Below, in pieces: positions 1 through 64,000 of a stretch of 64,000 nucleotides of DNA. The stretch comes from Polyangiaceae bacterium. GTDB lineage: Bacteria > Myxococcota_A > Polyangia > Polyangiales > Polyangiaceae. The notes under the pieces are model-generated. The model was not told where the DNA came from. It ran no database searches and worked only from the letters and a program-made list of their open reading frames with translations. The stretch's first letter is position 1. Every line of letters starts with the position of its first letter. The DNA lies in contig CANJMI010000016.1 in assembly GCA_947475525.1 (NCBI GenBank), forward strand, positions 1 to 64,000. Reading direction: 5' to 3'. The position numbers were made by a program, and so were the translations under genes.

Positions 1-588
1 GCCGTTGCCCTTTTGCTGCCAGCCCGAAACGACAAAGTCGGTGGCGTTCGGCGCATCATCGCCAGTCGAATCGAAGATGTTCGCGACGAGCGTGAGGCCG
101 CCGTTCGTCATGTCGCAGAAGAGCTCGGTCGCCGGCTGGGATCCCGCGCCGTCTGGATCAATCGGGTAGACGCCGTCGGGGGTGCCGGGCTTCGCGGTGA
201 GCAGAGCCTTGCAGCTCGCGGCAGGTGGGTCTCCGCCGCCCGTACCAGTGCTCGCGGTCGTGGTCGCGCCGCCCGTACCGGTGCTCGCGGTCGTGGTCGC
301 TCCACCGCCAGCGCCCGTCGCGGTCGTGGTGGCGCCGCTCGCGGTGGTGCCTGCGCCTGCGCCTCCGCCGGACGACGTTGTTGTCCCCGCGTCCACGCAC
401 TCACCTTTGGAGCAGACGCGATCGCCCTTGCAGTCGCTGTCCTTCGTGCAGCCGGTCGGGGTCGTGTCGCCGGAGCCGCTCGACGAGCAGGCGACGAGCG
501 GAGCGAGGGGCACGGAGAACATGGCGGTGATAGCGAGGGGCGCGATGCCGCGAATGACGCGACGGAGCGTGCGAGGCGAGGAAGTCAT
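1..588 (-). CDS. Fibrinogen-like-domain lipoprotein, C-terminus cut by window edge
   Basis: The reading frame opens with ATG at 588 and stays open for 196 codons to base 1, so the gene continues beyond the window. Residues 1-34 form a signal peptide ending in a lipobox (L-V-A-C, Cys34), so this should be an exported lipoprotein. A Cys-rich patch (residues ~47-62) and a Thr/Ala/Gly-rich low-complexity spacer (~63-123, with the repeat ATTTASTGTGG) follow. From ~130 the pattern CKALLTAKPG...DGVYPIDPDG...FCDMTNGGLTLVA matches the start of a fibrinogen-C/collagen-C-like domain. The ligand is unknown. A long CT tract lies 76 bases upstream of the start codon. Confidence 0.85.
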   Translation of the reverse strand, partial: MTSSPRTLRRVIRGIAPLAITAMFSVPLAPLVACSSSGSGDTTPTGCTKDSDCKGDRVCSKGECVDAGTTTSSGGGAGAGTTASGATTTATGAGGGATTTASTGTGGATTTASTGTGGGDPPAASCKALLTAKPGTPDGVYPIDPDGAGSQPATELFCDMTNGGLTLVANIFDSTGDDAPNATDFVVSGWQQKGNG

Positions 589-662
589 GATGGTGGGTGA
601 CCTTTCATCGGTCGAACGGCGCTCGGTTTAAGCGCGTATGACCGACATCAGGCGCGAATGGT

Positions 663-723
<61 letters not shown>

Positions 724-859
724 TTTTCGGCTTTTTCTGAACTAAGTTCGGGGTTGATCATGGACGAGGAGCGTGACGCGGAGAAGCAACAACCTCCAGT
801 CGCCCCATGCCGAGCCGCTCCTCGCGGACGACGGCGACGCCCAACATTTGGCTCGCCGC

Positions 860-1061
860 ATGCGCACGAAGACCTTGGACGGACTCACGGTTCGGATCGC
901 GGGGGGCAGCGGCGGCGACGCTGGAGGCGACGGTCCGGTGATCGTCTTGCTCCACGCCGTCACGCGCGGCACGGTGCGGCTCTCACCTGAGTTCGCGGAG
1001 TACAAGCTCTACGTGTTCGACGAAGTGCGCTGTTGGCCGGCGGGCACGGGCCGCGCGCTCG
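860..1061 (+). pseudogene. Truncated N-terminus of a phospholipase/carboxylesterase-type alpha/beta hydrolase
   Basis: From ATG 860 the translation reads MRTKTLDGLTVRIAGG..., then DGPVIVLLHA. This resembles the first strand and the LLHG(F) oxyanion turn at the start of small alpha/beta-hydrolase (carboxylesterase) proteins. The resemblance stops right after LLH: no GxSxG nucleophile elbow or later Asp/His follows, and the frame runs on into the antisense of the Uma2 gene. I read it as the broken 5' end of a hydrolase gene interrupted near base 965. Nothing recognisable follows up to 1061. Weak call, based on one motif. Confidence 0.3.
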
Positions 1062-1619
1062 TCAGGCCCACCAGCCCGCGAGGGCAATCTCGACGGCATC
1101 GAACGGGATGGCACGAACGACCGCGTCGCCCGAGTACACGGCCTCGAGCAGCCACTTTCCCTCGACGAGCCGAAACACCTCGAGGGTCTTCGGATCGGGA
1201 TCGACGAGCCACGCGAAGCGCACCCCTTCGCGCGCGTAGATCGCGAGCTTCTCGCTGCGATCGCGGGCGGCTGTTGCCGGCGAGAGCACCTCGCAAATCC
1301 AATCGGGCGCCAGCGTAAACGCAGCCGTGCGCGGCACCTCGGGCATCCGATCGCGCCGCCAGCCGGCAAGGTCGGGCACGAGGACATCTGCGCCGAGGTG
1401 CAGCTCGGGCTCGTCGAGGATGACCCAGCCGCCGGGCCCGCCGCGACCGAAGTGAAACGGTGCGCCGACATCGATCCCCAGCGCCGAGGAGACGAGGGCA
1501 TGCGGCGATGCAGGACGCGGCTGCGTCACGAGCGTCCCGTGGATGAGCTCGGCGATCTGGTTCTCGGGCACGGCGAGTAGATCGTCGTACGTGGCGAGGC
1601 GGCGCGCGGGATCGGCCAT
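1062..1619 (-). CDS. Uma2 family PD-(D/E)XK-like endonuclease
   Basis: The 185-residue protein matches the Uma2 (DUF820) family, whose fold is that of restriction-type PD-(D/E)XK nucleases. Visible hallmarks are ELIHGTLV near the N-terminus, GGPGGWVILDEPELHLG, the catalytic-type VPDLAGWRR (Asp of PD), then DWICEVLSPATAARDRSEK with the Glu and Lys expected in the active site, and FAWLVDPDPKTLEVF. Length is normal for the family. The biological role of Uma2 proteins is poorly known. A second copy with many shared blocks lies at 4600-5178 on the other strand. The ATG at 1619 immediately precedes MADPARR. Confidence 0.9.
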   Translation of the reverse strand: MADPARRLATYDDLLAVPENQIAELIHGTLVTQPRPASPHALVSSALGIDVGAPFHFGRGGPGGWVILDEPELHLGADVLVPDLAGWRRDRMPEVPRTAAFTLAPDWICEVLSPATAARDRSEKLAIYAREGVRFAWLVDPDPKTLEVFRLVEGKWLLEAVYSGDAVVRAIPFDAVEIALAGWWA

Positions 1620-1773
1620 GAGGGGAGAATAGCACGCCCGGAGTTGGTGTTGCCGCCGAGGGGGCGGTTGCGAGTTCGCCGAGTGACTGCTCTCGCCGCT
1701 TGTTATCCCCTTAAAGGTGAAGCGCGACGCTCAATAAATCGGGAGCGCCTTCTGTCTGTCCCACGGTGAGCCG

Positions 1774-1925
1774 TCACGCGGCGCGACCGAAAGTCACGCG
1801 AGCGGATACGCCGAGTGCGCCTAGTACCCGCAGCATCAGGTCGGTCGAGACATCGATCGTGTTGCGGCCCATGATCGCGGTGATGCGCGTGCGTGATGAG
1901 CGCGCGAGGAAAACGACTCGGTGAA
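1774..1925 (-). pseudogene. C-terminal remnant of an XRE/HigA-type HTH antitoxin regulator
   Basis: On the minus strand the frame ending at 1774 contains SRTRITAIMGRN, then STDLMLRVLGALGVSARVTF. This matches the recognition helix and C-terminal part of short XRE-family antitoxins of the HTH_37 kind. The N-terminal helices are missing in this frame and no start codon fits, so the gene is truncated or frameshifted. No toxin partner is next to it. It sits in a stretch with other gene debris. Identification rests on similarity by eye. Confidence 0.45.
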
Positions 1926-2031
1926 CATGGTTTCTCCAACCGAACTGTCCTCGAAACGGTAGGGCAAAAGTTTCGGCACTCGATGACGAGTTGACTTGCG
2001 CGATGCCTGCCGCGCTGTCACGCCTTGCGCG

Positions 2032-2883
2032 ATGAGCTTCTCGCGCGAATCGGTCAACGCCTCGCCCGATGACCTTGCCGCACTCGTCGCCGTTTTGCGC
2101 GGCAAGCGCCTCGCGGTGCTCACGGGCGCGGGGCTCAGCACCGACTCGGGGATCCCCGATTACCGAAGCCCAGGGCGTCCCCCGCGTAACCCCATTCAGC
2201 ACCGCCAGTTCGTCACCGACGCGGTGTGGCGTCAGCGGTACTGGGCCCGCAGCACCGTCGGCTGGGAACGCTTCCGCGAAGCACGACCGAACGTGGCTCA
2301 CCTCGCCCTCGCGCGGATGGAGGCGGCGGGGCTCGTGACCGGCCTCGTCACCCAGAACGTCGACCGGCTCCATCACGCCGCCGGGTCGCGCCGCGTCGTC
2401 GAATTGCATGGTGCGCTCGCCGAGGTGCGGTGCCTCGACTGTGAGTCGTTCGAGTCGCGCGATGCCTTGCAGTTTCGCCTCCGCGCCCTGAATCCGGACG
2501 TGGACGTCGAGGATGCGGCGTTGCGACCCGACGGCGACGCCGAGCTTTATTCGCAGCAAATTGCCGACTTTCGCGTCGCTGCGTGCGTCGGGTGCGGAGG
2601 CGTGTTGATGCCGAACGTCGTGTTTTTTGGTGGCAACGTCGCACGTCCAATCGTCGACGAGGCGATGGGGTACGTGGACTTATCGGGGGCGTTGCTTGTG
2701 CTCGGCAGTTCGCTCACCGTGTTCTCGGGGTATCGGTTCGTGCTTCGCGCAGCCGAGCGAGGGATCCCGGTCGTCATTGTCAACCGGGGTGAGACGCGCG
2801 GAGACCCGCAAGCAACCCTCAAGGTCGAGGCGCCGCTCGCCGAGGTTGTGCCGATGCTCGCCGACGCGTTGGCTTTCGAGTGA
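2032..2883 (+). CDS. Sir2-family NAD-dependent protein deacylase (sirtuin)
   Basis: The 283-residue protein carries the full sirtuin signature: the NAD-binding GAGLSTDSGIPDYRSPG (residues ~32-48), TQNVDRLH (~107-114), the catalytic-base histidine in ELHG (His126), two zinc-ribbon pairs (Cys134/137 and Cys185/188), PNVVFFGG and GSSLTV. It should remove acyl groups from protein lysines using NAD+, giving nicotinamide and O-acyl-ADP-ribose. An in-frame TTG at 1996 would add 12 residues; I prefer ATG 2032 because the conserved fold starts just after it. It stands alone, between the antitoxin remnant and a lipoprotein gene. The substrate cannot be told from sequence. Confidence 0.95.
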   Translation: MSFSRESVNASPDDLAALVAVLRGKRLAVLTGAGLSTDSGIPDYRSPGRPPRNPIQHRQFVTDAVWRQRYWARSTVGWERFREARPNVAHLALARMEAAGLVTGLVTQNVDRLHHAAGSRRVVELHGALAEVRCLDCESFESRDALQFRLRALNPDVDVEDAALRPDGDAELYSQQIADFRVAACVGCGGVLMPNVVFFGGNVARPIVDEAMGYVDLSGALLVLGSSLTVFSGYRFVLRAAERGIPVVIVNRGETRGDPQATLKVEAPLAEVVPMLADALAFE

Positions 2884-2937
2884 GTTTGTGGGTTTCGGAT
2901 TCGCCAGCGGCGCGGATTCTCGTTACGCTGGTCCGTG

Positions 2938-4419
2938 ATGCGCGTCGTGGAAGGTGAGCGCCGAACGAGAACGTGTTCTAGTTTTCCGATCGCGCCTTTC
3001 CTCGTTACGGTGTTTGGGGCGCTTGTCGGCGCGTGCGGCGGTGAACTCGGGCGCGCAGGGCTCGCGGACGGCGGCGGCGGCGCAGAAACGGCCAGTGGCG
3101 CAACCGGTTCAGGGGGCGCGGTCGTCGCGGGCGCGGGCGGCTCGAGCGCCGGTGGTGGTGCTCCTTCGTCCGCGACGGTTGGCGCGGGCGGCACGACGTC
3201 CACCGCTGGGGGCGCCGTTGCGAGCTCGGCGGCGTCAGGCGGTGCTGCCGAACCGCCCGATCCGTGCCTGATGATGAAGCCGTCGTGTCCAGGCGCTCCG
3301 CCGGCGTCCGCGGGTGAGGGGCTGAAGCCTATCGATCGCTGCGCGTTTTCATTGGTGGACGCAAACACCTGGACGCAGAATGCGGCACTTGTTTCGACGC
3401 TCGCCGGGAAGCTCCAGTCGACCAACATCGCCGGCCTGCTTGGCTCCTTAAACCGGATTGCGGTGCCGATCTCAGCCGGCACGTTGCCGGGCTCGGCGAC
3501 AGGCTTCGTGTCGGGATTTCGCTGGAACGACGGGGACAACAACGTCGCGTACTGGATCCCTCAAGGGCTCACCGGTTCGGCGGACTCGGTCGCGAGCGGA
3601 CTCGTCGGCGGGCACCACGTCGTCCTCGTGTCTTGGTATTACGACAAGGCGTCGGACCCCGGCGCGACTTACGAAAAAGGTGCAAGGCTCGCGCTCGTGG
3701 ACACGTCGGTCTCCCCGCCAAAGTATCGCCTCATGCTGTTGGTCGAGCCGGTCGCGGGCAATCCGCCGAGCTTCAAGGCGGTGACGATCCACGCGGGGGG
3801 AATCGCGTGGTTCGGCGATTACCTCTACGTCGCTCACACCTCGAAGGGGTTTCGCGTCTTCGATCTCGCGCACGTGCTCTCGACCGACCCGAGCACGGAC
3901 AGCATCGGCTATGACGCCGGCGCGAAGGCGTACTTCGCCGCGAAGTATTCTTACGTCGTTCCGCAGGTCGGTCACTACACGGACTCTTCGGCGTGCAATC
4001 CGCTCTTCTCCTTCGTCGGCCTGGACCGCAGCGAGCCTGTGCCGGCGCTCGTTTCTGGCGAGTATTGCGAGGGCATCAACGCCTGCGCGACCGCGTATTC
4101 GGGGCGGCTCTACCGATGGCCCCTCGATCCTGCCACGGGCCTGCTTGGACCCAAGACCTCGTTCCCGGCGGAGGCGTTCTACATGGGCGAGAAGCAGGTG
4201 CAGGGGGCCGTGATGCGTGCGGGGACGACGCTCCTTTCCTCGAGCGCACCTGTCGCCGCCGGTGGTGAGCTCTACGTGATTCCGCCTCAGCAGCCGCGCA
4301 AGAAACTCGGCTGGGTCGATACGCCCGAAGACCTCTACCAGAACCTCGTGACCAAGACGCTGTGGGGCCTCTCCGAAGCTTCCGGTGCGCGCTACGTGTT
4401 TTCGGTTAAGGCGCCTTGA
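2938..4419 (+). CDS. Large lipoprotein with Gly/Ala/Ser spacer, function unknown
   Basis: Start is ATG 2938 (GTG at 2935 is directly adjacent). After a charged N-terminus comes a hydrophobic segment ending in the lipobox LVGAC (~30-34), then about 70 residues of Gly/Ala/Ser/Thr-rich linker typical of myxobacterial surface lipoproteins. The remaining ~380 residues form a globular part with several Trp/Tyr-rich strands (WYYD, GGIAWFGDYLYVAHTSKGFRVFDL), suggesting a beta-propeller-like secreted domain. This is a shape guess only; I recognise no family. The same general design recurs in this window at 1-588 and 54034-54963. Confidence 0.8.
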   Translation: MRVVEGERRTRTCSSFPIAPFLVTVFGALVGACGGELGRAGLADGGGGAETASGATGSGGAVVAGAGGSSAGGGAPSSATVGAGGTTSTAGGAVASSAASGGAAEPPDPCLMMKPSCPGAPPASAGEGLKPIDRCAFSLVDANTWTQNAALVSTLAGKLQSTNIAGLLGSLNRIAVPISAGTLPGSATGFVSGFRWNDGDNNVAYWIPQGLTGSADSVASGLVGGHHVVLVSWYYDKASDPGATYEKGARLALVDTSVSPPKYRLMLLVEPVAGNPPSFKAVTIHAGGIAWFGDYLYVAHTSKGFRVFDLAHVLSTDPSTDSIGYDAGAKAYFAAKYSYVVPQVGHYTDSSACNPLFSFVGLDRSEPVPALVSGEYCEGINACATAYSGRLYRWPLDPATGLLGPKTSFPAEAFYMGEKQVQGAVMRAGTTLLSSSAPVAAGGELYVIPPQQPRKKLGWVDTPEDLYQNLVTKTLWGLSEASGARYVFSVKAP

Positions 4420-4599
4420 GCTGCGGATAGTGCGGATAGCCAGCCGCTTCCTATGCAGCGACGCTACAAGAGCGGGTCATCGGCACGATGTGCGGCGCGC
4501 CTGCTCTTGATGAAATCGCGACGCCCGTCGTGACGACGATAGGGCATGGCGAACTACCCCGGCGAGGCTTGGCCCCCAAACCCATGGTACGCTTTCCGC

Positions 4600-5178
4600 A
4601 TGGGGAAGACGGCGTCGCGCACCGCGTACGACGAATGGCTCGCGCTCGGCGAAGGGGTGCGGGCGGAGCTCGTGGACGGCCGTGTGGTCACGCTGCCGCG
4701 ACCGACGCAGGGCCATTCCTATGCCGGTGCGGCGCTCAGTCACTTCCTCGCCGGACCGTTCAGTCTCAGCCACGGCCTCGGTGGTCCCGGCGGCTGGTGG
4801 ATCTTCCCCGAGGTCGACGTGCGCTTCGCGTCGGGTGACGTCGTCGTGCCGGACGTGGCGGGGTGGCGCCGGGAGCACGCACCTCATCCGCACGTGCGCC
4901 CGATCGAAGTCGTTCCGGACTGGGTGTGCGAGATCGCGTCGCCATCGACGGCGGCGCACGATCGCGTCTGGAAGGCGGAACTCTACGCGCGTCATGGCGT
5001 CGGCGCGCTGTGGCTCGTCGATCCGGAGGCGCGCACCCTCGAAGCCTTCACTCTCGATGCGGAGCGACGATGGCTGCGTGTCGGAGCGTGGGACGAGACC
5101 GCGACCGCGCGCATCGCGCCCTTCGAGGCGGTGGAGCTTGCCGTAGGGCGGCTGTTCTTGCCGCGTGAGAACGAGTGA
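4600..5178 (+). CDS. Uma2 family PD-(D/E)XK-like endonuclease, second copy
   Basis: The 192-residue protein has the Uma2 blocks in order: AELVDGRVV, GGPGGWWIFPEVDVRF, VPDVAGWRRE (catalytic Asp), DWVCEIASPSTAAHDRVWK (Glu and Lys), ALWLVDPEARTLEAF. It shares many blocks with the copy at 1062-1619, suggesting an old duplication in which the copies now face opposite ways around the sirtuin and lipoprotein genes. ATG 4600 gives a family-typical N-terminus; an in-frame ATG at 4546 would add 18 residues of Pro/Trp-rich sequence that looks non-native. Function in the cell is unknown. Confidence 0.9.
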   Translation: MGKTASRTAYDEWLALGEGVRAELVDGRVVTLPRPTQGHSYAGAALSHFLAGPFSLSHGLGGPGGWWIFPEVDVRFASGDVVVPDVAGWRREHAPHPHVRPIEVVPDWVCEIASPSTAAHDRVWKAELYARHGVGALWLVDPEARTLEAFTLDAERRWLRVGAWDETATARIAPFEAVELAVGRLFLPRENE

Positions 5179-5226
5179 AAAAAACCGGGGTTCGCGCGCT
5201 GTAGTCGGCGCAGCCGCAGCGAGACC

Positions 5227-5919
5227 TCACTCACATACGTACGCGATCACGGTGACGCCGTCGGCGCTCACGTTGACGGCATCGCGAGGACCCGGGCCTG
5301 GTGCGACGTGGCACGTACGACCTGCGGGTGGCGTCACGTCAATGTTCACGCTCCCCGGCGCGACATTGAAAAAGCTGACGAAGCTCCCTCCGGCGACGAC
5401 GGTGTCGCCGCGTTTGGGTCCCGTGGAGGAGAGGACGAACGGAGCGTCTGCTTCCGCGTCGATCCCGATCTTCGCGCCGATCGCGGGCTTGAGTTGCGGG
5501 TCGTCCGCTGCGACGACGAGGATGCCGCGCGTAGGGTCGATCGTCGTGCCGAGGAAGGCCGCGACCTGTGACGTCGTCTTTCGGGTGCTGACGTACGAGA
5601 TGAACGAAAAGTCCACCGCGCCCGCTGCCCCGGCGAGCGTGTAGGTGGAGATGTTCGGTCCGGTGAGCTTCACGTCGAAGGCTCCGGGGGGCACCTCGAG
5701 GCTCGCGCGCCCTTGCGTGTCGGTTTGCGCCGTCGCCTGTCCGAGCGTAAGCGTGCCACCTGCGAAGCCCTTGCCCGTCGCAGCGTCGACGAGCTGAAAT
5801 TGCCCGATGACGGGCTCGACCGCGGGGGGGGCCTCGAGCGCGCTGTCACCCTCGTCGGGAGACGAGTGGCATGACGCCACGGCCAAGGCCAGAATCGGGA
5901 GGAGTTCGGCAGCTTTCAT
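5227..5919 (-). CDS. Lipoprotein, carboxypeptidase-regulatory-like fold suspected
   Basis: ATG 5919 begins MKAAELLPILALAVASC, a lipoprotein signal peptide with Cys17 as the lipid-modified residue. The 230-residue protein continues with QFQLVDAATGKGFAGGTLTLGQ and TDTQGRASLEVPPGAFDVKLTGP. This pattern (attribute, 'D.. G.a.l.vppG.ydv') is typical of carboxypeptidase-regulatory-like or CNA_B beta-sandwich domains. A second, similar stretch near the C-terminus (APGSVNIDVTPPAGRTCHVAP) may be another sandwich repeat. No enzymatic motif is visible. A longer reading frame extends upstream to 6018, but the signal peptide fixes the start at 5919. Confidence 0.75.
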   Translation of the reverse strand: MKAAELLPILALAVASCHSSPDEGDSALEAPPAVEPVIGQFQLVDAATGKGFAGGTLTLGQATAQTDTQGRASLEVPPGAFDVKLTGPNISTYTLAGAAGAVDFSFISYVSTRKTTSQVAAFLGTTIDPTRGILVVAADDPQLKPAIGAKIGIDAEADAPFVLSSTGPKRGDTVVAGGSFVSFFNVAPGSVNIDVTPPAGRTCHVAPGPGPRDAVNVSADGVTVIAYVCE

Positions 5920-6141
5920 GGAGAGAGCGCTCACGGGAACGCGGCGGGGTGTTCGCGTCAAGGCTCGGAGTGTTGCGCTGTTGCCGGGGCTGGCGCCCGC
6001 CGCTGTGAGGGGCGTCATTCACCTGTCTTCGGCGACGACGCCTTGTTCGCCCGTCGGCGTGCCTTCGCGCGTCGCGAGCAGACCTGACACCTGCCAATAT
6101 CAAAAAAATGTGTGGTAATTGAGCTCGCGCCTCCTCGCGGT

Positions 6142-6182
6142 AAAAGAAAGCCCGCCCCTCTCGGTCCGAGGGAGGCGGGCTT
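6142..6182 (-). terminator. Rho-independent terminator after the TetR gene
   Basis: A perfect 9-bp outer stem (AAGCCCGCC at 6148-6156 with GGCGGGCTT at 6174-6182), extended by an inner CTC/GAG pairing, is followed on the minus strand by a T-rich tract (6147-6142). The orientation fits leftward transcripts ending after the regulator gene at 6292-6894. Confidence 0.85.
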
Positions 6183-6291
6183 CGTTGCATTCGCACCCCG
6201 AGGGAACGCTGCGGGGTAGCGATGGCGGAGGAAACCGAAGTCGGCTGTGGCGGCGGCATTCGCCTTGGACTCCGCTGTGGCGCGTTGTTCC

Positions 6292-6894
6292 TCATTCCTT
6301 CGTTGCCAAGAGGCCGTCCGCCACGAGCGTGACGAGCCGCTTCACGAACGCGGGCGTCACCCTCGCGTCCTCCACCACGATGCGATGCGAGATGGCCCCG
6401 GCGATGACGGTCAACGCCATACGGACGTCGGCCGTCCGGGTGAGTTCGCCTCGCTCGATCGCCCGCTCGAAGAGGGCCCTCGGCCCGGCACGTCGTCGGT
6501 CGCGGATGCGCGCCACGAGCGCGCGAACTTCGGGGTCATCGCCATCCGCCATGAGCGCCTTCATCACCCCGCGTCCGACGGGCGAGTCGGCCCACGCTGC
6601 TGCAGCGAGCGCGAAAGCCAGCATGTCGGAGGGCAGGGTACCGGTGTCTGGAAGCGACGCCTCGTGGCCCATCGCACGTTCGAGGGCTGCAGCGACAAGG
6701 GCGTCCTTCGTCGGCCAACGTCGGTAGACGCTCGTCTTGTTGAGTCCGGCGCGGTCCGCGAGCGTGGGGACACTCAGCCGATGAAACCCAACACGCGCGA
6801 GCTCCTCGACCGCGAGCTCGAGCACGCGCTCGACGACGGGCGCGCCGCGTCGTTGCGGGGGGCGCTTGCGGGCTCGTGCGGGCCGCTCGGTCAC
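6292..6894 (-). CDS. TetR/AcrR family transcriptional repressor
   Basis: The 200-residue protein has an N-terminal TetR DNA-binding domain: VERVLELAVEELARVGFHRLSVPTLADRAGLNKTSV (split here from YRRWPTKDALV), followed by an all-helical ligand-binding half that varies by family. The start is GTG 6894, and its first bases overlap the TGA of the upstream desaturase remnant (GTGA), showing that the two were once translationally coupled. Tandem palindromes at 7153-7199, at the head of that old operon, are good candidates for its operator. The ligand is unknown; TetR genes paired with fatty-acid desaturases often sense lipids. Confidence 0.9.
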   Translation of the reverse strand: MTERPARARKRPPQRRGAPVVERVLELAVEELARVGFHRLSVPTLADRAGLNKTSVYRRWPTKDALVAAALERAMGHEASLPDTGTLPSDMLAFALAAAAWADSPVGRGVMKALMADGDDPEVRALVARIRDRRRAGPRALFERAIERGELTRTADVRMALTVIAGAISHRIVVEDARVTPAFVKRLVTLVADGLLATKE

Positions 6895-7136
6895 GAGGTC
6901 TCCTTGCGATGCGCCAACGAGACTTCGGCACCACCACGCTCTACGAACACGCGCTCGTAGTCGGCGATCTCGGTTCCGAACAGCCGATCCCAGAGGCGCG
7001 TATGCAGGCCGAAGTTTCCGCGCGATCTCGTGTGATGAAGGCTGTGAAACGTGGCGGTGTTCGTTTGAACGCTTGGGCGAAGAAGTTCTCGATGAGCAGC
7101 CGATAAAGGGGTGGGGACATCCGAGACGTGTGCTCC
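6891..7136 (-). pseudogene. Frameshifted C-terminal remnant of a sterol desaturase/fatty-acid hydroxylase
   Basis: In one minus-strand frame the sequence reads TFHSLHHTRSRGNFGLHTRL, then WDRLFGTEIADYERVFVE. This is the last histidine box (HxxHH) and C-terminus of membrane di-iron sterol-desaturase-family proteins. The sequence that should precede it (MVEHTSRMSPPLYRLLIENF...) lies in another frame, with the switch near 7065, so a one-base indel has broken the gene. The N-terminal half, with the first histidine boxes and membrane helices, is absent: the candidate ATG near 7136 follows the operator region directly. The TGA at 6893-6891 overlaps the start of the TetR gene. Confidence 0.6.
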
Positions 7137-7152
7137 ACCATCGTGTATAGTG

Positions 7153-7199
7153 AATGCAACTTTAGGTTGCAATGTGCGATTCCAACGTGAAGTTGCAAT
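7153..7199 (-). promoter_or_regulatory. Tandem 21-bp palindromic operators
   Basis: Read leftward, two copies of ATTGCAAC-N5-GTTGNANT occur: arms at 7199-7192/7186-7179 and at 7173-7166/7160-7153, each with one mismatch and repeating every 26 bp. They lie just before the first codon of the desaturase remnant, the expected place for operators of the TetR protein encoded downstream in the same former operon. Confidence 0.6.
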
Positions 7200-7281
7200 C
7201 GTGGAAGCGCGGGACACGACGAGGAGCATCCTCGTCTCAACGCCGGCCCAGCGGCAGCGCCGGTGACGTTGCCACTGGGCG

Positions 7282-8790
7282 TTAATCGACGACGCGGATA
7301 TCGGTCCAGTCGCCGAGCGTCAGGTGACACAAGGAGACCCACTCGCTCCCGCGGCCGTCGCCGAGCGCCTTGTCGAGTTCCCGTCGAACGGCGCCGTCGA
7401 GGGCGCTTGCGATCGGAGCGAGCGTCTGCCATTGCACGAGGAGCGGACGATCGAGGTGCACCGGCGTGACACCGGTCGCTTGCTCGCCGAGCCACCGCAC
7501 CTGGAGCCGCTGCCCTGCGAAGAGCGCGCGCAAATACGTGTGCACCGCGGGCCAGTCGGTGGAGCTTGGCGGCGGTGGGGGCAACGCGACGTTCGGCGCT
7601 TCGGTCAGAAGGACCCAGTCGGCCGAAGGTTTCGGGGTTTCCGTCGAACTTGCGACAGGGCTCGCGATCGCTGGCTTGGCCTTGGGGGTGGCTCGTGGCG
7701 CGGGTCGCGGTGCGGGCGCCGCGACCTCGAGCTGGGTGTTCGGGAAGTAGCGCCTCTGCGCCCAGAGGGAGACATTCACGAGGCCGATGAGCACGGGTAC
7801 CTCGACGAGCGGACCGATGACGGCAGCGAAGGCCGCGCCGCTGTGAATGCCGAAGCTCGCGATGGCGACGGCGATGGCCAGCTCGAAGTTGTTCGACGCC
7901 GCCGTGAAGGACAGCGTGGCGGTCTGCTTGTAGTCCGCGCCCACGCGCTTGCTCATGAAGAACGAGACCGCAAACATCACCACGAAGTAGATGAGCAGCG
8001 GCACCGCGATGCGGAGCACGTCCAGCGGCAGTTGCACGATGGTCTCGCCCTTGAGCGAGAACATCACGGCGATCGTGAAGAGCAGCGAGACCAGCGTGAT
8101 GGGGCTGATGCGCGGCACGAAGGTGTTCTCGTACCAGTCGCGCCCCTTCGCGCTCACGAGCACGTGTCGCGTGAGAAACCCGGTGGCGAACGGCACGCCC
8201 AGATAGATGCCTACGCTCGTCGCGATCTCGCCGATGCCGATGTTGACGACCGTGCCCTCGAGCCCGAGCCAGGTCGGCAGCAGGGTCGCGAAGAAGTACG
8301 CGTAGATTGAAAAGAAGAGCACCTGGAAGATTGAGTTTAAGGCGACGAGCCCGGCGCAGTACTCCGTGTCGCCCTTCGCGAGGTCGTTCCAGACAATGAC
8401 CATTGCGATGCAGCGGGCGAGGCCGATGAGGATCAGGCCGAGCATGTACTCAGGCTTGTCGCGAAGGAACACGACGGCGAGCCCGAACATGAGCACGGGA
8501 CCGATGACCCAGTTCTGCACGAGCGACAGCGTGAGGACTCGCTTGTTGCGGAAGACCTTGCCCAGCTCTTCGTAGCGAACCTTCGCCAGCGGCGGGTACA
8601 TCATCAAGATCAATCCGGTCGCGATCGGAATCGACGTAGTGCCCACGCTCATCTTGTTGAGGGCCGTGGTGAAGCCCGGCGCGACGAACCCGAGGGCGAT
8701 GCCGAGGCCCATCGCCGTGAAGATCCACAGCGTCAGGTAGCGGTCCAGGAACGAGAGCTTGCCGAGCATGCCGGCGTTGGCGTGGTTCAT
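7282..8790 (-). CDS. ACR3-type arsenite efflux permease with a C-terminal extra domain
   Basis: Residues 1-352 are a complete ACR3 permease with about ten membrane helices, including [19 protein letters not shown] and the transport-critical cysteine in [16 protein letters not shown] (Cys127). It should extrude arsenite driven by the proton gradient. ACR3 proteins are normally ~350 residues; this one has 502. The extra part is a Pro/Ala/Lys-rich linker (~353-392) and a soluble ~110-residue domain ([10 protein letters not shown]...[16 protein letters not shown]...) that I do not recognise. Hydropathy places it on the cytoplasmic side if the core has ten helices. No arsR or arsC gene is beside it. 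Confidence 0.92.
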
Positions 8791-9309
8791 CGAGAGCTGG
8801 TCCTTACTGAGGAGAGCGAGCGTTCAGGTGCCGCCGCCGCGGGCGCAACCTCGAGCTTCTTCACGACGAAGCAGGTTAGGGCAGACGCCTGTTGAACGGC
8901 ACATGGCGGGGTCGAAGACGCAAATACTCGCAAACATGGGAACCCCAATTCTACTATCTCCGATGAGCGATTACTTCGGCCAACGAAGAGCGCGTCGGCC
9001 AGCTCGAGGTGCACGCGGCCGCGGGGGTCGTTGAAGCTCTCGCTCTGCGGCTCGACGGTCCCGGAGCGGCTCTCACCTTGGCTCACCGTCTTCGTCGTTT
9101 GTGTGTTTTGGTTTGTGGTCCGTATCGTCGCCCTCGAGTTCCGCAGGGCGACTCGCAACCGTGGTGACGCCATGCGTTCGCCATCGCGCGATCCCGGCAT
9201 CCGCTGCTTCGCGCACGGTGAGCACTGCCCCGGCGATGGCCTTGACGTCAACCCCATCCTATCTCCCGCCGTCGAGAGCACCCGTTCACCTCGCTGGAAA
9301 AGCTCGCTG
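8791..9309. other. Stretch with no supported gene
   Basis: Between the ACR3 start and the small membrane protein I find no convincing gene. It should contain the ACR3 promoter. A direct repeat GCAAATACTCGCAAACA lies at about 8919-8935, with no clear ArsR-type site. On the minus strand 9258-9076 is open for 61 codons with protein-like composition (AIAGAVLTVREAADAGIARW) but no start codon, so it may be a gene fragment. Confidence 0.5.
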
Positions 9310-9615
9310 TTGCTGACACTCGAAACGAACTACCGTGCGGCTGAGCGTTCACTCCATGCCAAAAAACCTCTCGTCGCCGCCGTCCTCAACTTCTTCTTGT
9401 TCGGCGGAGGGACGCTGTACGTGGGCAAGCGCAAGCTCGTTGGCGCCTTGCTCACTGTTGGCGGCACGATCGCCCAGGCGGCTGAAGTCTACACGTCGCC
9501 GCCGATGAAAAACCTAATCCCAACGGTGTGGCCATTTCTGATCGGCGGGCTAGTCATCCTGAAGCTCGGGCTCGCGATCGACGGCTACAACGAAGCGAAG
9601 GTCGCGAATGGCTGA
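9310..9615 (+). CDS. Small two-helix membrane protein, unknown function
   Basis: The conserved-looking part starts near KKPLVAAVLNFFLFGGGTLYVG and has hydrophobic helices at roughly residues 22-48 and 65-90, with a KRKL turn, resembling TM2-type small membrane proteins. It ends DGYNEAKVANG. The start is uncertain: TTG 9310 (MLTLETNYR...) gives 101 residues; the open frame continues back to 9031 with ATG 9172 as another option, but that upstream part has poor protein character. No operon partner is evident; the YdeI-like gene follows 75 bases later. Confidence 0.5.
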   Translation: MLTLETNYRAAERSLHAKKPLVAAVLNFFLFGGGTLYVGKRKLVGALLTVGGTIAQAAEVYTSPPMKNLIPTVWPFLIGGLVILKLGLAIDGYNEAKVANG

Positions 9616-9690
9616 CGTGCTCCGGCCCGCGCCTCGGGTTCGAGGTGTGGTCCAAGCTTGAGCTGTTCAAGAACTGAACCAGATAGGACC

Positions 9691-10038
9691 ATGAAGAAGC
9701 CAAGCGCGGGTCGAGAGGACCGAAGGGACAAGCGTTCCACGGCGATCAAGACCATGGCGAGCACAGAGTGCGCCGCTGGGGTGTTGCACGAAGTGCCGGC
9801 AGACCTGCACGTGAGCTTGACCTCCGACGCCGCCCTCCTCGCGAAGTGGAATGACCTCACACCGATCCAGCGCAACGAGTGGATTTGCTGGGTGACCATC
9901 GTCAAGAGGCCAGAGACGAGGGCCGACCATGTCATGCGATTGAGCTCGCAGCTACAGGAAGGCAAACGCCAACCCTGTTGTTGGCCAGGTTGTCCGCATC
10001 GCAGACCTAAAGCTTCGAAATGGTTCAGCAATCCGTAG
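9691..10038 (+). CDS. YdeI/OmpD-associated family protein
   Basis: ATG 9691 opens a 115-residue protein whose second half reads LTPIQRNEWICWVTIVKRPE, then TRADHVMRLSSQLQEGKRQP and CCWPGCPHR. This is the typical end of the YdeI/OmdA (bacteriocin-protection) family: a helical domain in which paired Lys/Arg-rich helices follow the NEWICWV segment. The CCWPGCPH end is Cys/His-rich and could bind metal. Family members are linked with envelope-stress and antimicrobial-peptide tolerance in enterobacteria; the molecular activity is unknown. The gene seems to stand alone. Confidence 0.75.
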   Translation: MKKPSAGREDRRDKRSTAIKTMASTECAAGVLHEVPADLHVSLTSDAALLAKWNDLTPIQRNEWICWVTIVKRPETRADHVMRLSSQLQEGKRQPCCWPGCPHRRPKASKWFSNP

Positions 10039-10216
10039 TTGGTCGAGAGGCTGCGCGGCGTCCGACCGGTCCAACGTCAGCGCCTCCTGGGAATGCAGCA
10101 GCACCAGCTTCCGCGTGACGAGCCGCGGCTCGCGCCTCGCGGACCACGTGCTCGACAGTTCTCTTAACTACGCTTTATGCAATAGTGAGGAGGACGTTGG
10201 CGTTCTTGGAGAACTC

Positions 10217-11290
10217 ATGAAAATTCTCGGTCTGCCCGTCCTCCTCCTCGTCGTCACGTCGTGTCGATCGACGGAGCCGAAGGAGTTATCGGATGCCGGC
10301 TCTCAGGCCGTGTCACGTCCGCGTGCAAGCACGAGCGTCGAGCCAAGGTCGAACCCGAGCGCGAACGCCCCGCCGACCATTGCCGCGCTTCCGAGCCGAG
10401 CACCCCTTTCGAGGGCGCCGATGAGGACCGTCGGGTATCCGGCCTCGATCGCAACCGGGATGAATGATCCCGCCGATGTCGTCGGCTTCACGGCGGATGG
10501 CAGCGAGTACGGCTATTGCGCCAGCATCGACGCTCGCGAGCCGCCGACGACCACGTGCAAGACCCTCCAACGCGACGGCACGTCGAAGGTACGAAGCACC
10601 GACGACGAGTCCGGCCAATATTCGACTGCGCGCGCGACGAGCCTCGACGCATGGATGAAAGCGTCGGGGATGGCGAAAATCGCGACGACCACGAACCCGC
10701 TGGAGCGACGCGCTCGCCCCGTGACCGGAAGCTGGCCGTTCTCCGACATCACCGTCTCGGTCAACCCCGTGCCCGGTGACGGCGCGAACACGAACGCCGT
10801 CCTGCGAGTCGGCGGGGCGGTGAACGGAGAGCCGCCCGTGTACCCGGTCACGCTCCGTGCGAAAAACAATCCGCCGCATCACACCGTATGGACGAACGAC
10901 CTCGCACTTTCGCCCGACGGCAGCGAGCTCGGCGTCGTTGGCGGCTTCTTCTGCATGGAGTGGTGCAATGACTTCGTGGTGTACAGAGCCCGCGTCGGCG
11001 CCTTCGCCTCCCTTGTCTACAACGAGACAGGCTTGCGGCATCACCAGAAGGGCGACTACGCACGGGCCGCGGAGCTCTTCCTCGCGGCGACGTGGGACGA
11101 CGAGCACGCGAAACTTCCGCCTTACAACCTCGCTTGCGCGTGGGCCCGCCTCGGCGATCCCCGCGCGAAGGACGCACTTTGGCTCGCGATCCAGCGGGAC
11201 CCCTCCGCAAAGTCACGCGCCGTGAAGGACGATGATTTCGCGAAGGTCAGGAGCGAGGCGTGGTTTCATTCACTGACCGAATCGCGTTGA
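10217..11290 (+). CDS. Lipoprotein with C-terminal TPR-like repeats
   Basis: ATG 10217 follows GGAGAACTC and begins MKILGLPVLLLVVTSC, a lipoprotein signal with Cys16. A Ser/Pro/Arg-rich linker (~20-75) leads to a middle region with the phrase VVGFTADGSEYGYCASI and later NDLALSPDGSELGVVGGFFCMEWC, both resembling beta-propeller strand motifs. The C-terminus contains a TPR-type helical pair (NETGLRHHQKGDYARAAELF...PPYNLACAWARLGD). This design occurs in other myxobacterial secreted proteins; the function is unknown. The upstream in-frame codons (from 10115) do not encode a better signal and are left out. Confidence 0.8.
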   Translation: MKILGLPVLLLVVTSCRSTEPKELSDAGSQAVSRPRASTSVEPRSNPSANAPPTIAALPSRAPLSRAPMRTVGYPASIATGMNDPADVVGFTADGSEYGYCASIDAREPPTTTCKTLQRDGTSKVRSTDDESGQYSTARATSLDAWMKASGMAKIATTTNPLERRARPVTGSWPFSDITVSVNPVPGDGANTNAVLRVGGAVNGEPPVYPVTLRAKNNPPHHTVWTNDLALSPDGSELGVVGGFFCMEWCNDFVVYRARVGAFASLVYNETGLRHHQKGDYARAAELFLAATWDDEHAKLPPYNLACAWARLGDPRAKDALWLAIQRDPSAKSRAVKDDDFAKVRSEAWFHSLTESR

Positions 11291-11344
11291 GCCGCGCTTT
11301 GTGAGGCGGATGCAGAACGGCAAGCGCGTGGAGAGGCTGCGACC

Positions 11345-12577
11345 TTAGGCCGCGAACATGGGCTCGTCGCTCAGCATCGATTGGTCCCGGCCCGCATCCT
11401 TGGCCCGATACAGCGCATGGTCGGCGCGGGCCACCACGGCCTGGAAATCGTCGTCGTCGTGGCGTGCCGCGGCAATACCGATGCTGACGGTGACGCGGCC
11501 GCCCTCGAGTGCCGGCAGGGTCGCCTGGCGCAGTGAGTTGAGAATGCGTTCGGCGACCTTTTCGGCGTCGGTAGGCGAGCAATGGGGGAGCAGCAACGCG
11601 AACTCTTCGCCACCCCAACGCGCCAAGACATCGTGGCTTCGCAGCCCGACCAGCATGCGCTGGGCGGTTTCTCGCAACACGTTATCGCCGGCCGCGTGGC
11701 CGAAGCGGTCATTCACCCGCTTGAAGTGGTCGATGTCGATCAGCAGTACGGTCAGGGCCCAGCCATGCCTGCGGGCGCGGGCCAACTCAACGAGCGCGAT
11801 GCTTTCTAGGTGGCGGCGGTTGGCGATCCCGGTCAGCCCGTCGGTGAAGGCCTGGCGGGTGAGTTCTGCGTTGGTGCGCAGCAGGTGTTCCCGGGCGTGG
11901 GTCTCGAGCTGCATGGCCATGCCGATGTACAGCAGCAGGCTGGAGGCAAGCGACGCGGTCACCGCGACGACGGCAATAGGCGTTTTTAGCGGATCAACCC
12001 GACCTTCGACGAACAGGAACGCGACCGAACGACCAACGTTGATGACGCAGCCAAACGCGGCGGCGCTGGCGACGTAGCGTGCCCCCAGCGGCCATGGCTG
12101 CGTGAGTTTCCGCCTCAGGGTGAGGAGGAGGGAACCCGAGATCGCGGCCATCGGCAGCGAGGCGATCAGGAGCCGGGGCTGGACGAACACGGTGGCGTCG
12201 GGGGAGGGGTCAGCGGCCCACAGCGCTCCCACCGCCATGGTGGCCAGGCCGGTCAACCATCGCTCCCAGGCCGGCGGCGGTGGAAGCCCAAAGAGCACAT
12301 AAACGCTGGCGTAAACGCTTCGGTAGCCGTTGAGCAGCAGACCAATCGCTAGGACGATGCTGGCCACCCCGGGCACGACGCCTCGGGCCGACATCAGCAT
12401 TATACCCACGGTGATCTGCATGGCCCCACGTCCGGCCAAGCGCCGAGTCTCGCGGCCCACATCGGTGACGCTCCAGGCCGGGTACGACACGAGCACGAGC
12501 ACGGTCAGCTGGACCACCATTGCGAGCATCAGGGTCTGGGTTGGATGGCTCACAAACAACTCTCGCTCGTTGGGCAA
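11345..12577 (-). CDS. Membrane-anchored diguanylate cyclase (GGDEF)
   Basis: The N-terminal ~235 residues contain about six hydrophobic segments forming a membrane sensor region. A short helix (ETHAREHLLRTNAELTRQA) leads to a complete GGDEF domain: FTDGLTGIANRR, DIDHFKRVNDRFGHAAGD, the active-site RWGGEEFALLLP, and VSIGIA near the end. An RxxD product-inhibition site (RSHD) lies five residues before GGEEF. It should make cyclic di-GMP from GTP and be feedback controlled. The start is uncertain: TTG 12577 gives the full frame, with GTG 12553 as an alternative. An inverted repeat lies just upstream (12622-12651). Confidence 0.92.
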   Translation of the reverse strand: MPNERELFVSHPTQTLMLAMVVQLTVLVLVSYPAWSVTDVGRETRRLAGRGAMQITVGIMLMSARGVVPGVASIVLAIGLLLNGYRSVYASVYVLFGLPPPPAWERWLTGLATMAVGALWAADPSPDATVFVQPRLLIASLPMAAISGSLLLTLRRKLTQPWPLGARYVASAAAFGCVINVGRSVAFLFVEGRVDPLKTPIAVVAVTASLASSLLLYIGMAMQLETHAREHLLRTNAELTRQAFTDGLTGIANRRHLESIALVELARARRHGWALTVLLIDIDHFKRVNDRFGHAAGDNVLRETAQRMLVGLRSHDVLARWGGEEFALLLPHCSPTDAEKVAERILNSLRQATLPALEGGRVTVSIGIAAARHDDDDFQAVVARADHALYRAKDAGRDQSMLSDEPMFAA

Positions 12578-12621
12578 GGCACGGCGGTCATGAACCCGTC
12601 CGTCGATACGAAAGCGCTTTA

Positions 12622-12651
12622 CTCAGCATAATAAAACGTGGGAATGCTGAG
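12622..12651. repeat. Inverted repeat upstream of the GGDEF gene
   Basis: CTCAGCAT (12622-12629) and ATGCTGAG (12644-12651) form a perfect 8-bp inverted repeat around a 14-base AT-richer loop. It lies between the end of the DUF2878 operon and the GGDEF start. There is no T-run, so it is more likely a protein-binding site or a Rho-assisted hairpin than an intrinsic terminator. Confidence 0.5.
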
Positions 12652-12678
12652 CCAGCCTACGGCGCTCGCTACGCGAGA

Positions 12679-13248
12679 TCATATGGCGTGCCCTGAGCCA
12701 GGTCCCAGCTCGGCTCCGCCTTCATTGCCACGGGAGGTGCCGAACCGGCGCCGGATCCAGAACAGCGTCGGGATCGCCAGAGACCACACAACGCCGATGG
12801 TCACGAGTGCGCCCGCGCGGCTGCGCTCGAGACCGATCGCCCCGAGGCGCGCGCCGCCGTCATAGGAAAGTGGCGCCGCCAACGCGCCGAGGAGCGCTCC
12901 GAGGATCGGTCGCCTCGATAGTGAACCAAGGCTTGCGCCGCTCGCGGTCGCGGCGGTGAGGTTCAGCCACAGGGCGACCAGCCACGGCGGGGAGACGGCC
13001 GCACCGTGCATCGTGATCACGCGCGCACGAAGGAGCGCCGTATCCACAATGAAGCCGAGGAGGGCCCCCAGAACAAGGACCAACCCTTCTTTCGCGCGAG
13101 CGGCCGCTGGTTGGTTCCGAACGTGAATCAATAGACCAACCGAGACCACCATGGGGCCGAACCATGAGAGCCCTCGCACCGCGCCGAAGACGCAGGCGAA
13201 CCACACAAGCTGCATGCCAGCAAACGAGAGGAGCGCGCGGGTCGTCAC
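12679..13248 (-). CDS. DUF2878 family integral membrane protein
   Basis: This 189-residue protein has about five membrane helices and the DUF2878 pattern: QLVWFACVFGA at the N-terminus, GALLGFIVDTALLRAGVI-like LLGFIVDTALLRARVITMHG, PPWLVALWLNLTAA, and PLSYDGGARLGA. Its molecular role is unknown. DUF2878 genes commonly travel with DUF1365, cyclopropane-fatty-acid synthase and light- or singlet-oxygen-responsive regulators (family knowledge), which fits the CarH-like gene nearby. GTG 13248 lies three bases after the stop of the 37-residue ORF, so it is probably translated by coupling as the last gene of the fasciclin operon. Confidence 0.8.
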   Translation of the reverse strand: MTTRALLSFAGMQLVWFACVFGAVRGLSWFGPMVVSVGLLIHVRNQPAAARAKEGLVLVLGALLGFIVDTALLRARVITMHGAAVSPPWLVALWLNLTAATASGASLGSLSRRPILGALLGALAAPLSYDGGARLGAIGLERSRAGALVTIGVVWSLAIPTLFWIRRRFGTSRGNEGGAELGPGSGHAI

Positions 13249-13251
13249 CGA

Positions 13252-13365
13252 TCAGCCCAATTGCGCCGCACGTGCCGCGCAGAGGTTTCGAACGACGGGC
13301 AGACTCCCCGCAACAATGGAAAGCATATCCCGGTAGTCGCGTGGCTCCTCGATGACGAGCTTCAT
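13252..13365 (-). CDS. 37-residue coupled small ORF
   Basis: ATG 13365 overlaps the TGA of the peroxiredoxin gene (ATGA) and the frame ends at 13252, three bases before the GTG of the DUF2878 gene. The product (begins MKLVIEEPRDYRDML, ends CAARAAQLG) has an acidic start and an amphipathic helical body with one cysteine. Tight coupling on both sides argues that it is translated. It could also be the shortened remnant of a larger gene. I recognise no family. Confidence 0.5.
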   Translation of the reverse strand: MKLVIEEPRDYRDMLSIVAGSLPVVRNLCAARAAQLG

Positions 13366-13925
13366 GGCATGGCCTTCGTTTCGCCGGCTTGCGCGGCTTG
13401 CGCGGCTTGCGCGGCAGCCAGCACTTCGTCCGCGTGAACCCCAGGATCGACGTCGGGCCAACTCCGAACGATGGTTCCGTCCGCGCCGACGAGAAACGTC
13501 ACGCGCGATGCCATCCCGAGCGTGGAGGACACCCCGTAAGCGCTCGCTATCTTTCCATCCTCATCGGCTACCAGAGGAAACGGTAGCGAGTGCTTCGCGC
13601 GGAACTTCTTGTGGCTCTCCTCCGAGTCGCGTGACACGCCGAATATCGTGACGCGCCGCGCTTCGTACTTGGTGAAGGCATCCCGAAAGGCGCACGCCTC
13701 CTTGGTGCAGCCGGGAGTCTCGTCTTTCGGATAAAAGTAGACGACGGCCGCGTGACCGCGAGCGGCGGAGAGCGTCGTTGAGCTTCCGTCACTCGCGGTT
13801 CCGGTCACATCGGGCGCCACAGCACCGATGGGCAAGGGTCCTCTGCCGCCGTCGGGGCGATCCGCAGGCCGACACGCCCCGAAGAGCATTGTTAGTCCCA
13901 AGCAGAGTATCGAGCTTCGGCGCAT
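13362..13925 (-). CDS. bcp: Bcp/PrxQ-type peroxiredoxin, predicted lipoprotein
   Basis: The protein begins MRRSSILCLGLTMLFGAC, a signal peptide with a lipobox cysteine at 18, then carries an atypical two-Cys peroxiredoxin: VYFYPKDETPGCTKEACAFRD with the peroxidatic Cys73 and the resolving Cys78 five residues later, as in the PrxQ/Bcp group, then FGVSRDSEESHKKF and ADEDGKIASAYGV. It should reduce hydroperoxides using thioredoxin-like donors. Most Bcp proteins are cytoplasmic; a lipid-anchored form would act in the periplasm. It is the second gene of the fasciclin operon, 12 bases after the fasciclin stop, and overlaps the next ORF by ATGA. Confidence 0.9.
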   Translation of the reverse strand: MRRSSILCLGLTMLFGACRPADRPDGGRGPLPIGAVAPDVTGTASDGSSTTLSAARGHAAVVYFYPKDETPGCTKEACAFRDAFTKYEARRVTIFGVSRDSEESHKKFRAKHSLPFPLVADEDGKIASAYGVSSTLGMASRVTFLVGADGTIVRSWPDVDPGVHADEVLAAAQAAQAAQAGETKAMP

Positions 13926-13937
13926 GGGCGTCCTCTT

Positions 13938-14474
13938 TCACTCGGGGAGGAGAACCGCGTCGATCACGTGGATGACGCCGTTGGAGCACGCGATGTCGGC
14001 TTTCACGACCTTGGCGCCGTTCACCATGACCGCGCCCGCGCTCTGAGAGATTTTCACTTCGGTTCCCTGAACCGTCTTGGCCGCGTTCAAGGTAACGACC
14101 TTGTCCGAGCCAACGAGGCCCGCGACGACGTGGTAGGTGAGGATCCCCTGGAGCTTCGCCTTGTTCTCCGGCGCCAAAAGGCTTTCGAGCGTGCCGGGCG
14201 GCAGCTTCGCGAAGGCCTCATCGGTCGGAGCGAACACGGTGAAGGGGCCAGGTCCCTTCAGTGTATCGACGAGATCGGCGGCCTTGAGCGCGGCGGCCAG
14301 TGTCTTGAAAGAGCCAGCGCCGACCGCGGTATCGACAATGTCAGAGGTGCTCTGAGCGGTCGCCGGGGTGGTGCTCGCCGGGGTGGTGGCCGGCGCCTCG
14401 ATCGTGGCCGCGCCACCGCAAGCGCTAGCGACGAGGGAAAGGAGAAGAGACGGAAGGGTAAAGAGCTTGTTCAT
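13938..14474 (-). CDS. Fasciclin-domain lipoprotein
   Basis: The protein starts [19 protein letters not shown], a lipoprotein signal with Cys19, followed by a short Thr/Ala/Pro linker. Residues ~45-178 form one complete FAS1 domain: [19 protein letters not shown], then [20 protein letters not shown] (the H1 box), LTYHVVAG, and [14 protein letters not shown] (the H2 box). FAS1 domains mediate adhesion or bind small ligands at the surface. It is the first gene of a four-gene leftward operon (fasciclin, Bcp, small ORF, DUF2878) and is divergent from the CarH-like regulator, whose candidate sites lie in the shared 158-base promoter region. Confidence 0.92.
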
Positions 14475-14522
14475 TGGAATCTCCGTGAGTTGGTGTTCAA
14501 ACTACGCGCGGTGTGAGTAGCC

Positions 14523-14539
14523 TTTGTCTAGCTTTTGTC
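14523..14539. promoter_or_regulatory. Direct repeats TTTGTC with 11-bp spacing, candidate CarH/LitR operator
   Basis: TTTGTC occurs at 14523-14528 and again at 14534-14539, exactly 11 bp apart, and the second lies in the near-palindrome TTTGTCAAA. CarH-type MerR proteins can contact DNA repeats with an 11-bp period (family knowledge). The site is ~49 bases upstream of the fasciclin ATG. Confidence 0.45.
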
Positions 14540-14587
14540 AAACCAAGGACGACGAATTTTCGGCGATCGAGCGTCCTAAAGCAGTCC

Positions 14588-14603
14588 GTCAATCCGTATT
14601 GAC
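14588..14603. promoter_or_regulatory. Palindrome GTCAAT-N4-ATTGAC before the CarH-like gene
   Basis: A perfect 16-bp inverted repeat (6-bp arms, 4-base centre) ends 29 bases before the GTG of the CarH-like gene. It contains a TTGACT −35-like hexamer (14599-14604). An autoregulatory operator is the simplest reading. Confidence 0.45.
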
Positions 14604-14632
14604 TAACTTTTGCCGAAGCGTAGCGTCGACGG

Positions 14633-15613
14633 GTGGCCGCTCCGCGCGTAAAGCGCTCCCCAAAACGCACTTCAGGTGCTGAAGGGCCAGGGCTCGCGGG
14701 ATCGACCGCACCAGGCGAGACGCGCTATTCCATCCGGGTCACCTCGCGGCTCACTGCAATCGAACTCGATACGCTTCGAATGTGGGAGAGGCGTTACGGT
14801 TTCCCTCGCCCCGAGCGCACGAGCGGAGGCAGCCGCCTTTACTCCGAGGCAGACGTCGAGATTCTCAGGCTTCTCACGCAGGCGCTGGCCCATGGATACC
14901 GGCCGGGCGAGGTCGTCGGCAAGCCACGCGAGGAGCTATCGAGGCTCGTCCTCGCGGCATCCCAAGCGCCAACCCCGGCTGCGACAGGCACCCCGACGTT
15001 GGCGATGTTTTTTGCGTCTCTCGGTCGAGATGAGCTCGCGCTTGTCCGCGCGGATTTGCGTAAGGCCGCCGTGCTGCTTGGCCCGAAGAGATTTGTGGTC
15101 GAAGTCGCTCACCCGCTCTGCCTTCGTGTGGGTGAGCTGTGGGCGGAGGGAACACTCGAGGTGCGACACGAGCACATGCTGAGCGAGTGCTTGTCCGCTC
15201 AACTTTCTGTCCTTAGGTCCGCGTACGAGGATCGCCCCGGCGCCCCACGCGTTTTGCTGGCGACCTTGCCCAACGAGCGCCATGGCCTTGGTCTCACGAT
15301 GGCCGAAGTCTACCTGGCGGCGAACTACGTCACGCCGATCTTGCTCGGCGTTGACACGCCCGCGGAGCAAATCGTCAAGGCGGCGCGCGCTCACGCTGTC
15401 GATGCCGTAGGACTGCTGGTCACCCAGGCCTCGGATCTCAAGGCAACCAAAACCCACGTTCGCTGGATGCTCGGCGAGCTTCCGCGCCGCGTGCGTATCT
15501 GGGTTGGAGGGAAGGGCGGGACCGAGCTTGGGTTGCGCGACGACGCCGTTCGGATCGTCAGCACCTGGAACGAGATGGACGAAGCGATAGCGACGCTTCC
15601 GCGGGGCCCGTGA
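14633..15613 (+). CDS. CarH/LitR-type cobalamin-binding MerR photoreceptor regulator
   Basis: A MerR winged-helix domain (residues ~32-90, TLRMWERRYGFPRPERTSGGSRLY) is followed by a helical cap and a Rossmann-type B12-binding domain. The cap keeps the Wx9EH motif (Trp170, Glu180-His181) and the B12 domain keeps ExHxxG (Glu215, His217, Gly220), the residues that in CarH hold adenosylcobalamin. By family knowledge it should repress in the dark as an AdoCbl-bound tetramer and release DNA when light breaks the Co-C bond. The start is GTG 14633. It is divergent from the fasciclin-Bcp-DUF2878 operon, its likely target. A second paralog is at 22791. Confidence 0.92.
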   Translation: MAAPRVKRSPKRTSGAEGPGLAGSTAPGETRYSIRVTSRLTAIELDTLRMWERRYGFPRPERTSGGSRLYSEADVEILRLLTQALAHGYRPGEVVGKPREELSRLVLAASQAPTPAATGTPTLAMFFASLGRDELALVRADLRKAAVLLGPKRFVVEVAHPLCLRVGELWAEGTLEVRHEHMLSECLSAQLSVLRSAYEDRPGAPRVLLATLPNERHGLGLTMAEVYLAANYVTPILLGVDTPAEQIVKAARAHAVDAVGLLVTQASDLKATKTHVRWMLGELPRRVRIWVGGKGGTELGLRDDAVRIVSTWNEMDEAIATLPRGP

Positions 15614-15752
15614 TGGGCTTCGATTGGAGGCCACCGCCGGAGTCCGTCGATGAGGGACAGCCGCGCGGCCGCGAAAGCCTCGAGCCCACGGGCAAGCTCC
15701 GGCGATGACAGCGCGCTCAGGCCTCGGAGCCTCCGCCGCACTCTGTGCACGG

Positions 15753-15765
15753 TTTGTTCAACAAA
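15753..15765. repeat. Short palindrome TTTGTT-C-AACAAA in a gene-free stretch
   Basis: The 253 bases between the CarH-like gene and vapC hold no gene I can support. The only structure seen is this perfect 6-bp inverted repeat around one base. It resembles the TTTG/CAAA half-sites before the fasciclin operon, but its role is unknown. Confidence 0.35.
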
Positions 15766-15866
15766 GGTTTTACTGCCGGATCGGGCGCACACGCCCCGAA
15801 CCTACACTAACTTTGTGGCGCCCTTCCGACAGTACAACCCTAAGTTCGTTCGGCAGCCTCTGAGGG

Positions 15867-16268
15867 CTAACTACCTAGTTTCAAGGCAAGAATGCGAGCG
15901 AAGTGGCCGAAATCCTTGTCGGTTGTGAGGACGCTCCAATCACGTCGAATAGCAACGGCGCAGATCAAGAAGTCCACGCTGGAACCCTGAACACCTCGAG
16001 CCCGACAGAGATTCGAGCACGAAGCCGCAGTTTCGTAATCTTCAGTATTTAGCTCAACGTTGGGGAAGGCGCGAAGATGTTCCCGAAGGTGCTCGAACTG
16101 CTCGCTGCTCCGAACACCTGACAGAAGCTCCTGGCGAACCGGTCCAAGGAGTACGGCGCGCCCATCGGCTATCACGTCGGCGAGCAGCGCAACCAGGGGA
16201 GAAGGCGCAGTCTGCCCTCGTCTACGCAGCGCGAGCGACCAGACAGACGTATCGACCAAGACGTTCAA
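15867..16268 (-). CDS. vapC: VapC-type PIN-domain toxin ribonuclease
   Basis: The 133-residue protein is a full-length PIN domain: VLVDTSVWSLALR with the first catalytic Asp (residue 6), a Glu in LGPVRQELLSGVR, then SSVDFLICAVAIR and the last acidic pair in VLTTDKDFGHFARI. VapC toxins cut tRNA or rRNA using Mg2+. Its ATG overlaps the stop of vapB (ATGA), the standard antitoxin-first arrangement. Lower GC and different codon use than the neighbouring genes suggest recent acquisition. Confidence 0.93.
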   Translation of the reverse strand: MNVLVDTSVWSLALRRRGQTAPSPLVALLADVIADGRAVLLGPVRQELLSGVRSSEQFEHLREHLRAFPNVELNTEDYETAASCSNLCRARGVQGSSVDFLICAVAIRRDWSVLTTDKDFGHFARILALKLGS

Positions 16269-16465
16269 GAGCGGCGACGAGCCTTTTTGTAGTCGTACTT
16301 AGGGTCAAAATCCACTTGGCCAAACAGCGCTACGATCTTAACCTGTTTGCGGCGTTGGATGTACTCCTCCAACGCTTCAGTCACGGTCGCCTTCTTCGTG
16401 CGGTGACCACCGACTTGAAGGGCCTCCTCGAGTAGGCCGTCGTCAATCGCGAGGTTTGTAGCCAT
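16265..16465 (-). CDS. vapB: VapB-type antitoxin
   Basis: This 66-residue protein begins MATNLAIDDGLLEEALQVGG, the standard ribbon-helix-helix start of type II VapB antitoxins (VapB5/DUF2191 kind), followed by HRTKKATVTEALEEYIQRRK. The C-terminal VDFDPKYDYKKARRR segment is the usual toxin-wrapping tail. ATG 16465 is chosen because the family begins exactly here and the operator overlaps it. It should bind and inhibit VapC and repress the pair. Confidence 0.93.
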   Translation of the reverse strand: MATNLAIDDGLLEEALQVGGHRTKKATVTEALEEYIQRRKQVKIVALFGQVDFDPKYDYKKARRRS

Positions 16466-16482
16466 GTGTGAAATCCTACACA
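16465..16482. promoter_or_regulatory. vapBC operator (TGTGT-N8-ACACA)
   Basis: TGTGT (16465-16469) and ACACA (16478-16482) form an inverted repeat overlapping the vapB start codon, where a ribbon-helix-helix antitoxin normally binds to autoregulate its operon. Confidence 0.6.
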
Positions 16483-16811
16483 CGCTGCCCGCGCCTGTCA
16501 AGGGCCAGGACATGAAGAGTGTGGAGAGCAAGCGCCGAAAGAACACCGAGAGACCACCCATAAGGCGGCTCGCGTTTGGTCTCCGCCGCACCGCTTTTCC
16601 CCTCCGAATCACCAACTGCCGAGCCTCGCGCGGTCACCTCGAGGACTTCGCCCACCGATGCGGAGGCAATCTTCGTCTTGCTGACGGGCATCGGCACGCT
16701 GCCACCGCTACCCGACGATGTGACGGAAGAAGCTTGGTCGGCCGCGGGCTTCGAGCTGCACGCAAGCAGCGATGCCGCGGCGAAGAGAAGGACTCCAGTA
16801 CGGGGTAGCAT
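16476..16811 (-). CDS. Short lipoprotein, C-terminus apparently replaced at the vapBC junction
   Basis: ATG 16811 begins MLPRTGVLLFAAASLLAC, a lipoprotein signal with Cys18, then a Ser/Gly linker and PMPVSKTKIASASVGEVLEV. After about residue 84 the composition changes abruptly (YGWSLGVLSALALHTLHVLA...) and the stop at 16478-16476 lies inside the vapBC operator. This suggests that the original 3' end was cut off when vapBC arrived and that the present tail is chance coding. It is divergent from the di-haem peroxidase gene. Family unknown. Confidence 0.55.
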   Translation of the reverse strand: MLPRTGVLLFAAASLLACSSKPAADQASSVTSSGSGGSVPMPVSKTKIASASVGEVLEVTARGSAVGDSEGKSGAAETKREPPYGWSLGVLSALALHTLHVLALDRRGQRV

Positions 16812-16970
16812 CGTCGGGGGCTTACTGTCTGCCGCGCGGTTTGTCACGGGGCACCGGAATCACTCCGAAATTTGAGTTGCCGTCGAATGCCGCGACCTCG
16901 CCCTGCATCTCAATCGCTACCCTGACCGCAACGTCAACGGCCCTTCGTTCTGAGGGCCAGGAGCACCATC

Positions 16971-18329
16971 ATGAACTTCCGTCGCCTCGGACGTCTCCCT
17001 CTCGCCGCTCGTCGACAGCACCCACGCGCCACGCACCCTTCGGCGCTGATTTGCGCCGGGATGATGGTCGCCTGGGTTGGGGGATGCCGCGCTCCACTCA
17101 ACGATGCGGGCCTCGACGAGGGCTCGCTCGCCGCCATAGACGAAGACACCGCGCCTTCTATGGAAGGTGGCGAACGGACCTTGGCGCAGCGGAAGAAGCC
17201 CGGCTCGAAGCCGCCGTCGATTCCGAAACTTGGGGAATATGGCGCGCCGCTCGGGGGACTCACCGCTGCCCAACAACAAGATTTTACCGATGGCCTCGAA
17301 GAGTTTCTGAACGAAGAGACGGCGGAAGGGGGCCTCGGACCTATCTTCAACCACACGGGTTGCTTCAAGTGCCACAGCGCTCCCGCGATCGGTGGGGCTT
17401 CGGCGATCAACGTCACGCGGTTTGGCGCCGTAAAGAACGGCGTGTTCGATTCGCTCGACAGCCTCGGTGGATCTCTCTTGCAGGTTTCCGCCATCGATCC
17501 GAAGGCTCAAGAGGTCGTTCCGCCGGAAGCGACGCTGGTGGCGTTTCGTCAATCGACGCCGCTGTTTGGCCTCGGTCTCATCGAGGCGATCGAGGACAGC
17601 ACGATCATCGATGGCGTAAAACGCGCGACCTTGTTCCCAGTTCAAGGCAAGGTGGCGATGGTGCAGGACGTCGTCTCCGATACGTCGCGCGTGGGCCGCT
17701 TCGGCTGGAAGGCGCAGCAAGCGACGCTGCTCGCGTTCTCGGGTGACGCTTACGTAAACGAGATGGGTGTCACGAGCCGGTTTTTCGTTGCGGAGAACGC
17801 CCCAAACGGAAAGCAGAGTGTGCTCGCGCAGTTCGATACGGTGGCCGACCCTGAGGACCAGGTCGACCTCGCAACTGGCAAGGCCGACATCGATCACGCT
17901 GCGGATTTCATGCGGTTGCTCGCGCCGCCCCCGTCGAAGCTTCCAAAGATGGCCGAAGAGGTCGCCGGCAGCGCGTTGTTTCAGAGCTCGGGTTGCGCCG
18001 ATTGCCACACGCCCAGCATGAAGACTGGGAAGAACGTCATCGCCGCGCTGTCGTTAAAAGAGGTGCGTCTCTTCTCGGACCTGCTGCTCCATGACATGGG
18101 GAACCTCGGCGACGGGATCGTACAAGGGCCCGCGGCTGGCTCGCAGATGAAGACGGCACCGCTCTGGGGCTTGAAGACCTCGGCGCCTTACCTTCACGAC
18201 GGTCGCGCGCCCACGGTGGACCTCGCCGTGCGCGCGCATGCGGGTCAGGCGAAGGCGTCTCGTGATCGATACGTTAAGCTTATCGCGACCGAGCGGGCGG
18301 CACTCTTGAAGTTCCTCGATACGCTGTGA
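16971..18329 (+). CDS. Di-haem cytochrome c oxidoreductase/peroxidase-like lipoprotein (DHOR family)
   Basis: The protein has an N-terminal hydrophobic segment with a lipobox-like WVGGC, then two c-type haem sites: CFKCH (near residue 130) and CADCH (near residue 343). Between and after them are the family phrases of the putative di-haem oxidoreductases (PF06537): GLGLIEAI, GRFGWKAQQATLL, LLLHDMGNLGDGI, and KTAPLWGLKTSAPYLHDGRA at the end. The 452-residue length fits. It should act in the periplasm as an electron-transfer or peroxidase enzyme; the substrate is unknown. A Ser/Thr kinase gene follows 73 bases later on the same strand. Confidence 0.9.
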   Translation: MNFRRLGRLPLAARRQHPRATHPSALICAGMMVAWVGGCRAPLNDAGLDEGSLAAIDEDTAPSMEGGERTLAQRKKPGSKPPSIPKLGEYGAPLGGLTAAQQQDFTDGLEEFLNEETAEGGLGPIFNHTGCFKCHSAPAIGGASAINVTRFGAVKNGVFDSLDSLGGSLLQVSAIDPKAQEVVPPEATLVAFRQSTPLFGLGLIEAIEDSTIIDGVKRATLFPVQGKVAMVQDVVSDTSRVGRFGWKAQQATLLAFSGDAYVNEMGVTSRFFVAENAPNGKQSVLAQFDTVADPEDQVDLATGKADIDHAADFMRLLAPPPSKLPKMAEEVAGSALFQSSGCADCHTPSMKTGKNVIAALSLKEVRLFSDLLLHDMGNLGDGIVQGPAAGSQMKTAPLWGLKTSAPYLHDGRAPTVDLAVRAHAGQAKASRDRYVKLIATERAALLKFLDTL

Positions 18330-18402
18330 GCACCACAGAAAACGGCGAGGTTTACGGATAAGGATTCCAAAGAGGATAGCCTGAGCCGCGACGCCTCGAT
18401 GC

Positions 18403-20016
18403 ATGGTACGTGGAGCCATCATGGCTAAGGCGATCAAGCACCGCCGCGCGTCCGAGACCGAGACCGAGACGGAGTCCGTGACGGAGACGCCTGGCCAAGG
18501 GTCTCTTTGCGGGGCCTGTGAGACGCGCTCGACGGAGTCGACCTGCTCGCGCTGTGGAACGCCGCTCGTGCTCGACGGCCACTGGGTGCTCGAGAGGAAG
18601 CTCGGCGAAGGCGGTCAGAGTCGCGTTTATGAAGCCCGGTCGCTCCGTGATGGCGCGCGGGCAGCGGTCAAGGTGATGTCCCTCGACCGGGCGCGCGACT
18701 GGAAGAGCGTCGAGATGTTCGAGCGGTCGGCCAAGGTCCTCGCGAACCTCGAGCACCCGGGCGTGCCGAAGTTCATTGCCTCGTTCCGAGTGGAGGCCAA
18801 CGCGATCCTGCTCTTTTGCCTCGTGCACGAGCGAATCGACGGCGAGACGTTGAAGGCAGCACTCAACCGCGGCGAGCGTTACGACGAAGCGAAAGCGCGC
18901 CGACTTCTGCGCGAAGTGCTCGGTATCCTCCAGTACCTCCACGGGTTCTCTCCGCCGGTGATTCACCGCGATATCAAGCAGTCGAACCTGATGCGGCGCA
19001 AAGGCGGAGGGCTCGTCCTCATCGACTTCGATCTGGTGAGCGACGAAGCCAAGCCGGACGGCGGCTCGACGATCGGCGTAGGCACGTCGGGTTACGCGCC
19101 CATCGAGCAATTGATGGGAGAAGCCGTTCCCGCCACCGACCTTTACGCGCTCGGCATGACGCTGGTCACGTTGCTGTCGCGCAAGGATCCGAGCGCCCTT
19201 CGCGAGAGGGGTGAGCACCGCGTCGACTTCGAGCGTCACGTCCACGTCTCGAAGGACTTCGAGAAGCTCCTCGGCGGGATGCTCGAGCCGGAGGTCGCAC
19301 GGCGATTCCAGACAGCGGACGCCGTGCTCAAGAGCCTCGAGGCGAAGCGGTCTACAAGCAAACCGCGGCGCGCACAGCGGGACGACGCTCCCGCGGAGAC
19401 AGAGTCGGAGCGCCCCCGCATCGTGCCCACGGCACAAGCAAACGTACGCGCAGACATAAGGCAAAACGTAAACAGGCATATCCTTTTTATCATGGTGTTT
19501 ACCGTGGTGTTTTCCGCCGCGGGTTTCATCGTTCAGTGGCTCGCCAGTGGGCTAGGCGACACGGAGAGTCTGCCGCAGCCGCCGCAGCCCACCCCCACCC
19601 CCATCCCCACCCCCATCCCCATCCAAGCGCCTGCGTCGAACACCTTTGCTGCCGAAGAGGACCCGAGCAAGGTCCGTGAGGCGCTCCTCGGCAGACGCTG
19701 GAGCGGCGAGCTCGCAGGCACCCAACTGTCCGTCGTCGTGAACGCGAAAGGCGACAACCTCGAGGCGACCGCGGCCGAACGCGACGGCACGACGCGCCCG
19801 ATGATGACCGCCAGGATCAACGCCACCGGCCTCGTCATCCTCGCTGGAGACTTCGCCGTGCTCGACGTGTCGCATCACCTCAGCTGCTCGGGTGAGCTCG
19901 CCACGGGCGGCACATCGATGCGCGGCACCTGCGCCGACGCCTTGACAGGCAAGGAGGGCACGGCAAAAACGTCGACCCCGTTCACCCTTTACACAACTCA
20001 GGAGAGTACCCAATGA
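18403..20016 (+). CDS. Transmembrane Ser/Thr protein kinase with extracytoplasmic domain
   Basis: A Ser/Thr/Glu-rich N-terminus and a four-Cys zinc ribbon (Cys36, 39, 48, 51) precede a Hanks-type kinase: glycine loop GEGGQSRVYEA, ATP-binding Lys90, HRDIKQSN (Asp190, Asn195), and TSGYAPIEQ. The metal-binding loop is DFD (208-210) instead of DFG, an unusual change. One membrane helix (~360-382) is followed by a Pro/Thr repeat linker and an exported ~110-residue domain with the core RRWSGELAG. A similar pattern appears twice in the next protein, whose ATG overlaps this stop codon (ATGA). It probably senses envelope signals. ATG 18421 is an alternative start. Confidence 0.93.
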   Translation: MVRGAIMAKAIKHRRASETETETESVTETPGQGSLCGACETRSTESTCSRCGTPLVLDGHWVLERKLGEGGQSRVYEARSLRDGARAAVKVMSLDRARDWKSVEMFERSAKVLANLEHPGVPKFIASFRVEANAILLFCLVHERIDGETLKAALNRGERYDEAKARRLLREVLGILQYLHGFSPPVIHRDIKQSNLMRRKGGGLVLIDFDLVSDEAKPDGGSTIGVGTSGYAPIEQLMGEAVPATDLYALGMTLVTLLSRKDPSALRERGEHRVDFERHVHVSKDFEKLLGGMLEPEVARRFQTADAVLKSLEAKRSTSKPRRAQRDDAPAETESERPRIVPTAQANVRADIRQNVNRHILFIMVFTVVFSAAGFIVQWLASGLGDTESLPQPPQPTPTPIPTPIPIQAPASNTFAAEEDPSKVREALLGRRWSGELAGTQLSVVVNAKGDNLEATAAERDGTTRPMMTARINATGLVILAGDFAVLDVSHHLSCSGELATGGTSMRGTCADALTGKEGTAKTSTPFTLYTTQESTQ

Positions 20017-20906
20017 GAGCAACCGAAAGACTCACCGTTTGCGCCGGTTTGGCGACGCTCTTTGGTGTCACGGGCTGCGAAAAGACAGTGGATCCTGCCG
20101 TGCAGGGCCTCGCGAACTTCTCGCAGGTCACCTGGGTCGGCACGGTCGGGACGGCGAAGGCGGAGCTCACGTTCGCGCCCTCTTCCCCAAGTGCCGTCAA
20201 GGCCACGCTCGTCTTTCTGGAACGCGACGAGCCCACGGTCGAAGAGTCGCTCGAAGGTCACATGGTGCGTGCCTCGGCATTCGAGCTTCACGGAACGGCG
20301 GTAAAGAGTCTCGTCGGTGAGGGCGCACCCGAACCCCACATCATCGACCTTGGTACGGTCGCGGACGGAGCGCTCGCGGGCCGCATGCACACGGCGACGA
20401 CGAAAGACTACCCTCTGCGTGCGATCTTCAAACCGGGGACATCCGTGACGAAGCTGCCGACGATCGACGTCGCACGCGCGACAAGCCGCCTCCTCGAGGT
20501 TCGCTGGGAAGGCAAACTCGAAGGCGGCAAGCCCCTGTCGCTCGACACACGCCGTGAAGGGGCGAAGCTCGCGGGCGTGCTGACGCACAGCGAAAACCCG
20601 GCCGAGGGGTTCATTTACGTAACGCGTACCGGGAAGTTCTCGTTCCAAACCCCAGCGTCGCCCGGCGGCGGCGCGGTGAACACGGTGTCGTGCCAAGGTT
20701 CGATCGCCGGCGCCTTCGATGCGCTCAAGGGCGAATGCGAGTTCAAGGCGAGCAAAGGCTTCCAATCTCAGGGCACCACGCTCGCGTTCTCGCTGCGTCC
20801 AACCACGAGTCCGGCCCCTGCGCCGACGGCGAGCGCCAGCACGACAGCCACGGCGAACACGCACGCGCCGCCGCCCCCCGCCGCAAGCACACGAAAACCT
20901 CGATAG
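20013..20906 (+). CDS. Lipoprotein coupled to the kinase, with two kinase-ectodomain-like repeats
   Basis: This protein begins with a lipoprotein signal (LATLFGVTGC, Cys22). Two ~100-residue units follow: one starting near VTWVGTVGTAKAELTF and another near EVRWEGKLEGGKPLSL. Both share the W-x-G-x-[LV] core and the 'A..V......' strand layout of the extracytoplasmic domain of the kinase encoded directly upstream. The tail is Ala/Pro/Thr-rich. The four-base overlap with the kinase gene and the shared domain suggest a partner or ligand-sink role at the envelope. The domain is not one I can name. Confidence 0.75.
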   Translation: MRATERLTVCAGLATLFGVTGCEKTVDPAVQGLANFSQVTWVGTVGTAKAELTFAPSSPSAVKATLVFLERDEPTVEESLEGHMVRASAFELHGTAVKSLVGEGAPEPHIIDLGTVADGALAGRMHTATTKDYPLRAIFKPGTSVTKLPTIDVARATSRLLEVRWEGKLEGGKPLSLDTRREGAKLAGVLTHSENPAEGFIYVTRTGKFSFQTPASPGGGAVNTVSCQGSIAGAFDALKGECEFKASKGFQSQGTTLAFSLRPTTSPAPAPTASASTTATANTHAPPPPAASTRKPR

Positions 20907-20924
20907 CCTTTCGGACGGCAGGTT

Positions 20925-20954
20925 CGCGCGCTTGGCAGGTAGCGCGCGTTTTTT
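20925..20954 (+). terminator. Rho-independent terminator after the kinase-lipoprotein operon
   Basis: CGCGCGC (20925-20931) pairs with GCGCGCG (20942-20948) around a 10-base loop, followed at once by six T (20949-20954). Confidence 0.9.
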
Positions 20955-21505
20955 CGGCGTAGTGACGTCGGTGTGCACCCGATAGGAGTCGGGATGCAAC
21001 CGTCCGACGAACGACGTCCCCGACGCGCTTGCAGTTAAGCTGAATTACTCGACGCTCTTGCCGACACTTCGCGTTCAGCCGTCTGGAAATAATCGCCAGC
21101 GATCGGCGAGGAGCGAGCGAATAAAGGCCCGCGCCCCGGCCGCACCTGGGCCATTGGTTTTTTTGTGGGGCCTCTGTCACCGTGAGTCCATCGGCTGCAA
21201 GGTGGCGCATCAACCCGCATCAACCCGAGTGCATACTCGGCTCCGACCACCTGCAAACGAATGGCTTCTCGGTCGCCGCGCGCTCCACGAGGGTGGAGAA
21301 CATTAAGGACACGAGGAGCGGACCTAGCAACGGAAAGACAGGAAGAGAGCAGGAGGGAGCAGGCGTGCGACGCCAAAAAGGCTTTGTAGAAGTGCTTGAC
21401 GGGTGGCATGCAGTTGTGTGAGCGTTTCTGGCATGACGCCTGACGTGTTCGCGCTCGCTGCGCCGCGCGCGGCGTTCGTACGTATCGTTTGCGGGGAGGT
21501 AGCCT
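20955..21505. other. Gene-free stretch
   Basis: About 550 bases with lower and uneven GC and no open frame of coding character on either strand. It contains a purine-rich run (about 21310-21365). The promoter of the zinc-ribbon gene is presumably near its right end. No RNA gene or repeat was recognised. Confidence 0.5.
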
Positions 21506-21649
21506 ATGAGCTGTGCAGGGTGCGGCGGAATGACGCTGGTGTTCAAGTGGACGTGTACCAACCGGTCGTGTCGCTGGGTGTGGTGCAACGACTGCGCCAC
21601 GGGTTGGTTGTTTCGGTCGTGCCAGCGGTGCGGGAGCAAGTGTTCGTGA
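21506..21649 (+). CDS. 47-residue Cys-rich zinc-ribbon protein
   Basis: ATG 21506 follows an ideal ribosome-binding site (GGGGAGGT, 21493-21500). The product starts MSCAGCGGMTLVFKWTC and ends CQRCGSKCS, with nine cysteines, including CxxC pairs at residues 3/6, 27/30 and 39/42, and several Trp. This points to one or two zinc ribbons in a very small protein. The next ORF starts 11 bases after its stop, so the two probably form an operon. No family recognised. Confidence 0.7.
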   Translation: MSCAGCGGMTLVFKWTCTNRSCRWVWCNDCATGWLFRSCQRCGSKCS

Positions 21650-21659
21650 AGGCGTGCTT

Positions 21660-22103
21660 ATGGACTCCGAATTGCTTCGTCACGGGTGCGTCGTGAACTT
21701 CGATGCTGATTCGCGCAAAGCGTGGCTCGAGGCTGGCGGCTTCATCGCCGGGGGCGACGGACTCAGCGACACCGAGCGCGACGAGCTCTCCGCTTCGGCG
21801 GCGGGCCCCGAGCTTTCGCGGGAGGAATGCGACACGATCCTCGCGCGGGGCGCGGCCGCCAAGGCGTTGCCCGCGCACCTGCTTGCGGCGCTGGCCTCGA
21901 ATGATGTCGCGCTGCGGCTCGATATCCTCGCCAACATCGTGCAGGGGGTCAGCGTGGACGGGCTGAGTGAAGCCGAGCGCCTGCGCTTCTGCGAGGTCGC
22001 CGAGGCTGCGTTTGGCGCGGCTCGGGTCGACGCCGTCGTTCGGTACTGCCTCGCCGCGAGCGAAGTCGTCCGGCTGCGCGCTGAGGTCGTGCTCGGGACT
22101 TAG
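21660..22103 (+). CDS. Small helical protein, TerB-like pattern, function unknown
   Basis: ATG 21660 (GTG 21654 also possible) opens a 147-residue, mostly helical acidic protein. It has two repeated EF-hand-like or TerB-like phrases: GDGLSDTERDEL in the first half and VDGLSEAERLRF in the second, the latter following LLAALASNDVALRLDILANI. The 'aDG.s..E...l' pattern is typical of TerB/tellurite-type helical domains, which bind metals in some proteins. It follows the Cys-rich mini-protein closely. Assignment is tentative. Confidence 0.6.
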   Translation: MDSELLRHGCVVNFDADSRKAWLEAGGFIAGGDGLSDTERDELSASAAGPELSREECDTILARGAAAKALPAHLLAALASNDVALRLDILANIVQGVSVDGLSEAERLRFCEVAEAAFGAARVDAVVRYCLAASEVVRLRAEVVLGT

Positions 22104-22153
22104 CGGGCGTCATCGGCCGCGCGAGATACAAACGTGCGTTCTGCACGGAGGTC

Positions 22154-22624
22154 ATGGAGGCGTTCGTTGCCTCTTTGACGACGGAATTAAGGCATGCTCG
22201 GGCGAGCGCAGTTGCACACGAGCGTGCGACGCCAGGAGCTGTCGTGGCGAGAGTTATTTTCAAGGTCGTGTTCGCGCTCTTCTTCATCTTGGGCGGCGTG
22301 AACCATTTTGTGCACCCCGGCTTCTACCTGCCGATGATGCCGGACTACCTGCCGAGTCACGTGCTCTTGGTGCAGCTGAGCGGCGTCGCCGAGGTGCTCC
22401 TAGGGGGCGCACTGCTCATCCCGCGCCTCGAGCGCCTCGCGGCCTGGGGGATGCTCGCGCTGCTCGTCGCGGTCTTTCCCGCGAACCTCCACATGGCGCT
22501 GCACCCGGACCGCTTCCCGACGATCGCGCCCGCGATGCTCTGGCTTCGGCTCCCGCTTCAGCTGCCGCTCCTCGCATGGGCGTGGGCCTACAGGCGAAAC
22601 AACGGCGCAATCCCGACTTCGTGA
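22154..22624 (+). CDS. DoxX family membrane protein
   Basis: About four membrane helices start after a 34-residue polar N-terminus. The DoxX hallmarks are FALFFILGGVNHFVHPGFYL, SGVAEVLLGGALLIPRLERLAAWGMLALLVAVFPANLHMA, and the ending QLPLLAWAWAYRRN. DoxX-like proteins occur in stress and redox contexts; the biochemical function is not settled. If translation begins at a later start the protein would be shorter, but ATG 22154 is the only ATG before the first helix. It lies ahead of the second B12-type regulator with a 163-base gap. Confidence 0.85.
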   Translation: MEAFVASLTTELRHARASAVAHERATPGAVVARVIFKVVFALFFILGGVNHFVHPGFYLPMMPDYLPSHVLLVQLSGVAEVLLGGALLIPRLERLAAWGMLALLVAVFPANLHMALHPDRFPTIAPAMLWLRLPLQLPLLAWAWAYRRNNGAIPTS

Positions 22625-22742
22625 GGCGCTGCGCGGGCGAGGTAGAGCTCGACGCGGATTCACCGAGAGCCTGCGTGGCTTGGGGTGGCTCTCGCACGTC
22701 GTCATGGCAGCCTGCTCGAGTTCTCAACACGGTGGTTGATTC

Positions 22743-22768
22743 GGTCGTTTTAAGCTTAAAAAACGACC
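22743..22768. promoter_or_regulatory. Strong palindrome before the second B12 regulator
   Basis: GGTCGTTTT (22743-22751) and AAAACGACC (22760-22768) are perfect 9-bp inverted arms around AAGCTTAA. A further CGTTTTTTT lies at 22781-22789. The site ends 22 bases before the start codon of the MerR-B12 gene, in an otherwise GC-rich region, so it is a strong candidate operator/promoter element for autoregulation. Confidence 0.65.
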
Positions 22769-22790
22769 AAATCGTACTATCGTTTTTTTG

Positions 22791-23603
22791 ATGGGAGCAG
22801 CCACCATGCTCACGACGAGGGCAGCCGCCAAAGCTGCGGCGGTAGCGCCTTCCACCATCAAGCGCTGGGCCGACCAAGGCATTTTGTCGTTCTCGCGGAC
22901 GGCGGGAGGTCACCGCCGGTTCGAGCGCTTCGCCATCGAGCGACTGCTTCGCGAGCAACCGGGCTCGGTCTCCTCGGGCGACTCGGTGCCGAGCGCCTGG
23001 GTCCGCTGCCTGGCGAACGCAAGACGCCATGAGATCGACAGTCGGCTCCTCGAGGCGAAAGCGAGGCTCGGGTCTTGGTGGCGCGTCGCCGATGAGCTCG
23101 CCTTGGCCCTGGCCGAGATGGGCAACCTCTGGGAGCGCGGGCGGCTGACGATCGCCGACGAGCACGTCGCCTCCGACGCATTGGTCCGAGCGCTCGCGCG
23201 CGTCGGTGATGCGTTACCGATTCGCCTCGATGGGCCGACATGTCTCCTCGCGTGCGCGGGCGAGGACGAGCACACGCTCGGACTGTCACTCGCCGAGTTG
23301 TGCGTGCGCGAGCTCGGTTGGACGCCGATGTGGCTCGGTCGTCGCACGCCGATCGGCGAGGTGCTCCGGTTGGTGCGAGGCGGCCAGGTGGCGATGGTGG
23401 CGCTGTCGGCGTCCGCGCTTCTCGGTGACGAGCAGGCCTTGCGCGCGGTCACCGACGACGTAGGCGCGGCCTGCAAAGAGCGCGGGGTAAGTCTGCTACT
23501 CGGCGGCGCAGGTGCATGGCCCTGCCAGCCTTTTTACGGCATTCGGGTGACTTCCTTCGCGGATTTCCACCGCTGCCTCACTCCAAAAATGGAACGCCCA
23601 TGA
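22791..23603 (+). CDS. Second CarH/LitR-type cobalamin-binding MerR regulator
   Basis: The N-terminus is an excisionase/MerR-type HTH (VAPSTIKRWADQGILSFSRT, GGHRRFERFAIERLL). The helical cap has Wx9EH (Trp in NLWERGRL, then DEH; W115, E125-H126 counted from 22788). The B12 fold has DxHxxG (DEHTLG) and AELCVRELGWTPMWLGRRTP, as in AdoCbl-dependent light sensors. It should repress in the dark and release in light. ATG 22791 is used; ATG 22806 is an alternative directly before the HTH. It is the likely regulator of the lipocalin-epimerase-CPBP-carotenoid oxygenase genes downstream. Confidence 0.88.
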   Translation: MGAATMLTTRAAAKAAAVAPSTIKRWADQGILSFSRTAGGHRRFERFAIERLLREQPGSVSSGDSVPSAWVRCLANARRHEIDSRLLEAKARLGSWWRVADELALALAEMGNLWERGRLTIADEHVASDALVRALARVGDALPIRLDGPTCLLACAGEDEHTLGLSLAELCVRELGWTPMWLGRRTPIGEVLRLVRGGQVAMVALSASALLGDEQALRAVTDDVGAACKERGVSLLLGGAGAWPCQPFYGIRVTSFADFHRCLTPKMERP

Positions 23604-23655
23604 CCCCATCGCGGCCGTACTCGAGAGAGCTCGGTGCTCGATGAGGAGGAGTCCC

Positions 23656-24234
23656 GTGAAGCGAAGTTTCACATTGCTCTGTGCGCTCGTCGCTTCCGGA
23701 TGCGCCGCCAGCACGACGGAACGGCTGCGCCTGCCGCCCCTTCAAACGGTCGCGCACGTCGACCTCTCGAGCTACGTCGGGACCTGGTACGAGATCGCCA
23801 ACTTCCCACAGAGCTTCCAGCGCGGCTGCACCGCCACGACCGCCACTTATACGGTGCGCGCCGACGGCGACATCGATGTGCTCAACCGCTGCCGCAAAGG
23901 CTCCCTCGACGGGACGGAGAAGTCTGGGCTCGGACGTGCCCGCGTCGTCGACCGCGCCACAAACGCGAAGCTCGAGGTGAGCTTCTTTCGCCCGTTCTGG
24001 GGCGACTACTGGATCATCGACCTCGCCGACGACTACTCGTACGCCGTCGTCGGCCATCCCGGTCGCGACTACCTCTGGATCCTCGCCCGCACGCCGACCA
24101 TGCCCGAGGCGACCTACCAGAGTGTGGTCACGCGCCTCCAGGCCAAAGGCTACGAGACCGCCCGGCTCATACGAACGCTGCAGATCGCAGAACCTTCCCC
24201 TAAAGGCGGAGCTCCTTCGCCGGAAAGAAGCTGA
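23656..24234 (+). CDS. blc: Bacterial lipocalin (Blc-like) lipoprotein
   Basis: The start is GTG 23656: GAGGAGG at 23643-23649 is an ideal ribosome-binding site for it, whereas the in-frame ATG 23641 would place that site inside the gene. The product begins MKRSFTLLCALVASGC (lipobox Cys16) and has the lipocalin signature GTWYEIANFPQSFQRGC, then ATYTVRADGDIDVLNRC, KLEVSFFRPFWGDYWIIDL and YLWILARTP. Lipocalins bind small hydrophobic molecules. With a carotenoid oxygenase in the same run, an apocarotenoid ligand is a reasonable guess. The TGA shares its A with the ATG of the epimerase gene. Confidence 0.93.
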   Translation: MKRSFTLLCALVASGCAASTTERLRLPPLQTVAHVDLSSYVGTWYEIANFPQSFQRGCTATTATYTVRADGDIDVLNRCRKGSLDGTEKSGLGRARVVDRATNAKLEVSFFRPFWGDYWIIDLADDYSYAVVGHPGRDYLWILARTPTMPEATYQSVVTRLQAKGYETARLIRTLQIAEPSPKGGAPSPERS

Positions 24235-25214
24235 TGGCAGGGCTCCAGCCAACACGTTCGCTGCTCTTGACCGGCGCGACAGGTTTCGTCGGTGGTGCCG
24301 CGAGACTCGCGCTCGCTCGCGAGGGCTGGCGCATACGGTGCCTGACGCGAGACGCAGCGCGGGCAAAAAAGCGCGAACCTACACTGGACTGGGTGCAGGG
24401 CGACGTGGGGGATCCGGCCTCGTGTGCACGGGCGCTCGAGGGCTGCCAGGCAGCACTCTACCTCGTGCACGGGATCGGCGAGGGCGACGATTATCACGGG
24501 AACGAGGTGAAGGCCGCAGCCACCTTCTCAAAGGCGGCGGCCGCAGCTGGCGTCGAACGCATCGTGTACCTCGGCGGCGTCGCGCCGGTCGGCACGGGCT
24601 CCGATCACCTGCGCAGCCGGCTCGACGTAGGCGAGGCGCTGCGTGCCGGTTCGGTGAAGACCATCGAGCTGCGCGCAAGCATGATCGTCGGGCATGGCAG
24701 CCTCAGCTGGCTCATCGTCCGCGACCTGACGGCCCGCTTGCCGTTCATGGTCCTGCCGCGGTGGCTCAAGTCACGCACTCAGCCGGTCGGGATTGACGAT
24801 GTCGTCGTGGCGCTGTTGGGGGCTCTCGAGCTGCCTCTCGGGGCGAGCGCCTGGTTCGATATCCCCGGACCGGTCACGCTCTCCGGAAAGGAAATCCTCA
24901 ATGAGACCGCGGGCGTCATGGGCCTTCGTCACCCGCGCATGATCGAAGTACCTTTTCTGTCGCCGCGCTTGTCATCGCATTGGGTTCGCTTCGTCACGCG
25001 TGCACAGTGGTCCGTCGCACGTGAAGTCGTGGTCGGCTTGACCGAGGATCTGCTCGCGCGAGACGACCACTTCTGGGAGCTCATCGGCCATCCACATCGC
25101 TGCTCCTTTGCCGAGGCGGCCAAGCGGGCTCTCGATGCCGACGGCGAGCATCGTGTCCAAGGAGCCTGGGGCGCCATCGAGCGCGCTCGGGGGCTCTCGA
25201 AGAGTTCGTTATGA
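24234..25214 (+). CDS. NAD(P)-binding epimerase/NmrA-like SDR protein
   Basis: This 326-residue atypical SDR begins with the Rossmann GATGFVGGAARLAL motif (TGxxGxxG), followed by WVQGDVGDPAS, YLVHGIGEGDDYHGNEVKAA and VERIVYLGGVAP. The Tyr-x3-Lys pair is absent at its usual place, as in NmrA/complex-I-NDUFA9-like members. It ends with a helical part containing HWVRFVTRAQWSVAREVV. The family reduces or isomerises varied substrates or acts as a redox sensor. The same kind of gene accompanies lipocalin genes in LitR-controlled clusters of other bacteria (family knowledge). Overlaps at both ends indicate an operon. Confidence 0.85.
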   Translation: MAGLQPTRSLLLTGATGFVGGAARLALAREGWRIRCLTRDAARAKKREPTLDWVQGDVGDPASCARALEGCQAALYLVHGIGEGDDYHGNEVKAAATFSKAAAAAGVERIVYLGGVAPVGTGSDHLRSRLDVGEALRAGSVKTIELRASMIVGHGSLSWLIVRDLTARLPFMVLPRWLKSRTQPVGIDDVVVALLGALELPLGASAWFDIPGPVTLSGKEILNETAGVMGLRHPRMIEVPFLSPRLSSHWVRFVTRAQWSVAREVVVGLTEDLLARDDHFWELIGHPHRCSFAEAAKRALDADGEHRVQGAWGAIERARGLSKSSL

Positions 25215-25855
25215 ATGGCGACGCTTTGGAAATCCTGACCATCAAGTCCCGCAGTACGACCCTCGCGTTCGCGTCCATCGTCGGGTGGCTTGCCGCTGCC
25301 TCGATGGCGGGACCACTCGGTATCTGGCTTAGCGTTGGCGGTGCGGCGCTTGTGCTCGGCATCGCCGTCCTGCTGTTTCAACGCCCGGCGTCGAAGGCGC
25401 TGTTGCGGCCGAGGGCGTGGCTCGTTCTCCTTGGCGCAGCCGCGGGAGGCGTGATGGCCGTCGCCACCTACCTTCTCTACCCACCTTTCTCGCGCATTTT
25501 GCCATTCATCGTGACCGACACCGCGCGGCTGTACGCGGCGTTTCGGGCGCCGTCGTTCGTCGTCGCGTCGGTCGCGCTGGTCCCCATCATCCTCGGAGAG
25601 GAACTGGTCGGGCGAGGCGTCGTTCAGACGTCGCTGGTCGAGCGGCTTGGAGCTTGGCGAGGCATCCCGCTGGCAGCCGTGGTGTACGCGCTGGTGCACG
25701 CGCCTCTCGGCTCGCCCGTGCTGGTGGCGGTCGCGTTCTTCTGCGGGCTCGCGTGGGGCATTATGCGCGCCATGACAGCGAGTCTCGTACCCACCTTGGT
25801 GGCTCACCTGCTGTGGGACGTGCTCGTCCTGCTCTGGCTGCCGCTGGACACCTGA
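25211..25855 (+). CDS. CPBP family intramembrane metalloprotease
   Basis: About six membrane helices carry the CPBP (Abi/CAAX protease-like) motifs: GEELVGRGVVQ (EExxxR), YALVHAPLG (second motif His), and TLVAHLLWD (third His/Asp motif). It should cleave a membrane or prenylated peptide, but the substrate is unknown. ATG 25211 overlaps the epimerase stop (ATGA), so it belongs to the same operon. The carotenoid oxygenase gene begins 62 bases after its stop. Confidence 0.9.
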   Translation: MNGDALEILTIKSRSTTLAFASIVGWLAAASMAGPLGIWLSVGGAALVLGIAVLLFQRPASKALLRPRAWLVLLGAAAGGVMAVATYLLYPPFSRILPFIVTDTARLYAAFRAPSFVVASVALVPIILGEELVGRGVVQTSLVERLGAWRGIPLAAVVYALVHAPLGSPVLVAVAFFCGLAWGIMRAMTASLVPTLVAHLLWDVLVLLWLPLDT

Positions 25856-25917
25856 CCTAGGGCCCTCGACACGGCGTAGTTGAGCGCAAGCGAGCGAGAC
25901 GATACAACGCTGTAGCC

Positions 25918-27384
25918 ATGCTCTCTCGTCGTAGCTTTCTTCAGCTTGCGGGTCTCAGCGGTGCCGGCTTCGTCAGCGGCGTGCCGCTCCTCGGTGGTTG
26001 CCGCACTCAAGCCGTCGATTCACCGCTGACCGAGGCGCTTCCGGACGATCCGAGCAAGCCGTGGTGGCTGCGCCAAAACTACGCGCCGGTCGGCGAGAGC
26101 GAGGCGCACGACCTCGAGGTCGTCGGCGCCCTGCCGCCAGCGCTCGCGGGGCTGTATCTCCGCAACGGCCCCAACTCGCTCGGCGTCGACACGTCCCACT
26201 GGTTCCTCGGCGACGGCATGGTCCACGGCGTGCGGCTCGAGGGAGGCAAGGCGCCGTGGTACCGCGCGCGCTACATCAAGACCGAAGCACTCGGCGCAAC
26301 CGGCGACGCACTCGCGCCACCGACGCTCACCCACCATCAGGCCAACACCAGCATCCTCGTGCACCAGAAGCGCGTCCTCTGCCTCGAGGAGGTCGGCTTG
26401 CCTTACCAGATCTCGAGCGATGACCTCTCGACCATCGGCCCGTACGACTTCAGCCAAAAGCTGAAGACGGCGATGACGGCGCACCCGAAGCTCGATCCGC
26501 TGACCGGCGAGCTGTTGTTCTTCGGCTACGGTGTGTTCGAACCGGCGCTCACCTATCACCGCGTCGATGCCAAGGGCGTGCTGGTGCAGAGCGAGAAGAT
26601 CCCGCTGCCGAAGGCGGTGATGATGCACGACTTCCAGGTCACCGCGACACACGTCGTGTTCATGGACCTGCCGATCCTCTTCGACATCGATCTGGCGATC
26701 TCAGGCAGCGGCTTTCCCTTTCGCTGGGCCCCCGAGAACGGCGCGAGGATCGGTGTGATGCCGCGCACGGGCACCGCGGCCGACGTGAAGTGGATCGAGA
26801 TCGAGCCGTGCTTCGTGTTTCACACCTGGAACGCGTTTCACGATCCGAAAAACCCGGCGATCATCCACCTCGACGCCATCCGCTACACGAGCATCTGGGA
26901 AAAGAATTCCAGCGATTTTAACACCGATGGCCGGGCGCATCGCTTCAGCATCGACACCGCCGCGGGCAAGGTCGGGCTGACGCAGCTCGACGACCACATT
27001 GCCGAGTTCCCACGCATCAGCCCAAGGCAGCAGGGCGGCGTTTATCGCTATGGCTACTGTCTCTCGACCGATGGCGTCGTGGCGGCGGACGGCTCGCTGC
27101 CCGCCTTCAATCACGTGGCGAAATACGACCACCAGACCGGCAAGCGGCAGCTCCACGCGCTCGCGGCCGGGCAGGAACTCGATGAGGCGATGTTCGTCGC
27201 CGATCCCGCTGGTAAGGGCGAAGACGACGGCTGGCTTCTCGCTTACATGTTCGATCACGCCGACAATCGTAGCCAGCTGCTCGTCCTCGACGCGGCGGAG
27301 ATCTCCGCGCCACCTGTCGCACGGGTGCTGCTGCCTCACCGCGTGCCCCACGGCTTCCACGGCGCCTTCGTCCCCGCCAGCTGA
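25918..27384 (+). CDS. Carotenoid cleavage oxygenase, Tat-type signal
   Basis: The N-terminus is a twin-arginine signal (SRRSFLQLAG) followed by a lipobox-like LLGGC, so export is predicted. The body is a seven-blade propeller enzyme of the RPE65/CCO family: LYLRNGPNSLG near the start, and the four Fe(II) histidines in TAHPKLDPLTGE, MMHDFQVT, FHTWNAFHD and HGFHGAF (C-terminus). It should split carotenoids with O2 to apocarotenals. The 488-residue length is normal. Position in the light-sensor run suggests light-induced expression; a periplasmic or membrane-bound site would be unusual. Confidence 0.93.
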   Translation: MLSRRSFLQLAGLSGAGFVSGVPLLGGCRTQAVDSPLTEALPDDPSKPWWLRQNYAPVGESEAHDLEVVGALPPALAGLYLRNGPNSLGVDTSHWFLGDGMVHGVRLEGGKAPWYRARYIKTEALGATGDALAPPTLTHHQANTSILVHQKRVLCLEEVGLPYQISSDDLSTIGPYDFSQKLKTAMTAHPKLDPLTGELLFFGYGVFEPALTYHRVDAKGVLVQSEKIPLPKAVMMHDFQVTATHVVFMDLPILFDIDLAISGSGFPFRWAPENGARIGVMPRTGTAADVKWIEIEPCFVFHTWNAFHDPKNPAIIHLDAIRYTSIWEKNSSDFNTDGRAHRFSIDTAAGKVGLTQLDDHIAEFPRISPRQQGGVYRYGYCLSTDGVVAADGSLPAFNHVAKYDHQTGKRQLHALAAGQELDEAMFVADPAGKGEDDGWLLAYMFDHADNRSQLLVLDAAEISAPPVARVLLPHRVPHGFHGAFVPAS

Positions 27385-27586
27385 GATCACATCAGGCTCT
27401 TGCCGGGGATGCACAGGACTGCGCCGCGACGCCGCCGAGGAGCCGGAGCAGCTCACGGCCGCCGAAGCCGCGGGAAGATGCGGTTGCCCGGCTTCTAGAG
27501 GTCGCCCCGACTTTTACACAAATAGGACGGCGGTTTCCGAAGGCCTCGCAACCTCAGCCCTTTTTCTTGGTATCTTCCCGCCCCAC

Positions 27587-28408
27587 ATGGACCGCACTGC
27601 CGTTTTTGTCGATGCCGGCTACCTCTTCGCCGCAGGCTCCAGGCTCGTGGCGAACGAGAAACTCCCGCGCGGCGAGCTGCAGCTCGACTACGACGCGGTC
27701 CTCGAATTGCTCGCAGACCTGACCGCTCAGCTCACCGGGCTGCCCCTCTTGCGCATCTATTGGTACGACGGGACGGCCACTGGCCCAACCCCGCAGCAGC
27801 TCGCGCTTGCGTACCGGCCCAACGTGAAGTTGCGCCTCGGCTTCATGAACCAGCAGGGCCAGCAGCAGGGCGTTGACTCGCTGATCGTCGCCGATCTGAT
27901 CAACCTGTCGCGCAACCGAGCGATGGCGGACGCGCTCCTTCTGACCGGTGACGACGACCTCCGCGTCGGTATGCAGCACGCCCAGGAGTTCGGAGTCCGG
28001 GTCCATCTTTTGGGCATCGCGCCTTCGCGAGACAACCAATCGGGCTTCCTCGCGCAGGAAGCGGACAACGTTCGCGAGCTCACGCTGATCGAGGTCCGTT
28101 CGTTTCTCACGCGTGCGACTTCGCAGACCGCGTCGGTGTCACCGGGCGCACTATCGCCGACGACATCCATGCCCGCGACAGCCTTGGCATTTGAGGGCGT
28201 GGCCGAGCGCGTCGCTTGCGAACTCAATCCGGAAGAGCTTTTGGCGGTGCTGAACGAAACGGCCGGGGCCTCGGTTCCCTCGTCGATCGATCGTCGACTT
28301 CTCGTCGCTGGTACCCAAGCTGCCGGTGGTAACAAGCTCACTTCAGAGCAAAAGCACGGTCTCCGTGGCGCATTGCTAAACGCCTGTCGTAGCGTCGGAA
28401 AGGCGTAG
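27587..28408 (+). CDS. NYN-domain (LabA/PIN-like) putative nuclease
   Basis: ATG 27587 begins MDRTAVFVDAGYLFAAGSRL, the NYN/PIN-like first strand with its catalytic Asp. It is followed by LLRIYWYDGTATGPTPQQ, GVDSLIVADLINLSRNRAMADALLLTGDDDLRVGMQHAQEFGVRVHLLGI (second and third acidic positions). About 90 further residues form a separate helical C-terminal domain (EELLAVLNETAGAS...). NYN proteins are usually RNases. The ATG starts at the family's typical position; an open frame upstream is out of context. No operon partner seen. Confidence 0.85.
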   Translation: MDRTAVFVDAGYLFAAGSRLVANEKLPRGELQLDYDAVLELLADLTAQLTGLPLLRIYWYDGTATGPTPQQLALAYRPNVKLRLGFMNQQGQQQGVDSLIVADLINLSRNRAMADALLLTGDDDLRVGMQHAQEFGVRVHLLGIAPSRDNQSGFLAQEADNVRELTLIEVRSFLTRATSQTASVSPGALSPTTSMPATALAFEGVAERVACELNPEELLAVLNETAGASVPSSIDRRLLVAGTQAAGGNKLTSEQKHGLRGALLNACRSVGKA

Positions 28409-28466
28409 GCAGCGGGCTCGACGCCTACGCGTGCGCGGGTCTCTCAGTGCCGCGCGAGAAAGCGCG

Positions 28467-28742
28467 TTATTCGGCCTTGCCGAAGAGAAACATCGCGCCC
28501 ATCGCGAGAAAGACAACTCCAGCCACCCGCCGAATCCAGTGCGGTGGGATGAACCGACCTACCACTTCGCCACCCATCACCGCGATGGCGGAGGTGGCGA
28601 CCAGGGCCAGCGCCGAGCCGGCAAAGACGACCCATTTCGACTTGCCTCCCGCCGCAAGCGAGAGCGTCGCGAGCTGCGTCTTGTCGCCGAGTTCAGCCAC
28701 GAAGATGGCGGCAAAGGTCGATGCGAGAAGTCTCCAGTCCAT
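28467..28742 (-). CDS. GDT1/TMEM165 family (UPF0016) cation transporter, half-size
   Basis: This 91-residue protein has three hydrophobic segments and a single copy of the family motif: VAELGDKTQLATLSLAA. Full-length members have two such motifs and six or seven helices; bacterial half-size members work as homo- or heterodimers. The family moves Mn2+ or Ca2+ against H+. The ending RVAGVVFLAMGAMFLFGKAE is typical. I see no yybP-ykoY riboswitch in the 143 bases upstream. Confidence 0.88.
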   Translation of the reverse strand: MDWRLLASTFAAIFVAELGDKTQLATLSLAAGGKSKWVVFAGSALALVATSAIAVMGGEVVGRFIPPHWIRRVAGVVFLAMGAMFLFGKAE

Positions 28743-28824
28743 GTTTGCTCCAGTGGTGGCAGTTGATGAGGCTGCGCTGATCTACCTCACATCCTTCGGG
28801 CACGCTTTGGAGATGCGCGCCTAC

Positions 28825-28863
28825 AAAAAGCCGAAGGGCCAGCCCGTGAGGACCAGCCCTTCG
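28825..28863 (-). terminator. Rho-independent terminator of groESL
   Basis: CGAAGGGC (28832-28839) and GCCCTTCG (28856-28863) form an 8-bp stem. Read leftward, CGG and then TTTTT (28829-28825) follow. It lies 22 bases after the groEL stop. Confidence 0.85.
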
Positions 28864-28885
28864 TCATACGACTGACCGTTTGGGA

Positions 28886-30535
<1,650 letters not shown>

Positions 30536-30553
30536 TTACGGTAGGGTTGGGGT

Positions 30554-30844
30554 TCAGCTCTCGAGGATGCCGAGGATGTCTTCCTCGCGGAGGATGAGCA
30601 GCTCTTCGCCGTCAACCTTGACCTCGGTGCCGGCGTACTTGCCGAAGAGGACGCGATCATTCGCCTTAACCTCGAGTTTGCGGAGCGTGCCGTCCTCGGC
30701 GACCTTGCCATTGCCGACGGCAACGACGGTGCCCTCGATGGGCTTCTCCTTGGCGGTGTCCGGAATGAACAGGCCACCTTTGGTTTTCTCTTCGCCTTCA
30801 AGGCGCTTGACGAGAACTCGGTCGTGCAGGGGTCGAATCTTCAT
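30554..30844 (-). CDS. groES: Co-chaperonin GroES
   Basis: ATG 30844 opens the standard 96-residue Gro[17 protein letters not shown], the mobile loop [17 protein letters not shown] that contacts Gro[11 protein letters not shown], and the ending [19 protein letters not shown]. It caps the GroEL ring during folding. An open frame extends upstream to 31102, but the first conserved residue is at this ATG, with GGAGGA just before it (after the leader AAAAAA stretch). First gene of the heat-shock operon. Confidence 0.99.
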
Positions 30845-31005
30845 GTCATCCTCCAAAAAACCGCTGAGGTTTCGGGAACTCCCGTTCACGCTCGCGGTGG
30901 TCATTTGTGTCATCGGCCAAGCTCCTATGCGGAGCGACGCCGTGGTTGCTGCCCGGGGTTCCGTGGCGGGGGAGGCCGCCGTGGGGCCGGGGAGCAGTCG
31001 CTTTG

Positions 31006-31032
31006 TTAGCACTCTCTTGACGTGAGTGCTGA
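31006..31032. promoter_or_regulatory. CIRCE element (HrcA operator) of groESL
   Basis: TTAGCACTC-N9-GAGTGCTGA matches the CIRCE consensus TTAGCACTC-N9-GAGTGCTAA with a single mismatch. It lies just downstream of the predicted transcription start and ~160 bases before groES. HrcA binding here represses the operon until heat shock. Confidence 0.97.
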
Positions 31033-31043
31033 CAGGCGCCGGG

Positions 31044-31071
31044 AAGATAGCCGTAGCTGCGGGCGTGTCAA
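31044..31071 (-). promoter_or_regulatory. Sigma-70-type promoter of groESL
   Basis: Read leftward: −35 TTGACA (31071-31066), 16-base spacer, −10 TATCTT (31049-31044). CIRCE begins about 12 bases after the −10 box, the usual HrcA-controlled layout. Confidence 0.8.
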
Positions 31072-31100
31072 GGGGCAGAATACCGAATTGCTTCGCGAGC

Positions 31101-31126
31101 ATAGCAGTCGCGTCCGAGAGTGCTAA
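31101..31126. promoter_or_regulatory. Second, degenerate CIRCE-like site
   Basis: ATAGCAGTC (7 of 9 match to the left arm), 8 bases, and GAGTGCTAA (perfect right arm, 31118-31126). It lies upstream of the −35 box, so it could strengthen HrcA repression or be a decayed duplicate. Spacer is one base short of the standard nine. Confidence 0.5.
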
Positions 31127-31317
31127 GTCGTCGAGATGATTCGGGGAACTATAGGTTTTAGAGTTCTGGCCGTTCCGTTTGGTAACAGCTAAAAAGAAAG
31201 GGGAGAGCCTGTAATTGCAGGGACTTTCCCAGTCTGAGACAAAAAACGGTCGATTGTGCGCCCCCCGGTCTCGACCGCCCCGCGCAAGAGGTCGTTCTTC
31301 CCGAGAAGGAGTGCACC

Positions 31318-31926
31318 ATGAGTGAGTCCCATCGCGGTATCGACCTGTCTCCGAACGTCAACGGCTACTTCGAGGAGGTCGTCGACGACGCCGTCCGGGC
31401 ACGGCGCGTGGACACGAGCCACGCGACCAAGCAATACCTCGCCGGCCTACTCGGCGATTACGCGCGCGGAGTCCACTCGGTGGAGCCGCTCGAGCGGCCG
31501 CTGACCTTTCTGCTTCAGGATGCGCTCGAACAGACCGGCGCCCAACGCTTTGAGCGATTGCGGCGTATCGGTGACGGCGTCCTCTACGCGCTCGGTTTCT
31601 TCGGCGCCCGCATGACGCGCCGCGGGGCCGATGCTCGCTACGTGATGGTCGTCGGTTCGTCCGCGTACGGGCATGCGGCAGCGATGCTGCGACTTGGGGG
31701 CGGGGGCGGGGCGCCGGACGTGCTGCGCGAGCTCGCGGACGGTTACGGTCGCTTCGTCGAGGTGATGACCGAGATCGCGGATGGCACGCTCGCCTCGAAT
31801 GCAGATGCCGACGATCGGGTGCTGCGTATGTACGAGCGCTGGCGCGAGACGGGTTCCGAGCGGCTGGCAAGCGAGCTCGTGGGGTTAGGCCTTACGCCGA
31901 TGCGAGGGACGACGGCGGTCCATTGA
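31318..31926 (+). CDS. Conserved-looking protein of unknown function
   Basis: ATG 31318 follows GAAGGAG at a good distance. The 202-residue protein is mostly helical, with [55 protein letters not shown], and a C-terminal [20 protein letters not shown]. There is no signal peptide or membrane segment, so it should be cytoplasmic. I do not recognise the family. It is followed after 13 bases by another unknown gene on the same strand, and the two likely work together. Confidence 0.75.
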
Positions 31927-31939
31927 GGAGCGCCGGTCG

Positions 31940-32521
31940 ATGAACCTCCCCGCGATCATCCAACAGCGTCTCTGCCATTATTACGGGCTCGACTCCGTGC
32001 CCGACGTCGGGCCCTTCATCGAGGCGCGCGACGACGTCCTGCGTGAGCGGGTGCTCGTTCGCGAAGGCGACGATGGAATCGATGTGCGGGTCGAGCTGCC
32101 GAGCGCGGCGTTTGCGGCCACGCCGAGCCTCGATGTCGTGTGCCAGGTCGTCGAAGGTGTAAGCCATTTTGTGCTGATCGCGGAGCGAGCGCGCTGCGAA
32201 TTGCCGACGACGCACCTTGAACTCGAGCTGCAAGCCGAGGTCGACAAGTTCCTCCTGCTCGGCGTGTTGCCCGAGCCTCTGCCTTCGGCCGAGCGTGTCC
32301 GACTTCGTTGGCAGTTGTTCGACGCGGTTCGCTACCAACACGAGGCGGGGACGGTACCCGGTGACCGTTACCGCCTCGCGAATCGGACGGCGGACCGCTT
32401 CGTCGACCGCCTCGATCGCGAGTACCTGCGGCACTCTCGCATGCGCGAGCTGCGCTTTTATCTTCAACGGTTTTTTCGCGCGGGACAGACCGCGAAGCTC
32501 GAGCTCGCGCGGGCCGCGTGA
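31940..32521 (+). CDS. Conserved-looking protein of unknown function, coupled to the previous gene
   Basis: The 193-residue protein has MNLPAIIQQRLCHYYGLDSVPDVGPFI at its start, VVCQVVEGVSHFVLIAERARCELPTTHLELELQAEVDKFLLLGVLPE in the middle, and a basic, Arg/Tyr-rich helical C-terminus (DRFVDRLDREYLRHSRMRELRFYLQRFFRAG). The acidic EVD and conserved-looking His residues could be an active site but nothing is established. It has no export signal. It starts 13 bases after the stop of the upstream unknown gene, so an operon is likely. I do not recognise the family. Confidence 0.75.
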   Translation: MNLPAIIQQRLCHYYGLDSVPDVGPFIEARDDVLRERVLVREGDDGIDVRVELPSAAFAATPSLDVVCQVVEGVSHFVLIAERARCELPTTHLELELQAEVDKFLLLGVLPEPLPSAERVRLRWQLFDAVRYQHEAGTVPGDRYRLANRTADRFVDRLDREYLRHSRMRELRFYLQRFFRAGQTAKLELARAA

Positions 32522-32588
32522 CCCCGGCCGGCGCTCTGCCGCGCGGTACGGCTTGGCTTTCGCGCGCTCGTTTGCGATAGTTCCGGGC

Positions 32589-33992
32589 ATGAATCAGGGC
32601 TGGAATGCGGGCGCGAATCTGCCGGACGGTTACGGTTCGTCCGGCGCACCGCCCGCTGGCGGCGGCTACGGACCTCCAGGCGGAGCGCCTCCAGGTGGCG
32701 GCGGCTACGGGCCTCCAGGCGGAGCGCCTCCAGGTGGCGGCGGCTACGGGCCTCCAGGCGGAGCGCCTCCAGGTGGTGGCGGCTACGGACCTCCAGGCGG
32801 AGCGCCTCCAGGTGGCGGCGGCTACGGACCTCCGGGTGGAGCGCCTCCAGGTGGCGGCGGCTACGGGCCTCCAGGTGGAGCGCCTCCAGGTGGCGGCGGC
32901 TACGGACCTCCGGGCGGAGCGCCTCCAGGTGGCGGCGGCTACGGACCTCCGGGCGGAGCGCCTCCAGGTGGTGGCGGCTACGGACCTCCGGGCGGAGCGC
33001 CTCCAGGTGGCGGCGGCTACGGACCTCCAGGCGGAGCGCCTCCAGGTGGCGGCGGCTACGGACCTCCAGGTGGTGGCGGCTACGGACCTCCAGGTGGAGC
33101 GCCTCCAGGTGGTGGCGGCTACGGACCTCCAGGTGGCGGCGGCTACGGACCTCCAGGTGGTGGCGGCTACGGACCTCCAGGTGGCGGTTACGGAATGCCG
33201 CCGCAAGGCCAAAAGTCGGGTGGCAATGGCGGCTTGATTGCGGGTCTCGGGATAGGCTGCCTCTTGCTCTTCGCGCTCGTAGGCTTCGGGGTCTATTCCG
33301 TCGTGAACCGCACGACCAAGGCGGCGAAAGCTCTCGCGTCCGCGGTCGCATCGAGCACGATTTCCGACGGAGATCCCGTGCCGACGACGACGACATCGGG
33401 CGGCGGCGCGATCAAGGTGACCTTCAAAAGTTCGAGCTTTTTCCGCCCGCGGGTCGGCAAAGCACTGCATTTCGTCGGCGAGCTCGTGAATTCCGGCAGC
33501 GACCCGGTTTCCGCGCCGGGCGCCAAGGTGACCTTGTTCGACGCGGCGGGCACCGCGGTGGACAGCTCCATCTGCATCGCGAGTGGCGTGCGAGCCTTAC
33601 CGGTCGGCGAAAGCGTGCCGTGTTGGGGCTTATTCAGTAAGGCGGAAGAGTACAAAACCATCAAGGCGGAGGGCACGGGCTACCCGCTGTACATGGCCCT
33701 TAAGCTCGCCTCGTTGACGATGAGCGACGTGACGGGCAACGAGCCCGCGAACACGTACGCCCCTTACAAGGTGACGGGCAAAGTCACGAACAAGTCGACC
33801 TTTGCCGCGAAAGCCGTGTGGGTTGCGGTCGGCCTCTACGACGAGGCCGACAAACTCGTCGGCGCAGGCCAGGGCCCCGTGGCGGGCAACGATCTCGATG
33901 CAAGCTCCGCCGGCAAGTTCGAGGTCAATGTGTACAACGTGGCGGCGAAACCGAAGCGCTTCGAGGCGAAGGCGTTCGGCTACGACAAGTGA
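32589..33992 (+). CDS. Gly/Pro/Tyr tandem-repeat membrane protein with FxLYD-like C-terminal domains
   Basis: ATG 32589 begins MNQGWNAGANLPDGYGSSG. Residues ~25-205 are about eleven copies of GGGGYGPPGGAPP mixed with shorter GGGGYGPP units (DNA period 39 bases). A single membrane helix (GGLIAGLGIGCLLLFALVGFGVYSVV) follows. The outer part has two beta-sandwich-like units resembling FxLYD/DUF3426 domains: KALHFVGELVNSGSDPVSAPGAKVTLFDAAG and YAPYKVTGKVTNKSTFAAKAVWVAVGLYDEADKLVG. The Gly/Pro part is cytoplasmic by topology, as in other myxobacterial proteins with proline-rich N-termini. Function unknown. Confidence 0.88.
   Translation: MNQGWNAGANLPDGYGSSGAPPAGGGYGPPGGAPPGGGGYGPPGGAPPGGGGYGPPGGAPPGGGGYGPPGGAPPGGGGYGPPGGAPPGGGGYGPPGGAPPGGGGYGPPGGAPPGGGGYGPPGGAPPGGGGYGPPGGAPPGGGGYGPPGGAPPGGGGYGPPGGGGYGPPGGAPPGGGGYGPPGGGGYGPPGGGGYGPPGGGYGMPPQGQKSGGNGGLIAGLGIGCLLLFALVGFGVYSVVNRTTKAAKALASAVASSTISDGDPVPTTTTSGGGAIKVTFKSSSFFRPRVGKALHFVGELVNSGSDPVSAPGAKVTLFDAAGTAVDSSICIASGVRALPVGESVPCWGLFSKAEEYKTIKAEGTGYPLYMALKLASLTMSDVTGNEPANTYAPYKVTGKVTNKSTFAAKAVWVAVGLYDEADKLVGAGQGPVAGNDLDASSAGKFEVNVYNVAAKPKRFEAKAFGYDK
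32660..33190 (+). repeat. 39-nt tandem coding repeats
   Basis: Roughly eleven 39-base units (core GGCTACGGACCTCCAGG plus CGGAGCGCCTCCAGGT), with a few shortened 24-base units near the end. Because the period is a multiple of three and GC-rich, several other frames are also open here, which creates false long ORFs on both strands. Recombination could change the copy number without breaking the frame. Confidence 0.95.
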
Positions 33993-34088
33993 AGCGAGCC
34001 TGCGCAGCCGTCGAACCTCTCCGGTGTCCCGCCGTCCTTTCCTTGCGTCGCAGGGCAAATCTCAGCGCAAGGGGCTAAGCTGCCGCTC

Positions 34089-36026
34089 GTGACGGGCATC
34101 GATGTCGAGAAGCTGCGCGGGGAGGGCCGCCGAGCCGAGCGCCGAATGCGCTTCGCTCGGGTCCTAGCGGCCGTTCCGATGCCGCTCGTCTGGGCATGCA
34201 TTGGCGCGGCGCTCGTCCTCACCGCGAAGAAGCTCAGCCCCGGGCGTGTGCCCGATCGGTGGGCCTGGTGCGCGCTCGCCCTGGCTGCAGCGGTCGTCTT
34301 CGCGGTGGCGCTCTATGCCGCGTTGCGACGCTTGGCACCGCATGCCGGAGTCCTCGCGCTCGACCGTCACCATGGTTTGGCCGGGCGCCTCGCCAACGCC
34401 GTGGTCTTCAGCGAAACCCCGGTGGCTTTGCAGAGCCCCATGATGACCGCCGCGATCCTCGACGCCCACGACGCCGCGGCCGGCGGGCTCTCGGCGCGCG
34501 ATGCGGTCCCCATTCGCGTGCCGTCCGAGTTCGGGCTCGCAGCTCTTAGCGCGCTCGTCCTCATGGGTGTCGCGCTCGCCGAAGTGCGAATCTTCGTGCC
34601 GCTGCCGAAGCTCGTGATCGTGACGGCCACCGAGACTCTCGACGTCAGCCAAGACGACCTCGAGCTCTTCCGCGAGGCGCTCAGGCAACTCGAACGCGAG
34701 GACCAAAGTCCCGAGCTGCGCGAGGCCGTCTTGCGCTTCAACCGCCTCATCGAGGATCTATCGGAGCGCCGTCTCTCGCGTGACGAAGCGTTTCGCCGCA
34801 TGCGCGAGCTCGACGATGACCTCGCCCGCGGTGCGGAGGAAGACCGCGACGCGATGAAGGATGCATTGTCGGAGCTCGCGAAGGAGCTCACGCAGAGCGA
34901 CCTCGCGAAGCCCGCTGCCGATGCCCTGAGCAAGCAAGACTACAAGACCGCTCGCGCCGAACTAAAGAAGCTCACCGACCGTCTTTCAGCCAAGAAAAAA
35001 CCCGACAAAGCGCAGCTCGATCGACTCAAAAAAGCGCTCGACCGCGCGTCTCAGTCGAACAAAAAAGCGCTCGATCGACTGGAGGAGAAACGGGCCGAGT
35101 TGCAAAGCTCGCTCTTGAAGGCGAAGGCGGCCGCGGAGTCGAAGCCCGGCGACGAACGCGAGAAAAGCCTCCTCAAGAAAAAGGAGCGCGAGCTCGAGCG
35201 TCTCTCCCGCGACACGAAACGCAGAGAGGCTGCGGCACGCAAGCTGAGCCGCCTCGAACGCAACCTCGGCAAAGCCGCGGCCGATCTCTTGCGCGACCTC
35301 GGAGCGTCCGCCGAAGACTTGCAGAGCTTGACCGAGGACCTGAACCGTCTCGAGCAAGAGGAGCTGAGCGACAAGGAGAAAGACGAGCTCCGCAAACGCA
35401 TCCAGGAGCTCCGCGACCTCATCCGCCAGCAGGGACAAGGCGGTGACAAATTAAAACAACGTCTTCAGCGCTTCATGAAGCAAGCGCGCGGCTCGTCGCA
35501 ACGCCCAGGACAGAGCAAGCCCGGCGCTGGCAAAAAGGAAGGCCGTGGCTCCGACCCAGGTGACGACGGCGATCTGCGCCCGGGTGCCGGACAGCAGCCC
35601 GGTGATGGCGAAGGCGAAGGCGAAGGGCAGGGCGGAGGCCTGAAACTCGGCCGCGGCGGCAAGTCGATCCCGATTGAGGTCCCCGGCGGGCAGGGCAGCT
35701 CTCCGGGTGATTCGCCGGGCTCCGAAGGTGGCCCGCCTGGCGGCACCGAGGCGGGACGCGGAAGCGCCGAAAAACTAGGGAAAGCGTCCGCCATCGACGG
35801 TCGCACCATCGACATCGAGGCTCAAGGGCTCGACACGGGCCGCGGCAAAAGCAACGCCGAGGTGATCCTTGGAGCGGCCGACCGAGGCTTCACCGGGAAG
35901 GCCTACCGTAAGGTTTTCAAGCAGTATCAAACCGTCGCGGAAGAGCGCGTCGAGAAGGAAAAAATTCCCGACGGCATGCGTTTTTACGTGCGGCGCTATT
36001 TCCAACTGATCCGACCGCGAGAGTAG
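34089..36026 (+). CDS. Large coiled-coil membrane protein (DUF4175-like) of the MoxR/vWA operon
   Basis: The start is GTG 34089. About three membrane helices occupy residues ~28-48, ~57-80 and ~150-170, then a very long charged coiled coil (~190-460) rich in Leu/Lys/Glu/Arg heptads, a low-complexity Gly/Pro/Asp/Gln part (~470-560), and a conserved-looking end (RGFTGKAYRKVFKQYQTVAEERVEKEKIPDGMRFYVRRYF). DUF4175-type proteins of this shape often accompany MoxR and vWA genes. It starts the operon, with 15 bases to moxR. Probably a scaffold for the chaperone-like MoxR system. Confidence 0.8.
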   Translation: MTGIDVEKLRGEGRRAERRMRFARVLAAVPMPLVWACIGAALVLTAKKLSPGRVPDRWAWCALALAAAVVFAVALYAALRRLAPHAGVLALDRHHGLAGRLANAVVFSETPVALQSPMMTAAILDAHDAAAGGLSARDAVPIRVPSEFGLAALSALVLMGVALAEVRIFVPLPKLVIVTATETLDVSQDDLELFREALRQLEREDQSPELREAVLRFNRLIEDLSERRLSRDEAFRRMRELDDDLARGAEEDRDAMKDALSELAKELTQSDLAKPAADALSKQDYKTARAELKKLTDRLSAKKKPDKAQLDRLKKALDRASQSNKKALDRLEEKRAELQSSLLKAKAAAESKPGDEREKSLLKKKERELERLSRDTKRREAAARKLSRLERNLGKAAADLLRDLGASAEDLQSLTEDLNRLEQEELSDKEKDELRKRIQELRDLIRQQGQGGDKLKQRLQRFMKQARGSSQRPGQSKPGAGKKEGRGSDPGDDGDLRPGAGQQPGDGEGEGEGQGGGLKLGRGGKSIPIEVPGGQGSSPGDSPGSEGGPPGGTEAGRGSAEKLGKASAIDGRTIDIEAQGLDTGRGKSNAEVILGAADRGFTGKAYRKVFKQYQTVAEERVEKEKIPDGMRFYVRRYFQLIRPRE

Positions 36027-36041
36027 AAAACGAGCTTTTTT

Positions 36042-37082
36042 ATGACAGAATCGACTGACAGCGTGAAGGACCAAGTTGCCGCGTTTCGGCGTTCGGTGAC
36101 CGAACTCCGGGACGAAGTAGGCAAGGTCGTCGTCGGCAACGATGCGGTCATCGAAGCGGTGCTCATCTGCATGCTCGCCGGCTCACACGCGCTCCTCGAG
36201 GGCGTGCCGGGGCTCGGCAAAACCCTGCTCGTTCGAACGATGGCCGACGCGCTAAAGCTCGAGTTTTCGCGCATCCAGTTCACGCCCGACATGATGCCCG
36301 CTGACATTCTCGGCACGACCATGATCGAGGACGATCCCGAGGGCCGCGGGCGACGTCATTTTACCTTCCGCAAGGGTCCGGTGTTCGCGAACATCGTGCT
36401 CGCCGACGAGATCAATCGCGCGACGCCGAAGACCCAGAGCGCGCTCCTCGAGGCCATGCAGGAGCACCGCGTGACCATCGGCAATCACACCCACACGATC
36501 GCCGAACCGTTCTTCGTGCTCGCGACGCAGAACCCCCTCGAAAGTGAAGGCACCTACCCGCTACCGGAAGCTCAGCTCGATCGATTTTTCTTCAAGCTGC
36601 ACGTCGCCTTTCCGAGCCGGAGCGAGCTGCACGCCATCCTCGAGCGGACAACCGGCGAGTCACGCCCGGAGGCTAAACCCGTGCTCGACGGTGCCCGCAT
36701 TCAAGAGATGCAGCGGCTCGTGCGCGAAGTGCCCGTGGCACAACCGGTGGTGGACTACGCGGTCCGACTGATCGAGGCGACCCATCCCGAACACGCCGAC
36801 GCCAGCGAGGAGGTGCGGCGCTACGTCAACTACGGAGCTTCACCGCGCGGCGCGCAAGCGGTGCTCCTCGCCTCGAAATGTTACGCCCTCTTCGACGGGC
36901 GCTTCGCCCCTGGAATCGATGACGTGAAGAAGGCCGCTCTGCCGGCGCTGCGCCATCGCGTGCTCTTGAATTTCGAAGGCGAAGCGGAGGGCATTAAGAC
37001 CGATCCGCTGATCCGAACGATCCTCGAGCGGCTGCCCGAGTCGGCGCCCCCGTCCGTCCGAGGCAAGAGCCAAAAGAAGTAG
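36042..37082 (+). CDS. MoxR family AAA+ ATPase
   Basis: This 346-residue ATPase has the MoxR pattern: Walker A LLEGVPGLGKTLL (residues ~52-63), MPADILGTTMIEDD, Walker B VLADEINRATPKTQSALLEAMQE, and ATQNPLESEGTYPLPEAQLDRF (sensor 1 region). MoxR AAA+ proteins act as chaperones for vWA-protein complexes. The context matches: DUF58 and two vWA genes follow in an unbroken operon. Start ATG 36042, four bases between its stop and the DUF58 gene. Confidence 0.97.
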   Translation: MTESTDSVKDQVAAFRRSVTELRDEVGKVVVGNDAVIEAVLICMLAGSHALLEGVPGLGKTLLVRTMADALKLEFSRIQFTPDMMPADILGTTMIEDDPEGRGRRHFTFRKGPVFANIVLADEINRATPKTQSALLEAMQEHRVTIGNHTHTIAEPFFVLATQNPLESEGTYPLPEAQLDRFFFKLHVAFPSRSELHAILERTTGESRPEAKPVLDGARIQEMQRLVREVPVAQPVVDYAVRLIEATHPEHADASEEVRRYVNYGASPRGAQAVLLASKCYALFDGRFAPGIDDVKKAALPALRHRVLLNFEGEAEGIKTDPLIRTILERLPESAPPSVRGKSQKK

Positions 37083-37085
37083 ACG

Positions 37086-38039
37086 ATGGGGCTTTTCGAG
37101 GTCTTCAAGCGAGCCACAGCGCCACTCTCGCGGCGCTTCGGTGCCCGGCGTGCCGTGGCTCAGTCGGAGCTCTTCGACGATGAGTTTCAACGCAAGCTCG
37201 AGTACCTCGCGATGGTCTCCAAGCGCGTGTTCTCGGGCTCGGTGAGGTCCGAGCGGCGCACGAAGAAAACCGGCAGTGGCGTCGAGTTCGCTGACCACCG
37301 TGATTATGCGCCCGGTGACGATTTTCGTTCACTCGATTGGCATGCGTTCCAGCGCTTCGACAGGCTGCTCGTGCGCCTGTTCGAGGAGGAAGAAGACCTC
37401 TCGATCTACCTCATCGTCGACAGCTCGGAGTCGATGGGGTTCCGTTCCGAACGGAAGCTTCGTTACGCTAAAAAGCTCGCCGCCGCGCTCGCCTACGTTG
37501 GCCTGGCGAACCTCGACAGAGTCGCCATCGTCACCGCGGACTCCGAGATCGCGATGCGCCTCGAGCCGACTCGCAACAAGAAGCGCATCTTCCGGGTGTT
37601 CGAGTTCTTGCGACGAGTCGAGGCCGGTGGCGACACGAATTTGGGCATGGCACTGCGTGGCTTCGTGGCCAAACACAAGCGGCGTGGCCTGGCGATTTTG
37701 ATAAGCGATCTCTATGACCCGGCAGGCTTCGAGCAGGGCATCAACGTCCTTCGCTACAACAAGTTCGAGCCGTTTGTGTTGCACATCCTCGACCATGAGG
37801 ATGCGGCGCCCGAGCTCCGCGGTGACGTGGTGCTCTTCGACTGCGAGACGGGCGAGGAACGCGAAGTGACGGTGACCTCGGCTGTGCTCGCGCGTTACCG
37901 CGAGGAGTACGAAAACTACTTGGCGCGGGTCGAGCGCTTCTGCGTGACGCATCAGGTCACGTACTTTCGTGCCGACGTCGACGTGGCGTTCGATGAGCTT
38001 GTTTTGCGGGTGTTTCGACGCGGCGGGTTCCTTCGATGA
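37086..38039 (+). CDS. DUF58 (vWA-like) protein
   Basis: The 317-residue protein has the DUF58 signature SGVEFADHRDYAPGDDFRSLDWHAFQRFDRLLVRLFEEEEDLSIYLIVDSSESMGF. The DSSESM loop is a vWA-type metal site (near residue 113). Later it reads NKKRIFRVFEFLRRVEAGGDTNLGMALRGF and LAILISDLYDP, as in the family. In other bacteria DUF58 proteins work next to MoxR. The TGA overlaps the ATG of the next gene (ATGA). Confidence 0.95.
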   Translation: MGLFEVFKRATAPLSRRFGARRAVAQSELFDDEFQRKLEYLAMVSKRVFSGSVRSERRTKKTGSGVEFADHRDYAPGDDFRSLDWHAFQRFDRLLVRLFEEEEDLSIYLIVDSSESMGFRSERKLRYAKKLAAALAYVGLANLDRVAIVTADSEIAMRLEPTRNKKRIFRVFEFLRRVEAGGDTNLGMALRGFVAKHKRRGLAILISDLYDPAGFEQGINVLRYNKFEPFVLHILDHEDAAPELRGDVVLFDCETGEEREVTVTSAVLARYREEYENYLARVERFCVTHQVTYFRADVDVAFDELVLRVFRRGGFLR

Positions 38040-39988
38040 GCGGGCTGTCCTTCACCGGAATCGACGCCGGCACGTTGTTGCGAGCGGCGGGCGCACTCGG
38101 CGTTGCGGTCGTCGTGTTGTACATCCTGAAGTTGCGACGCAGGCCCATCGCGGTCCCGTTTGCGGCGCTGTGGCAGCGAGTCTTGCGCGACCGCGAGTCG
38201 ACGAGCTTCTTCTCGCAATTGAAGCGCTTGTTGTCGCTCTTGCTGCAGCTCGCCCTCCTAGGATTGATGCTCGGCGCGCTCGGTGATCCGCGCACCGCGG
38301 TGAACAAAACCACGGGCCGGCACGTCGTGGTGCTCGTCGATGCAAGCGCCAGCATGAAGGCCACGGACGTGTCGCAAGAAGGCAGCCTCGGCGAGACGTC
38401 GGGGGCCAAGCGGCGGCCGGTGACGCGGCTCGATGTGGCGATTGCGAAGGTGCGGCAACTCGTACGCGGTCTCTCGGGAAGTGATCGCATGCTGGTGGTT
38501 TCGCTCGACGCGGCGGTCACTCCACTCTCGACGATGACCGGCGAGACAAGCGAACTCGAACACGCACTCGACAGCGTCCGTGCCGTCGACGTTCGGGCGA
38601 ATTTTGCGGCCGGGCTTCGCTATGCCGTGGACTCGCTGCGCGAGCTCTCGAATGCCGAAATTATCGTCGCGAGCGACGGAGCGTTGGGAGAGCCAGTAGA
38701 CGGGCAAGGGGCGATCGAGCTCGGGGCCATCAAGCTCTCGTATGTGAAGGTCGGTGACTCCACGACCAGCCGCAACGTCGCCATCACCGGCCTCTCGGTG
38801 CGGCGCTACCCGCTCGACAAAAGTCGCTACGAGGTGCTCGTCGGCGTGACCAACACGATGGATGAGGAAGCTCGCATCGAGCTTGAGCTGCGGGGCGACG
38901 GCAAGGTGACGGATCTCGTCGAGTTGCGCCTCGGAGCGAAGGAGAGCACCTCGCGGTTCTATCCGAATCTTTCCGGCGCCGACCGCGCCCTCGAAGCGCA
39001 CGTCCGCCTGAAGGATGGTCAGGATGATCTGCCTGCGGACGATACGGCCTTCGCGCTTTTGCCTGAGCGGCGTCGGGCTCGCGTGCAGGTCGTCACGCGC
39101 GGCAACATGTACCTCGCGGCCGCGCTTTTACTCGATGAATACCTCGAGGTTGTCGAAGTCGCGCCGGAGGCCTACCCGGCCGAGGGAGCGTTCGATGTGA
39201 CGATTTTCGATGGAGTCGCGCCGGCTGTCGCGCCGAAGGGAGGGGGCGTTCTCTACCTCGCGCCACCGAATGACACCCACACACCGTTCAAGCTTGGGGA
39301 TGCGCTCAACTCGACCAAAGCCCTCCCACTCGGGTTCGATGAGCTCGAAGACAAACACCCCGTTGTTCGGTACCTGTCGCTCGGTGAGGTCAACGTCGGG
39401 AAGGCGCGGGCGCTCGAGCCCAGCGACAAGAAAGACGTCGCGGTTGGGCGCAGCTTGCTAGGGACGTTGCTCCTCGCGGGTCGTCGCAAAGGACGGCCGT
39501 TCGTGGCGCTTGGATTCGATGTGCGCGACAGCGATTTGCCAATGCGCATCGCGTGGCCGCTCTTCGTGATGAACGTGATTGGGCATTTTATCGACGAGGA
39601 CACGGGGTACATATCCTCGTTCCGAACGGGCGAGGTTTGGAGCATTCCGGCTGGGCCCGGGGACAAGGTCGCCTCGCTCGCATTGCCGGATGGCTCCAAA
39701 CGAATCGTACCCGTCAAGGACGGTCGCGCGGTGTACCTGGGTCAAGACGCGGGGCTCTATGAGCTCGAGCTGCCCGATGGAAAGACCTCGTTCGCCGCGA
39801 ATCTCGCCGACCCCATCGAGAGCAGCATTGCACCCGTGGCATCGCTCGTGGTCGGTCGCGTCACGTCGGCCGAGGTCGAGGGCTTCGCGGTCGGCGTGCG
39901 TCGTGAACTATGGATCTACTTCTTGCTCGCCGTGCTCGTGGTCAGTGCTCTCGAGTGGCTCAGCTACCATCGACGGGTGACGGTGTGA
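38036..39988 (+). CDS. BatA-type membrane protein with vWA domain
   Basis: This 650-residue protein starts with the BatA N-terminal membrane module (GVAVVVLYILKLRRRPIAVPFAALWQRVLRDRE, then a second helix LLSLLLQLALLGLML). A vWA domain with an intact MIDAS (DASASM, residues 102-107) follows, and the protein ends with a membrane helix near residues 625-643. A C-terminal soluble region contains GGVLYLAPPNDTHTPFKL. BatA-type proteins form membrane complexes with MoxR partners (aerotolerance operon in Bacteroides, by homology). The role here is unproven. Confidence 0.9.
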   Translation: MSGLSFTGIDAGTLLRAAGALGVAVVVLYILKLRRRPIAVPFAALWQRVLRDRESTSFFSQLKRLLSLLLQLALLGLMLGALGDPRTAVNKTTGRHVVVLVDASASMKATDVSQEGSLGETSGAKRRPVTRLDVAIAKVRQLVRGLSGSDRMLVVSLDAAVTPLSTMTGETSELEHALDSVRAVDVRANFAAGLRYAVDSLRELSNAEIIVASDGALGEPVDGQGAIELGAIKLSYVKVGDSTTSRNVAITGLSVRRYPLDKSRYEVLVGVTNTMDEEARIELELRGDGKVTDLVELRLGAKESTSRFYPNLSGADRALEAHVRLKDGQDDLPADDTAFALLPERRRARVQVVTRGNMYLAAALLLDEYLEVVEVAPEAYPAEGAFDVTIFDGVAPAVAPKGGGVLYLAPPNDTHTPFKLGDALNSTKALPLGFDELEDKHPVVRYLSLGEVNVGKARALEPSDKKDVAVGRSLLGTLLLAGRRKGRPFVALGFDVRDSDLPMRIAWPLFVMNVIGHFIDEDTGYISSFRTGEVWSIPAGPGDKVASLALPDGSKRIVPVKDGRAVYLGQDAGLYELELPDGKTSFAANLADPIESSIAPVASLVVGRVTSAEVEGFAVGVRRELWIYFLLAVLVVSALEWLSYHRRVTV

Positions 39989-40004
39989 CTGCCGGAGGCT
40001 TGCG

Positions 40005-42794
40005 ATGAGCGCGCGTACGACGAAAGTTGTCTGGCTCGCGCTGTGCGCAGTTTTTTTTGCGGCGCTGAGTTACGCCTACCGCCGTTACGTGTGGCTTGCG
40101 CCCGATGCGACGTTCGCGTGGATGCGCCACGGCGTTCGCTACGAGCTCTTGCAGCCGCGCATGCTTGGCACCGTCCTTTTTGCGCCTTGGTTTGTCGGTG
40201 TCCTTGCGTTTTCACTCGCGGATCTGCCGTGGCAGCAGCGAATCATGGCTGTCATTTTGCGCACGGGCTTCGTGGGGCTTATCGGGCTCGGCTTGGCGCG
40301 ACCGGTCCGCGCGGCCACGAGTGACAAGATCGCGCTGGTCGTTCTCGTGGACGTCTCGGACTCCGTCTCGGACGAGGCCATCGCGGACGCAGAGACGTTT
40401 TTTTTGGAGGCGATGCGCTCGAAGCGCAAAGACGACGTCGTCAAGCTCGTGACGTTTGCCGAGCGGCCGCGGCTTGTTGAGACCATCGATGCGGACGGCA
40501 ACGCACTGGCGGTGAAACTCGAGCGTCATCGCGCTTCCAAGCCCGATGCGAAGGAAAGCGCGCGCGGCGCCGGCACGCACCTGCAGGCAGCCGTGCAGCT
40601 GGCGTACGGACTTTTTCCGCCGGGCTACCTGCGTCGTGCGCTGCTCGTCTCCGATGGCGTCGAGACGGACGGCGAGATTCTTGCGGAAGCGAACCGCGCT
40701 CGCGAACACGGCGTTCGGCTCTCGACTATTCCGTACCGCCGCGAGGCTCCGGCCGAGGTGGCCGTTCGCGGGCTTGTGTCGCCCGAGCGCGTCAAGGTCG
40801 GCGAGACTTTCGAACTCAAGGCCGATATTTTCGCCACTCGAGCGACGCATGCCAAGGCGCGCCTCTATCAAGGCGAGACGTTGAATGGACTCGATGGCGT
40901 ACGCGAGCTCGAGCTAAAGCCGGGCCCGAACGCGGTCACCTTCAAGAGCGTGGTTCGGCTTCCCGGTGAAGTGACTTATGCGCTCGAGTTGTCCGAGCTC
41001 GCGGCGGACAGGTTCACCGAAAACAATCGTTTTGCGACCACGATCGACGTGCCTGGGCGTCCTCAAGTTCTCTACATCGAGCAGACGCCGCAGCACGCAG
41101 GACCGCTCGCTCGCGCACTCACCGCGCAGCAGTACGACGTCGACATGCGGCCTCCGGTTGGTTTTCCCGCATCGCTGAAAGAGCTCGAACGATTCGATTT
41201 CGTGTGCGTGAGCGACGTCCCGAAAGAGGGTTTCCCGGCGGCGGCGCAAGGGCTCATCGAATCGTACGTGCGCGATCTCGGCGGCGGCTTTCTTTATGCC
41301 GGCGGTGAGAACGGTTACAGCCTCGGCGGCTTTCAGGACACGACGCTCGCGCGGCTCCTCCCCGTGCGCATGGAGAGCGAGCGGGTGAACAAGACGCCGT
41401 CGGTGGCGATGTCGCTCGTCATCGACCATTCGGGTTCGATGAGCGGGTTGCCGATGGAGATGGCGAAGAAGGCCGCGAAGGCCACGCTCGACGTGCTCGC
41501 GGGTGACGATCTCGTCAATGTGATCGTCTTCGATTCGACGCCGGACGTCGTCGTGAAGATGCAACCGGTCCGCAATCGCACGCGGATCCGAAGCTTGATC
41601 TCGCAAGTGCAGCCGGCCGGCGGTACTGAGATTTTTCCGGCGCTCGACCGCGCGTATGGAATCCTCAGCGTCACCGAAGCTCGCAAAAAGCACGTTATTT
41701 TGCTGACGGATGGGAAAGCGCCGGCTGGCGGCGTTCGCGATCTCGTCTCGCAGATGATCGCCGAGTCGATCACCGTGACCACGGTTGGTCTTGGAAGCGA
41801 CATCGATGACCAGCTGCTGAGGACGATCGCCGATGTAGGTGGCGGGCGGTACATCCAGGTGCCCGATCCGAACAGCCTGCCGCGCATCTTCACCAAAGAG
41901 ACGGAGATGATCGCCAAGGCCGCGGCGGTCGAGGAGTGGTTCCCCGTCGTCCAGACTGACTCAGCGTCTTTTCTGAAGCGCATCGATGTTCGTTCGGCGC
42001 CATTTCTTCATGGGTACGTGTCCACCAAATTGAAGCCGCCTCCCGCGGTGCAGTTGCTCGCCAACGGTGACAACGAGGAGCCTGTTCTGGCGCGTTGGCG
42101 CGTGGGTACGGGATGGGCGCTCGCGTGGACGAGCGACGTCAAGGCTCGCTGGGCGCCCGAGTGGATTGGTTGGGCCGGGTGGGAGAAGTTTTGGGGGCAG
42201 CTCGTGCGTGAGCACATGCGCATCAAGGATCGCCACGAGCTCGACATGCAGACGGAAATGCGGGCGGGGGTGCTGCACGCTTCGGTCGATGCGTTCACGG
42301 CCGATGAGCGATTCGACAATGATTTGCAGAGCAAACTTACCGTCAAGGGGCCGCTTCCCGGCGGCGAGACGACGGTGGTGGCGATGCGACAGACGGCGCC
42401 GGGGCGTTATGAAGTCGATGTTCCGCTCGAGCGGCACGGCTCGTTTCTCTTGCGGGCTGAGCACGCGCGCGAAGCGAGTGATGGCACGATGCGCGCCGTG
42501 GCCGTGAGCACGGGGCATGTGTCGAATCCGTACCCGCGGGAGTATGCGTCGTTCCGTACCGACGAGGCGACGCTCGAGCGGGCGGCGCTCGCGGGAGGAG
42601 GGCACTTCGCGCCGGCGAGCCTCGCTGTGCTCTACCAACCGGAAGGGGAGAGCACGCCGTACTACGAAGAACTTTGGTCGCGCGCCATCATGGCGGCGAT
42701 AGGGGCGTTCCTCGTCGACTTGCTCTTGCGTCGGGTGCGCCTCTTCGACCGGGGCTTCCGCGTGCGACGGCGGCGCGCCGACGCGTCTCCGTGA
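40005..42794 (+). CDS. Membrane protein with two vWA domains and a GATase-like segment
   Basis: The 929-residue protein has two or three N-terminal helices (FGALSYAYRR... to GLIGLGLARP), a first vWA domain with MIDAS DVSDSVS (residues ~116-122), a GATase1-like central part (RPQVLYIEQTPQHAGPLARAL ... GGGFLYAGGENGYSLGGFQDT), and a second complete vWA domain with DHSGSMSG near residue 475. The C-terminal part is a large beta-rich region (APEWIGWAGWEKFWGQLVREHM ...) ending in a membrane helix. This arrangement is typical of the large vWA/GATase proteins ending Bat operons. The partner is presumably the MoxR of this operon. Confidence 0.88.
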   Translation: MSARTTKVVWLALCAVFFAALSYAYRRYVWLAPDATFAWMRHGVRYELLQPRMLGTVLFAPWFVGVLAFSLADLPWQQRIMAVILRTGFVGLIGLGLARPVRAATSDKIALVVLVDVSDSVSDEAIADAETFFLEAMRSKRKDDVVKLVTFAERPRLVETIDADGNALAVKLERHRASKPDAKESARGAGTHLQAAVQLAYGLFPPGYLRRALLVSDGVETDGEILAEANRAREHGVRLSTIPYRREAPAEVAVRGLVSPERVKVGETFELKADIFATRATHAKARLYQGETLNGLDGVRELELKPGPNAVTFKSVVRLPGEVTYALELSELAADRFTENNRFATTIDVPGRPQVLYIEQTPQHAGPLARALTAQQYDVDMRPPVGFPASLKELERFDFVCVSDVPKEGFPAAAQGLIESYVRDLGGGFLYAGGENGYSLGGFQDTTLARLLPVRMESERVNKTPSVAMSLVIDHSGSMSGLPMEMAKKAAKATLDVLAGDDLVNVIVFDSTPDVVVKMQPVRNRTRIRSLISQVQPAGGTEIFPALDRAYGILSVTEARKKHVILLTDGKAPAGGVRDLVSQMIAESITVTTVGLGSDIDDQLLRTIADVGGGRYIQVPDPNSLPRIFTKETEMIAKAAAVEEWFPVVQTDSASFLKRIDVRSAPFLHGYVSTKLKPPPAVQLLANGDNEEPVLARWRVGTGWALAWTSDVKARWAPEWIGWAGWEKFWGQLVREHMRIKDRHELDMQTEMRAGVLHASVDAFTADERFDNDLQSKLTVKGPLPGGETTVVAMRQTAPGRYEVDVPLERHGSFLLRAEHAREASDGTMRAVAVSTGHVSNPYPREYASFRTDEATLERAALAGGGHFAPASLAVLYQPEGESTPYYEELWSRAIMAAIGAFLVDLLLRRVRLFDRGFRVRRRRADASP

Positions 42795-42819
42795 CGGCTG
42801 TGCTAGCCTCGCGCGCTCG

Positions 42820-44175
42820 ATGGACCGACCGATTCGCACCGAAGACGACCTCCTCGCGATCTTTCACGATGCGTGCAGCACGAACCAACTCTTGGGCGTG
42901 GAGTCGGAGAAATTTGGGATCGTAGCCGCGACGGGTGTGCCCGTGCAGTACGCGGGGGTCCCTGCAAGCGTCGCTACGATTTTTGAGGGTTTATGCGCCA
43001 AATTCGGGTGGCGCGAGCTGAATGAGAAAGCGGGGGCGCCGGTGGTGGCGCTCGAGCGGATCGGGGTTGGTGGTCGCGTCGCGCAGATCACCCTCGAGCC
43101 GGGTGCGCAGCTCGAGCTTAGCGGCGAGGCGTTGCCCGACGTCCATGGGATTGAGCGCGAGGCGGACGAGCACCTTCGCGAAGTGGCGGCGGCGTGTGAG
43201 GGCCTCGGCATCGCGTGGGTCGCGATGGGATTTCATCCGCTGGCGACGCAAGCGGAACTCTCTTGGGTGCCGAAAGATCGTTATTCGGTCATGCGCGACT
43301 ACTTCCCGACGCGCGGAACACGCGGCCTCGACATGATGCGCCGCACGGCAACGGTGCAGGTGAATCTCGATTTTTCGAGCGAAGCCGACGCGCTGCGGAA
43401 GCTTCGCATCGGCATGAAGCTCGCGCCGCTCGCCACGGCGATTTTTGCGAACTCACCACTCGTCGAAGGTCGTGCGACGGGGCGGGCCTGCGAGCGCGCG
43501 TGCGTGTGGCTCGATGCGGATCCCGATCGCACGGGGCTCTTGCCGCAGCTGTGGCGCGAGGACGCGACGTTCCGTGATTATGCCGAGTGGGCACTCGATG
43601 TGCCGATGTACCTGTTCAAGCGCGGCGGGACTGTGTTCGGCAACACCGGGCAGACATTTCGGAGCTTCTGGACGGACGGATTCGAAGGCGAGCGTCCGAC
43701 GACGGAGGACTGGAAGATGCACTTGGCGACCCTCTTCCCGGAGACTCGCCTGAAGACGACGATCGAGATGCGGAGCGTCGATTCGCAGCCGAAAAGCACC
43801 TACTCTGCGCTTGCGGCGTTGTGGGCTGGCCTCTTCTACGATGGTGCGGCTCTCGACGCGGCGGAGGCGATGGTCGCACCGTTCGGCCATGACGACCTCG
43901 TGCGCGCGCGCGTTGATATCTCGGTCCGCGGTATCGGTGCCGAGCTCGGCGGCGCGAAGGTTCGCGAGCTTGCGGAGCGGCTGCTCGAGATCGCGGCAGG
44001 CGGCCTTGGACGTCGGGCGGTCCTCGATGCCGAAGGACGCGATGAGCGTCGGTACCTCGACTCGGTGATCGGGCTCGTGTCGCGGGGTGAGTCCCCTGCA
44101 AGCGCGTTGATGGCGAGGCTCGCGGGCTCGCTCGACCGCGCGGCGATCCTCGAGGCGGGTCGCGCGGACGCCTGA
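42820..44175 (+). CDS. gshA: Glutamate-cysteine ligase (plant/alphaproteobacterial type)
   Basis: This 451-residue enzyme belongs to the GCS2-type glutamate-cysteine ligases, which make gamma-glutamylcysteine, the first step of glutathione synthesis. Typical stretches: LGVESEKFGIV (metal-binding Glu pair), RVAQITLEPGAQLELSG, FHPLATQAELSWVPKDRYSVMRDYFPTRGTRGLDMMRRTATVQVNLDF, VYFANSPLVEG-like FANSPLVEGRATG, and RTTIEMRSVDSQP-like KTTIEMRSVDSQP. Start ATG 42820, 25 bases after the vWA gene. Related EgtA enzymes exist, so ergothioneine use cannot be excluded, but the sequence fits GshA. Confidence 0.93.
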   Translation: MDRPIRTEDDLLAIFHDACSTNQLLGVESEKFGIVAATGVPVQYAGVPASVATIFEGLCAKFGWRELNEKAGAPVVALERIGVGGRVAQITLEPGAQLELSGEALPDVHGIEREADEHLREVAAACEGLGIAWVAMGFHPLATQAELSWVPKDRYSVMRDYFPTRGTRGLDMMRRTATVQVNLDFSSEADALRKLRIGMKLAPLATAIFANSPLVEGRATGRACERACVWLDADPDRTGLLPQLWREDATFRDYAEWALDVPMYLFKRGGTVFGNTGQTFRSFWTDGFEGERPTTEDWKMHLATLFPETRLKTTIEMRSVDSQPKSTYSALAALWAGLFYDGAALDAAEAMVAPFGHDDLVRARVDISVRGIGAELGGAKVRELAERLLEIAAGGLGRRAVLDAEGRDERRYLDSVIGLVSRGESPASALMARLAGSLDRAAILEAGRADA

Positions 44176-44203
44176 CGCTGAGGCTCGGCTCTTCGCGGGC
44201 GGG

Positions 44204-44947
44204 CTATTCGGCCTTCGGCGTGCAACCGATCGCCGCGCCGAGCGCCGTGGCGGTCTTTTCGATCTGCGCGAGATGTTCGGCGAGCCGGCGTCGCGACTCG
44301 GCCGCAAGGTTGGGTTGCCAGCCGTCGAGCTCGATGCGCTTGCGCAATTCAAGTGCGACGTCGTACGCGCGCTGCAGTGCTCGCGCCTTCCCATCGGGCT
44401 CGGACGACCCGCTGCGTCCCGCTTGGTTCTGCGCATCGTCGAGCTCCTGAAACAGGACCGCGACCGGACGGGGCGGCGCGTGGGAGTACACGCCCGTGCA
44501 GCGATCCCCGCGCGGCCCAATGAGGACATGCTCCGTCTCTGCGCTGGCCCCTGCGCGGGTGGCGGCGGAGGCGTCCCGGAACGCGTAGGTGAGTCCGCGT
44601 ACGTGGAGGTCGCCGCTAGGCGGCGCGCCGCCCGGAGTGAGCTGGCTCGCTTCGAGTGCGCGGGTGAGGCATGGGGCAAACGAAGGGGGAGGCTCGCCTT
44701 TCGTGGCGGTCACGCGGGTGACGCTGACGTTGCGGATGAGCCCGTTCCCGCCGAGCGCGTCAAACTCGACCGTTGCGTCGAATTCCCCTAAAAACCCAGC
44801 ATTTTCGAAGGCTTCTTCGTAGCACGCAAGGACCTTGGGCATGCGCGCAGCCCCGGCGGCGTCGTGCACCTCGGAGGCGAGGCGCTCGTGCGTGACGCAC
44901 CCCGTGACGGAGGCCAAGGCGAAGGCGACGCGCAGAGCGTGGTTCAT
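44204..44947 (-). CDS. Lipoprotein with AgmX/TonB-like C-terminal region
   Basis: It starts MNHALRVAFALASVTGC (lipobox Cys17). Residues 35-110 contain VLACYEEAFENAGFLGEFDATVEFDALGGNGLIRNVSVTR ... FAPCLTRALEASQL, the pattern (Cys-Tyr ... 'G.v.v.f.i...G.v..v.v' ... Cys) shared by AgmX/PglI-type and energy-transducer-like domains of myxobacteria. The rest is helical. Lacks the Gly/Pro-rich repeats of AgmX itself. Start overlaps the stop of the small lipoprotein upstream (ATGA), so the two are co-translated. Confidence 0.75.
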   Translation of the reverse strand: MNHALRVAFALASVTGCVTHERLASEVHDAAGAARMPKVLACYEEAFENAGFLGEFDATVEFDALGGNGLIRNVSVTRVTATKGEPPPSFAPCLTRALEASQLTPGGAPPSGDLHVRGLTYAFRDASAATRAGASAETEHVLIGPRGDRCTGVYSHAPPRPVAVLFQELDDAQNQAGRSGSSEPDGKARALQRAYDVALELRKRIELDGWQPNLAAESRRRLAEHLAQIEKTATALGAAIGCTPKAE

Positions 44948-45132
44948 CGGGTTGGCGCCAGGATGCGACGATCGGTGGCGCTGTAGTCAGGAAAGCGTCG
45001 CGCCCCGGCCCGGACGCCGTTGTAGTTGATCACCACTGGCGGTGACTTGGGGCGGCTGCGAAAGTCGACTTCGGTCGCGCAGCCGGCTGAAGCGACGGAC
45101 AGGGTCAGGACGAGTCGAATGTGTAAAAGCAT
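44944..45132 (-). CDS. Small lipoprotein, 62 residues
   Basis: ATG 45132 gives MLLHIRLVLTLSVASAGC, a lipoprotein signal with Cys18, then a short mature part (FRSRPKSPPVVINYNGVRAG ... SATDRRILAPTR). An in-frame extension exists upstream but has no better signal. Its TGA overlaps the ATG of the AgmX-like lipoprotein gene, so both form a two-gene operon divergent from the pseudokinase gene. I recognise no family. Confidence 0.7.
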   Translation of the reverse strand: MLLHIRLVLTLSVASAGCATEVDFRSRPKSPPVVINYNGVRAGARRFPDYSATDRRILAPTR

Positions 45133-45205
45133 ATGGATTGCAACTCTGAATGGTAGTCGAAGGCGCCCCCTCCCCGGAATGAATTGAACTAGGCTAGCGC
45201 CCACC

Positions 45206-46522
45206 GTGGATACGCTCGCGTCGCTCGTCTCAGGCCTAGGGCCACTTACCGAACTCGAGGCCGTCGGTTGGACCCTGCGCATCGCCAAGCGCGTCGAGTC
45301 GCTTCATCGCCTCGGCGTCGCCCACGGGGGGATTTCGGCGGAGGCGATTCAGTGCGCTGGACCAACGCCGCGTACGGCAGGGGCTCTCGCCGACGTGCGT
45401 CAGTCGCCTACCGTTGCGGCGTACCACTCGCCCGAGCGCGAAGGACCGAGCGGCGTCTCGACGGGCGATGACGCTTGGGCGATCGCCGTCACACTCTATT
45501 ATTTGCTCACGGGCTCACTGCCGTTTCCAGGGGGGACGACCGCCGAAGTTCGGATGCGTCTCGCTTCCCCGCCACCGCCACTTGCGGTGTTTGGCGTCGA
45601 CGATGATGAGCTGCAGCGACTCGTCGATCGGTTCTTCCATCGCTCGCTGGCGCACCGGGTCGCTCGCGTCGCGGCGATGCGCGAGCTGCTCGAGAGCTGG
45701 AGCGCCGATCCTGCGCTGCGCGGCTTACCGGCGCTCGACGAAGCGCCCGGGAGTGGCGCGAGCTCCGACGACGATGACGAAGACGACGACAACGCCGCGA
45801 CACAGATGCGCGACGCCGGCGACATTCAGGCGCTCATCGCGCAGGCACGCGCACTCAACGAGAAGGCCTCGGTGCTGCCGCCCGCACCGTCGCCAGGCCA
45901 GTCGCCTCATGCGGCGCGCCCGACCGCCGACCCCCGACGCGGTACCCTTCTCGGAGTTGGCTCGCCGATGCAGCGTCCGGTGACGAGCGGCGGAGCGAGG
46001 CCCTTGCCCGTCATTCCGCCGCCGATGTCTCCGGCGCTCCCCGCGTCGCCGCCACGAAGCCTCCCGCTCCCGGCAGCTCCGCGGCAGCCGCAGCTCACGA
46101 TGGCGAGCATGACCGCACGCCCCGCGGCCCCGATGCCGCCTGCTCCGCCTGCTCCTCCGCCGTTGGTTTCCGCAGCGCCGAGCGTGCGGTTCGAAGACGA
46201 CGAAGACGACGGCGGGGGGGCAACAATGATGCTCGACGCCGGGGCCGTGGACGTCTCCGCCGCGATCGAAGAAGCGCTGAAGCGAAACGCCGCCTCGATG
46301 GCGCCGGTGGTTCGCGTCGAGCCCCCAGCGAACTCGGTCGACGGCCTGCTCGGCGCCTCGATCGCGCAGAGCAACGCGCTCGCTCCCCCCGCGGCGCCGG
46401 CGCCGCTCGCTACCGCAGAGCCTCGCGGCCTGAAGATCGCGTTGGTCGTCGGCATCGTTTTGCTCGTCATCGTCGTCGCGGCGGTGGCCGTGCTTTACTT
46501 CCGTATGAAGGGCCTCCGCTAG
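45206..46522 (+). CDS. Tail-anchored Ser/Thr pseudokinase
   Basis: The start is GTG 45206. The protein begins in the C-lobe of a Hanks kinase: SLHRLGVAHGGISAEAIQC occupies the place of the catalytic HRDLKPEN but has HGG (His40-Gly-Gly) instead of HRD. VAAYHSPEREG replaces the APE region and GDDAWAIAVTLYYLLTGSLPFPGGT matches the helix-F/G region. The glycine loop, ATP lysine and DFG are missing, so catalysis is not expected. A long Asp/Glu-, Pro- and Ala-rich middle leads to a C-terminal membrane helix (~409-432). Possibly a scaffold or regulator. The N-lobe was probably lost, not missed: no kinase pattern is seen upstream. Confidence 0.85.
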   Translation: MDTLASLVSGLGPLTELEAVGWTLRIAKRVESLHRLGVAHGGISAEAIQCAGPTPRTAGALADVRQSPTVAAYHSPEREGPSGVSTGDDAWAIAVTLYYLLTGSLPFPGGTTAEVRMRLASPPPPLAVFGVDDDELQRLVDRFFHRSLAHRVARVAAMRELLESWSADPALRGLPALDEAPGSGASSDDDDEDDDNAATQMRDAGDIQALIAQARALNEKASVLPPAPSPGQSPHAARPTADPRRGTLLGVGSPMQRPVTSGGARPLPVIPPPMSPALPASPPRSLPLPAAPRQPQLTMASMTARPAAPMPPAPPAPPPLVSAAPSVRFEDDEDDGGGATMMLDAGAVDVSAAIEEALKRNAASMAPVVRVEPPANSVDGLLGASIAQSNALAPPAAPAPLATAEPRGLKIALVVGIVLLVIVVAAVAVLYFRMKGLR

Positions 46523-46546
46523 GCCTTCGCTCGGCGCGCCACGAAG

Positions 46547-47737
46547 GTGAAACGAACGATGATCGACCGGGAACTTTGTCGGCGCCTCGATGCGCAAATC
46601 GAGCAGCAAAAAGGCGAGGTTATTGAACTCGCGCGGCAGATTCATGGGGCGCCGGAGCTCGCCTTCAACGAACACCGCGCTTCGCAGTGGATAGCGCAAC
46701 TGTGCGAGCGGCACGGCTATGCGACGGAGCGTCCATTCGGGGGCCTCGAGACCGCCCTGCGTGCGCGGGTCGGTCACACGGGTCCGCACGTGGCGGTGCT
46801 CGCTGAGTACGATGCGCTGCCGGAGCTCGGCCACGCATGCGGGCACAACCTGATCGCGGCTGGGGCGGTCGGTGCGTTCCTCGCTTTGGCTTCGGTTGCG
46901 TCCGAGCTCGGAGGCTCCGTGAGCCTGATAGGCACACCCGCAGAAGAAGCCGGCGGTGGAAAAATTCGCCTGATTGAGGCCGGCGCGTTCGGTGACGTTG
47001 ACGCGGCGATGATGTTTCATCCGTTCGATCGGGATCTCGTCGCGCATCCGACGCTCGCGACCTCGTGGCTCGAGATGACCTTCCATGGCCGCCCGGCGCA
47101 CGCGGCTATCGCTCCTCACGACGGCGCGAGCGCGCTCACCGCGTGCATGGACACGTTCCGGCTCGTCGATGGGCAGCGCGTCCACTTCCGGGATGGCGTG
47201 AGAGTGCACGGCATCATCATGCAAGGTGGAGAGGCCGTGAACATCATTCCCGAGCGGGCGGTTTGCCAGTTCAGCGTGCGCTCGTTCGACCTCGGCGAGA
47301 TGGCCCGCGTCCGTGCGATCGTCGAACGTTGTGCGCGCGCCGCGGCGATGGCTTCCGACGTCGAAGTGGTGATCGTGGCCCACCAGGGCTACCGCAACAT
47401 GCGGAACAACGGCCCGATCGCCGAGCGTTTTGCCGAGCATCTCGCGGCGCTCGGGCGGCCAGCCCTGATGACCGACCCGGCTGTCGGCACGGGGAGCACC
47501 GACATGGGTGACGTGTCCTACACGGTGCCGGCGATCCACCCGTGGATCGCCATCTGCGACGTGGGCGAGGCGCTCTGCCATCAACGCAAATTCGCCGAGT
47601 GCGCGGTCAGCGAGCGCGGGTTCGAGAGCATGCTGGTGGCGGCGAAGGCGATGGCGCGCACGTGCGCCGAGCTCTTGAGCGACCCCGACCTACGGGATTC
47701 CGCTGCTGCGGAGTTTCGACCAACTCAGTCGGCCTGA
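46547..47737 (+). CDS. M20-family amidohydrolase
   Basis: The 396-residue protein is a full M20D-type metallo-amidohydrolase: HGAPELAFNEHRA at the N-terminus, LAEYDALPELGHACGHNLIAAGA (metal-binding Asp and His), the catalytic-site TPAEEAGGGK (Glu pair), MFHPFDRD, EMTFHGRPAHAA (dimerisation domain), and DMGDVSYTVPAIHPWI near the end. Members hydrolyse amides such as p-aminobenzoyl-glutamate, N-acyl amino acids or dipeptides; the substrate is unclear. ATG 46547 with upstream GAAGG gives a normal N-terminus. It stands between the pseudokinase and the terC-like gene. Confidence 0.93.
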   Translation: MKRTMIDRELCRRLDAQIEQQKGEVIELARQIHGAPELAFNEHRASQWIAQLCERHGYATERPFGGLETALRARVGHTGPHVAVLAEYDALPELGHACGHNLIAAGAVGAFLALASVASELGGSVSLIGTPAEEAGGGKIRLIEAGAFGDVDAAMMFHPFDRDLVAHPTLATSWLEMTFHGRPAHAAIAPHDGASALTACMDTFRLVDGQRVHFRDGVRVHGIIMQGGEAVNIIPERAVCQFSVRSFDLGEMARVRAIVERCARAAAMASDVEVVIVAHQGYRNMRNNGPIAERFAEHLAALGRPALMTDPAVGTGSTDMGDVSYTVPAIHPWIAICDVGEALCHQRKFAECAVSERGFESMLVAAKAMARTCAELLSDPDLRDSAAAEFRPTQSA

Positions 47738-47749
47738 CGCTTTGGACAA

Positions 47750-48490
47750 ATGATGGAGTTAGGCGTTGAAACATTGGTCAGTCTCGCGGCGCTCGCGGGG
47801 CTCGAGATCGTTCTCGGCATCGACAACATCGTCTTCATCGCCATCATGGTCGAGCGTCTTCCGAGCGTGGACCGCCGGGGGGCGTATCGACTCGGTCTCG
47901 GCGCCGCGCTTATCTCGCGGCTCGGGCTGCTCTTCACTCTCTCGTGGCTGATGCGCCTGAAGCGGCCGCTCTTCGAGATGCTGGGCCACGGGGTCAGCGG
48001 CCGTGACCTCATCCTTCTCTTTGGCGGCCTCTTTCTCGTTTTCAAGAGCAGCCACGAGATTTTCGAGAAGGTCGAGAACTCTGCGGAAGCGCAGCGCGAA
48101 GCCACCGGCAAGCGATCCCATAGCCTTCTCTCGACGGTCCTGCAGATCATGGTGGTCGACATCGTGTTCTCGATCGACTCGGTCGTGACGGCGGTGGGCA
48201 TCGCGAATGAACTTTGGGTGATGTCCACCGCGATGGTGATCGCGGTGCTCGTGATGATGCTTTTTGCCGGGACGGTAGGGAAGTTCGTCACCGAGAACCC
48301 GTCGATGCAGGTGCTCGCGCTCTCGTTTTTGATGCTGATCGGCGTCCTGCTCGTGGCTGAGAGCTTCGGTCAACATGTGAGCAAGGGGTACGTGTACTTC
48401 GCGATGGGTTTTTCGCTCGCGGTCGAGCTCGTGCAACTTCGGCGCCGCAAGCTCTCGCGTTCCCGGATGGCCGCGCCGCGTCCCGACTGA
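47750..48490 (+). CDS. TerC family integral membrane protein
   Basis: The 246-residue protein has seven or eight hydrophobic segments and both TerC acidic motifs: EIVLGIDNIVFIAIM in the first half and VDIVFSIDSVVTAVGIA in the second. TerC proteins are linked with tellurite resistance and, in more recent work, with Mn2+ export or metalation of exoenzymes (family knowledge). A start of ATG-ATG 47750 gives the normal N-terminus. It follows the amidohydrolase gene by 12 bases. Confidence 0.93.
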   Translation: MMELGVETLVSLAALAGLEIVLGIDNIVFIAIMVERLPSVDRRGAYRLGLGAALISRLGLLFTLSWLMRLKRPLFEMLGHGVSGRDLILLFGGLFLVFKSSHEIFEKVENSAEAQREATGKRSHSLLSTVLQIMVVDIVFSIDSVVTAVGIANELWVMSTAMVIAVLVMMLFAGTVGKFVTENPSMQVLALSFLMLIGVLLVAESFGQHVSKGYVYFAMGFSLAVELVQLRRRKLSRSRMAAPRPD

Positions 48491-48586
48491 GCGTGTTCGG
48501 AGGTGTCCGGCGTTGGGGAGCCCTCGACGGTCTTGCAATCCTCAGAAATCCGTTCAAAGTCACAGCCCGAAAGCGAGGGTAGCTAC

Positions 48587-50170
48587 GTGGCCGAGTTCAA
48601 CCTTACCGAGCAGGGGATCAACGTCACCGAAATCATCCGAAACGCGGCACCTGCCGTGCTTTACGAGCGTGCGCTGCGCCACGAGAAGGGCAGCGCCATC
48701 AGCGCGAGTGGTGCTCTCGTCGCGCTCTCGGGTGAAAAAACCGGTCGCAGCCCGAAGGACAAACGCGTCGTTGACGAGCCTTCGTCGAGTGACGACGTGT
48801 GGTGGGGAAACGTCAACATTCGACTCGACGAGCACACGTTCCAGATCAACCGCGAGCGGGCGATCGACTACCTGAACACGCGCGAGTTCATCTACTGCGT
48901 TGACGGCTTCGCGGGCTGGGACCCGAAGTACCGCATCAAGGTCCGAGTCATCTGCGCCCGCGCCTACCACGCGCTCTTCATGCAGAACATGCTGATCCGT
49001 CCGACGGCCGAGCAACTCGAAGACTTCGGTACGCCCGACTACGTCATCTTCAATGGCGGCTCTTTCCCGGCGAACCGTTACACGACGGGCATGACCAGCG
49101 CGACGACCATCGATCTGAATTTTGCGCTGCGGGAGTTCGTTATTCTCGGCACCCAGTATGCGGGCGAAATGAAGAAGGGCGTCTTCACCATCATGCATTA
49201 TCTGATGCCGAAGCAGGGCGTGCTCTCGATGCACTGCTCGGCGACCGAGGGCGAAGCTGGCGATACGTCGATTCTCTTCGGCCTCTCGGGCACCGGCAAG
49301 ACGACCCTCAGCGCCGATCCGAAGCGCAAGCTCATCGGTGACGACGAGCACTGCTGGACGAACGAAGGCATCTTCAACATCGAGGGTGGCTGCTACGCGA
49401 AGGTCATCAACCTGACGGAAGAGGCCGAGCCGGACATTCATCGCGCGCTGCGTTTCGGCTCGGTGCTTGAGAACGTCGTCTACGACGAGCACTCGCGTGA
49501 GGTTGACTACACGAACACGAGCATCACCGACAACACGCGCGGCTCGTACCCGATCGAGTACATCCCGAACGCGAAGATCCCGTGTGTTGGTACGCACCCG
49601 GACAACATCATCTTTCTCACGTGCGATGCGTTCGGGGTGCTCCCGCCGGTGAGCAAGCTCACGCCCGAGCAGGCGATGTATCACTTCATCAGCGGCTACA
49701 CGGCGAAGGTCGCGGGCACCGAGATGGGGATCAAGGACCCGGAAGCGACGTTTTCGCCATGCTTTAGCGGCCCATTCCTCGTGTGGCACCCGACGAAGTA
49801 CGCCGAGCTCCTCGCTGAGAAGATGAGAAACCATAAAGCAGATGCGTGGCTCGTCAACACCGGTTGGTCGGGCGGCGCCTACGGAGTCGGTGCGCGGATG
49901 AAGCTCCGTTACACCCGCGCGATCATCGACGCCATCCACTCCGGCGAGCTCAGCCGGGCCGCCACGGTGGAGGATGCGCTCTTCGGGTTGCAAGTGCCGA
50001 CGAGCGTGTCGGGTGTGCCAAGCGAGATTCTGGTCCCGAAGAACACCTGGAAAGATGCGGCCGCCTACGATGCCGCCGCGCTGAAGCTCGCGAACCTTTT
50101 CAAGAACAACTTCACGAAGTACGAAGAGGGTGCGAGCGCTGCCGTTCGTGCCGCGGGCCCCCGCATCTGA
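48587..50170 (+). CDS. pckA: Phosphoenolpyruvate carboxykinase (ATP)
   Basis: The enzyme converts oxaloacetate plus ATP to PEP, ADP and CO2, the entry to gluconeogenesis. Signature motifs are [23 protein letters not shown], the PEPCK kinase-1a loop [14 protein letters not shown], kinase-2 IGDDEHCW, and [14 protein letters not shown] with FSACFG-like PCFSGPF at the active site. The start is set at GTG 48587 ([10 protein letters not shown]), preceded by GAGGG; an upstream in-frame start at 48503 would add 28 Ser/Glu-rich residues, possible but not family-like. 527 residues is the normal size. Confidence 0.96.
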
Positions 50171-50178
50171 CGGGTCAA

Positions 50179-50652
50179 TTGACGCGACCCTTCCGCATCC
50201 TAGGGCTCCAACAGATCGCGATTGGGGCGCGCGACAACGCACGGCTCGTCGCCTTGTGGATTGACCTCCTCGGACTCGAGCTCACCGGCTCGTTCCGGAG
50301 CGAGCGCGAGAACGTCGACGAGCAGATCGCCGTGTGCGGCAAGGGCGCTGGCAAAGTCGAGATCGATCTCATGCAGCCTATCGATCCCGACGGCCGGCCT
50401 CGGGTTCACGAGCCGGCGCTCAACCACATCGGTCTGTGGGTGGATGACTTGGCCGCGGCGGTGGTGTGGCTCGGTGGGCGTGGCGTGCGCTTCACCCCTG
50501 GCGGCATTCGGAAAGGCGCAGCCGGCTACGATGTGTGCTTCATCCACCCCAAAGGCGACGAGTCATCACCGCTCTCGGGCGAAGGCGTTTTGATCGAGCT
50601 TGTGCAAGCGCCGCCCGAACTCCTGCAAGCGCCGCCCGGCATCAGCGGCTGA
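50179..50652 (+). CDS. VOC-superfamily protein, methylmalonyl-CoA epimerase-like
   Basis: TTG 50179 opens a 157-residue vicinal-oxygen-chelate protein: [98 protein letters not shown], and [12 protein letters not shown]. The metal-ligand pattern (Gln, His, Glu) is that of glyoxalase I and methylmalonyl-CoA epimerases. Only nine bases separate it from the pckA stop, so it is likely co-transcribed; a carbon-metabolism epimerase role would fit. The alternative start is uncertain because no ATG fits. Confidence 0.8.
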
Positions 50653-50750
50653 TTCTGGTCCCCCACCCAAGGGTGGGAGAAGTACCCATTCATCGTCGCG
50701 AAGTCTCACCTCAATGCAGTGTTTCGACGCGCAAAGCACGGTTCGGACGG

Positions 50751-51401
50751 TCAGCGCGGATGGGTGCGTTCCGCTTCGACTCCGGCAAGCAGCAGCCGCG
50801 CGGCAACGCCGACCTGCTCGGTCACGCGAGGGATCCCGTGGAGCTTCGCCGACCAACCGACGAGCGCGGCGAACCAAATCTGCTGCAAGAGCAACGCGAC
50901 CGTGAGCTCCTCGTCGGTCGGATCGCTCTCGGGTGAGGCGTGTCCCGGGTCCCGCAGGGCGGCCACGATCATCCGGTAGATCGGCGCCTGGTACGCCACG
51001 ATGTTGCCTGCGACTTCAGGCTCCCCCGAAGCCATCGCCTTGATGATTGCCCGCGCGTAATTGGGCTTTTTGCATAGCGTGCGCGTCAGCGTCTCGAAAA
51101 ATTCGGACACGCGGGCAAGGGCGGTTGGGCCTGCCGAGGGGCGTTTGTCGAGGCGCTTCTCCAGCGCATCGGTTTCGCGCTCGAGCGCCGCGGAGAGCAG
51201 GTCTTCTTTGCCACGGAAGCTTTTGTAGAGCGTACCGAGCGCGACGCCCGCTTGTTCGGCGACGTCACGTTGGCGAACGTTTTCGAAGCCGCCTTCTTCG
51301 GCGAGGCGGACGGCGACGTCGAGGATGCGGTTCCGGCGCGCTTTGTCCTCGCTGTGGCTTGGGGCAGCTTCGGCTTTCGTGGCCTTCTTTTTTGCCGGCA
51401 T
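50751..51401 (-). CDS. TetR/AcrR family repressor
   Basis: ATG 51401 begins with a Lys/Ala-rich stretch (MPAKKKATKAEAA), then a canonical TetR HTH: RRNRILDVAVRLAEEGGFENVRQRDVAEQAGVALGTLYKSFRGKEDLL. A long helical ligand domain follows (ALARVSEFFETLTRTLCKKPNYARAI ... LLQQIWFAALVGWSAKLHGI), as in KstR/lipid-related repressors. An open frame continues upstream to 51566 but has no domain content, so ATG 51401 is chosen. A 28-bp palindrome begins 38 bases upstream (51440-51467), the likely autoregulatory site. Confidence 0.9.
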   Translation of the reverse strand: MPAKKKATKAEAAPSHSEDKARRNRILDVAVRLAEEGGFENVRQRDVAEQAGVALGTLYKSFRGKEDLLSAALERETDALEKRLDKRPSAGPTALARVSEFFETLTRTLCKKPNYARAIIKAMASGEPEVAGNIVAYQAPIYRMIVAALRDPGHASPESDPTDEELTVALLLQQIWFAALVGWSAKLHGIPRVTEQVGVAARLLLAGVEAERTHPR

Positions 51402-51439
51402 CGACGCAGAAGAAACCACGTTTTTTAGATGCGAGCCAC

Positions 51440-51467
51440 CTAAGAGTGAAACGTGTTTCACTCTTAG
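51440..51467. promoter_or_regulatory. 28-bp perfect palindromic TetR operator
   Basis: CTAAGAGTGAAAC (51440-51452) and GTTTCACTCTTAG (51455-51467) are perfect 13-bp arms around GT. It lies between the TetR start (51401) and the 3' end of the upstream beta-barrel-like gene, overlapping that gene's stop codon. Length and symmetry match operators for KstR/TetR-type dimers of dimers. Other copies would identify the regulon. Confidence 0.85.
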
Positions 51468-52258
51468 TAACGAGCGGTCACTGTCACTGCGAGCGAGGGC
51501 CCCGCCACCGGCGCGCTCGGACCGTTCGATGTGACGTCGGCCGTCCTTCGATGCTCGAGTGTCCACGGCGCGCGCGCGACGGGCGCCGTGATGCCGACGC
51601 GACCCCCAATGAACACGCCGCGTGGCTCGACTTTGTCGGAGCCGCCGATGCGGTACTCCGCGTCGAAGGTTGCCTCACACGTCACGCTCACGCGGCTCAA
51701 GGTTGCGGGGCCCGAGGTGGCGGCGAAGTTCGCGAACGTGGCCGCGCCGCTTACGTCTCCGCTCTCGCCGACGAGCAGCGACGTCTCGATGATCCCGAGC
51801 GAGATGGCAGGGTAGAGGACGAGATCGGGTCGCTTGAGCAAACGGTAGCCGGCACCGATGGAACCACCGAACGAGTCAGCGGTAAGTTGCCCGCCCGCTG
51901 AAACGGACGCCATGCGCAAGCGCACCGGCAGGACGATGCGATCGAGCATCAGCGTGGCGGTTGGCTCGACAAGCGTTGCGAACTGCGAGAGCGCGCCGAG
52001 GCCTGCGTCCGATGCAAACACCGCAAGGGTCGACGCGTCGCCGAGACGCATCGAGCCGAGGCCGAGACCAAGCGACACGAGCGGCGGGGTTGACGGTTGC
52101 GGCGGCCTGTCATCGTCGTCGTCGCCTGCGGCCGCTTCGTCGTCAGTGGGACCACTCTCGGCGGCGGCCAAGGACGCGTGTGTAACGAGTGCGGTAACCG
52201 TGAACGCAAACAAGGCGCAGCGAACGGGCGCGAGGGGCAGAGCCAAGCGGCTAGACAT
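51464..52258 (-). CDS. Exported protein, probable outer-membrane beta-barrel
   Basis: Starts with a signal peptide (ALPLAPVRCALFAFTVTALVTHASLAAAES), followed by an acidic Asp-rich stretch (DDEAAAGDDDDDRPPQ). The remainder alternates hydrophobic and Gly/Thr residues (LVSLGLGLGSMRLGDAST, ... AGYRLLKRPDLVLYPAISLGIIETSLLVG ...) and ends with the aromatic LAVTVTARY, as in beta-barrel outer-membrane proteins. It lies upstream of the TetR gene on the same strand, whose operator overlaps its stop codon. Family not recognised. Confidence 0.7.
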   Translation of the reverse strand: MSSRLALPLAPVRCALFAFTVTALVTHASLAAAESGPTDDEAAAGDDDDDRPPQPSTPPLVSLGLGLGSMRLGDASTLAVFASDAGLGALSQFATLVEPTATLMLDRIVLPVRLRMASVSAGGQLTADSFGGSIGAGYRLLKRPDLVLYPAISLGIIETSLLVGESGDVSGAATFANFAATSGPATLSRVSVTCEATFDAEYRIGGSDKVEPRGVFIGGRVGITAPVARAPWTLEHRRTADVTSNGPSAPVAGPSLAVTVTARY

Positions 52259-52314
52259 GAGGCGAGCGTAGCGGAGGCTTGGTCCGAGTGCGAGATCGCC
52301 GCTCTCCCGGGGGG

Positions 52315-53943
52315 TCAGGCTTTTTTGCGGAAGTAGTCAGCGAACTTGGCGCGGGCGTCTTCGCCAAAGAATCGCTCGCAGGCTTCGTCGAGGCCGGGCG
52401 CCGTTTCGAGGTCGCTTCGGCGCATCACCAGCGCGATTTTGGATCGGCGACGGAGGAAATCGTCGAGCTTCGTGACCATCTCGGTACGGGCCGTGAGCTC
52501 GATCTCGGCGCGGATGTACTCGGCACCTTCGATCAGCACTTCCGCCATCGACGGCTCGCGGCGGATGGACTCCAGCAACTCGAAGGCGCGCATGCCGTAG
52601 CGCCGCCAAAGTCGCGTCGTCAGCGGTTCGGCCGACGCCGGTTGGGTCATGCGGTCGAGGTCCATCAGGCGCGCTTGATGCAAGAATGCGTCGCGCACGT
52701 CAGCCGACGGCTCGCCGTGCCAGGGTCGGTCACGGAACGGAAGCGCGACCCCGAGCCGTTCGACGTGCGACGCCACTTCGTCGCCGACGTTGACGCAGTC
52801 GGTGAGTTTTCCACCGAAGATTGTGAGGTGCGCTTCTGTGCGCGAGACCTCGACGACGTGCTTGCGCGAGAGCTGGAGCCAATCGGCTTGGCTCCCCGTG
52901 CCCGTGACGGCGAGGGGTCTGACGCCGCAGCGCTCCGCTATCACGTCGGCTTCGGTGAGCGGCTTCGGCAGGCGCAGCCGCTTGTTGATGTTGTCGAGCA
53001 CGAAGCGGCGGTCTTCCGGCGTGACTTGGGTTTCGGGCTGCTCGACGCGCGTGTCGGTCGTGCCAATGACGCTCCGGGGCCCCATCGGGATCACGAAAAA
53101 CATGCGGCCGTCGTCGGCGAAAAACGTGAGCACGCGGCGGCTTGGCGTGAGCCGCGGGACGATCAGGTGGATCCCCTTCGAGAAGACGTGCCTCGCTTGG
53201 GTCGTTACCTTGGTGAGAGCATTGTGGCGATCGGCGAACGGGCCGCTCGCATTGACGAGCACGCGTGCGCGGATGTCGAACTCACGACGCGTGAGGACCT
53301 CACGAGCGCGGCAGGTCCAGACGCCGTCGGGGCCCAGGGTCGCTCCGAGCGACTCGACGTAGTTCGTCGCGATGCAGCCGTTGTCGAGAGCCGAGCGCAC
53401 GAAGCCCCATACGAAGCGCGCGTCGTTGTCGTGTAGGAACGCATCCGAGTACTCGAGGCCGCCGTCGAACTCGGCGGGATTCACGATAGGCTCCTCCTCG
53501 GCGATCGTTCGCGCACTCAGCATTCTAGGGCGTTTTGTGAAGAAGCTGCCCATCAGCCAGTAGAGCCAAGCGCCTGCGAGGAGCTTCCAAAGGCCGTGCC
53601 GGAAACCGCGCGGCCTCAGCGTGAAGAAGCGGACCTCGTGCACCGTGGACGGGTGCGTCGCGATGAGGGCGTTGCGCGAGCGGCACAGTTTACGGACGAG
53701 CCCGAACTCCAGCGTCTCGAGGTATTTGATGCCGCCCCAAGCGAGATTCGAGGACTCCTGACTCGTCGCGCACGCGAAGTCCCCGCGATCGATGAGCGCC
53801 GTCCGCGCGCCGCCGGAAGCGAGTGCCGCCGCGCTGACAGCGCCGTTGATTCCCCCGCCGAGGACGAGGACATCGAACGTGCCTTCTTCAAGCTTATGGA
53901 GGTTGGTCTCGCGCAGCGTCACGGTACGCGCGGGTGGTAGCAC
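52315..53943 (-). CDS. glpD: Glycerol-3-phosphate dehydrogenase (FAD, GlpD-type)
   Basis: The N-terminal FAD-binding motif FDVLVLGGGINGAVSAAALASGG is followed by DRGDFACATSQESSNLAWGGIKYLE (typical GlpD), RARVLVNASGPFADRH, KGIHLIVPRL, FFVIPMGPRSVIGTTDT, and LTIFGGKLTDCVNVG, all hallmarks of the quinone-linked enzyme oxidising glycerol-3-phosphate to dihydroxyacetone phosphate at the membrane. The start is uncertain: GTG 53943 or GTG 53922. A longer frame to 55023 is rejected because it overlaps the lipoprotein gene at 54034. The length (542 residues) is normal. Confidence 0.94.
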   Translation of the reverse strand: MLPPARTVTLRETNLHKLEEGTFDVLVLGGGINGAVSAAALASGGARTALIDRGDFACATSQESSNLAWGGIKYLETLEFGLVRKLCRSRNALIATHPSTVHEVRFFTLRPRGFRHGLWKLLAGAWLYWLMGSFFTKRPRMLSARTIAEEEPIVNPAEFDGGLEYSDAFLHDNDARFVWGFVRSALDNGCIATNYVESLGATLGPDGVWTCRAREVLTRREFDIRARVLVNASGPFADRHNALTKVTTQARHVFSKGIHLIVPRLTPSRRVLTFFADDGRMFFVIPMGPRSVIGTTDTRVEQPETQVTPEDRRFVLDNINKRLRLPKPLTEADVIAERCGVRPLAVTGTGSQADWLQLSRKHVVEVSRTEAHLTIFGGKLTDCVNVGDEVASHVERLGVALPFRDRPWHGEPSADVRDAFLHQARLMDLDRMTQPASAEPLTTRLWRRYGMRAFELLESIRREPSMAEVLIEGAEYIRAEIELTARTEMVTKLDDFLRRRSKIALVMRRSDLETAPGLDEACERFFGEDARAKFADYFRKKA

Positions 53944-54033
53944 GGCTCCGGCCGGTCGGGCACGGAGAGCGCGGAGGCTCGGAGGCTCGGCCACTTTTGG
54001 CGCCGACGGGTGTAGCGGTGGTAAACTGGTGCA

Positions 54034-54963
54034 ATGTTCGAGAAGTTCAGCCTTCGACTCGCCGCGATGTCCGGACTCCTTGCGGTCGTGCCCATCGCGT
54101 TCGTGCTGCTTCATTGCTCGAGCGAGGATGTCGTTTTTCCTGACGGTACGGGTGGCGCGACGGGCACGAGTAGCAGCCTCTCGCTCGGCGTCGGTGCCGG
54201 CTCTTCGAGCACGAGCGCCAGCATGAGCGCCAGCGGCGGCGCGGGCGGCACGGGAAACGCGGCGGGGGGCGGCGGCCCGTGCGTGCCGACGGCGTGCGAG
54301 AACAACAAAGTCTACGCCTGTGCCAACTGCATCGATGACGATGGCGACCAGAAAATCGACGCTGCCGACGAGAACTGCCTCGGGCCTTGCGACAACTCCG
54401 AGGACGGGCTCGATCTCGGCATTCCCGGGGCCGGCAACGCTCCCTGCAAACGGGATTGTTACTTCGACAAAGACGGCGGCGCCGGCAACGATGACTGCAA
54501 GCACGATCTGCGATGCGATCCGCTTTCGCCTGAGCCTATCAATTGCTTGTACAGCAATCCGCCTCCCTCGAACGCCGATTGCCCCGCGAAACAATCGGAC
54601 ACATGCCAGAAGATCTGCGCGCCACTGACGCCCAACGGCTGTGACTGCTTCGGATGCTGCGACGTTCCCGGCGGCTCGAACAACTTCGTGTTCATCGGGT
54701 CGAAAGACGCGAGCGACGTTCCCACGTGCACAGTTGCAGACGCCAAGGATCCCGCGAAGTGTCACCCGTGCACGCCGTTCGGTGAGTGCTTCAATCCCTG
54801 CGGCGTGTGCGAGCTGTGCCTCGGCAAGACCACGTTGCCACCCGAGTGCACTCCAGCCGACCAGTGCGCAGACGGAACGCCGTGTGGCCTCGATGGGCAA
54901 GCGCCGTGTCCTTTCGGTGAGTATTGCATCACCGGCTGCTGTCAGCCGCCGAACCCCACGTAG
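54034..54963 (+). CDS. Cys-rich lipoprotein with thrombospondin-3-like Asp motif
   Basis: Start ATG 54034: MFEKFSLRLAAMSGLLAVVPIAFVLLHC, a signal peptide with a lipobox-like cysteine (residue 28), followed by a Ser/Gly/Ala-rich spacer (~35-80). The mature part has many cysteines (CVPTACENNKVYACANCIDDDGDQKIDAADENC ...), with a calcium-binding DDDGDQKIDAADENC thrombospondin-type-3-like motif. Toward the end are paired CxxC-like repeats. Such modules stabilise secreted surface proteins by Ca2+ and disulfides. Function is unknown. The next gene (dbpA) starts 86 bases later. Confidence 0.8.
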   Translation: MFEKFSLRLAAMSGLLAVVPIAFVLLHCSSEDVVFPDGTGGATGTSSSLSLGVGAGSSSTSASMSASGGAGGTGNAAGGGGPCVPTACENNKVYACANCIDDDGDQKIDAADENCLGPCDNSEDGLDLGIPGAGNAPCKRDCYFDKDGGAGNDDCKHDLRCDPLSPEPINCLYSNPPPSNADCPAKQSDTCQKICAPLTPNGCDCFGCCDVPGGSNNFVFIGSKDASDVPTCTVADAKDPAKCHPCTPFGECFNPCGVCELCLGKTTLPPECTPADQCADGTPCGLDGQAPCPFGEYCITGCCQPPNPT

Positions 54964-55048
54964 AACGCGCGGCGCTCCTCGCTCGTAAAACACCACGCGA
55001 GTCGACGTGGCCATCGACGCCATGCGAGCACGTGGGCAGGATGCGCCG

Positions 55049-56425
55049 ATGGCTGACTTCTCGACGTTGACGCTGAACGCCCCTCTGCAACGGGGGCTCC
55101 AGGAAGTAGGCTACGTGGAGATGACCGCGGTCCAAGCCGCGAGCGTCCCGGCGATCCTCGCCGGTCGGGACGTGGCGGCCGAAGCCCGCACCGGCAGCGG
55201 CAAGACGGCCGCATTTGCGCTCGGCATTTTGTCGACACTCAATGTGTTGGAGCTCAGGCTCCAGGGTCTCGTCCTTTGCCCCACGCGCGAGCTCGCCGAC
55301 CAGGTCAGCCGAGAGATTCGCCGGCTTGCCCGCTTCATCCCGAACGTTAAGGTCCTGACCTTGTGCGGCGGCGTTCCGTTGCGACCGCACCTCGCCTCCC
55401 TCGTGCACGAACCGCACATCGTCGTCGGCACGCCTGGACGCATCTTGGAATTGCTCGAGAAGGGGGTTTTGCCCCTCGCTCGGGTGAAGGTTCTGGTGCT
55501 GGATGAAGCCGATCGGATGCTCGACATGGGCTTCGTGGACGATCTTCGCCTGATCATCGCGGCTACGCCGACCGAGCGGCAGACGCTGCTTTTTTCGGCC
55601 ACGATATCGCCCGACATCCGCGAGCTCGGCAAGCAACTGCAGCGCGATCCGCTCGATGTGACGGTGGAGAGCGCACCGGATGAGGTGGTGATCGAACAGA
55701 CGTTCTTCGAGGTCGAGGCGGAGCAGAAGCTCGATGCGCTAGACTCGCTGTTGCGCGTTCATCGGCCTGAATCGGTGGTGGTGTTCTGCAACACGCGGAT
55801 AGAAGTACGGACCATCACCGCCGCCTTGGAGGGGCGTCGTTTTTCGGTGCTCGCGATTCATGGGGAGCTCGAGCAGCGTGATCGCGAAGAGATGCTGGTG
55901 CGCTTCGCGAATCGAAGTTGCACCGTCCTCGTGGCGTCCGATGTCGCCGCGCGCGGCTTGGACATCGCCAACCTGCCGATGGTGATCAATTACGACGTGG
56001 CGAACGACGCGGACACGCATCTGCATCGGATCGGCCGCACTGGACGCGCGGGACGCGAAGGCCTTGCCCTGACACTTTGCGCACCGAGTGAAATCAGGCG
56101 GGTGAACCTGATTGAAGACAGGCTCGGAAAACCCCTGACCTGGAAGCCTGTCCCCTCGGCCGGCGGGGCGAAGGCGCCTCTTCTTGCCCCGTTTATGACA
56201 CTCGCCGTCGACGCCGGCCGTCAGGATAAATTGAGGCCCGGCGATCTGCTCGGGGCACTCACGGGCGACGCGCGGATCCCCGGGACGGCGGTCGGAAAGA
56301 TCGATGTTTTTCCCACGCGTACGTACGTCGCCATTGCCCGTGAAGCCGCCGATGCCGCACTCGAGCGCTTGCGAGCCGGCAAGATCAAGGGACGCTCGTT
56401 CCGCATTCGCAGGATCGGCTCTTAG
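55049..56425 (+). CDS. dbpA: DEAD-box RNA helicase DbpA-type
   Basis: 458 residues with the full DEAD-box set: ARTGSGKTAAFAL (I), PTRELADQ (Ia), GTPGRI (Ib), VLDEADRMLDMGF (II), FSATI (III), ASDVAARGLDI (V), HRIGRTGRAGREG (VI). The C-terminal ~75 residues (KLRPGDLLGALTGDARIPGTAVGKIDVFPTRTYVAIARE...) are the DbpA RNA-binding domain that recognises 23S rRNA hairpin 92. It should unwind RNA during large-subunit assembly. ATG 55049 follows; upstream in-frame ATGs are not needed. A second helicase gene starts right after its stop. Confidence 0.93.
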   Translation: MADFSTLTLNAPLQRGLQEVGYVEMTAVQAASVPAILAGRDVAAEARTGSGKTAAFALGILSTLNVLELRLQGLVLCPTRELADQVSREIRRLARFIPNVKVLTLCGGVPLRPHLASLVHEPHIVVGTPGRILELLEKGVLPLARVKVLVLDEADRMLDMGFVDDLRLIIAATPTERQTLLFSATISPDIRELGKQLQRDPLDVTVESAPDEVVIEQTFFEVEAEQKLDALDSLLRVHRPESVVVFCNTRIEVRTITAALEGRRFSVLAIHGELEQRDREEMLVRFANRSCTVLVASDVAARGLDIANLPMVINYDVANDADTHLHRIGRTGRAGREGLALTLCAPSEIRRVNLIEDRLGKPLTWKPVPSAGGAKAPLLAPFMTLAVDAGRQDKLRPGDLLGALTGDARIPGTAVGKIDVFPTRTYVAIAREAADAALERLRAGKIKGRSFRIRRIGS

Positions 56426-56426
56426 C

Positions 56427-57731
56427 GTGGAGTTTCACGCTCTCGGACTGTCGGCCGAACTCCTGCGTGCGGTCGAGGCGCGCGGATACGCCGCCCCGAC
56501 GACGATTCAAGAACTCGCGATCCCCGCGATCATGGAGGGACGAGACGTCGTGGCCTGCGCGCAAACCGGCTCGGGCAAGACGGCGGCGTTCGCGTTGCCG
56601 CTGCTCGAGTTGCTCCTTGGCGAGCGTGAAGAGCATCCTCGTCCGGTGCGCGCGCTTGTGCTCGTGCCAACGCGGGAGCTTGCCGCACAGGTTGCGGCCG
56701 AGTTGCGCCTCTACGCGCGCTCGCTCCGACGGGCCATCAAGGTGGAGGCCGTCTTCGGTGGCGTTTCCATCAATCCGCAGATGATGGCGCTGCGCGGTGG
56801 GGCGGACGTGGTGGTGGCGACGCCGGGACGGCTCTTGGACCTCGTCTCACATCGTGCGGTGGACCTAAATAACGTGCGCACGCTCGTCCTCGATGAGGCC
56901 GACAGGCTACTCGACCTCGGTTTCACCGACGAGCTCCATGCCATCCTCGAGCGCATCCCGGCGCGTCGGCAAAATCTCCTTTTCTCGGCCACTTTTCCTG
57001 CAAAAATCGAGGCGCTGATCCGCACGTGGCCAGGGACTCCGCTGAGGCTCGACGTCCCCTCGACCGAGGCTAACGAACCCGTCATCGAGCAACGCGCCAT
57101 CGTGGTCGATGCGGGCGAACGCACGTCCCTCCTGTGCCATCTGGTGGCGACCTATGCGTGGCCGCGCGTGCTCGTGTTTGTCGCCACCCGGTACGCGACG
57201 GAGCACGTGGCGGAGAAGCTTTGTCGTCGAGGCATAAAGGCCGAGGCCCTGCATGGCGACCTCAGCCAGACGGCCCGTACGTTCGCGCTCGCCGAGCTCA
57301 AGGCGTCACGGTTGCAGGTGCTGGTTGCGACCGACGTGGCCGCTCGCGGTCTTCACATCGAAGGGTTGTCGGCCGTGGTCAATTACGAGCTGCCACGCTC
57401 AGCCGATGATTACGTGCATCGCATCGGCCGCACCGGGCGCGCGGGTCACCATGGCGTGGCCATCAGTTTCATTCGTGCGGAAACCGAGGCGCACTTTCGT
57501 TTGATCGAAAAGCGTTACGGAAGGTGGATCCTTCGCGAGCACGTACCGGGCTTCGAGCCGACCGAGACGGAGCTGCCTCAGGGGCGCGTGGCGAGCGACT
57601 CCAATGGCGGCATCAAGGGCCGAAGGACGAGCAAGAAAGACCGTTTGCGGGCTGAAGCCGCCGCGCGTGGCGAGCCTGTCAGATCTACGGTGGAGGAATG
57701 CCGGCTAGGGAAAGGTGACACCGGCCCTTAG
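56427..57731 (+). CDS. DEAD-box RNA helicase, RhlE-like
   Basis: GTG 56427 follows the dbpA stop by one base, so translation is probably coupled. The 434-residue protein has CAQTGSGKTAAFALPLLELLL (I), VPTRELAAQVAAELR (Ia), ATPGRLLDLV (Ib), VLDEADRLLDLGFTDELHAIL (II), FSATFP (III), ATDVAARGLHI (V) and HRIGRTGRAGHHG (VI). A basic C-terminal tail (KGRRTSKKDRLRAEAAARG) binds RNA non-specifically, like RhlE. It lacks the DbpA-specific domain of its neighbour. Both may assist ribosome or mRNA remodelling. Confidence 0.92.
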   Translation: MEFHALGLSAELLRAVEARGYAAPTTIQELAIPAIMEGRDVVACAQTGSGKTAAFALPLLELLLGEREEHPRPVRALVLVPTRELAAQVAAELRLYARSLRRAIKVEAVFGGVSINPQMMALRGGADVVVATPGRLLDLVSHRAVDLNNVRTLVLDEADRLLDLGFTDELHAILERIPARRQNLLFSATFPAKIEALIRTWPGTPLRLDVPSTEANEPVIEQRAIVVDAGERTSLLCHLVATYAWPRVLVFVATRYATEHVAEKLCRRGIKAEALHGDLSQTARTFALAELKASRLQVLVATDVAARGLHIEGLSAVVNYELPRSADDYVHRIGRTGRAGHHGVAISFIRAETEAHFRLIEKRYGRWILREHVPGFEPTETELPQGRVASDSNGGIKGRRTSKKDRLRAEAAARGEPVRSTVEECRLGKGDTGP

Positions 57732-57747
57732 ACGGCCGCGCCTTCGC

Positions 57748-58191
57748 TCATTCCGGGTCGTCGCTACCGCGAAAGCCCCAGAGCCAAATCGACGCGCCCG
57801 CGAGGGACGGAAGGACCACCAGTACCGTCAAAGCGCCGAAGATCGCGTTGTTCTTCGGGTCATTCGAGGCCGCAACGCCTGCGACTCGAATGAACGCCTT
57901 GACCGCGGTGATGAGCCAATTGGCGAAGTTCGGCACGATCGTCAGCCAGACGAGGCAGGGCAGCGTCGGGGCCTCGAGTCGAAGCCGCGGCAAGCTCCAC
58001 GCGACGCCCAGCATCCAAAATGCGCCGAGGAGCGCGTTGAGATGCGCCGCCAGCATCGCGTGCGGGTCGGCATCGAGTTTGCCCGTCATCGCCGCCGCCA
58101 CGAGAAACCCCGTGAACAGGCCGAGTACGATCAAAAGCGCGGCTGCGCGACCAAGTAAACGAGCGAGCGGCCGGCTGGCGGAGGGAACCAT
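57748..58191 (-). CDS. Small four-helix membrane protein, hydroxylaminobenzene-mutase-like
   Basis: ATG 58191 gives a 147-residue protein with about four membrane helices: AAALLIVLGLFTGFLVAAAM, MLAAHLNALLGAFWMLGVAWSL, LVWLTIVPNFANWLITAVKAF, and GALTVLVVLPSLAGASIWLWGF. The pattern resembles small (hydroxyamino)benzene-mutase-like membrane proteins (HL...G.fw...G). The enzyme assignment is not certain; motif matches are few. It lies just downstream of the metallophosphoesterase gene on the same strand and ends 17 bases from the RhlE-like gene's stop, tail to tail. Confidence 0.55.
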   Translation of the reverse strand: MVPSASRPLARLLGRAAALLIVLGLFTGFLVAAAMTGKLDADPHAMLAAHLNALLGAFWMLGVAWSLPRLRLEAPTLPCLVWLTIVPNFANWLITAVKAFIRVAGVAASNDPKNNAIFGALTVLVVLPSLAGASIWLWGFRGSDDPE

Positions 58192-58201
58192 GCCCGCGAC
58201 C

Positions 58202-59395
58202 TTAGCCGTGCCGATGCACGCGCACGAGGCTCTCTTCACCCGGCACTCCGATACGCAGCGGAAAGCCATAGTGTCCCGTCCCGCGATGCACGTAGAGCCG
58301 ATTGCGTCCCAAGGCCCAGAGCCCATGGTCGGGGACCTTCGAGAACGCGCTCACCACGGTGTACGGAAGGCCGATGCCGACGAGGCCGAGCTGACCGCCG
58401 TGCGTGTGCCCGGAGAACACGAGGTCTGCTTCGCCATCGGGGACATGCACAAACGCGCCGGGATCATGGAGCATGACGATGCGGAGCGCGCCTTCGATCC
58501 GGGGATGTTTCTCGCAGGCGGCGATCGTTTTTCGAGCGCGCTCGCGGAAGTGGAAGTCGATACCGACGATCTGCACGGGACCGGCCTCCGTCTCGAGCGT
58601 GCGCGCATCGTCGATGAGCAGCGTCGCACCGATGTCGGCGAGCGCATCGGCGACGGTGTCGGGAGCCTCGTGGTCATGGTTGCCGCGGCACGCAAATACG
58701 CGCCCCTTGAGCGCCGCGAGCGGAGCGAGACCGCGTGCGAGGGCAACGCGCGCGCCGTGCGATTCCATCGTGAGAAAATCGCCGGTCAAGAGCACGATGT
58801 CGGGGTCGGCTTTTACCGCGCGCTCGGCAATGCGCCGCAGACGCGCCTCCGACATGAAGGGGCCGAGGTGTGGGTCCGTCAGTTGGACGACGCGCAGCGG
58901 CCGCGCGACTCGGGTCTCGCCGTGGGGGTGCCGTGCAAGCCTGTCTGTCGATGTTCCGTCGAGCGCGACGTCGCGTTCCTCGAAGCGATGCCGCAGGCTT
59001 TGCACGAGACCCATCGCAGCGAGCCCGAATGGAATGCCGAAGGCATGCGGCGTGAGCCCGAGCCCCGCAGCGATGGCCCAAGGGATCGCGAGAAACGTCG
59101 ATGCCGCGAAGTAGGACGCGGGCACGCTCACCGTCGCGCGGTACCACGCAGGGCGCAGGGCCGGTCGCGCCAGCATCAAAAAATTGATGAACACAAGAGC
59201 GTGCAGTACGCCGTACGCAGGAAGGAGCGCGCCTACGTGTCGCGCGAGGGTCGTTGCCACGAGTGAATGAATCGTGAGCAGAAACCCGACAAAAACTGCG
59301 TAAAAACGACCGCGCGCCGCACCCGCTATGATGACGGTCAACGCCGTCGCGACGAGCGAGAGCCAAGGGAACACGTCGAGCGTACGAGCATGCAT
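58202..59395 (-). CDS. Membrane-anchored metallophosphoesterase
   Basis: The start is ATG 59395. Four membrane helices occupy the first ~165 residues (LSLVATALTVIIAGA, FVGFLLTIHSLVAT, LHALVFINFLMLAR, VPASYFAASTFLAIPWAIAAG). A calcineurin-like catalytic domain with all metal motifs follows: LTDPHLGPF (DxH), VLLTGDFL (GD), GNHDHEAP (GNHD), MLHDPGAF (His), and FSGHTHGGQ (GHTH). It resembles the UDP-2,3-diacylglucosamine-type or YkuE/PaeD-like phosphodiesterases. The substrate is unknown. An upstream in-frame extension (to 59638) lacks family sequence. Confidence 0.92.
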   Translation of the reverse strand: MHARTLDVFPWLSLVATALTVIIAGAARGRFYAVFVGFLLTIHSLVATTLARHVGALLPAYGVLHALVFINFLMLARPALRPAWYRATVSVPASYFAASTFLAIPWAIAAGLGLTPHAFGIPFGLAAMGLVQSLRHRFEERDVALDGTSTDRLARHPHGETRVARPLRVVQLTDPHLGPFMSEARLRRIAERAVKADPDIVLLTGDFLTMESHGARVALARGLAPLAALKGRVFACRGNHDHEAPDTVADALADIGATLLIDDARTLETEAGPVQIVGIDFHFRERARKTIAACEKHPRIEGALRIVMLHDPGAFVHVPDGEADLVFSGHTHGGQLGLVGIGLPYTVVSAFSKVPDHGLWALGRNRLYVHRGTGHYGFPLRIGVPGEESLVRVHRHG

Positions 59396-59518
59396 GGTGG
59401 ATGTGCCGGCGGCGAGCGCGCGGTCGAATGCGGCATAGCGCGAGCGACGTCGAAGTGAAAGCGATGGTCTCCGCCGATTCGCGTTTGCGTGGTGGCGCGT
59501 GGTAGTGTCTCGCGCCTT

Positions 59519-60256
59519 ATGAACGGGCGACATCTTCTCCTCGAGAGCCCCGCAATGGGCCGGCGCGTGCACATGTGGACGTTCGGCGACGCGGGCAAAC
59601 CGTTGGTCGTTTTTCCCTCGAACGCGGGGGTCGCGCACGAGTGGCAGAAAGGCGGCATGATCGACGTGCTCGCTCCGCTGATAGCGCAGCGCCGCGTGAA
59701 GATTTATTGCCCGGAGACGAACATCTCGCGGAGCTTTTCAGGCCACGGAAAGAGCATCGATGAGCGCATGGCGAACCACAGCGCCTACGAGCGATTCGTC
59801 ATGGATACGCTCGTTCCGTTCGTCCACGACGATTGCCGCGCGTCGCACGACACCGTCGTCACCACCGGCTGCAGCATGGGCGCGATGTACGCGTCGCTGT
59901 TCGTTTTGAAGCACCCCGAAACGTTTGGCCAGGCGCTCTGCCTCTCAGGCAAGTACCGCGCAAGCACGCTGTTTGGCGGCGCTTCCAGCTCCGAGCTTTA
60001 TTTCAATGACCCGCTCGCGTTCACGCCGAACCTCTCCGGCGCGGCGCTCGAGCGCGTGCGGCGTCGCGTCCATGTGACGGCGGTCGTCGGGCGCGGCGCG
60101 TTCGAGGAAGGCTGCATCAAAGAGACGGCCGAGCTCGCGGCGTGCCTCGACGCAAAGGGGATCCCCAATCACGTTGCGTTCTGGGGCGAAGACAGCCGCC
60201 ACAACTACACTTGGTGGCAACGCCAAGCCTCTCACTACCTGAACCAAATTTTCTGA
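59519..60256 (+). CDS. Putative esterase of the alpha/beta-hydrolase fold
   Basis: ATG 59519 begins a 245-residue protein with the esterase pattern PLVVFPSNAGVAHEWQKGGMIDVLAPLI, a nucleophile elbow TTGCSMGAMYASLF (GxSxG, Ser in CSMG), an Asp/Glu-rich C-terminal half, and a candidate catalytic His in EDSRHNYTWW. It resembles the putative esterase / antigen-85-like group that act on glycolipids or thioesters. No signal peptide is seen, so it should be cytosolic. The menB gene starts 12 bases after its stop. Confidence 0.82.
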   Translation: MNGRHLLLESPAMGRRVHMWTFGDAGKPLVVFPSNAGVAHEWQKGGMIDVLAPLIAQRRVKIYCPETNISRSFSGHGKSIDERMANHSAYERFVMDTLVPFVHDDCRASHDTVVTTGCSMGAMYASLFVLKHPETFGQALCLSGKYRASTLFGGASSSELYFNDPLAFTPNLSGAALERVRRRVHVTAVVGRGAFEEGCIKETAELAACLDAKGIPNHVAFWGEDSRHNYTWWQRQASHYLNQIF

Positions 60257-60268
60257 GCGGACCCATCC

Positions 60269-61162
60269 ATGGTGAGCGAGACGTTCGATCCGGCCGCATG
60301 GCAATCCGTTCAAGGCTTCGCCTTTGAGGACATCACCTACCACCGCGCCGTAGGCCAGGGGACGGTGCGCATCGCGTTCAATCGGCCAGAGGTTCGCAAC
60401 GCGTTTCGACCGCGCACGGTGGACGAGCTCTTCCTTGCGCTCGACCATGCGCGGCAATGGAGTGACGTCGGCACGGTGCTGCTGACGGGGAACGGCCCCT
60501 CGCCCAAGGATGGCGGCTGGGCGTTTTGCTCGGGGGGCGACCAGCGCATCCGCGGCAAGGTTGGCTACCAGTACGAAGGCGAGCCTGGGAGCATCGATCC
60601 GGCCAAGCTCGGTCGCCTTCACATCCTCGAAGTGCAGCGCATGATCCGGTGCATGCCCAAGGTGGTCATCGCGGTTGTGAGCGGTTGGGCGGTGGGGGGA
60701 GGGCACAGCCTGCACGTCGTGTGCGACCTGACGCTCGCGAGCCTCGAGCACGCGAAATTCAAGCAGACCGACGCGGACGTCGCGAGCTTCGATGGTGGAT
60801 TCGGGTCCGCGTACCTCGCGCGCCAAGTGGGTCAGAAGCGCGCCCGCGAAATCTTCTTCTTGGGCCGGACGTATTCGGCCGAAGAGGCCGTTCAAATGGG
60901 GATGGCAAACGCGGTCGTGCCGCACGGCGAGCTCGAAAAGGTCGCGCTCGAATGGGCCCAAGAAATCAACGCGAAGAGTCCTACCGCGCAGCGCATGCTG
61001 AAGTTCTCGTTCAACATGATCGACGATGGGCTCGTTGGGCAGCAAGTCTTCGCCGGGGAAGCGACGCGTCTCGCTTACATGACGGATGAAGCGGCCGAAG
61101 GTCGCGATGCGTTTCTCGAAAAGCGCGAGCCGGATTTCTCTAAATTTCCCTGGTATTACTGA
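60269..61162 (+). CDS. menB: 1,4-Dihydroxy-2-naphthoyl-CoA synthase (MenB-like)
   Basis: 297-residue crotonase-fold enzyme with MenB features: ITYHRAVGQGTVRIAFNRPEVRNAFRPRTVDEL, GGWAFCSGGDQRIRGKVGY, VVSGWAVGGGHSLHVVCDLTLAS, FGSAYLARQVGQKRAREIFFLGRTY, and the ending FLEKREPDFSKFPWYY. MenB closes the naphthoquinone ring in menaquinone synthesis. ATG 60269 is just upstream of the conserved part. The neighbour esterase and Coq4-like gene on the same strand suggest a respiratory-quinone-linked group, though the other men genes are not in this window. Confidence 0.94.
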   Translation: MVSETFDPAAWQSVQGFAFEDITYHRAVGQGTVRIAFNRPEVRNAFRPRTVDELFLALDHARQWSDVGTVLLTGNGPSPKDGGWAFCSGGDQRIRGKVGYQYEGEPGSIDPAKLGRLHILEVQRMIRCMPKVVIAVVSGWAVGGGHSLHVVCDLTLASLEHAKFKQTDADVASFDGGFGSAYLARQVGQKRAREIFFLGRTYSAEEAVQMGMANAVVPHGELEKVALEWAQEINAKSPTAQRMLKFSFNMIDDGLVGQQVFAGEATRLAYMTDEAAEGRDAFLEKREPDFSKFPWYY

Positions 61163-61280
61163 CGCTCGGTCGGACTGCGGGGCGAGCGCAAGGTCAGCCT
61201 CATGCCGCGGCCCCACCGCGGGGTACACGCCCGTGGGAATAGCGGCTCCGCAAGCTCGGTTTTGCAGCGGAGGCCCACAC

Positions 61281-62000
61281 ATGACACCCTTCGAGGCAAC
61301 GATGACGCCGACTCCCGACTCTCTCGCCCAGTTGCAACTCGAAGCGATTCGCGCAGCGCTCGGCGGTTCGAGCTTGGATCGCTACCGCTTCGCCTTTCGT
61401 TCGCTCTCGCGCCTCCTCTCGGACACCTCGGACACGGGGCAGGTGTTGGCGCTCGCGATCGCGCTCAATGGCCCTCATTTCTCGCGAGTTTGGTTCGAGG
61501 TCGCAAGCGACGAGGAAGGCGCGCGCGTCCTCCGTCAGCGGCCGAATCTCGACGGCAGCGGGGTCGACCGTGACGCGCTTCGTCGGCTACCCGAGGGCAC
61601 GCTCGGCCGCGAGTACGTGCGATTCATCGACAAAAATGGACTCGATGGAGATTTTTTTCAGGCACCCCCGGGCGTGCCCGAGGATGTCGCGTATTTGTCG
61701 AAGCGTCTGCGCCAAGCCCACGACGTTTGGCACGCTGTCACCGGCTACAGCCCGAGCGTGCGCGATGAGCTCGCGTTGCAGGCGTTTACCTGGGCGCAGC
61801 TCGGCGTTCCGCATGCGAAGCTCGTCGTCGTTGGTGGGTTTTTGCGTTTCGCGTGGGGCGATCGCAAGCTCTTCGGGCACATCGTTCGCGGTTACCGCCG
61901 CGGCAAGAAGGCCCGCGCGTTTGCGCCTGCGCACTGGGAGACGCGCTGGGAGATGCCGCTCCGTGACGTGCAGGCCGAGTTCGGCGTCGAGCCCGTCTGA
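61281..62000 (+). CDS. Coq4 family protein
   Basis: ATG 61281 opens a 239-residue protein with the Coq4 zinc motif HDVWHAVTGYSPSVRDE (HDxxHx11E), followed by LALQAFTWAQLGVPHAKLVVVGGFLR. In eukaryotes Coq4 takes part in coenzyme-Q assembly and has C1-decarboxylase/hydroxylase function; bacterial homologs are found in some proteobacteria and myxobacteria. Its nearness to menB makes a quinone role plausible. The start at the second ATG (61302) is a possible alternative. Confidence 0.9.
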   Translation: MTPFEATMTPTPDSLAQLQLEAIRAALGGSSLDRYRFAFRSLSRLLSDTSDTGQVLALAIALNGPHFSRVWFEVASDEEGARVLRQRPNLDGSGVDRDALRRLPEGTLGREYVRFIDKNGLDGDFFQAPPGVPEDVAYLSKRLRQAHDVWHAVTGYSPSVRDELALQAFTWAQLGVPHAKLVVVGGFLRFAWGDRKLFGHIVRGYRRGKKARAFAPAHWETRWEMPLRDVQAEFGVEPV

Positions 62001-62024
62001 CCCCCGCCGAAACTCCGCCAGCGA

Positions 62025-63053
62025 TCAGCCCGTGAACATCAGGCCGAGTACCTTCGCCGACACGTAGGCAAGCGCTGCACTGAGCGGCAACGTGAGGACC
62101 CACGCGATGAGGATGTTGGTCGCGACGCCCCACCGCACGGCGCTCACGCGTTTTGAGGCACCGACGCCCATGATGCACGAGTTGATGCAGTGAGTCGTCG
62201 AGACGGGCACGCCGAAGTGGCTCGCCCCGAGAATGGTCAATGCACCGGCGGTCTCGGCCGCGAAGCCTTGCAGGGGGCTTATGCGCACGATTTTGGTGCC
62301 CATCGTCTTGATGATGCGTTTGCCACCGGCCATCGTGCCGAGGCCGATCGCTCCCGCGCAGGCCGTGATAACCCACGTCGGCACGTTGTCTCCGTGGGGG
62401 AACATCCACGCGGGCATGCCGATGATTGAGTTGTCGCGCATGAACGCGAGGAGGGCGAGCGTGATGATCCCCATCGATTTTTGCGCATCATTCGAGCCGT
62501 GCGCGAAGGCCATCATCGAGGCCGAGCCGAGCTGAAGGACGCGTGAGCCGCGCTGCACCGTTCGGGGCCTCGATTTCCGCAGCAACCAGTAGAGACCGAG
62601 CATCAAACACAGTGAAACCGTAAAACCTATAAGGGGTGAGGCGACGAGCGGAACGAGAACCTTTTTCTGCAGCGCGGCCCACTTGAAGGCGCCGAGGCCT
62701 CCCTTCGCGACCACGGCTCCCGCGAGCCCGCCGATCAGGGCGTGCGATGAGCTCGACGGGATCCCGTACCACCAGGTGATGAGGTTCCAGATGCACGCGC
62801 CTATCAATGCGGAGAGCACGACAGTCTGCGTGACGAGTGCCGGATCGGCGAACCCCGATGCGATGGTCTTCGCGACGGCCGTGCCAGTCATGGCGCCAGC
62901 GAAATTGAGGACTCCCGCGAGAATGACGGCGGTGCGCACGGGCAGGACGCCTGTGGCGACGACCGTCGCGATGGCATTGGCCGCGTCGTGGAAGCCGTTG
63001 ATGTAGTCAAAGACGATCGCGGCGACGATGACGCAGATGAGGAGGCTAACCAT
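62025..63053 (-). CDS. pit: Inorganic phosphate transporter, PiT family
   Basis: The 342-residue protein has about ten membrane helices and the two PiT signatures: DYINGFHDAANAIATVV near the N-terminus and MAFAHGSNDAQKSMGIITL in the second half (GxNDxANA-type). It takes up phosphate with H+ or as metal-phosphate at low affinity. It starts with ATG 63053, eight bases inside the DUF47 gene's end, so the two are translationally coupled. The C-terminus ends LAYVSAKVLGLMFTG. Confidence 0.95.
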   Translation of the reverse strand: MVSLLICVIVAAIVFDYINGFHDAANAIATVVATGVLPVRTAVILAGVLNFAGAMTGTAVAKTIASGFADPALVTQTVVLSALIGACIWNLITWWYGIPSSSSHALIGGLAGAVVAKGGLGAFKWAALQKKVLVPLVASPLIGFTVSLCLMLGLYWLLRKSRPRTVQRGSRVLQLGSASMMAFAHGSNDAQKSMGIITLALLAFMRDNSIIGMPAWMFPHGDNVPTWVITACAGAIGLGTMAGGKRIIKTMGTKIVRISPLQGFAAETAGALTILGASHFGVPVSTTHCINSCIMGVGASKRVSAVRWGVATNILIAWVLTLPLSAALAYVSAKVLGLMFTG

Positions 63054-63714
63054 GTTTGATGGCCATGTGCGAGAGCGTGTCGGCGATAGCGTCGCAAGCG
63101 TCGACGGCGTTTTCGAGATCTTCGAGCACCGTCTTTTCGCGGATCAGCACGCGCGCGTCGGAGGCTCCCGTGTGAGCTGGCCCGCCGCCAACGGCTTCGC
63201 TGAATAGATCGCGCATCGCCTCGCGGAAGATCGAGTCTCCTTCTTTCTCGAGCTTACGGAGGTCGCGGGCGATCTCCATGATGCGGGCGTACTTGTTCGT
63301 GCGAAGGAGGGGTACAGCCTCGTTTACCTTCTCGGTGCACCGGGCGATAAGGCGCGCGAGGCGGCGCATCGGCTCGGTGGGTACGGTGACGCCTAGCATC
63401 AGGCACGACTGCAAGGCGCGGTTCGTCGAGTCGAGCACCGTGTCGAGCTCCGAAGAGAGGCGCTGCAAATCTTCACGGTCGATCGGTGTGACGAACGTGA
63501 GGCCGAGGGCCTCCTCCATCGCGTGCTCGAGCCGGTCCCCTTCGTGCTCCGCTTCCTGGAGCATCGCGCTCGCTTCCGCGAGCACCGCCTTGTCATCGGC
63601 GTAGTCCTTCGCGGTCAGGGCGGCGCGGTGTGCGACCGCGGCCTGCTGCTCGAGAAAGGTGTAGAAGTGGTCCTCTTTGGGGAGGAGAAATCGGATGACG
63701 TCCTGAAATCCCAT
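63046..63714 (-). CDS. DUF47 (PhoU-like) Pit accessory protein
   Basis: ATG 63714 gives a 222-residue all-helical protein with the DUF47/PhoU-like pattern: MGFQDVIRFLLPKEDHFYTFLEQQA, EHEGDRLEHAMEEALGLTFVTPIDREDLQRLSSELDTVLD, EKVNEAVPLLRTNKYARIMEIARDLRKLEKEGD, and VLEDLENAVDACDAIADTL. These proteins bind metal and regulate the adjacent PiT transporter. Its stop overlaps the pit start by eight bases. A longer frame upstream exists, but ATG 63714 is the family start. Confidence 0.94.
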   Translation of the reverse strand: MGFQDVIRFLLPKEDHFYTFLEQQAAVAHRAALTAKDYADDKAVLAEASAMLQEAEHEGDRLEHAMEEALGLTFVTPIDREDLQRLSSELDTVLDSTNRALQSCLMLGVTVPTEPMRRLARLIARCTEKVNEAVPLLRTNKYARIMEIARDLRKLEKEGDSIFREAMRDLFSEAVGGGPAHTGASDARVLIREKTVLEDLENAVDACDAIADTLSHMAIKHG

Positions 63715-63899
63715 TGGCGCGCCGGAACCTAGCCCAAAGGTTTCGACCACGGCGTGCCCATCAGCCTCGCCACTGACATGTCACGCCGTCGCCTCACAAA
63801 TGAGCGAACGCCGCCGATTCCATGGGGAACCGCGCGGCGTTGCAGTGCGAGAGCGTTGGCGCCGTGAGGAGAACCCTCACACGAGCCGCATGGTCCGGC

Positions 63900-64000
63900 T
63901 CAGAGCCTGGAACACACGGTGTTCGTTATCAGGCGCGTGACGACGTAGGGGTCGATGTTCGCGCAGGGGCGGCGATCTTCGATGTAGCCCTTCTTGTCGA
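63900..64000 (-). CDS. glnII: Glutamine synthetase type II (C-terminus only)
   Basis: The last 33 codons, ending at TGA 63902-63900, contain GYIEDRRPCANIDPYVV, followed by TRLITNTVC. The phrase GYxEDRRPxxNxDPYVVT is the hallmark C-terminus of eukaryotic-type (type II) glutamine synthetases. The gene continues beyond the right edge. It should make glutamine from glutamate, ammonia and ATP. Regulation and the rest of the enzyme are not visible. Confidence 0.85.
   Translation of the reverse strand, partial: DKKGYIEDRRPCANIDPYVVTRLITNTVCSRL

Follow-up and report, generated by a model that had tools for sequence, protein, structure and literature searches.

Two MerR-type regulators of separate lineages as probable adenosylcobalamin light switches beside photo-oxidative genes in a Polyangiaceae genome

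Two MerR-type regulators with a B12 module, MerR1 (14633–15613) and MerR2 (22806–23603), lie about 8 kb apart in the window analysed here, a stretch of 64,000 nucleotides from a Polyangiaceae bacterium, a myxobacterium that is probably non-photosynthetic. The genes and predicted sites around them are as follows.

12679–13248, minus strand: DUF2878 membrane protein (Pfam, 103 bits)
13362–13925, minus strand: Bcp/PrxQ-type peroxiredoxin with a lipobox-like LFGAC signal (Pfam AhpC-TSA, 128 bits)
13938–14474, minus strand: single-domain fasciclin (FAS1) with a lipobox-like signal, a conserved MerR1 partner (Pfam, 140.6 bits)
14514–14541, minus strand: fasciclin promoter with a predicted operator of the CarH type, TTGACA-N5-TAGACA-N5-TACTCA (11/12 matches)
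14599–14626, plus strand: probable promoter of MerR1 (TTGACT-N16-TAGCGT) plus one more half-site, the third copy of the repeat family
14633–15613, plus strand: MerR1, CarH-clade MerR/B12 regulator (Pfam, phmmer, alignment, tree)
22738–22773, no strand assigned: predicted MerR2 operator, dyad GATTCGGTCGTTTT-N8-AAAACGACCAAATC, with 14-nt arms 93% complementary
22775–22780, plus strand: probable -10 element TACTAT of the MerR2 operon (conserved in L096, L097 and L098)
22806–23603, plus strand: MerR2, BldC-like HTH with a B12 sensor module, CtMerR-like (Pfam, profile search, tree, model)
23641–24234, plus strand: Blc-type lipocalin with a lipobox-like VASGC signal (Pfam Lipocalin_2, 168 bits; Blc structure matches)
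24234–25214, plus strand: NAD(P)-binding SDR/epimerase (Pfam)
25211–25855, plus strand: CPBP (Rce1-like) intramembrane protease-family protein (Pfam)
25918–27384, plus strand: carotenoid oxygenase of the RPE65 family (Pfam, 394.5 bits)

The original prediction of two MerR regulators carrying the Wx9EH and D/ExHxxG motifs was borne out by the Pfam domains and by the near-invariance of these residues among relatives, and the sites it had proposed at 14523–14603 and 22743–22768 are both present in the sequence. Its neighbouring genes (fasciclin, Bcp, DUF2878, lipocalin, epimerase, CPBP and carotenoid oxygenase) were recovered with the exception of ORF37, as the ORF listing contains no ORF of at least 90 aa between Bcp and DUF2878 that fits as a gene. 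An Rfam search of 12–28.5 kb gave no matches.

MerR1 contains a MerR winged HTH, a four-helix and a Rossmann B12-binding module, with MerR_1 (46.5 bits), B12-binding_2 (26.2 bits) and B12-binding (36.1 bits) all above the Pfam cut-offs. Its sensor motifs are GELWAEGTLEVRHEH (Wx9EH) and ERHGLG; W170, E180 and H181 were invariant in the alignment, and W, E, H, the ligand H and a later G...P were invariant across 10 MerR1/CarH sequences. The match to full-length TtCarH was strong (phmmer, E = 8e-29). Like CarH of Thermus thermophilus and the Myxococcales, MerR1 has the same domain order, Wx9EH, ExHxxG and a recognition helix, RMWERRY, that matches the RxWERRY motif. It is unlike CarH in forming a separate clade, in its neighbouring targets (fasciclin and peroxiredoxin, not crt genes) and in having no His after the Trp (the bis-His position). 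Its GxxH signature reads NERH, without the published Gly, and in the cobalamin motif ERHGLG and GG are present, while the SxT/V element reads LVT, without the classic Ser.

The predicted operator on the fasciclin promoter comprises three 11-bp TnnACA repeats, the first overlying the -35 and the third the -10, resembling the tandem 11-bp TnnACA repeats over -35/-10 that form the CarH-type operator (PMC9304148). Its 11/12 matches were equalled by 1 of 2000 shuffles. Ten relatives conserved the predicted operator at 10–12 of 12 matches, each of the eleven regions being equalled by 0–2 of 2000 shuffles, and exact 11-bp TGTC pairs occurred in 6 of 10 regions versus 0.05 expected. The divergent MerR1/fasciclin promoter pair resembles crtI–carH of Sorangium, and L009 carries TTGACT-N16-TATACT where the MerR1 promoter sits. 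Scanning with a generic sigma70 model returned none of the promoters proposed for MerR1, fasciclin and MerR2, all of which were proposed on the basis of conservation. With at most one mismatch, the three-repeat operator is found at only four places in the genome. A genome-wide MerR1 regulon was considered and rejected: the 17-bp TGTC pair occurs at four sites, the other three within ORFs, and the three other sites of the 28-bp three-repeat pattern precede unrelated or unknown genes.

Fasciclin adjoins the MerR1 orthologues in L009, L160, L076, L079, L163, L164, L165 and L086, and in relatives the pair is often accompanied by GTP cyclohydrolase II. A carotenoid-binding (AstaP-like) role was rejected, with 52 bits to AstaP versus 145 bits to 1w7d (beta-Ig-H3/fasciclin), the best single-domain bacterial structure match; FAS1 of a cyanobacterium did not bind carotenoid (PMC10147662). 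The Bcp/PrxQ gene starts 12 bp after fasciclin; its product scored under the cut-off of NCBIfam PrxQ, and its LFGAC signal was identified by eye. Bcp and DUF2878, initially listed with the MerR1 genes, are not conserved MerR1 neighbours in relatives: a Bcp-type peroxiredoxin next to fasciclin was not found in the relatives' loci compared, and DUF2878 also occurs in MerR2-linked clusters of the planctomycete MAGs L111, L112 and L122. The RpoE-type photo-oxidative response of Rhodobacter has similar target types, namely fasciclin (RSP_1409) and cyclopropane/furan-fatty-acid genes, but is driven by a singlet-oxygen-responsive sigma factor, whereas the present locus has a B12-type sensor instead. 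Under photo-oxidative stress, RSP_1409 of R. sphaeroides rises by 2.8–4.5 log2 (PMC7074977).

For MerR2, ATG 22806 is the more likely start than TTG 22788, because GGGAG lies 8 nt upstream and the orthologues begin with MLTT. HTH_17 (31.9 bits) and B12-binding_2 (26.2 bits) exceeded their Pfam cut-offs, B12-binding (24.8 bits) stayed under its own, and HTH_BldC also matches. The sensor motifs are GNLWERGRLTIADEH (Wx9EH) and DEHTLG, and W, E, H, the ligand H and a later G...P were invariant in 8 MerR2 sequences. The light signature of B12 photoreceptors (SignatureFinder; PMC11796333) comprises GxxW, EH, GxxH and GxxxP; MerR2 has GxxW, EH and GxxxP, and its GxxH reads ExxH (EDEH). The closest solved relative is CtMerR of Chloracidobacterium thermophilum (PDB 8JBS/8JBT; 8jbs as profile, E = 4e-31), which MerR2 joins in the tree with 100/100 support on a long branch, and the best PDB matches of the predicted structure (pLDDT 91) are CarH and CtMerR. 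MerR1 lies in the CarH clade, and the two regulators belong to different lineages. Like CtMerR, MerR2 joins a BldC/HTH_17-like DNA-binding domain to an AdoCbl sensor module resembling that of CarH, and has Wx9EH with no His at the bis-His position, but it has ExxH for GxxH. We did not class it as CarH, because its helix reads IKRWADQG, not RxWERRY, and its predicted operator is a dyad, not TnnACA repeats. Against the NCBIfam CarH equivalog NF052513, MerR1 scored 121.5 bits and MerR2 46.6 bits, both far under the 400-bit cut-off, and therefore neither was assigned to that family. Both retain the full B12 module with its Rossmann B12-binding domain, unlike class II LitR (PplR/PmlR of Pseudomonas), which keeps the four-helix bundle alone and can use a LOV partner (PMC9758184). 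The likeness to class II LitR lies in its multiple paralogues per genome and its light-induced photolyase and furan-fatty-acid genes.

The core of the MerR2 dyad occurs once in the genome. The dyad is retained in L070/L096 with a symmetric base change (GACGgTTT/AAAACGTC), TCGTACTAT is identical in L096 and L097, and TACTAT is kept in L098. In the present genome the dyad extends to a stable hairpin followed by T7 and could be the terminator of the upstream DoxX-like gene. We disfavour this reading, since L096 and L097, whose upstream gene is divergently oriented, still have the dyad and TACTAT but not the T-tract. Lipocalin directly follows MerR2 in L097 (80%) and L099 (67%). SDR copies (73–74% identical) and CPBP counterparts (50–51%) are found in L098 and L106, there within MerR2 operons in the case of the SDR, and more distant ones (SDR, 47–54%, adjoining MerR1-clade genes; CPBP, 33–36%) in L162 and L166; a phage search for the SDR gave nothing useful. 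The carotenoid oxygenase has an apparent Tat signal and lipobox, all four iron-ligand His regions, and matches to carotenoid 9,10-dioxygenase structures (E = 2e-64). It was not seen in the related MerR2 operons compared, so we regard it as a local addition.

More broadly, MerR2 relatives adjoin photolyases (L073 and L097; photolyase-like in L098 and L106), crt genes (crtE in L070; crtC–crtD in L074, L075 and L082), furan-fatty-acid-type genes (in planctomycetes) or lipocalin/SDR/CPBP. The conserved predicted operators and recurring partner genes support the earlier view of both proteins as AdoCbl-type sensors beside photo-oxidative and envelope genes. These partner genes make it probable that MerR1 and MerR2 repress photo-oxidative modules as AdoCbl-based light sensors, and both wirings recur in other bacteria.

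Judging from the sequence comparisons, we consider it quite probable that the two are AdoCbl light-sensor repressors that evolved separately and each work as an independent local switch. We infer AdoCbl binding, oligomerization, light response, direction of regulation and target function as follows. In the dark, each sensor would bind AdoCbl, oligomerize and occupy its own operator, MerR1 on the three 11-bp TnnACA repeats that overlie the fasciclin promoter and close to the MerR1 promoter, MerR2 on the GGTCGTTTT dyad immediately before the -10 of the operon that it heads. Light would break the Co–C bond, dissociate the oligomer and open the promoters; CtMerR is tetrameric in darkness and becomes monomeric in light (PMC11796333). 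Release of MerR1 would turn on fasciclin with Bcp and possibly DUF2878, and release of MerR2 its own gene with lipocalin–SDR–CPBP–carotenoid oxygenase, the outputs being photo-oxidative defence of envelope and lipid and carotenoid handling.

It seems unlikely that both proteins instead sense cobalamin or AdoCbl metabolically, or act independently of B12 like CarA and are relieved by another protein, with an input other than light. CarA retains its B12 motif yet acts without B12 (PMC9304148), and the Gly of GxxH is replaced in both proteins and the Ser of SxT/V in MerR1; but CarA has lost the Trp of Wx9EH, which MerR1 and MerR2 both keep, strongly conserved, and the partner genes in relatives point to light damage, not B12 metabolism. 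The same replacements and the absent bis-His position could also mean that one or both are degenerate, still folded and autoregulating only, with AdoCbl photochemistry lost. This is quite improbable, since GxxH is highly variable among MerR2-family proteins, 30 of 35 of which keep the remaining light residues, the Gly of GxxH makes a main-chain contact only (PMC11796333), and the clearly degenerate members L124, L128 and L141 lack W, E and H altogether. Most improbable is joint control of a common regulon by a single dual-sensor island, for which the 8-kb distance and the Acidobacteria MAG L098 speak (MerR2-type and CarH-type sensors separated by 6.3 kb and surrounded by photolyase-like and furan-fatty-acid-type genes), but against which stand the different lineages of MerR1 and MerR2, the other lineage of the L098 CarH-type sensor, the differing operators (TnnACA repeats at four places versus a GGWCG dyad found once) and the unrelated genes in between (VapBC, di-haem peroxidase, Ser/Thr kinase, DoxX).

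The genome survey, the neighbourhood comparison and the closest relative likewise do not support the proposed island as a unit: among the surveyed genomes of the order, only the window's own had strong matches to both sensors, and in the closest relative (G001) the MerR2 cassette is missing after DoxX at the equivalent site. The island is therefore not an evolved unit, and the closeness of the two genes looks accidental. Nor are two linked sensor-type genes an undescribed arrangement, as a carA–carH tandem, a CarH-like paralogue next to another B12 MerR, is already known in the Cystobacterineae (PMC9304148).

The two regulators share the genome with a third B12 sensor, a canonical CarH inside the crt cluster on another contig, which probably controls carotenoid synthesis; a PduO-type adenosyltransferase family member is also encoded. 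The Sorangiineae genomes examined in PMC9304148 have one CarH each, in contrast to the three B12 sensors here. A tentative and rather unlikely extension is that three sensors use three DNA codes, the crt-linked CarH for pigment, MerR1 for envelope fasciclin and the CtMerR-type sensor for light-gated carotenoid cleavage and a carrier in the envelope, i.e. light-controlled apocarotenoid production.

Repression of carotenoid synthesis is the chief known role of AdoCbl photoreceptors, and comparative genomics links two of their lineages to other photo-oxidative modules in Myxococcota, Acidobacteria and Planctomycetes MAGs. The main value lies in predicting, for the CtMerR class, an operator and a set of target genes, neither of which we found in the available part of the published description of CtMerR. 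With three sensors in one genome whose operators appear to be separate, the splitting of B12 light sensing into private channels becomes testable, and both operator/sensor pairs are candidates for independent green-light switches.

The two regulators under study lie on contig C16 of a 5.15 Mb genome and share one domain plan:

14633-15613, + strand: MerR1, an HTH for DNA binding, then a two-part B12 module
22806-23603, + strand: MerR2, an HTH for DNA binding, then a two-part B12 module

For MerR2, a TTG at 22788 is a less likely start than 22806, and its named relatives are mostly Myxococcota MAGs. The cobalamin motifs claimed in the original prediction were borne out, MerR1 carrying Wx9EH as GELWAEGTLEVRHEH with ERHGLG, and MerR2 carrying GNLWERGRLTIADEH with DEHTLG; the neighbour genes and the two sites that it named were also correct. 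Against the light signature of cobalamin photoreceptors, GxxW, EH, GxxH and GxxxP (PMC11796333), MerR1 (GELW, EH, NERH, GVDTP) and MerR2 (GNLW, EH, EDEH, GRRTP) each match three of four elements, both lacking the Gly that precedes the ligand His in GxxH. This Gly varies freely across 35 MerR2-family sequences, 30 of which retain W-EH-H-G..P, and G167, W170, E180, H181, H217, G239 and P243 are invariant in the MerR1/CarH alignment. The His after Trp is missing from MerR1 and MerR2, as it is from CtMerR, which monomerises in light despite its absence (PMC11796333). The best PDB matches of the MerR2 structure model (pLDDT 91) were TtCarH and CtMerR. Since the genome has a PduO-type Cob_adeno_trans gene, it can plausibly make AdoCbl.

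The fasciclin strand shows TTGACA-AAAGC-TAGACA-AAGGC-TACTCA at 14541-14514, three 11-bp repeats of TnnACA, the operator element of CarH (PMC9304148). The first repeat of this predicted MerR1 operator doubles as a consensus -35, and the third occupies the -10 position; MerR1 bound here would cover the promoter and thereby repress. Ten relatives carry this three-repeat site with 10-12 of 12 positions matching, a fit that no more than 2 of 2000 shuffles equalled in each case, and exact TGTC pairs at spacing 11, the dominant spacing, occur in 6 of 10 regions (shuffle mean 0.05, maximum 2). These counts ignore relatedness, although the L079, L163 and L085 proteins are only ~46-54% identical to MerR1. 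The MerR1 promoter (14599-14626) holds a second predicted element. Elsewhere, L195 1501-1528 (G000:C4:173123-173150) is a perfect three-repeat TnnACA operator-like site; the ORF that starts ~20 bp downstream encodes a Cys-rich protein of 310 aa with no Pfam match and is possibly a further CarH-type target.

Fasciclin adjoins MerR1 orthologues in genomes G051, G172, G040, G013, G153, G152, G154 and G009, and GTP cyclohydrolase II follows the pair in several relatives. Bcp and DUF2878 were not found beside the relatives' MerR1 orthologues and are thus local additions in the window. The window fasciclin is closest to 1w7d among single-domain bacterial structures, and photo-oxidative stress strongly induces a fasciclin of R. 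sphaeroides, RSP_1409 (PMC7074977). Lipoprotein signals were recognized by eye in fasciclin, Bcp, lipocalin and carotenoid oxygenase (Tat type in the oxygenase). In G172, three consecutive fasciclin genes (L160 3204-4827) are divergent from the closest MerR1 orthologue.

The predicted MerR2 operator is of a type other than TnnACA:

22738-22773: GATTCGGTCGTTTT-N8-AAAACGACCAAATC, abutting the -10 TACTAT

Its core occurs once in the genome. The arms show a symmetric change, to GACGgTTT/AAAACGTC, in the orthologue from the same genus (L070/L096), and TCGTACTAT is identical between L096 and L097. Among 33 MerR2-family members, the 7-mer AATCGAC is found in 11 regions, where no 7-mer of any shuffle exceeded 7, and CGWCCAA likewise in 11, versus 1.4 expected. 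The dyad, which with extended folding and the T7 tract would form a terminator-like hairpin in the window, could instead be a terminator; however, the T-tract is not conserved in relatives, and the dyad is kept where the upstream gene is divergent.

Among MerR2 relatives, lipocalin comes directly behind the sensor gene in L097 (80%; photolyase upstream on the opposite strand) and L099, and in the Acidobacteria MAGs L098 and L106 SDR (73-74%) and CPBP (50%) precede a photolyase-like gene. Other MerR2 relatives lie near crtE (L070), crtC-crtD-like genes (L074/L075/L082), or photolyase and uvrA (L073), and the planctomycete ones near DUF1295, desaturase, FAD oxidoreductase and DUF1365, with DUF2878 in three cases. 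Because SDR-CPBP also lies near MerR1-clade genes in G162 and G157, this module moves from one type of sensor to the other. The carotenoid oxygenase, for which 9,10-dioxygenases are the nearest structures, is an addition to the MerR2 operon peculiar to the window.

The further proposal that the sensors, 8 kb apart as given by the assembly, form a dual-sensor island found no support, and the locus is probably not such a unit. No other order-level genome searched (97 for MerR2) paired strong MerR1 and MerR2 matches, and unrelated genes intervene: a VapBC pair, di-haem peroxidase, kinase, two unassigned ORFs and a DoxX-like protein. G001 is 98% identical over the kinase region and differs after DoxX; it has no MerR2, and its lipocalin-SDR lies elsewhere with no CPBP behind. 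An assembly gap there covers the MerR1 stretch, so absence of MerR1 is unproven. The one parallel is L098, which has two sensors 6.3 kb apart, one of MerR2 type and one of CarH type with the full signature; by tree, the CarH-type sensor is of another lineage than MerR1. That region (9456-20775) is a two-sensor photo-oxidative cluster, with two B12-type MerR genes, a photolyase-like protein, CMAS, DUF1295, desaturase, FAD oxidoreductase and DUF1365. In the window, the VapBC-type toxin-antitoxin pair (PIN domain and VapB antitoxin) occupies 15867-16615 (- strand). A dispersed repeat of ~115 bp (20998-21115), matching no Rfam family, recurs whole or in part on C18, C33, C19 and C54 of this genome as well as on many G001 contigs, and 32605-33240 is a low-complexity coding repeat of tandem PPGGAPPGGGGYG type whose other frames contain long shadow ORFs.

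A further sensor lies on another contig of the genome, its neighbours named by reading translations:

C11:18665-19528: third B12 MerR, after crtY-crtE-crtI-crtB and beside crtC-, GT2- and crtD-like genes

It carries the full light signature (GEGW, EH, GDLH, GPNLP) and represents the canonical, crt-linked CarH of the genome; G003 and G001 hold related copies that are likewise linked to crt genes. In the tree, MerR1 falls in a family-wide clade (support 96/98) apart from the crt-linked CarH, and MerR2 groups with CtMerR (100/100), a join that carries a warning as CtMerR is a long branch. One CarH/A homologue per genome was reported for the Sorangiineae examined (PMC9304148); the B12 MerR sensors of this genome represent three lineages rather than two. 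We infer, the biochemistry included, that MerR1 and MerR2 are quite probably light repressors of the AdoCbl type that act through private operators on photo-oxidative and envelope modules.

Follow-up and report, generated by a model that had tools for sequence, protein, structure and literature searches.

The window analysed here comprises 64,000 nucleotides of contig CANJMI010000016.1 from a Polyangiaceae bacterium (GCA_947475525.1) and contains, between positions 22743 and 27384, a run of five genes that are all encoded on the plus strand (Table 1). Judged by open frames and the expected domains, all five are real genes, and the run named in an earlier sequence-only reading (B12 sensor, lipocalin, epimerase, CPBP protease and carotenoid cleavage oxygenase, CCO) was borne out. 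Translation likely starts at ATG 22791 or 22806 for the regulator and at GTG 23656 for the lipocalin. The lipocalin stop shares 1 base with the epimerase start, the epimerase and CPBP genes have 4 bases in common, and the CCO starts 62 bases past this tightly packed part of the run. No terminator-like site was found in the 62-base gap; a promoter scan of 22000-28000 returned zero promoter-like sites throughout and is thus uninformative for the gap, and an Rfam search of the window gave nothing at gathering scores. The CCO may be co-transcribed with the upstream genes; given the gap, it could also possess an own transcription start.

Table 1. Features of the gene run, in positions of the window
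Feature	Position	Strand	Evidence
Promoter/operator-like segment	22743..22780	+	Inverted repeat, G004 conservation, unique pattern
MerR-type HTH + B12-binding regulator, LitR/CarH-like	22788..23603	+	Pfam HTH_17, MerR, B12-binding_2
Blc-type lipocalin, predicted lipoprotein	23641..24234	+	Lipocalin_2, 168 bits
NAD(P)-binding atypical SDR, NmrA/epimerase type	24234..25214	+	NAD_binding_10, 54 bits; also NmrA/Epimerase
CPBP/Rce1-like intramembrane protease	25211..25855	+	PF02517, 51.6 bits
Carotenoid cleavage oxygenase (CCO), RPE65 family	25918..27384	+	PF03055, 394.5 bits (cut-off 27)

The regulator combines a MerR HTH with a cobalamin-binding domain, as expected for CarH/LitR photoreceptors, and its best solved relative by sequence in the PDB is 8jbs, i.e., CtMerR, a light-responsive AdoCbl photoreceptor (PMC11796333, partial text). 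The light signature of such photoreceptors is given in the same partial text as GxxW, EH, GxxH and GxxxP; measured against it, three of four elements are intact in the window protein (GNLW, EH and GRRTP) and the Gly of GxxH lies one residue further away, with the W, the EH and the lower-ligand His being kept. The NCBIfam equivalog model for CarH scores the regulator at 46.6 bits and does not reach the curated cut-off of 400, which is also the case for the MerR-B12 paralogue encoded within the crt cluster of the same genome (136.8 bits). Light-type genes lie beside five of the ten closest regulator homologues from other genomes, and nothing was recognised beside the other five: crt genes adjoin the homologue in four cases (G004, G122, G089 and G109, with G122 and G089 being near-copies from one genus) and a photolyase in one (G110). 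The next eight homologues beyond these ten are 31-36% identical. The orthologue in the congener G004 is 75% identical and heads a run of TudS-DUF1722 (RudS-type), CIA30 and TspO genes opposite a crt cluster, and RudS genes were reported within light-responsive operons together with LitR (PMC11417400, partial text). For another congener, G001, a whole-genome search yielded no regulator homologue; as its contig begins 437 bases before the lipocalin, loss of the regulator and a missing piece of contig are indistinguishable at this locus. Taking domains, solved relative and homologue contexts together, the B12 sensor that had been proposed upstream of the run is probably a vitamin-B12 light sensor, and control of the run by light through this protein is plausible. 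It could answer to another cue as well, because the genome encodes two further MerR-B12 proteins, one of them within the crt cluster.

Upstream of the regulator, an inverted repeat with 9-bp arms spans 22743-22768, beginning with base 22743, and the conserved stretch of the operator-like segment ends in TCGTACTAT. About 41 bases of the segment can be aligned ungapped to the G004 orthologue's promoter. When up to 3 mismatches are allowed, the conserved 22-base pattern has a single occurrence genome-wide, against 0 for the reversed-pattern control. On this ground, the idea that the operator serves a wider regulon was rejected and, the pattern being single in the genome, there is no operator copy at the crt cluster. 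The CarH operator was described as an array of TnnACA direct repeats (PMC9304148, partial text), and no such array was seen by eye in the regulator promoter.

The N-terminus of the lipocalin ends in the lipobox VASGC, and with its Lipocalin_2 domain and this lipoprotein signal the protein is of the Blc type. Its best PDB relatives are structures of E. coli Blc; the NCBIfam Blc model gives 134.4 bits and does not reach the subfamily cut-off of 267, and a VDE-lipocalin Pfam match was set aside as being under its cut-off. For the epimerase, no close solved relative was found in the PDB (best E 9e-11). The only recurring pairs of the run are epimerase-CPBP, with the epimerase homologue directly before the CPBP homologue in nine of ten cases from other genomes and the pair occurring in many unrelated contexts, and lipocalin-epimerase, which recurs in one congener (G001). 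A close lipocalin homologue in G030 lies about 7 kb from CrtB/CrtI, and a lipocalin, a photolyase and an epimerase are listed near crtR/crt genes of actinobacteria (PMC5401885, partial text).

The N-terminus of the CCO, MLSRRSFLQLAGLSGAGFVSGVPLLGGC, contains an RR motif followed by an LGGC lipobox. The twin arginines, the hydrophobic stretch and the lipobox Cys of a Tat-exported lipoprotein were read directly from this signal; the NCBIfam model TAT_signal_seq gives 16.2 bits, slightly below the cut-off of 16.7, and residues 1-37 are disordered in the structure model (pLDDT 87). The export predicted earlier for both proteins finds its signals in the sequences, twin-arginine and lipobox in the CCO and a lipobox in the lipocalin. 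As judged from the alignment, the catalytic residue set of the CCO is complete: the four Fe-ligand histidines H189, H237, H302 and H481 as well as E158 and E423 are invariant across 24 aligned sequences, and the third acidic second-shell position (E364) is acidic. The model forms the seven-bladed propeller and matches VP14 (Z 46.7), LsdA (46.2), NOV1 (45.6) and ACO (43.7) with rmsd values of 2.0-2.5 over 420-436 residues. Such near-equal fold scores, together with carotenoid synthesis missing in some relatives, would also suit an exported stilbene or lignin-fragment dioxygenase that is not a carotenoid enzyme. However, in the stilbene-cleaving LSD4 Lys-134 precedes Glu-135 (PMC8191317, partial text), and no Lys is present at this position before E158 in any of the 24 aligned sequences, the window CCO carrying E157; the best NCBIfam model is NF052295, an 8'-apo-carotenoid 13,14-cleaving dioxygenase, at 366.8 bits (under the cut-off of 675), with lignostilbene models at no more than 211 bits. 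A stilbene enzyme was rejected on the absent Lys, although the folds tie, and is regarded as improbable.

The genome encodes a full crt cluster with lycopene cyclase on another contig. No rhodopsin gene had been seen near the run in the sequence-only reading, and this extends to the whole genome (98.9% complete), in which no rhodopsin match was found, either beside the CCO gene or elsewhere. Production of retinal for a rhodopsin, which had been left open, draws on the family membership of the CCO and on the relatives G037 and G136, in which different CCOs have a rhodopsin at a distance of 0.5 and 1.7 kb, respectively. Yet, these rhodopsin-adjacent CCOs are split from the window CCO by a branch with a support of 99, in a tree with long branches, and an enzyme forming retinal beyond the inner membrane would supply a rhodopsin in an unusual way. 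Retinal use was largely ruled out by the absence of a rhodopsin match in the genome and is considered very improbable.

Carotenoid oxygenases of bacteria are generally treated as enzymes of the cytoplasm. The window CCO falls into one exported branch comprising 23 of 113 tree rows from Myxococcota and Actinomycetota, and this branch, little noticed within its family, is what is new here; no literature on exported bacterial CCOs was found among the open-licence papers searched. The twin-arginine motif is present in 23/23 of its rows, by a simple pattern in 20 and by eye in L024, L276 and L205, and a lipobox-like Cys in 22/23, with none of the 90 rows outside being labelled as exported. By a hydrophobicity rule, no more than 12 of 22 rows in the exported branch pass, as does one of 89 outside it (L280, which represents the same gene as L029), and the support of the branch is 88 by SH-aLRT, below the 95 mark. 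Conserved partners in 21 exported-branch CCO regions amount to general Acidimicrobiia synteny and near-relatives only. No phytoene/squalene synthase (SQS_PSY) match was detected in G048, which contains the nearest whole-length CCO relative, or in G039, and the sole match in G009 is squalene-synthase-like; CrtB matches are absent from these three, which are the closest CCO relatives that have a genome handle. The G048 genome is 98% complete, and its lack of a synthase match points to CCO substrates from outside. That an ancient Myxococcota/Actinomycetota branch of Tat-exported, lipid-anchored CCOs cleaves prey or environmental carotenoids or apocarotenoids outside the cytoplasm, here under a B12 light switch and beside a lipocalin possibly taking up the product, is a tentative and rather unlikely proposal.

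The sequence-only reading raised a possible module of CCO and lipocalin; in the form considered here, a carotenoid made by the cell itself would be cleaved by the CCO at the envelope, and the apocarotenoid product would be carried by the lipocalin as signal or pigment. The export signals of these neighbouring same-strand genes, the B12 regulator, the CCO residues, the crt cluster with lycopene cyclase and the G030 lipocalin near CrtB/CrtI are in line with it; what found no support is the lipocalin-CCO unit. No CCO lies beside the lipocalins in 19 lipocalin regions of relatives and no lipocalin beside the CCOs in 20 CCO regions or 80 further named CCO loci, with neighbouring genes called by a home-made gene caller and many flanks ending at contig ends; among the genomes examined, the adjacency occurs in the own genome only, and a conserved unit was rejected. 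A CCO match is missing from the four congeners examined, of which G001 keeps lipocalin-epimerase, the solved relatives of the lipocalin are Blc proteins, and the 62-base gap and nearest CCO relatives lacking a CrtB match also speak against the unit. No literature on LitR with a lipocalin was found among the open-licence papers searched. Since the pairing was found in the own genome only, an apocarotenoid carrier module is unproven; a dedicated module is not supported and appears doubtful at best. Alternatively, the light operon could end at CPBP, the CCO being an unrelated, separately expressed scavenger placed there by chance through genome rearrangement. The gap, the partner-poor exported-branch regions, the varied contexts of the epimerase-CPBP pair and the synthase content of G048, G039 and G009 agree with this, whereas the common strand, the terminator-free gap and the carotenoid theme shared by the CCO and the regulator's family do not, leaving it a possibility of some weight, clearly short of even odds.

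We favor, with a probability of roughly 50%, a light-derepressed envelope-stress operon that is headed by a B12 photoreceptor and has locally acquired an exported CCO with a scavenging or detoxifying role. In darkness, the MerR-B12 protein, loaded with AdoCbl, would occupy the palindrome at its promoter and thereby keep the run off; light would break the Co-C bond and release the protein. The induced run would yield an outer-membrane Blc-like lipocalin as well as an NAD(P) reductase/epimerase and the CPBP protein paired with it, which may serve to repair or clean up membrane lipids during photo-oxidative stress. The downstream CCO would be Tat-exported, lipid-anchored and Fe(II)-dependent and cleave polyenes at the envelope. 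It is probably a local addition to the run, because its exported branch appears to function in other genomes with no lipocalin at hand; its most likely substrates are carotenoids or apocarotenoids that it encounters beyond the cytoplasm. The sequence establishes the gene order, the domains and signals, the catalytic residues, the contexts of the homologues and the tree position; control by light, co-transcription of the CCO, its substrate and product and any cooperation with the lipocalin are inferred. Counted against the operon are the regulator score far under the CarH cut-off, the TnnACA array not seen in its promoter, the five of ten homologues with no light gene beside them, the 62-base gap, the SH-aLRT support of 88 and the two further MerR-B12 proteins of the genome, one of them in the crt cluster.

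The locus resembles LitR/CarH operons (myxobacterial CarH and class II LitR of Pseudomonas) in that a MerR-B12 regulator heads envelope and redox genes and in that its homologues adjoin crt, photolyase and RudS-type genes. It differs in the regulator falling under the CarH cut-off, in a palindromic operator-like site instead of TnnACA direct repeats, and in its lipocalin-epimerase-CPBP-CCO cargo, which is absent from the available portions of their descriptions. With CtMerR (8JBS) the regulator shares a BldC-like HTH and a cobalamin domain that is putatively light-responsive, but its GxxH element is shifted. Actinobacterial crtR neighbourhoods likewise contain a lipocalin and an epimerase among carotenoid genes (PMC5401885, partial text), but with a MarR-type regulator and in a different phylum, and the likeness is one of gene names. 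The CCO has the fold, the four histidines and the acidic second shell of NACOX/8'-apo-carotenoid 13,14-cleaving bacterial CCOs and plant CCD1, but is distinguished by its Tat-lipoprotein signal and its place in the exported branch, and the lipocalin shares the fold and outer-membrane lipoprotein type of E. coli Blc but has different operon partners. If true, a CCO branch that is loaded with Fe inside and exported by Tat would shift polyene cleavage to the envelope, and the occurrence of such a CCO in a genome that lacks a phytoene synthase match would imply that it feeds on or defuses foreign carotenoids. To this, the window contributes a possible light switch for an exported CCO.

The five named genes of the run, encoding a MerR-B12 regulator, a Blc-type lipocalin, an NAD(P) epimerase, a CPBP protease and a carotenoid cleavage oxygenase (CCO), were confirmed by domain searches and open reading frames as genuine and as located on one strand. 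The lipocalin, epimerase and CPBP genes overlap consecutively end to end; 37-52 bases separate the regulator end from the lipocalin start and 62 bases the CPBP gene from the CCO gene. By eye, the regulator probably starts at ATG 22791 or 22806, and for the lipocalin the ribosome-binding site is better at GTG 23656 than at ATG 23641.

Features and compared regions (G000, own genome; G001 and G004, congeners; other G numbers, relatives; L, regions; C, contigs)
Feature	Location	Strand	Remark
Five-gene run	window 22743-27384	+	
DoxX-like gene	window 22154-22624	+	5' of regulator; weak Pfam match, below cut-off
Second MerR-B12 regulator	window 14780-15613	+	only 7 kb upstream; W, EH and lower-ligand His conserved
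Third MerR-B12 protein, CarH-like	own genome, C11		at end of crt cluster
crt cluster of own genome	L201 (G000:C11) 6755-19546		CarH-like regulator at end
crt region of G001	L306 (G001:C108) vs L201 16288-19592		99% identical over 3.3 kb
Regulator orthologue, then TudS-DUF1722 (RudS-type), CIA30, TspO	L203 (G004:C46) 116-4141		
Close lipocalin homologue	L057 (G127) 8417-11116		flanked by zinc-type and short-chain dehydrogenases, (nearly) overlapping
Tandem pair of exported CCO genes	L074 (G129:C163) 7932-10805		
Gly/Pro-rich repeated coding stretch	window 32605-33237		long; several frames open

The sequence-only reading proposed a dedicated apocarotenoid module with the lipocalin as carrier of the CCO product, which genome comparison does not support. 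Lipocalin matches were found in 18 of 144 genomes (nine others at 61-74% identity), and none of the 19 non-own lipocalin regions contains a CCO, regulator or CPBP homologue; a close epimerase adjoins the lipocalin in one, that of congener G001, and the lipocalin of G030 has CrtI and CrtB at a distance of about 7 kb. Some CCO is encoded in 65 of the 144 genomes, but the four other congeners have none. Homologues of lipocalin, regulator, epimerase and CPBP are absent from the 20 best CCO regions, and the best 80 of 377 named-genome CCO stretches, up to 8 kb, show no lipocalin, MerR-B12 or crt genes and, in one case, an epimerase-like gene. Epimerase and CPBP are a true pair, the CPBP homologue lying directly 3' of the epimerase homologue in nine of ten non-own cases. 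According to a figure legend in PMC5401885, actinobacteria possess lipocalin-epimerase-photolyase sets near carotenoid genes, which suits a lipocalin linked to light and photo-oxidation independently of the CCO.

In the regulator, Pfam recognises a MerR-type HTH together with a cobalamin domain. Its top solved-structure relative is 8jbs, which an excerpt of PMC11796333 names CtMerR and describes as an AdoCbl protein whose structure responds to light. Of the light signature in that excerpt, the regulator keeps GxxW, EH and GxxxP, with GxxH displaced by one residue; by the NCBIfam cut-off the protein is not CarH (46.6 vs 400 bits). The own genome encodes two further MerR-B12 proteins. Among the ten closest non-own homologue places (nine genomes), crt genes adjoin four (G004, G122, G089, G109; two being near-copies), a photolyase one (G110), and five have no recognised gene alongside. 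The G004 orthologue is 75% identical and its run faces a crt cluster that includes lycopene cyclase; RudS genes are reported within LitR-controlled, light-responsive operons (PMC11417400, in excerpt). Light control of the run is thus plausible as a theme, from family signature and homologue contexts, and induction itself we infer. A 41-base block, with TCGTACTAT at its end, is common to the regulator promoters of window and G004. Since a 22-base pattern from this block occurs once in the whole genome, the target is likely the regulator's own run rather than the crt cluster. Inspection by eye shows a palindrome without the TnnACA repeats that an excerpt of PMC9304148 gives for CarH operators.

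An alignment of 24 rows shows that the CCO has the four iron-ligand histidines and the acidic second shell, in line with the seven conserved residues described in an excerpt of PMC8191317. The model is confident (pLDDT 87), but its fold does not discriminate between substrates, since plant oxygenases, bacterial stilbene oxygenases and apocarotenoid oxygenases fit it equally well. In LSD4 a Lys binds the stilbene hydroxyl according to PMC8191317; none of the 24 rows has this Lys. A quick tree of 113 rows placed the window CCO within a 23-row set (SH-aLRT 88) containing every row with a simple-pattern twin-arginine (Tat) motif, 16 labelled with and four without lipobox (one of these four, L220, has no lipobox Cys), and none of the 90 rows outside carries this label. 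The set's three unlabelled rows, which either escaped the pattern or had a misplaced start, each show RR and a lipobox-like Cys by eye. Under a stricter hydrophobicity rule only 12 of 22 exported-branch rows passed. The rhodopsin-adjacent CCOs of G037 and G136 fall far outside the set; in these regions (L289, L290) the distance between the rhodopsin gene and the CCO, which belongs to another branch, is 0.5 and 1.7 kb, respectively.

The own genome encodes a single CCO and a phytoene synthase, the latter surrounded by CrtE, CrtI, CrtL-type cyclase, CrtC/CruF-like, CruG-like, CrtD-like and acyltransferase genes, several of which score below curated cut-offs. The near-identical G001 crt region may reflect either recent transfer or a mis-binned contig; two other stretches shared by both genomes are 75-78% identical. 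An inside substrate is possible in the window's genome. CrtB was matched in five (G129, G104, G091, G100, G120) of the eight relatives whose CCO belongs to the exported branch and not in the remaining three (G048, G009, G039), these three being the nearest relatives of the window CCO with whole-genome handles (49-52%). The broader family SQS_PSY has no match in G048 (98% complete) or G039 (77%), and G009 has one, scoring like second, weaker copies of other genomes. These results argue for outside substrates of the exported CCOs in the three relatives.

In the proposed mechanism, the AdoCbl-loaded regulator would sit on its own promoter in the dark and be released in light, as in its family, allowing expression of the run. 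The lipocalin would reside at the outer membrane, and epimerase and CPBP would act as a conserved pair. The CCO, if co-transcribed, would be folded with iron in the cytoplasm, pass through Tat and be anchored, and may then cut polyenes at the envelope. The exported CCO branch merits specialist attention.
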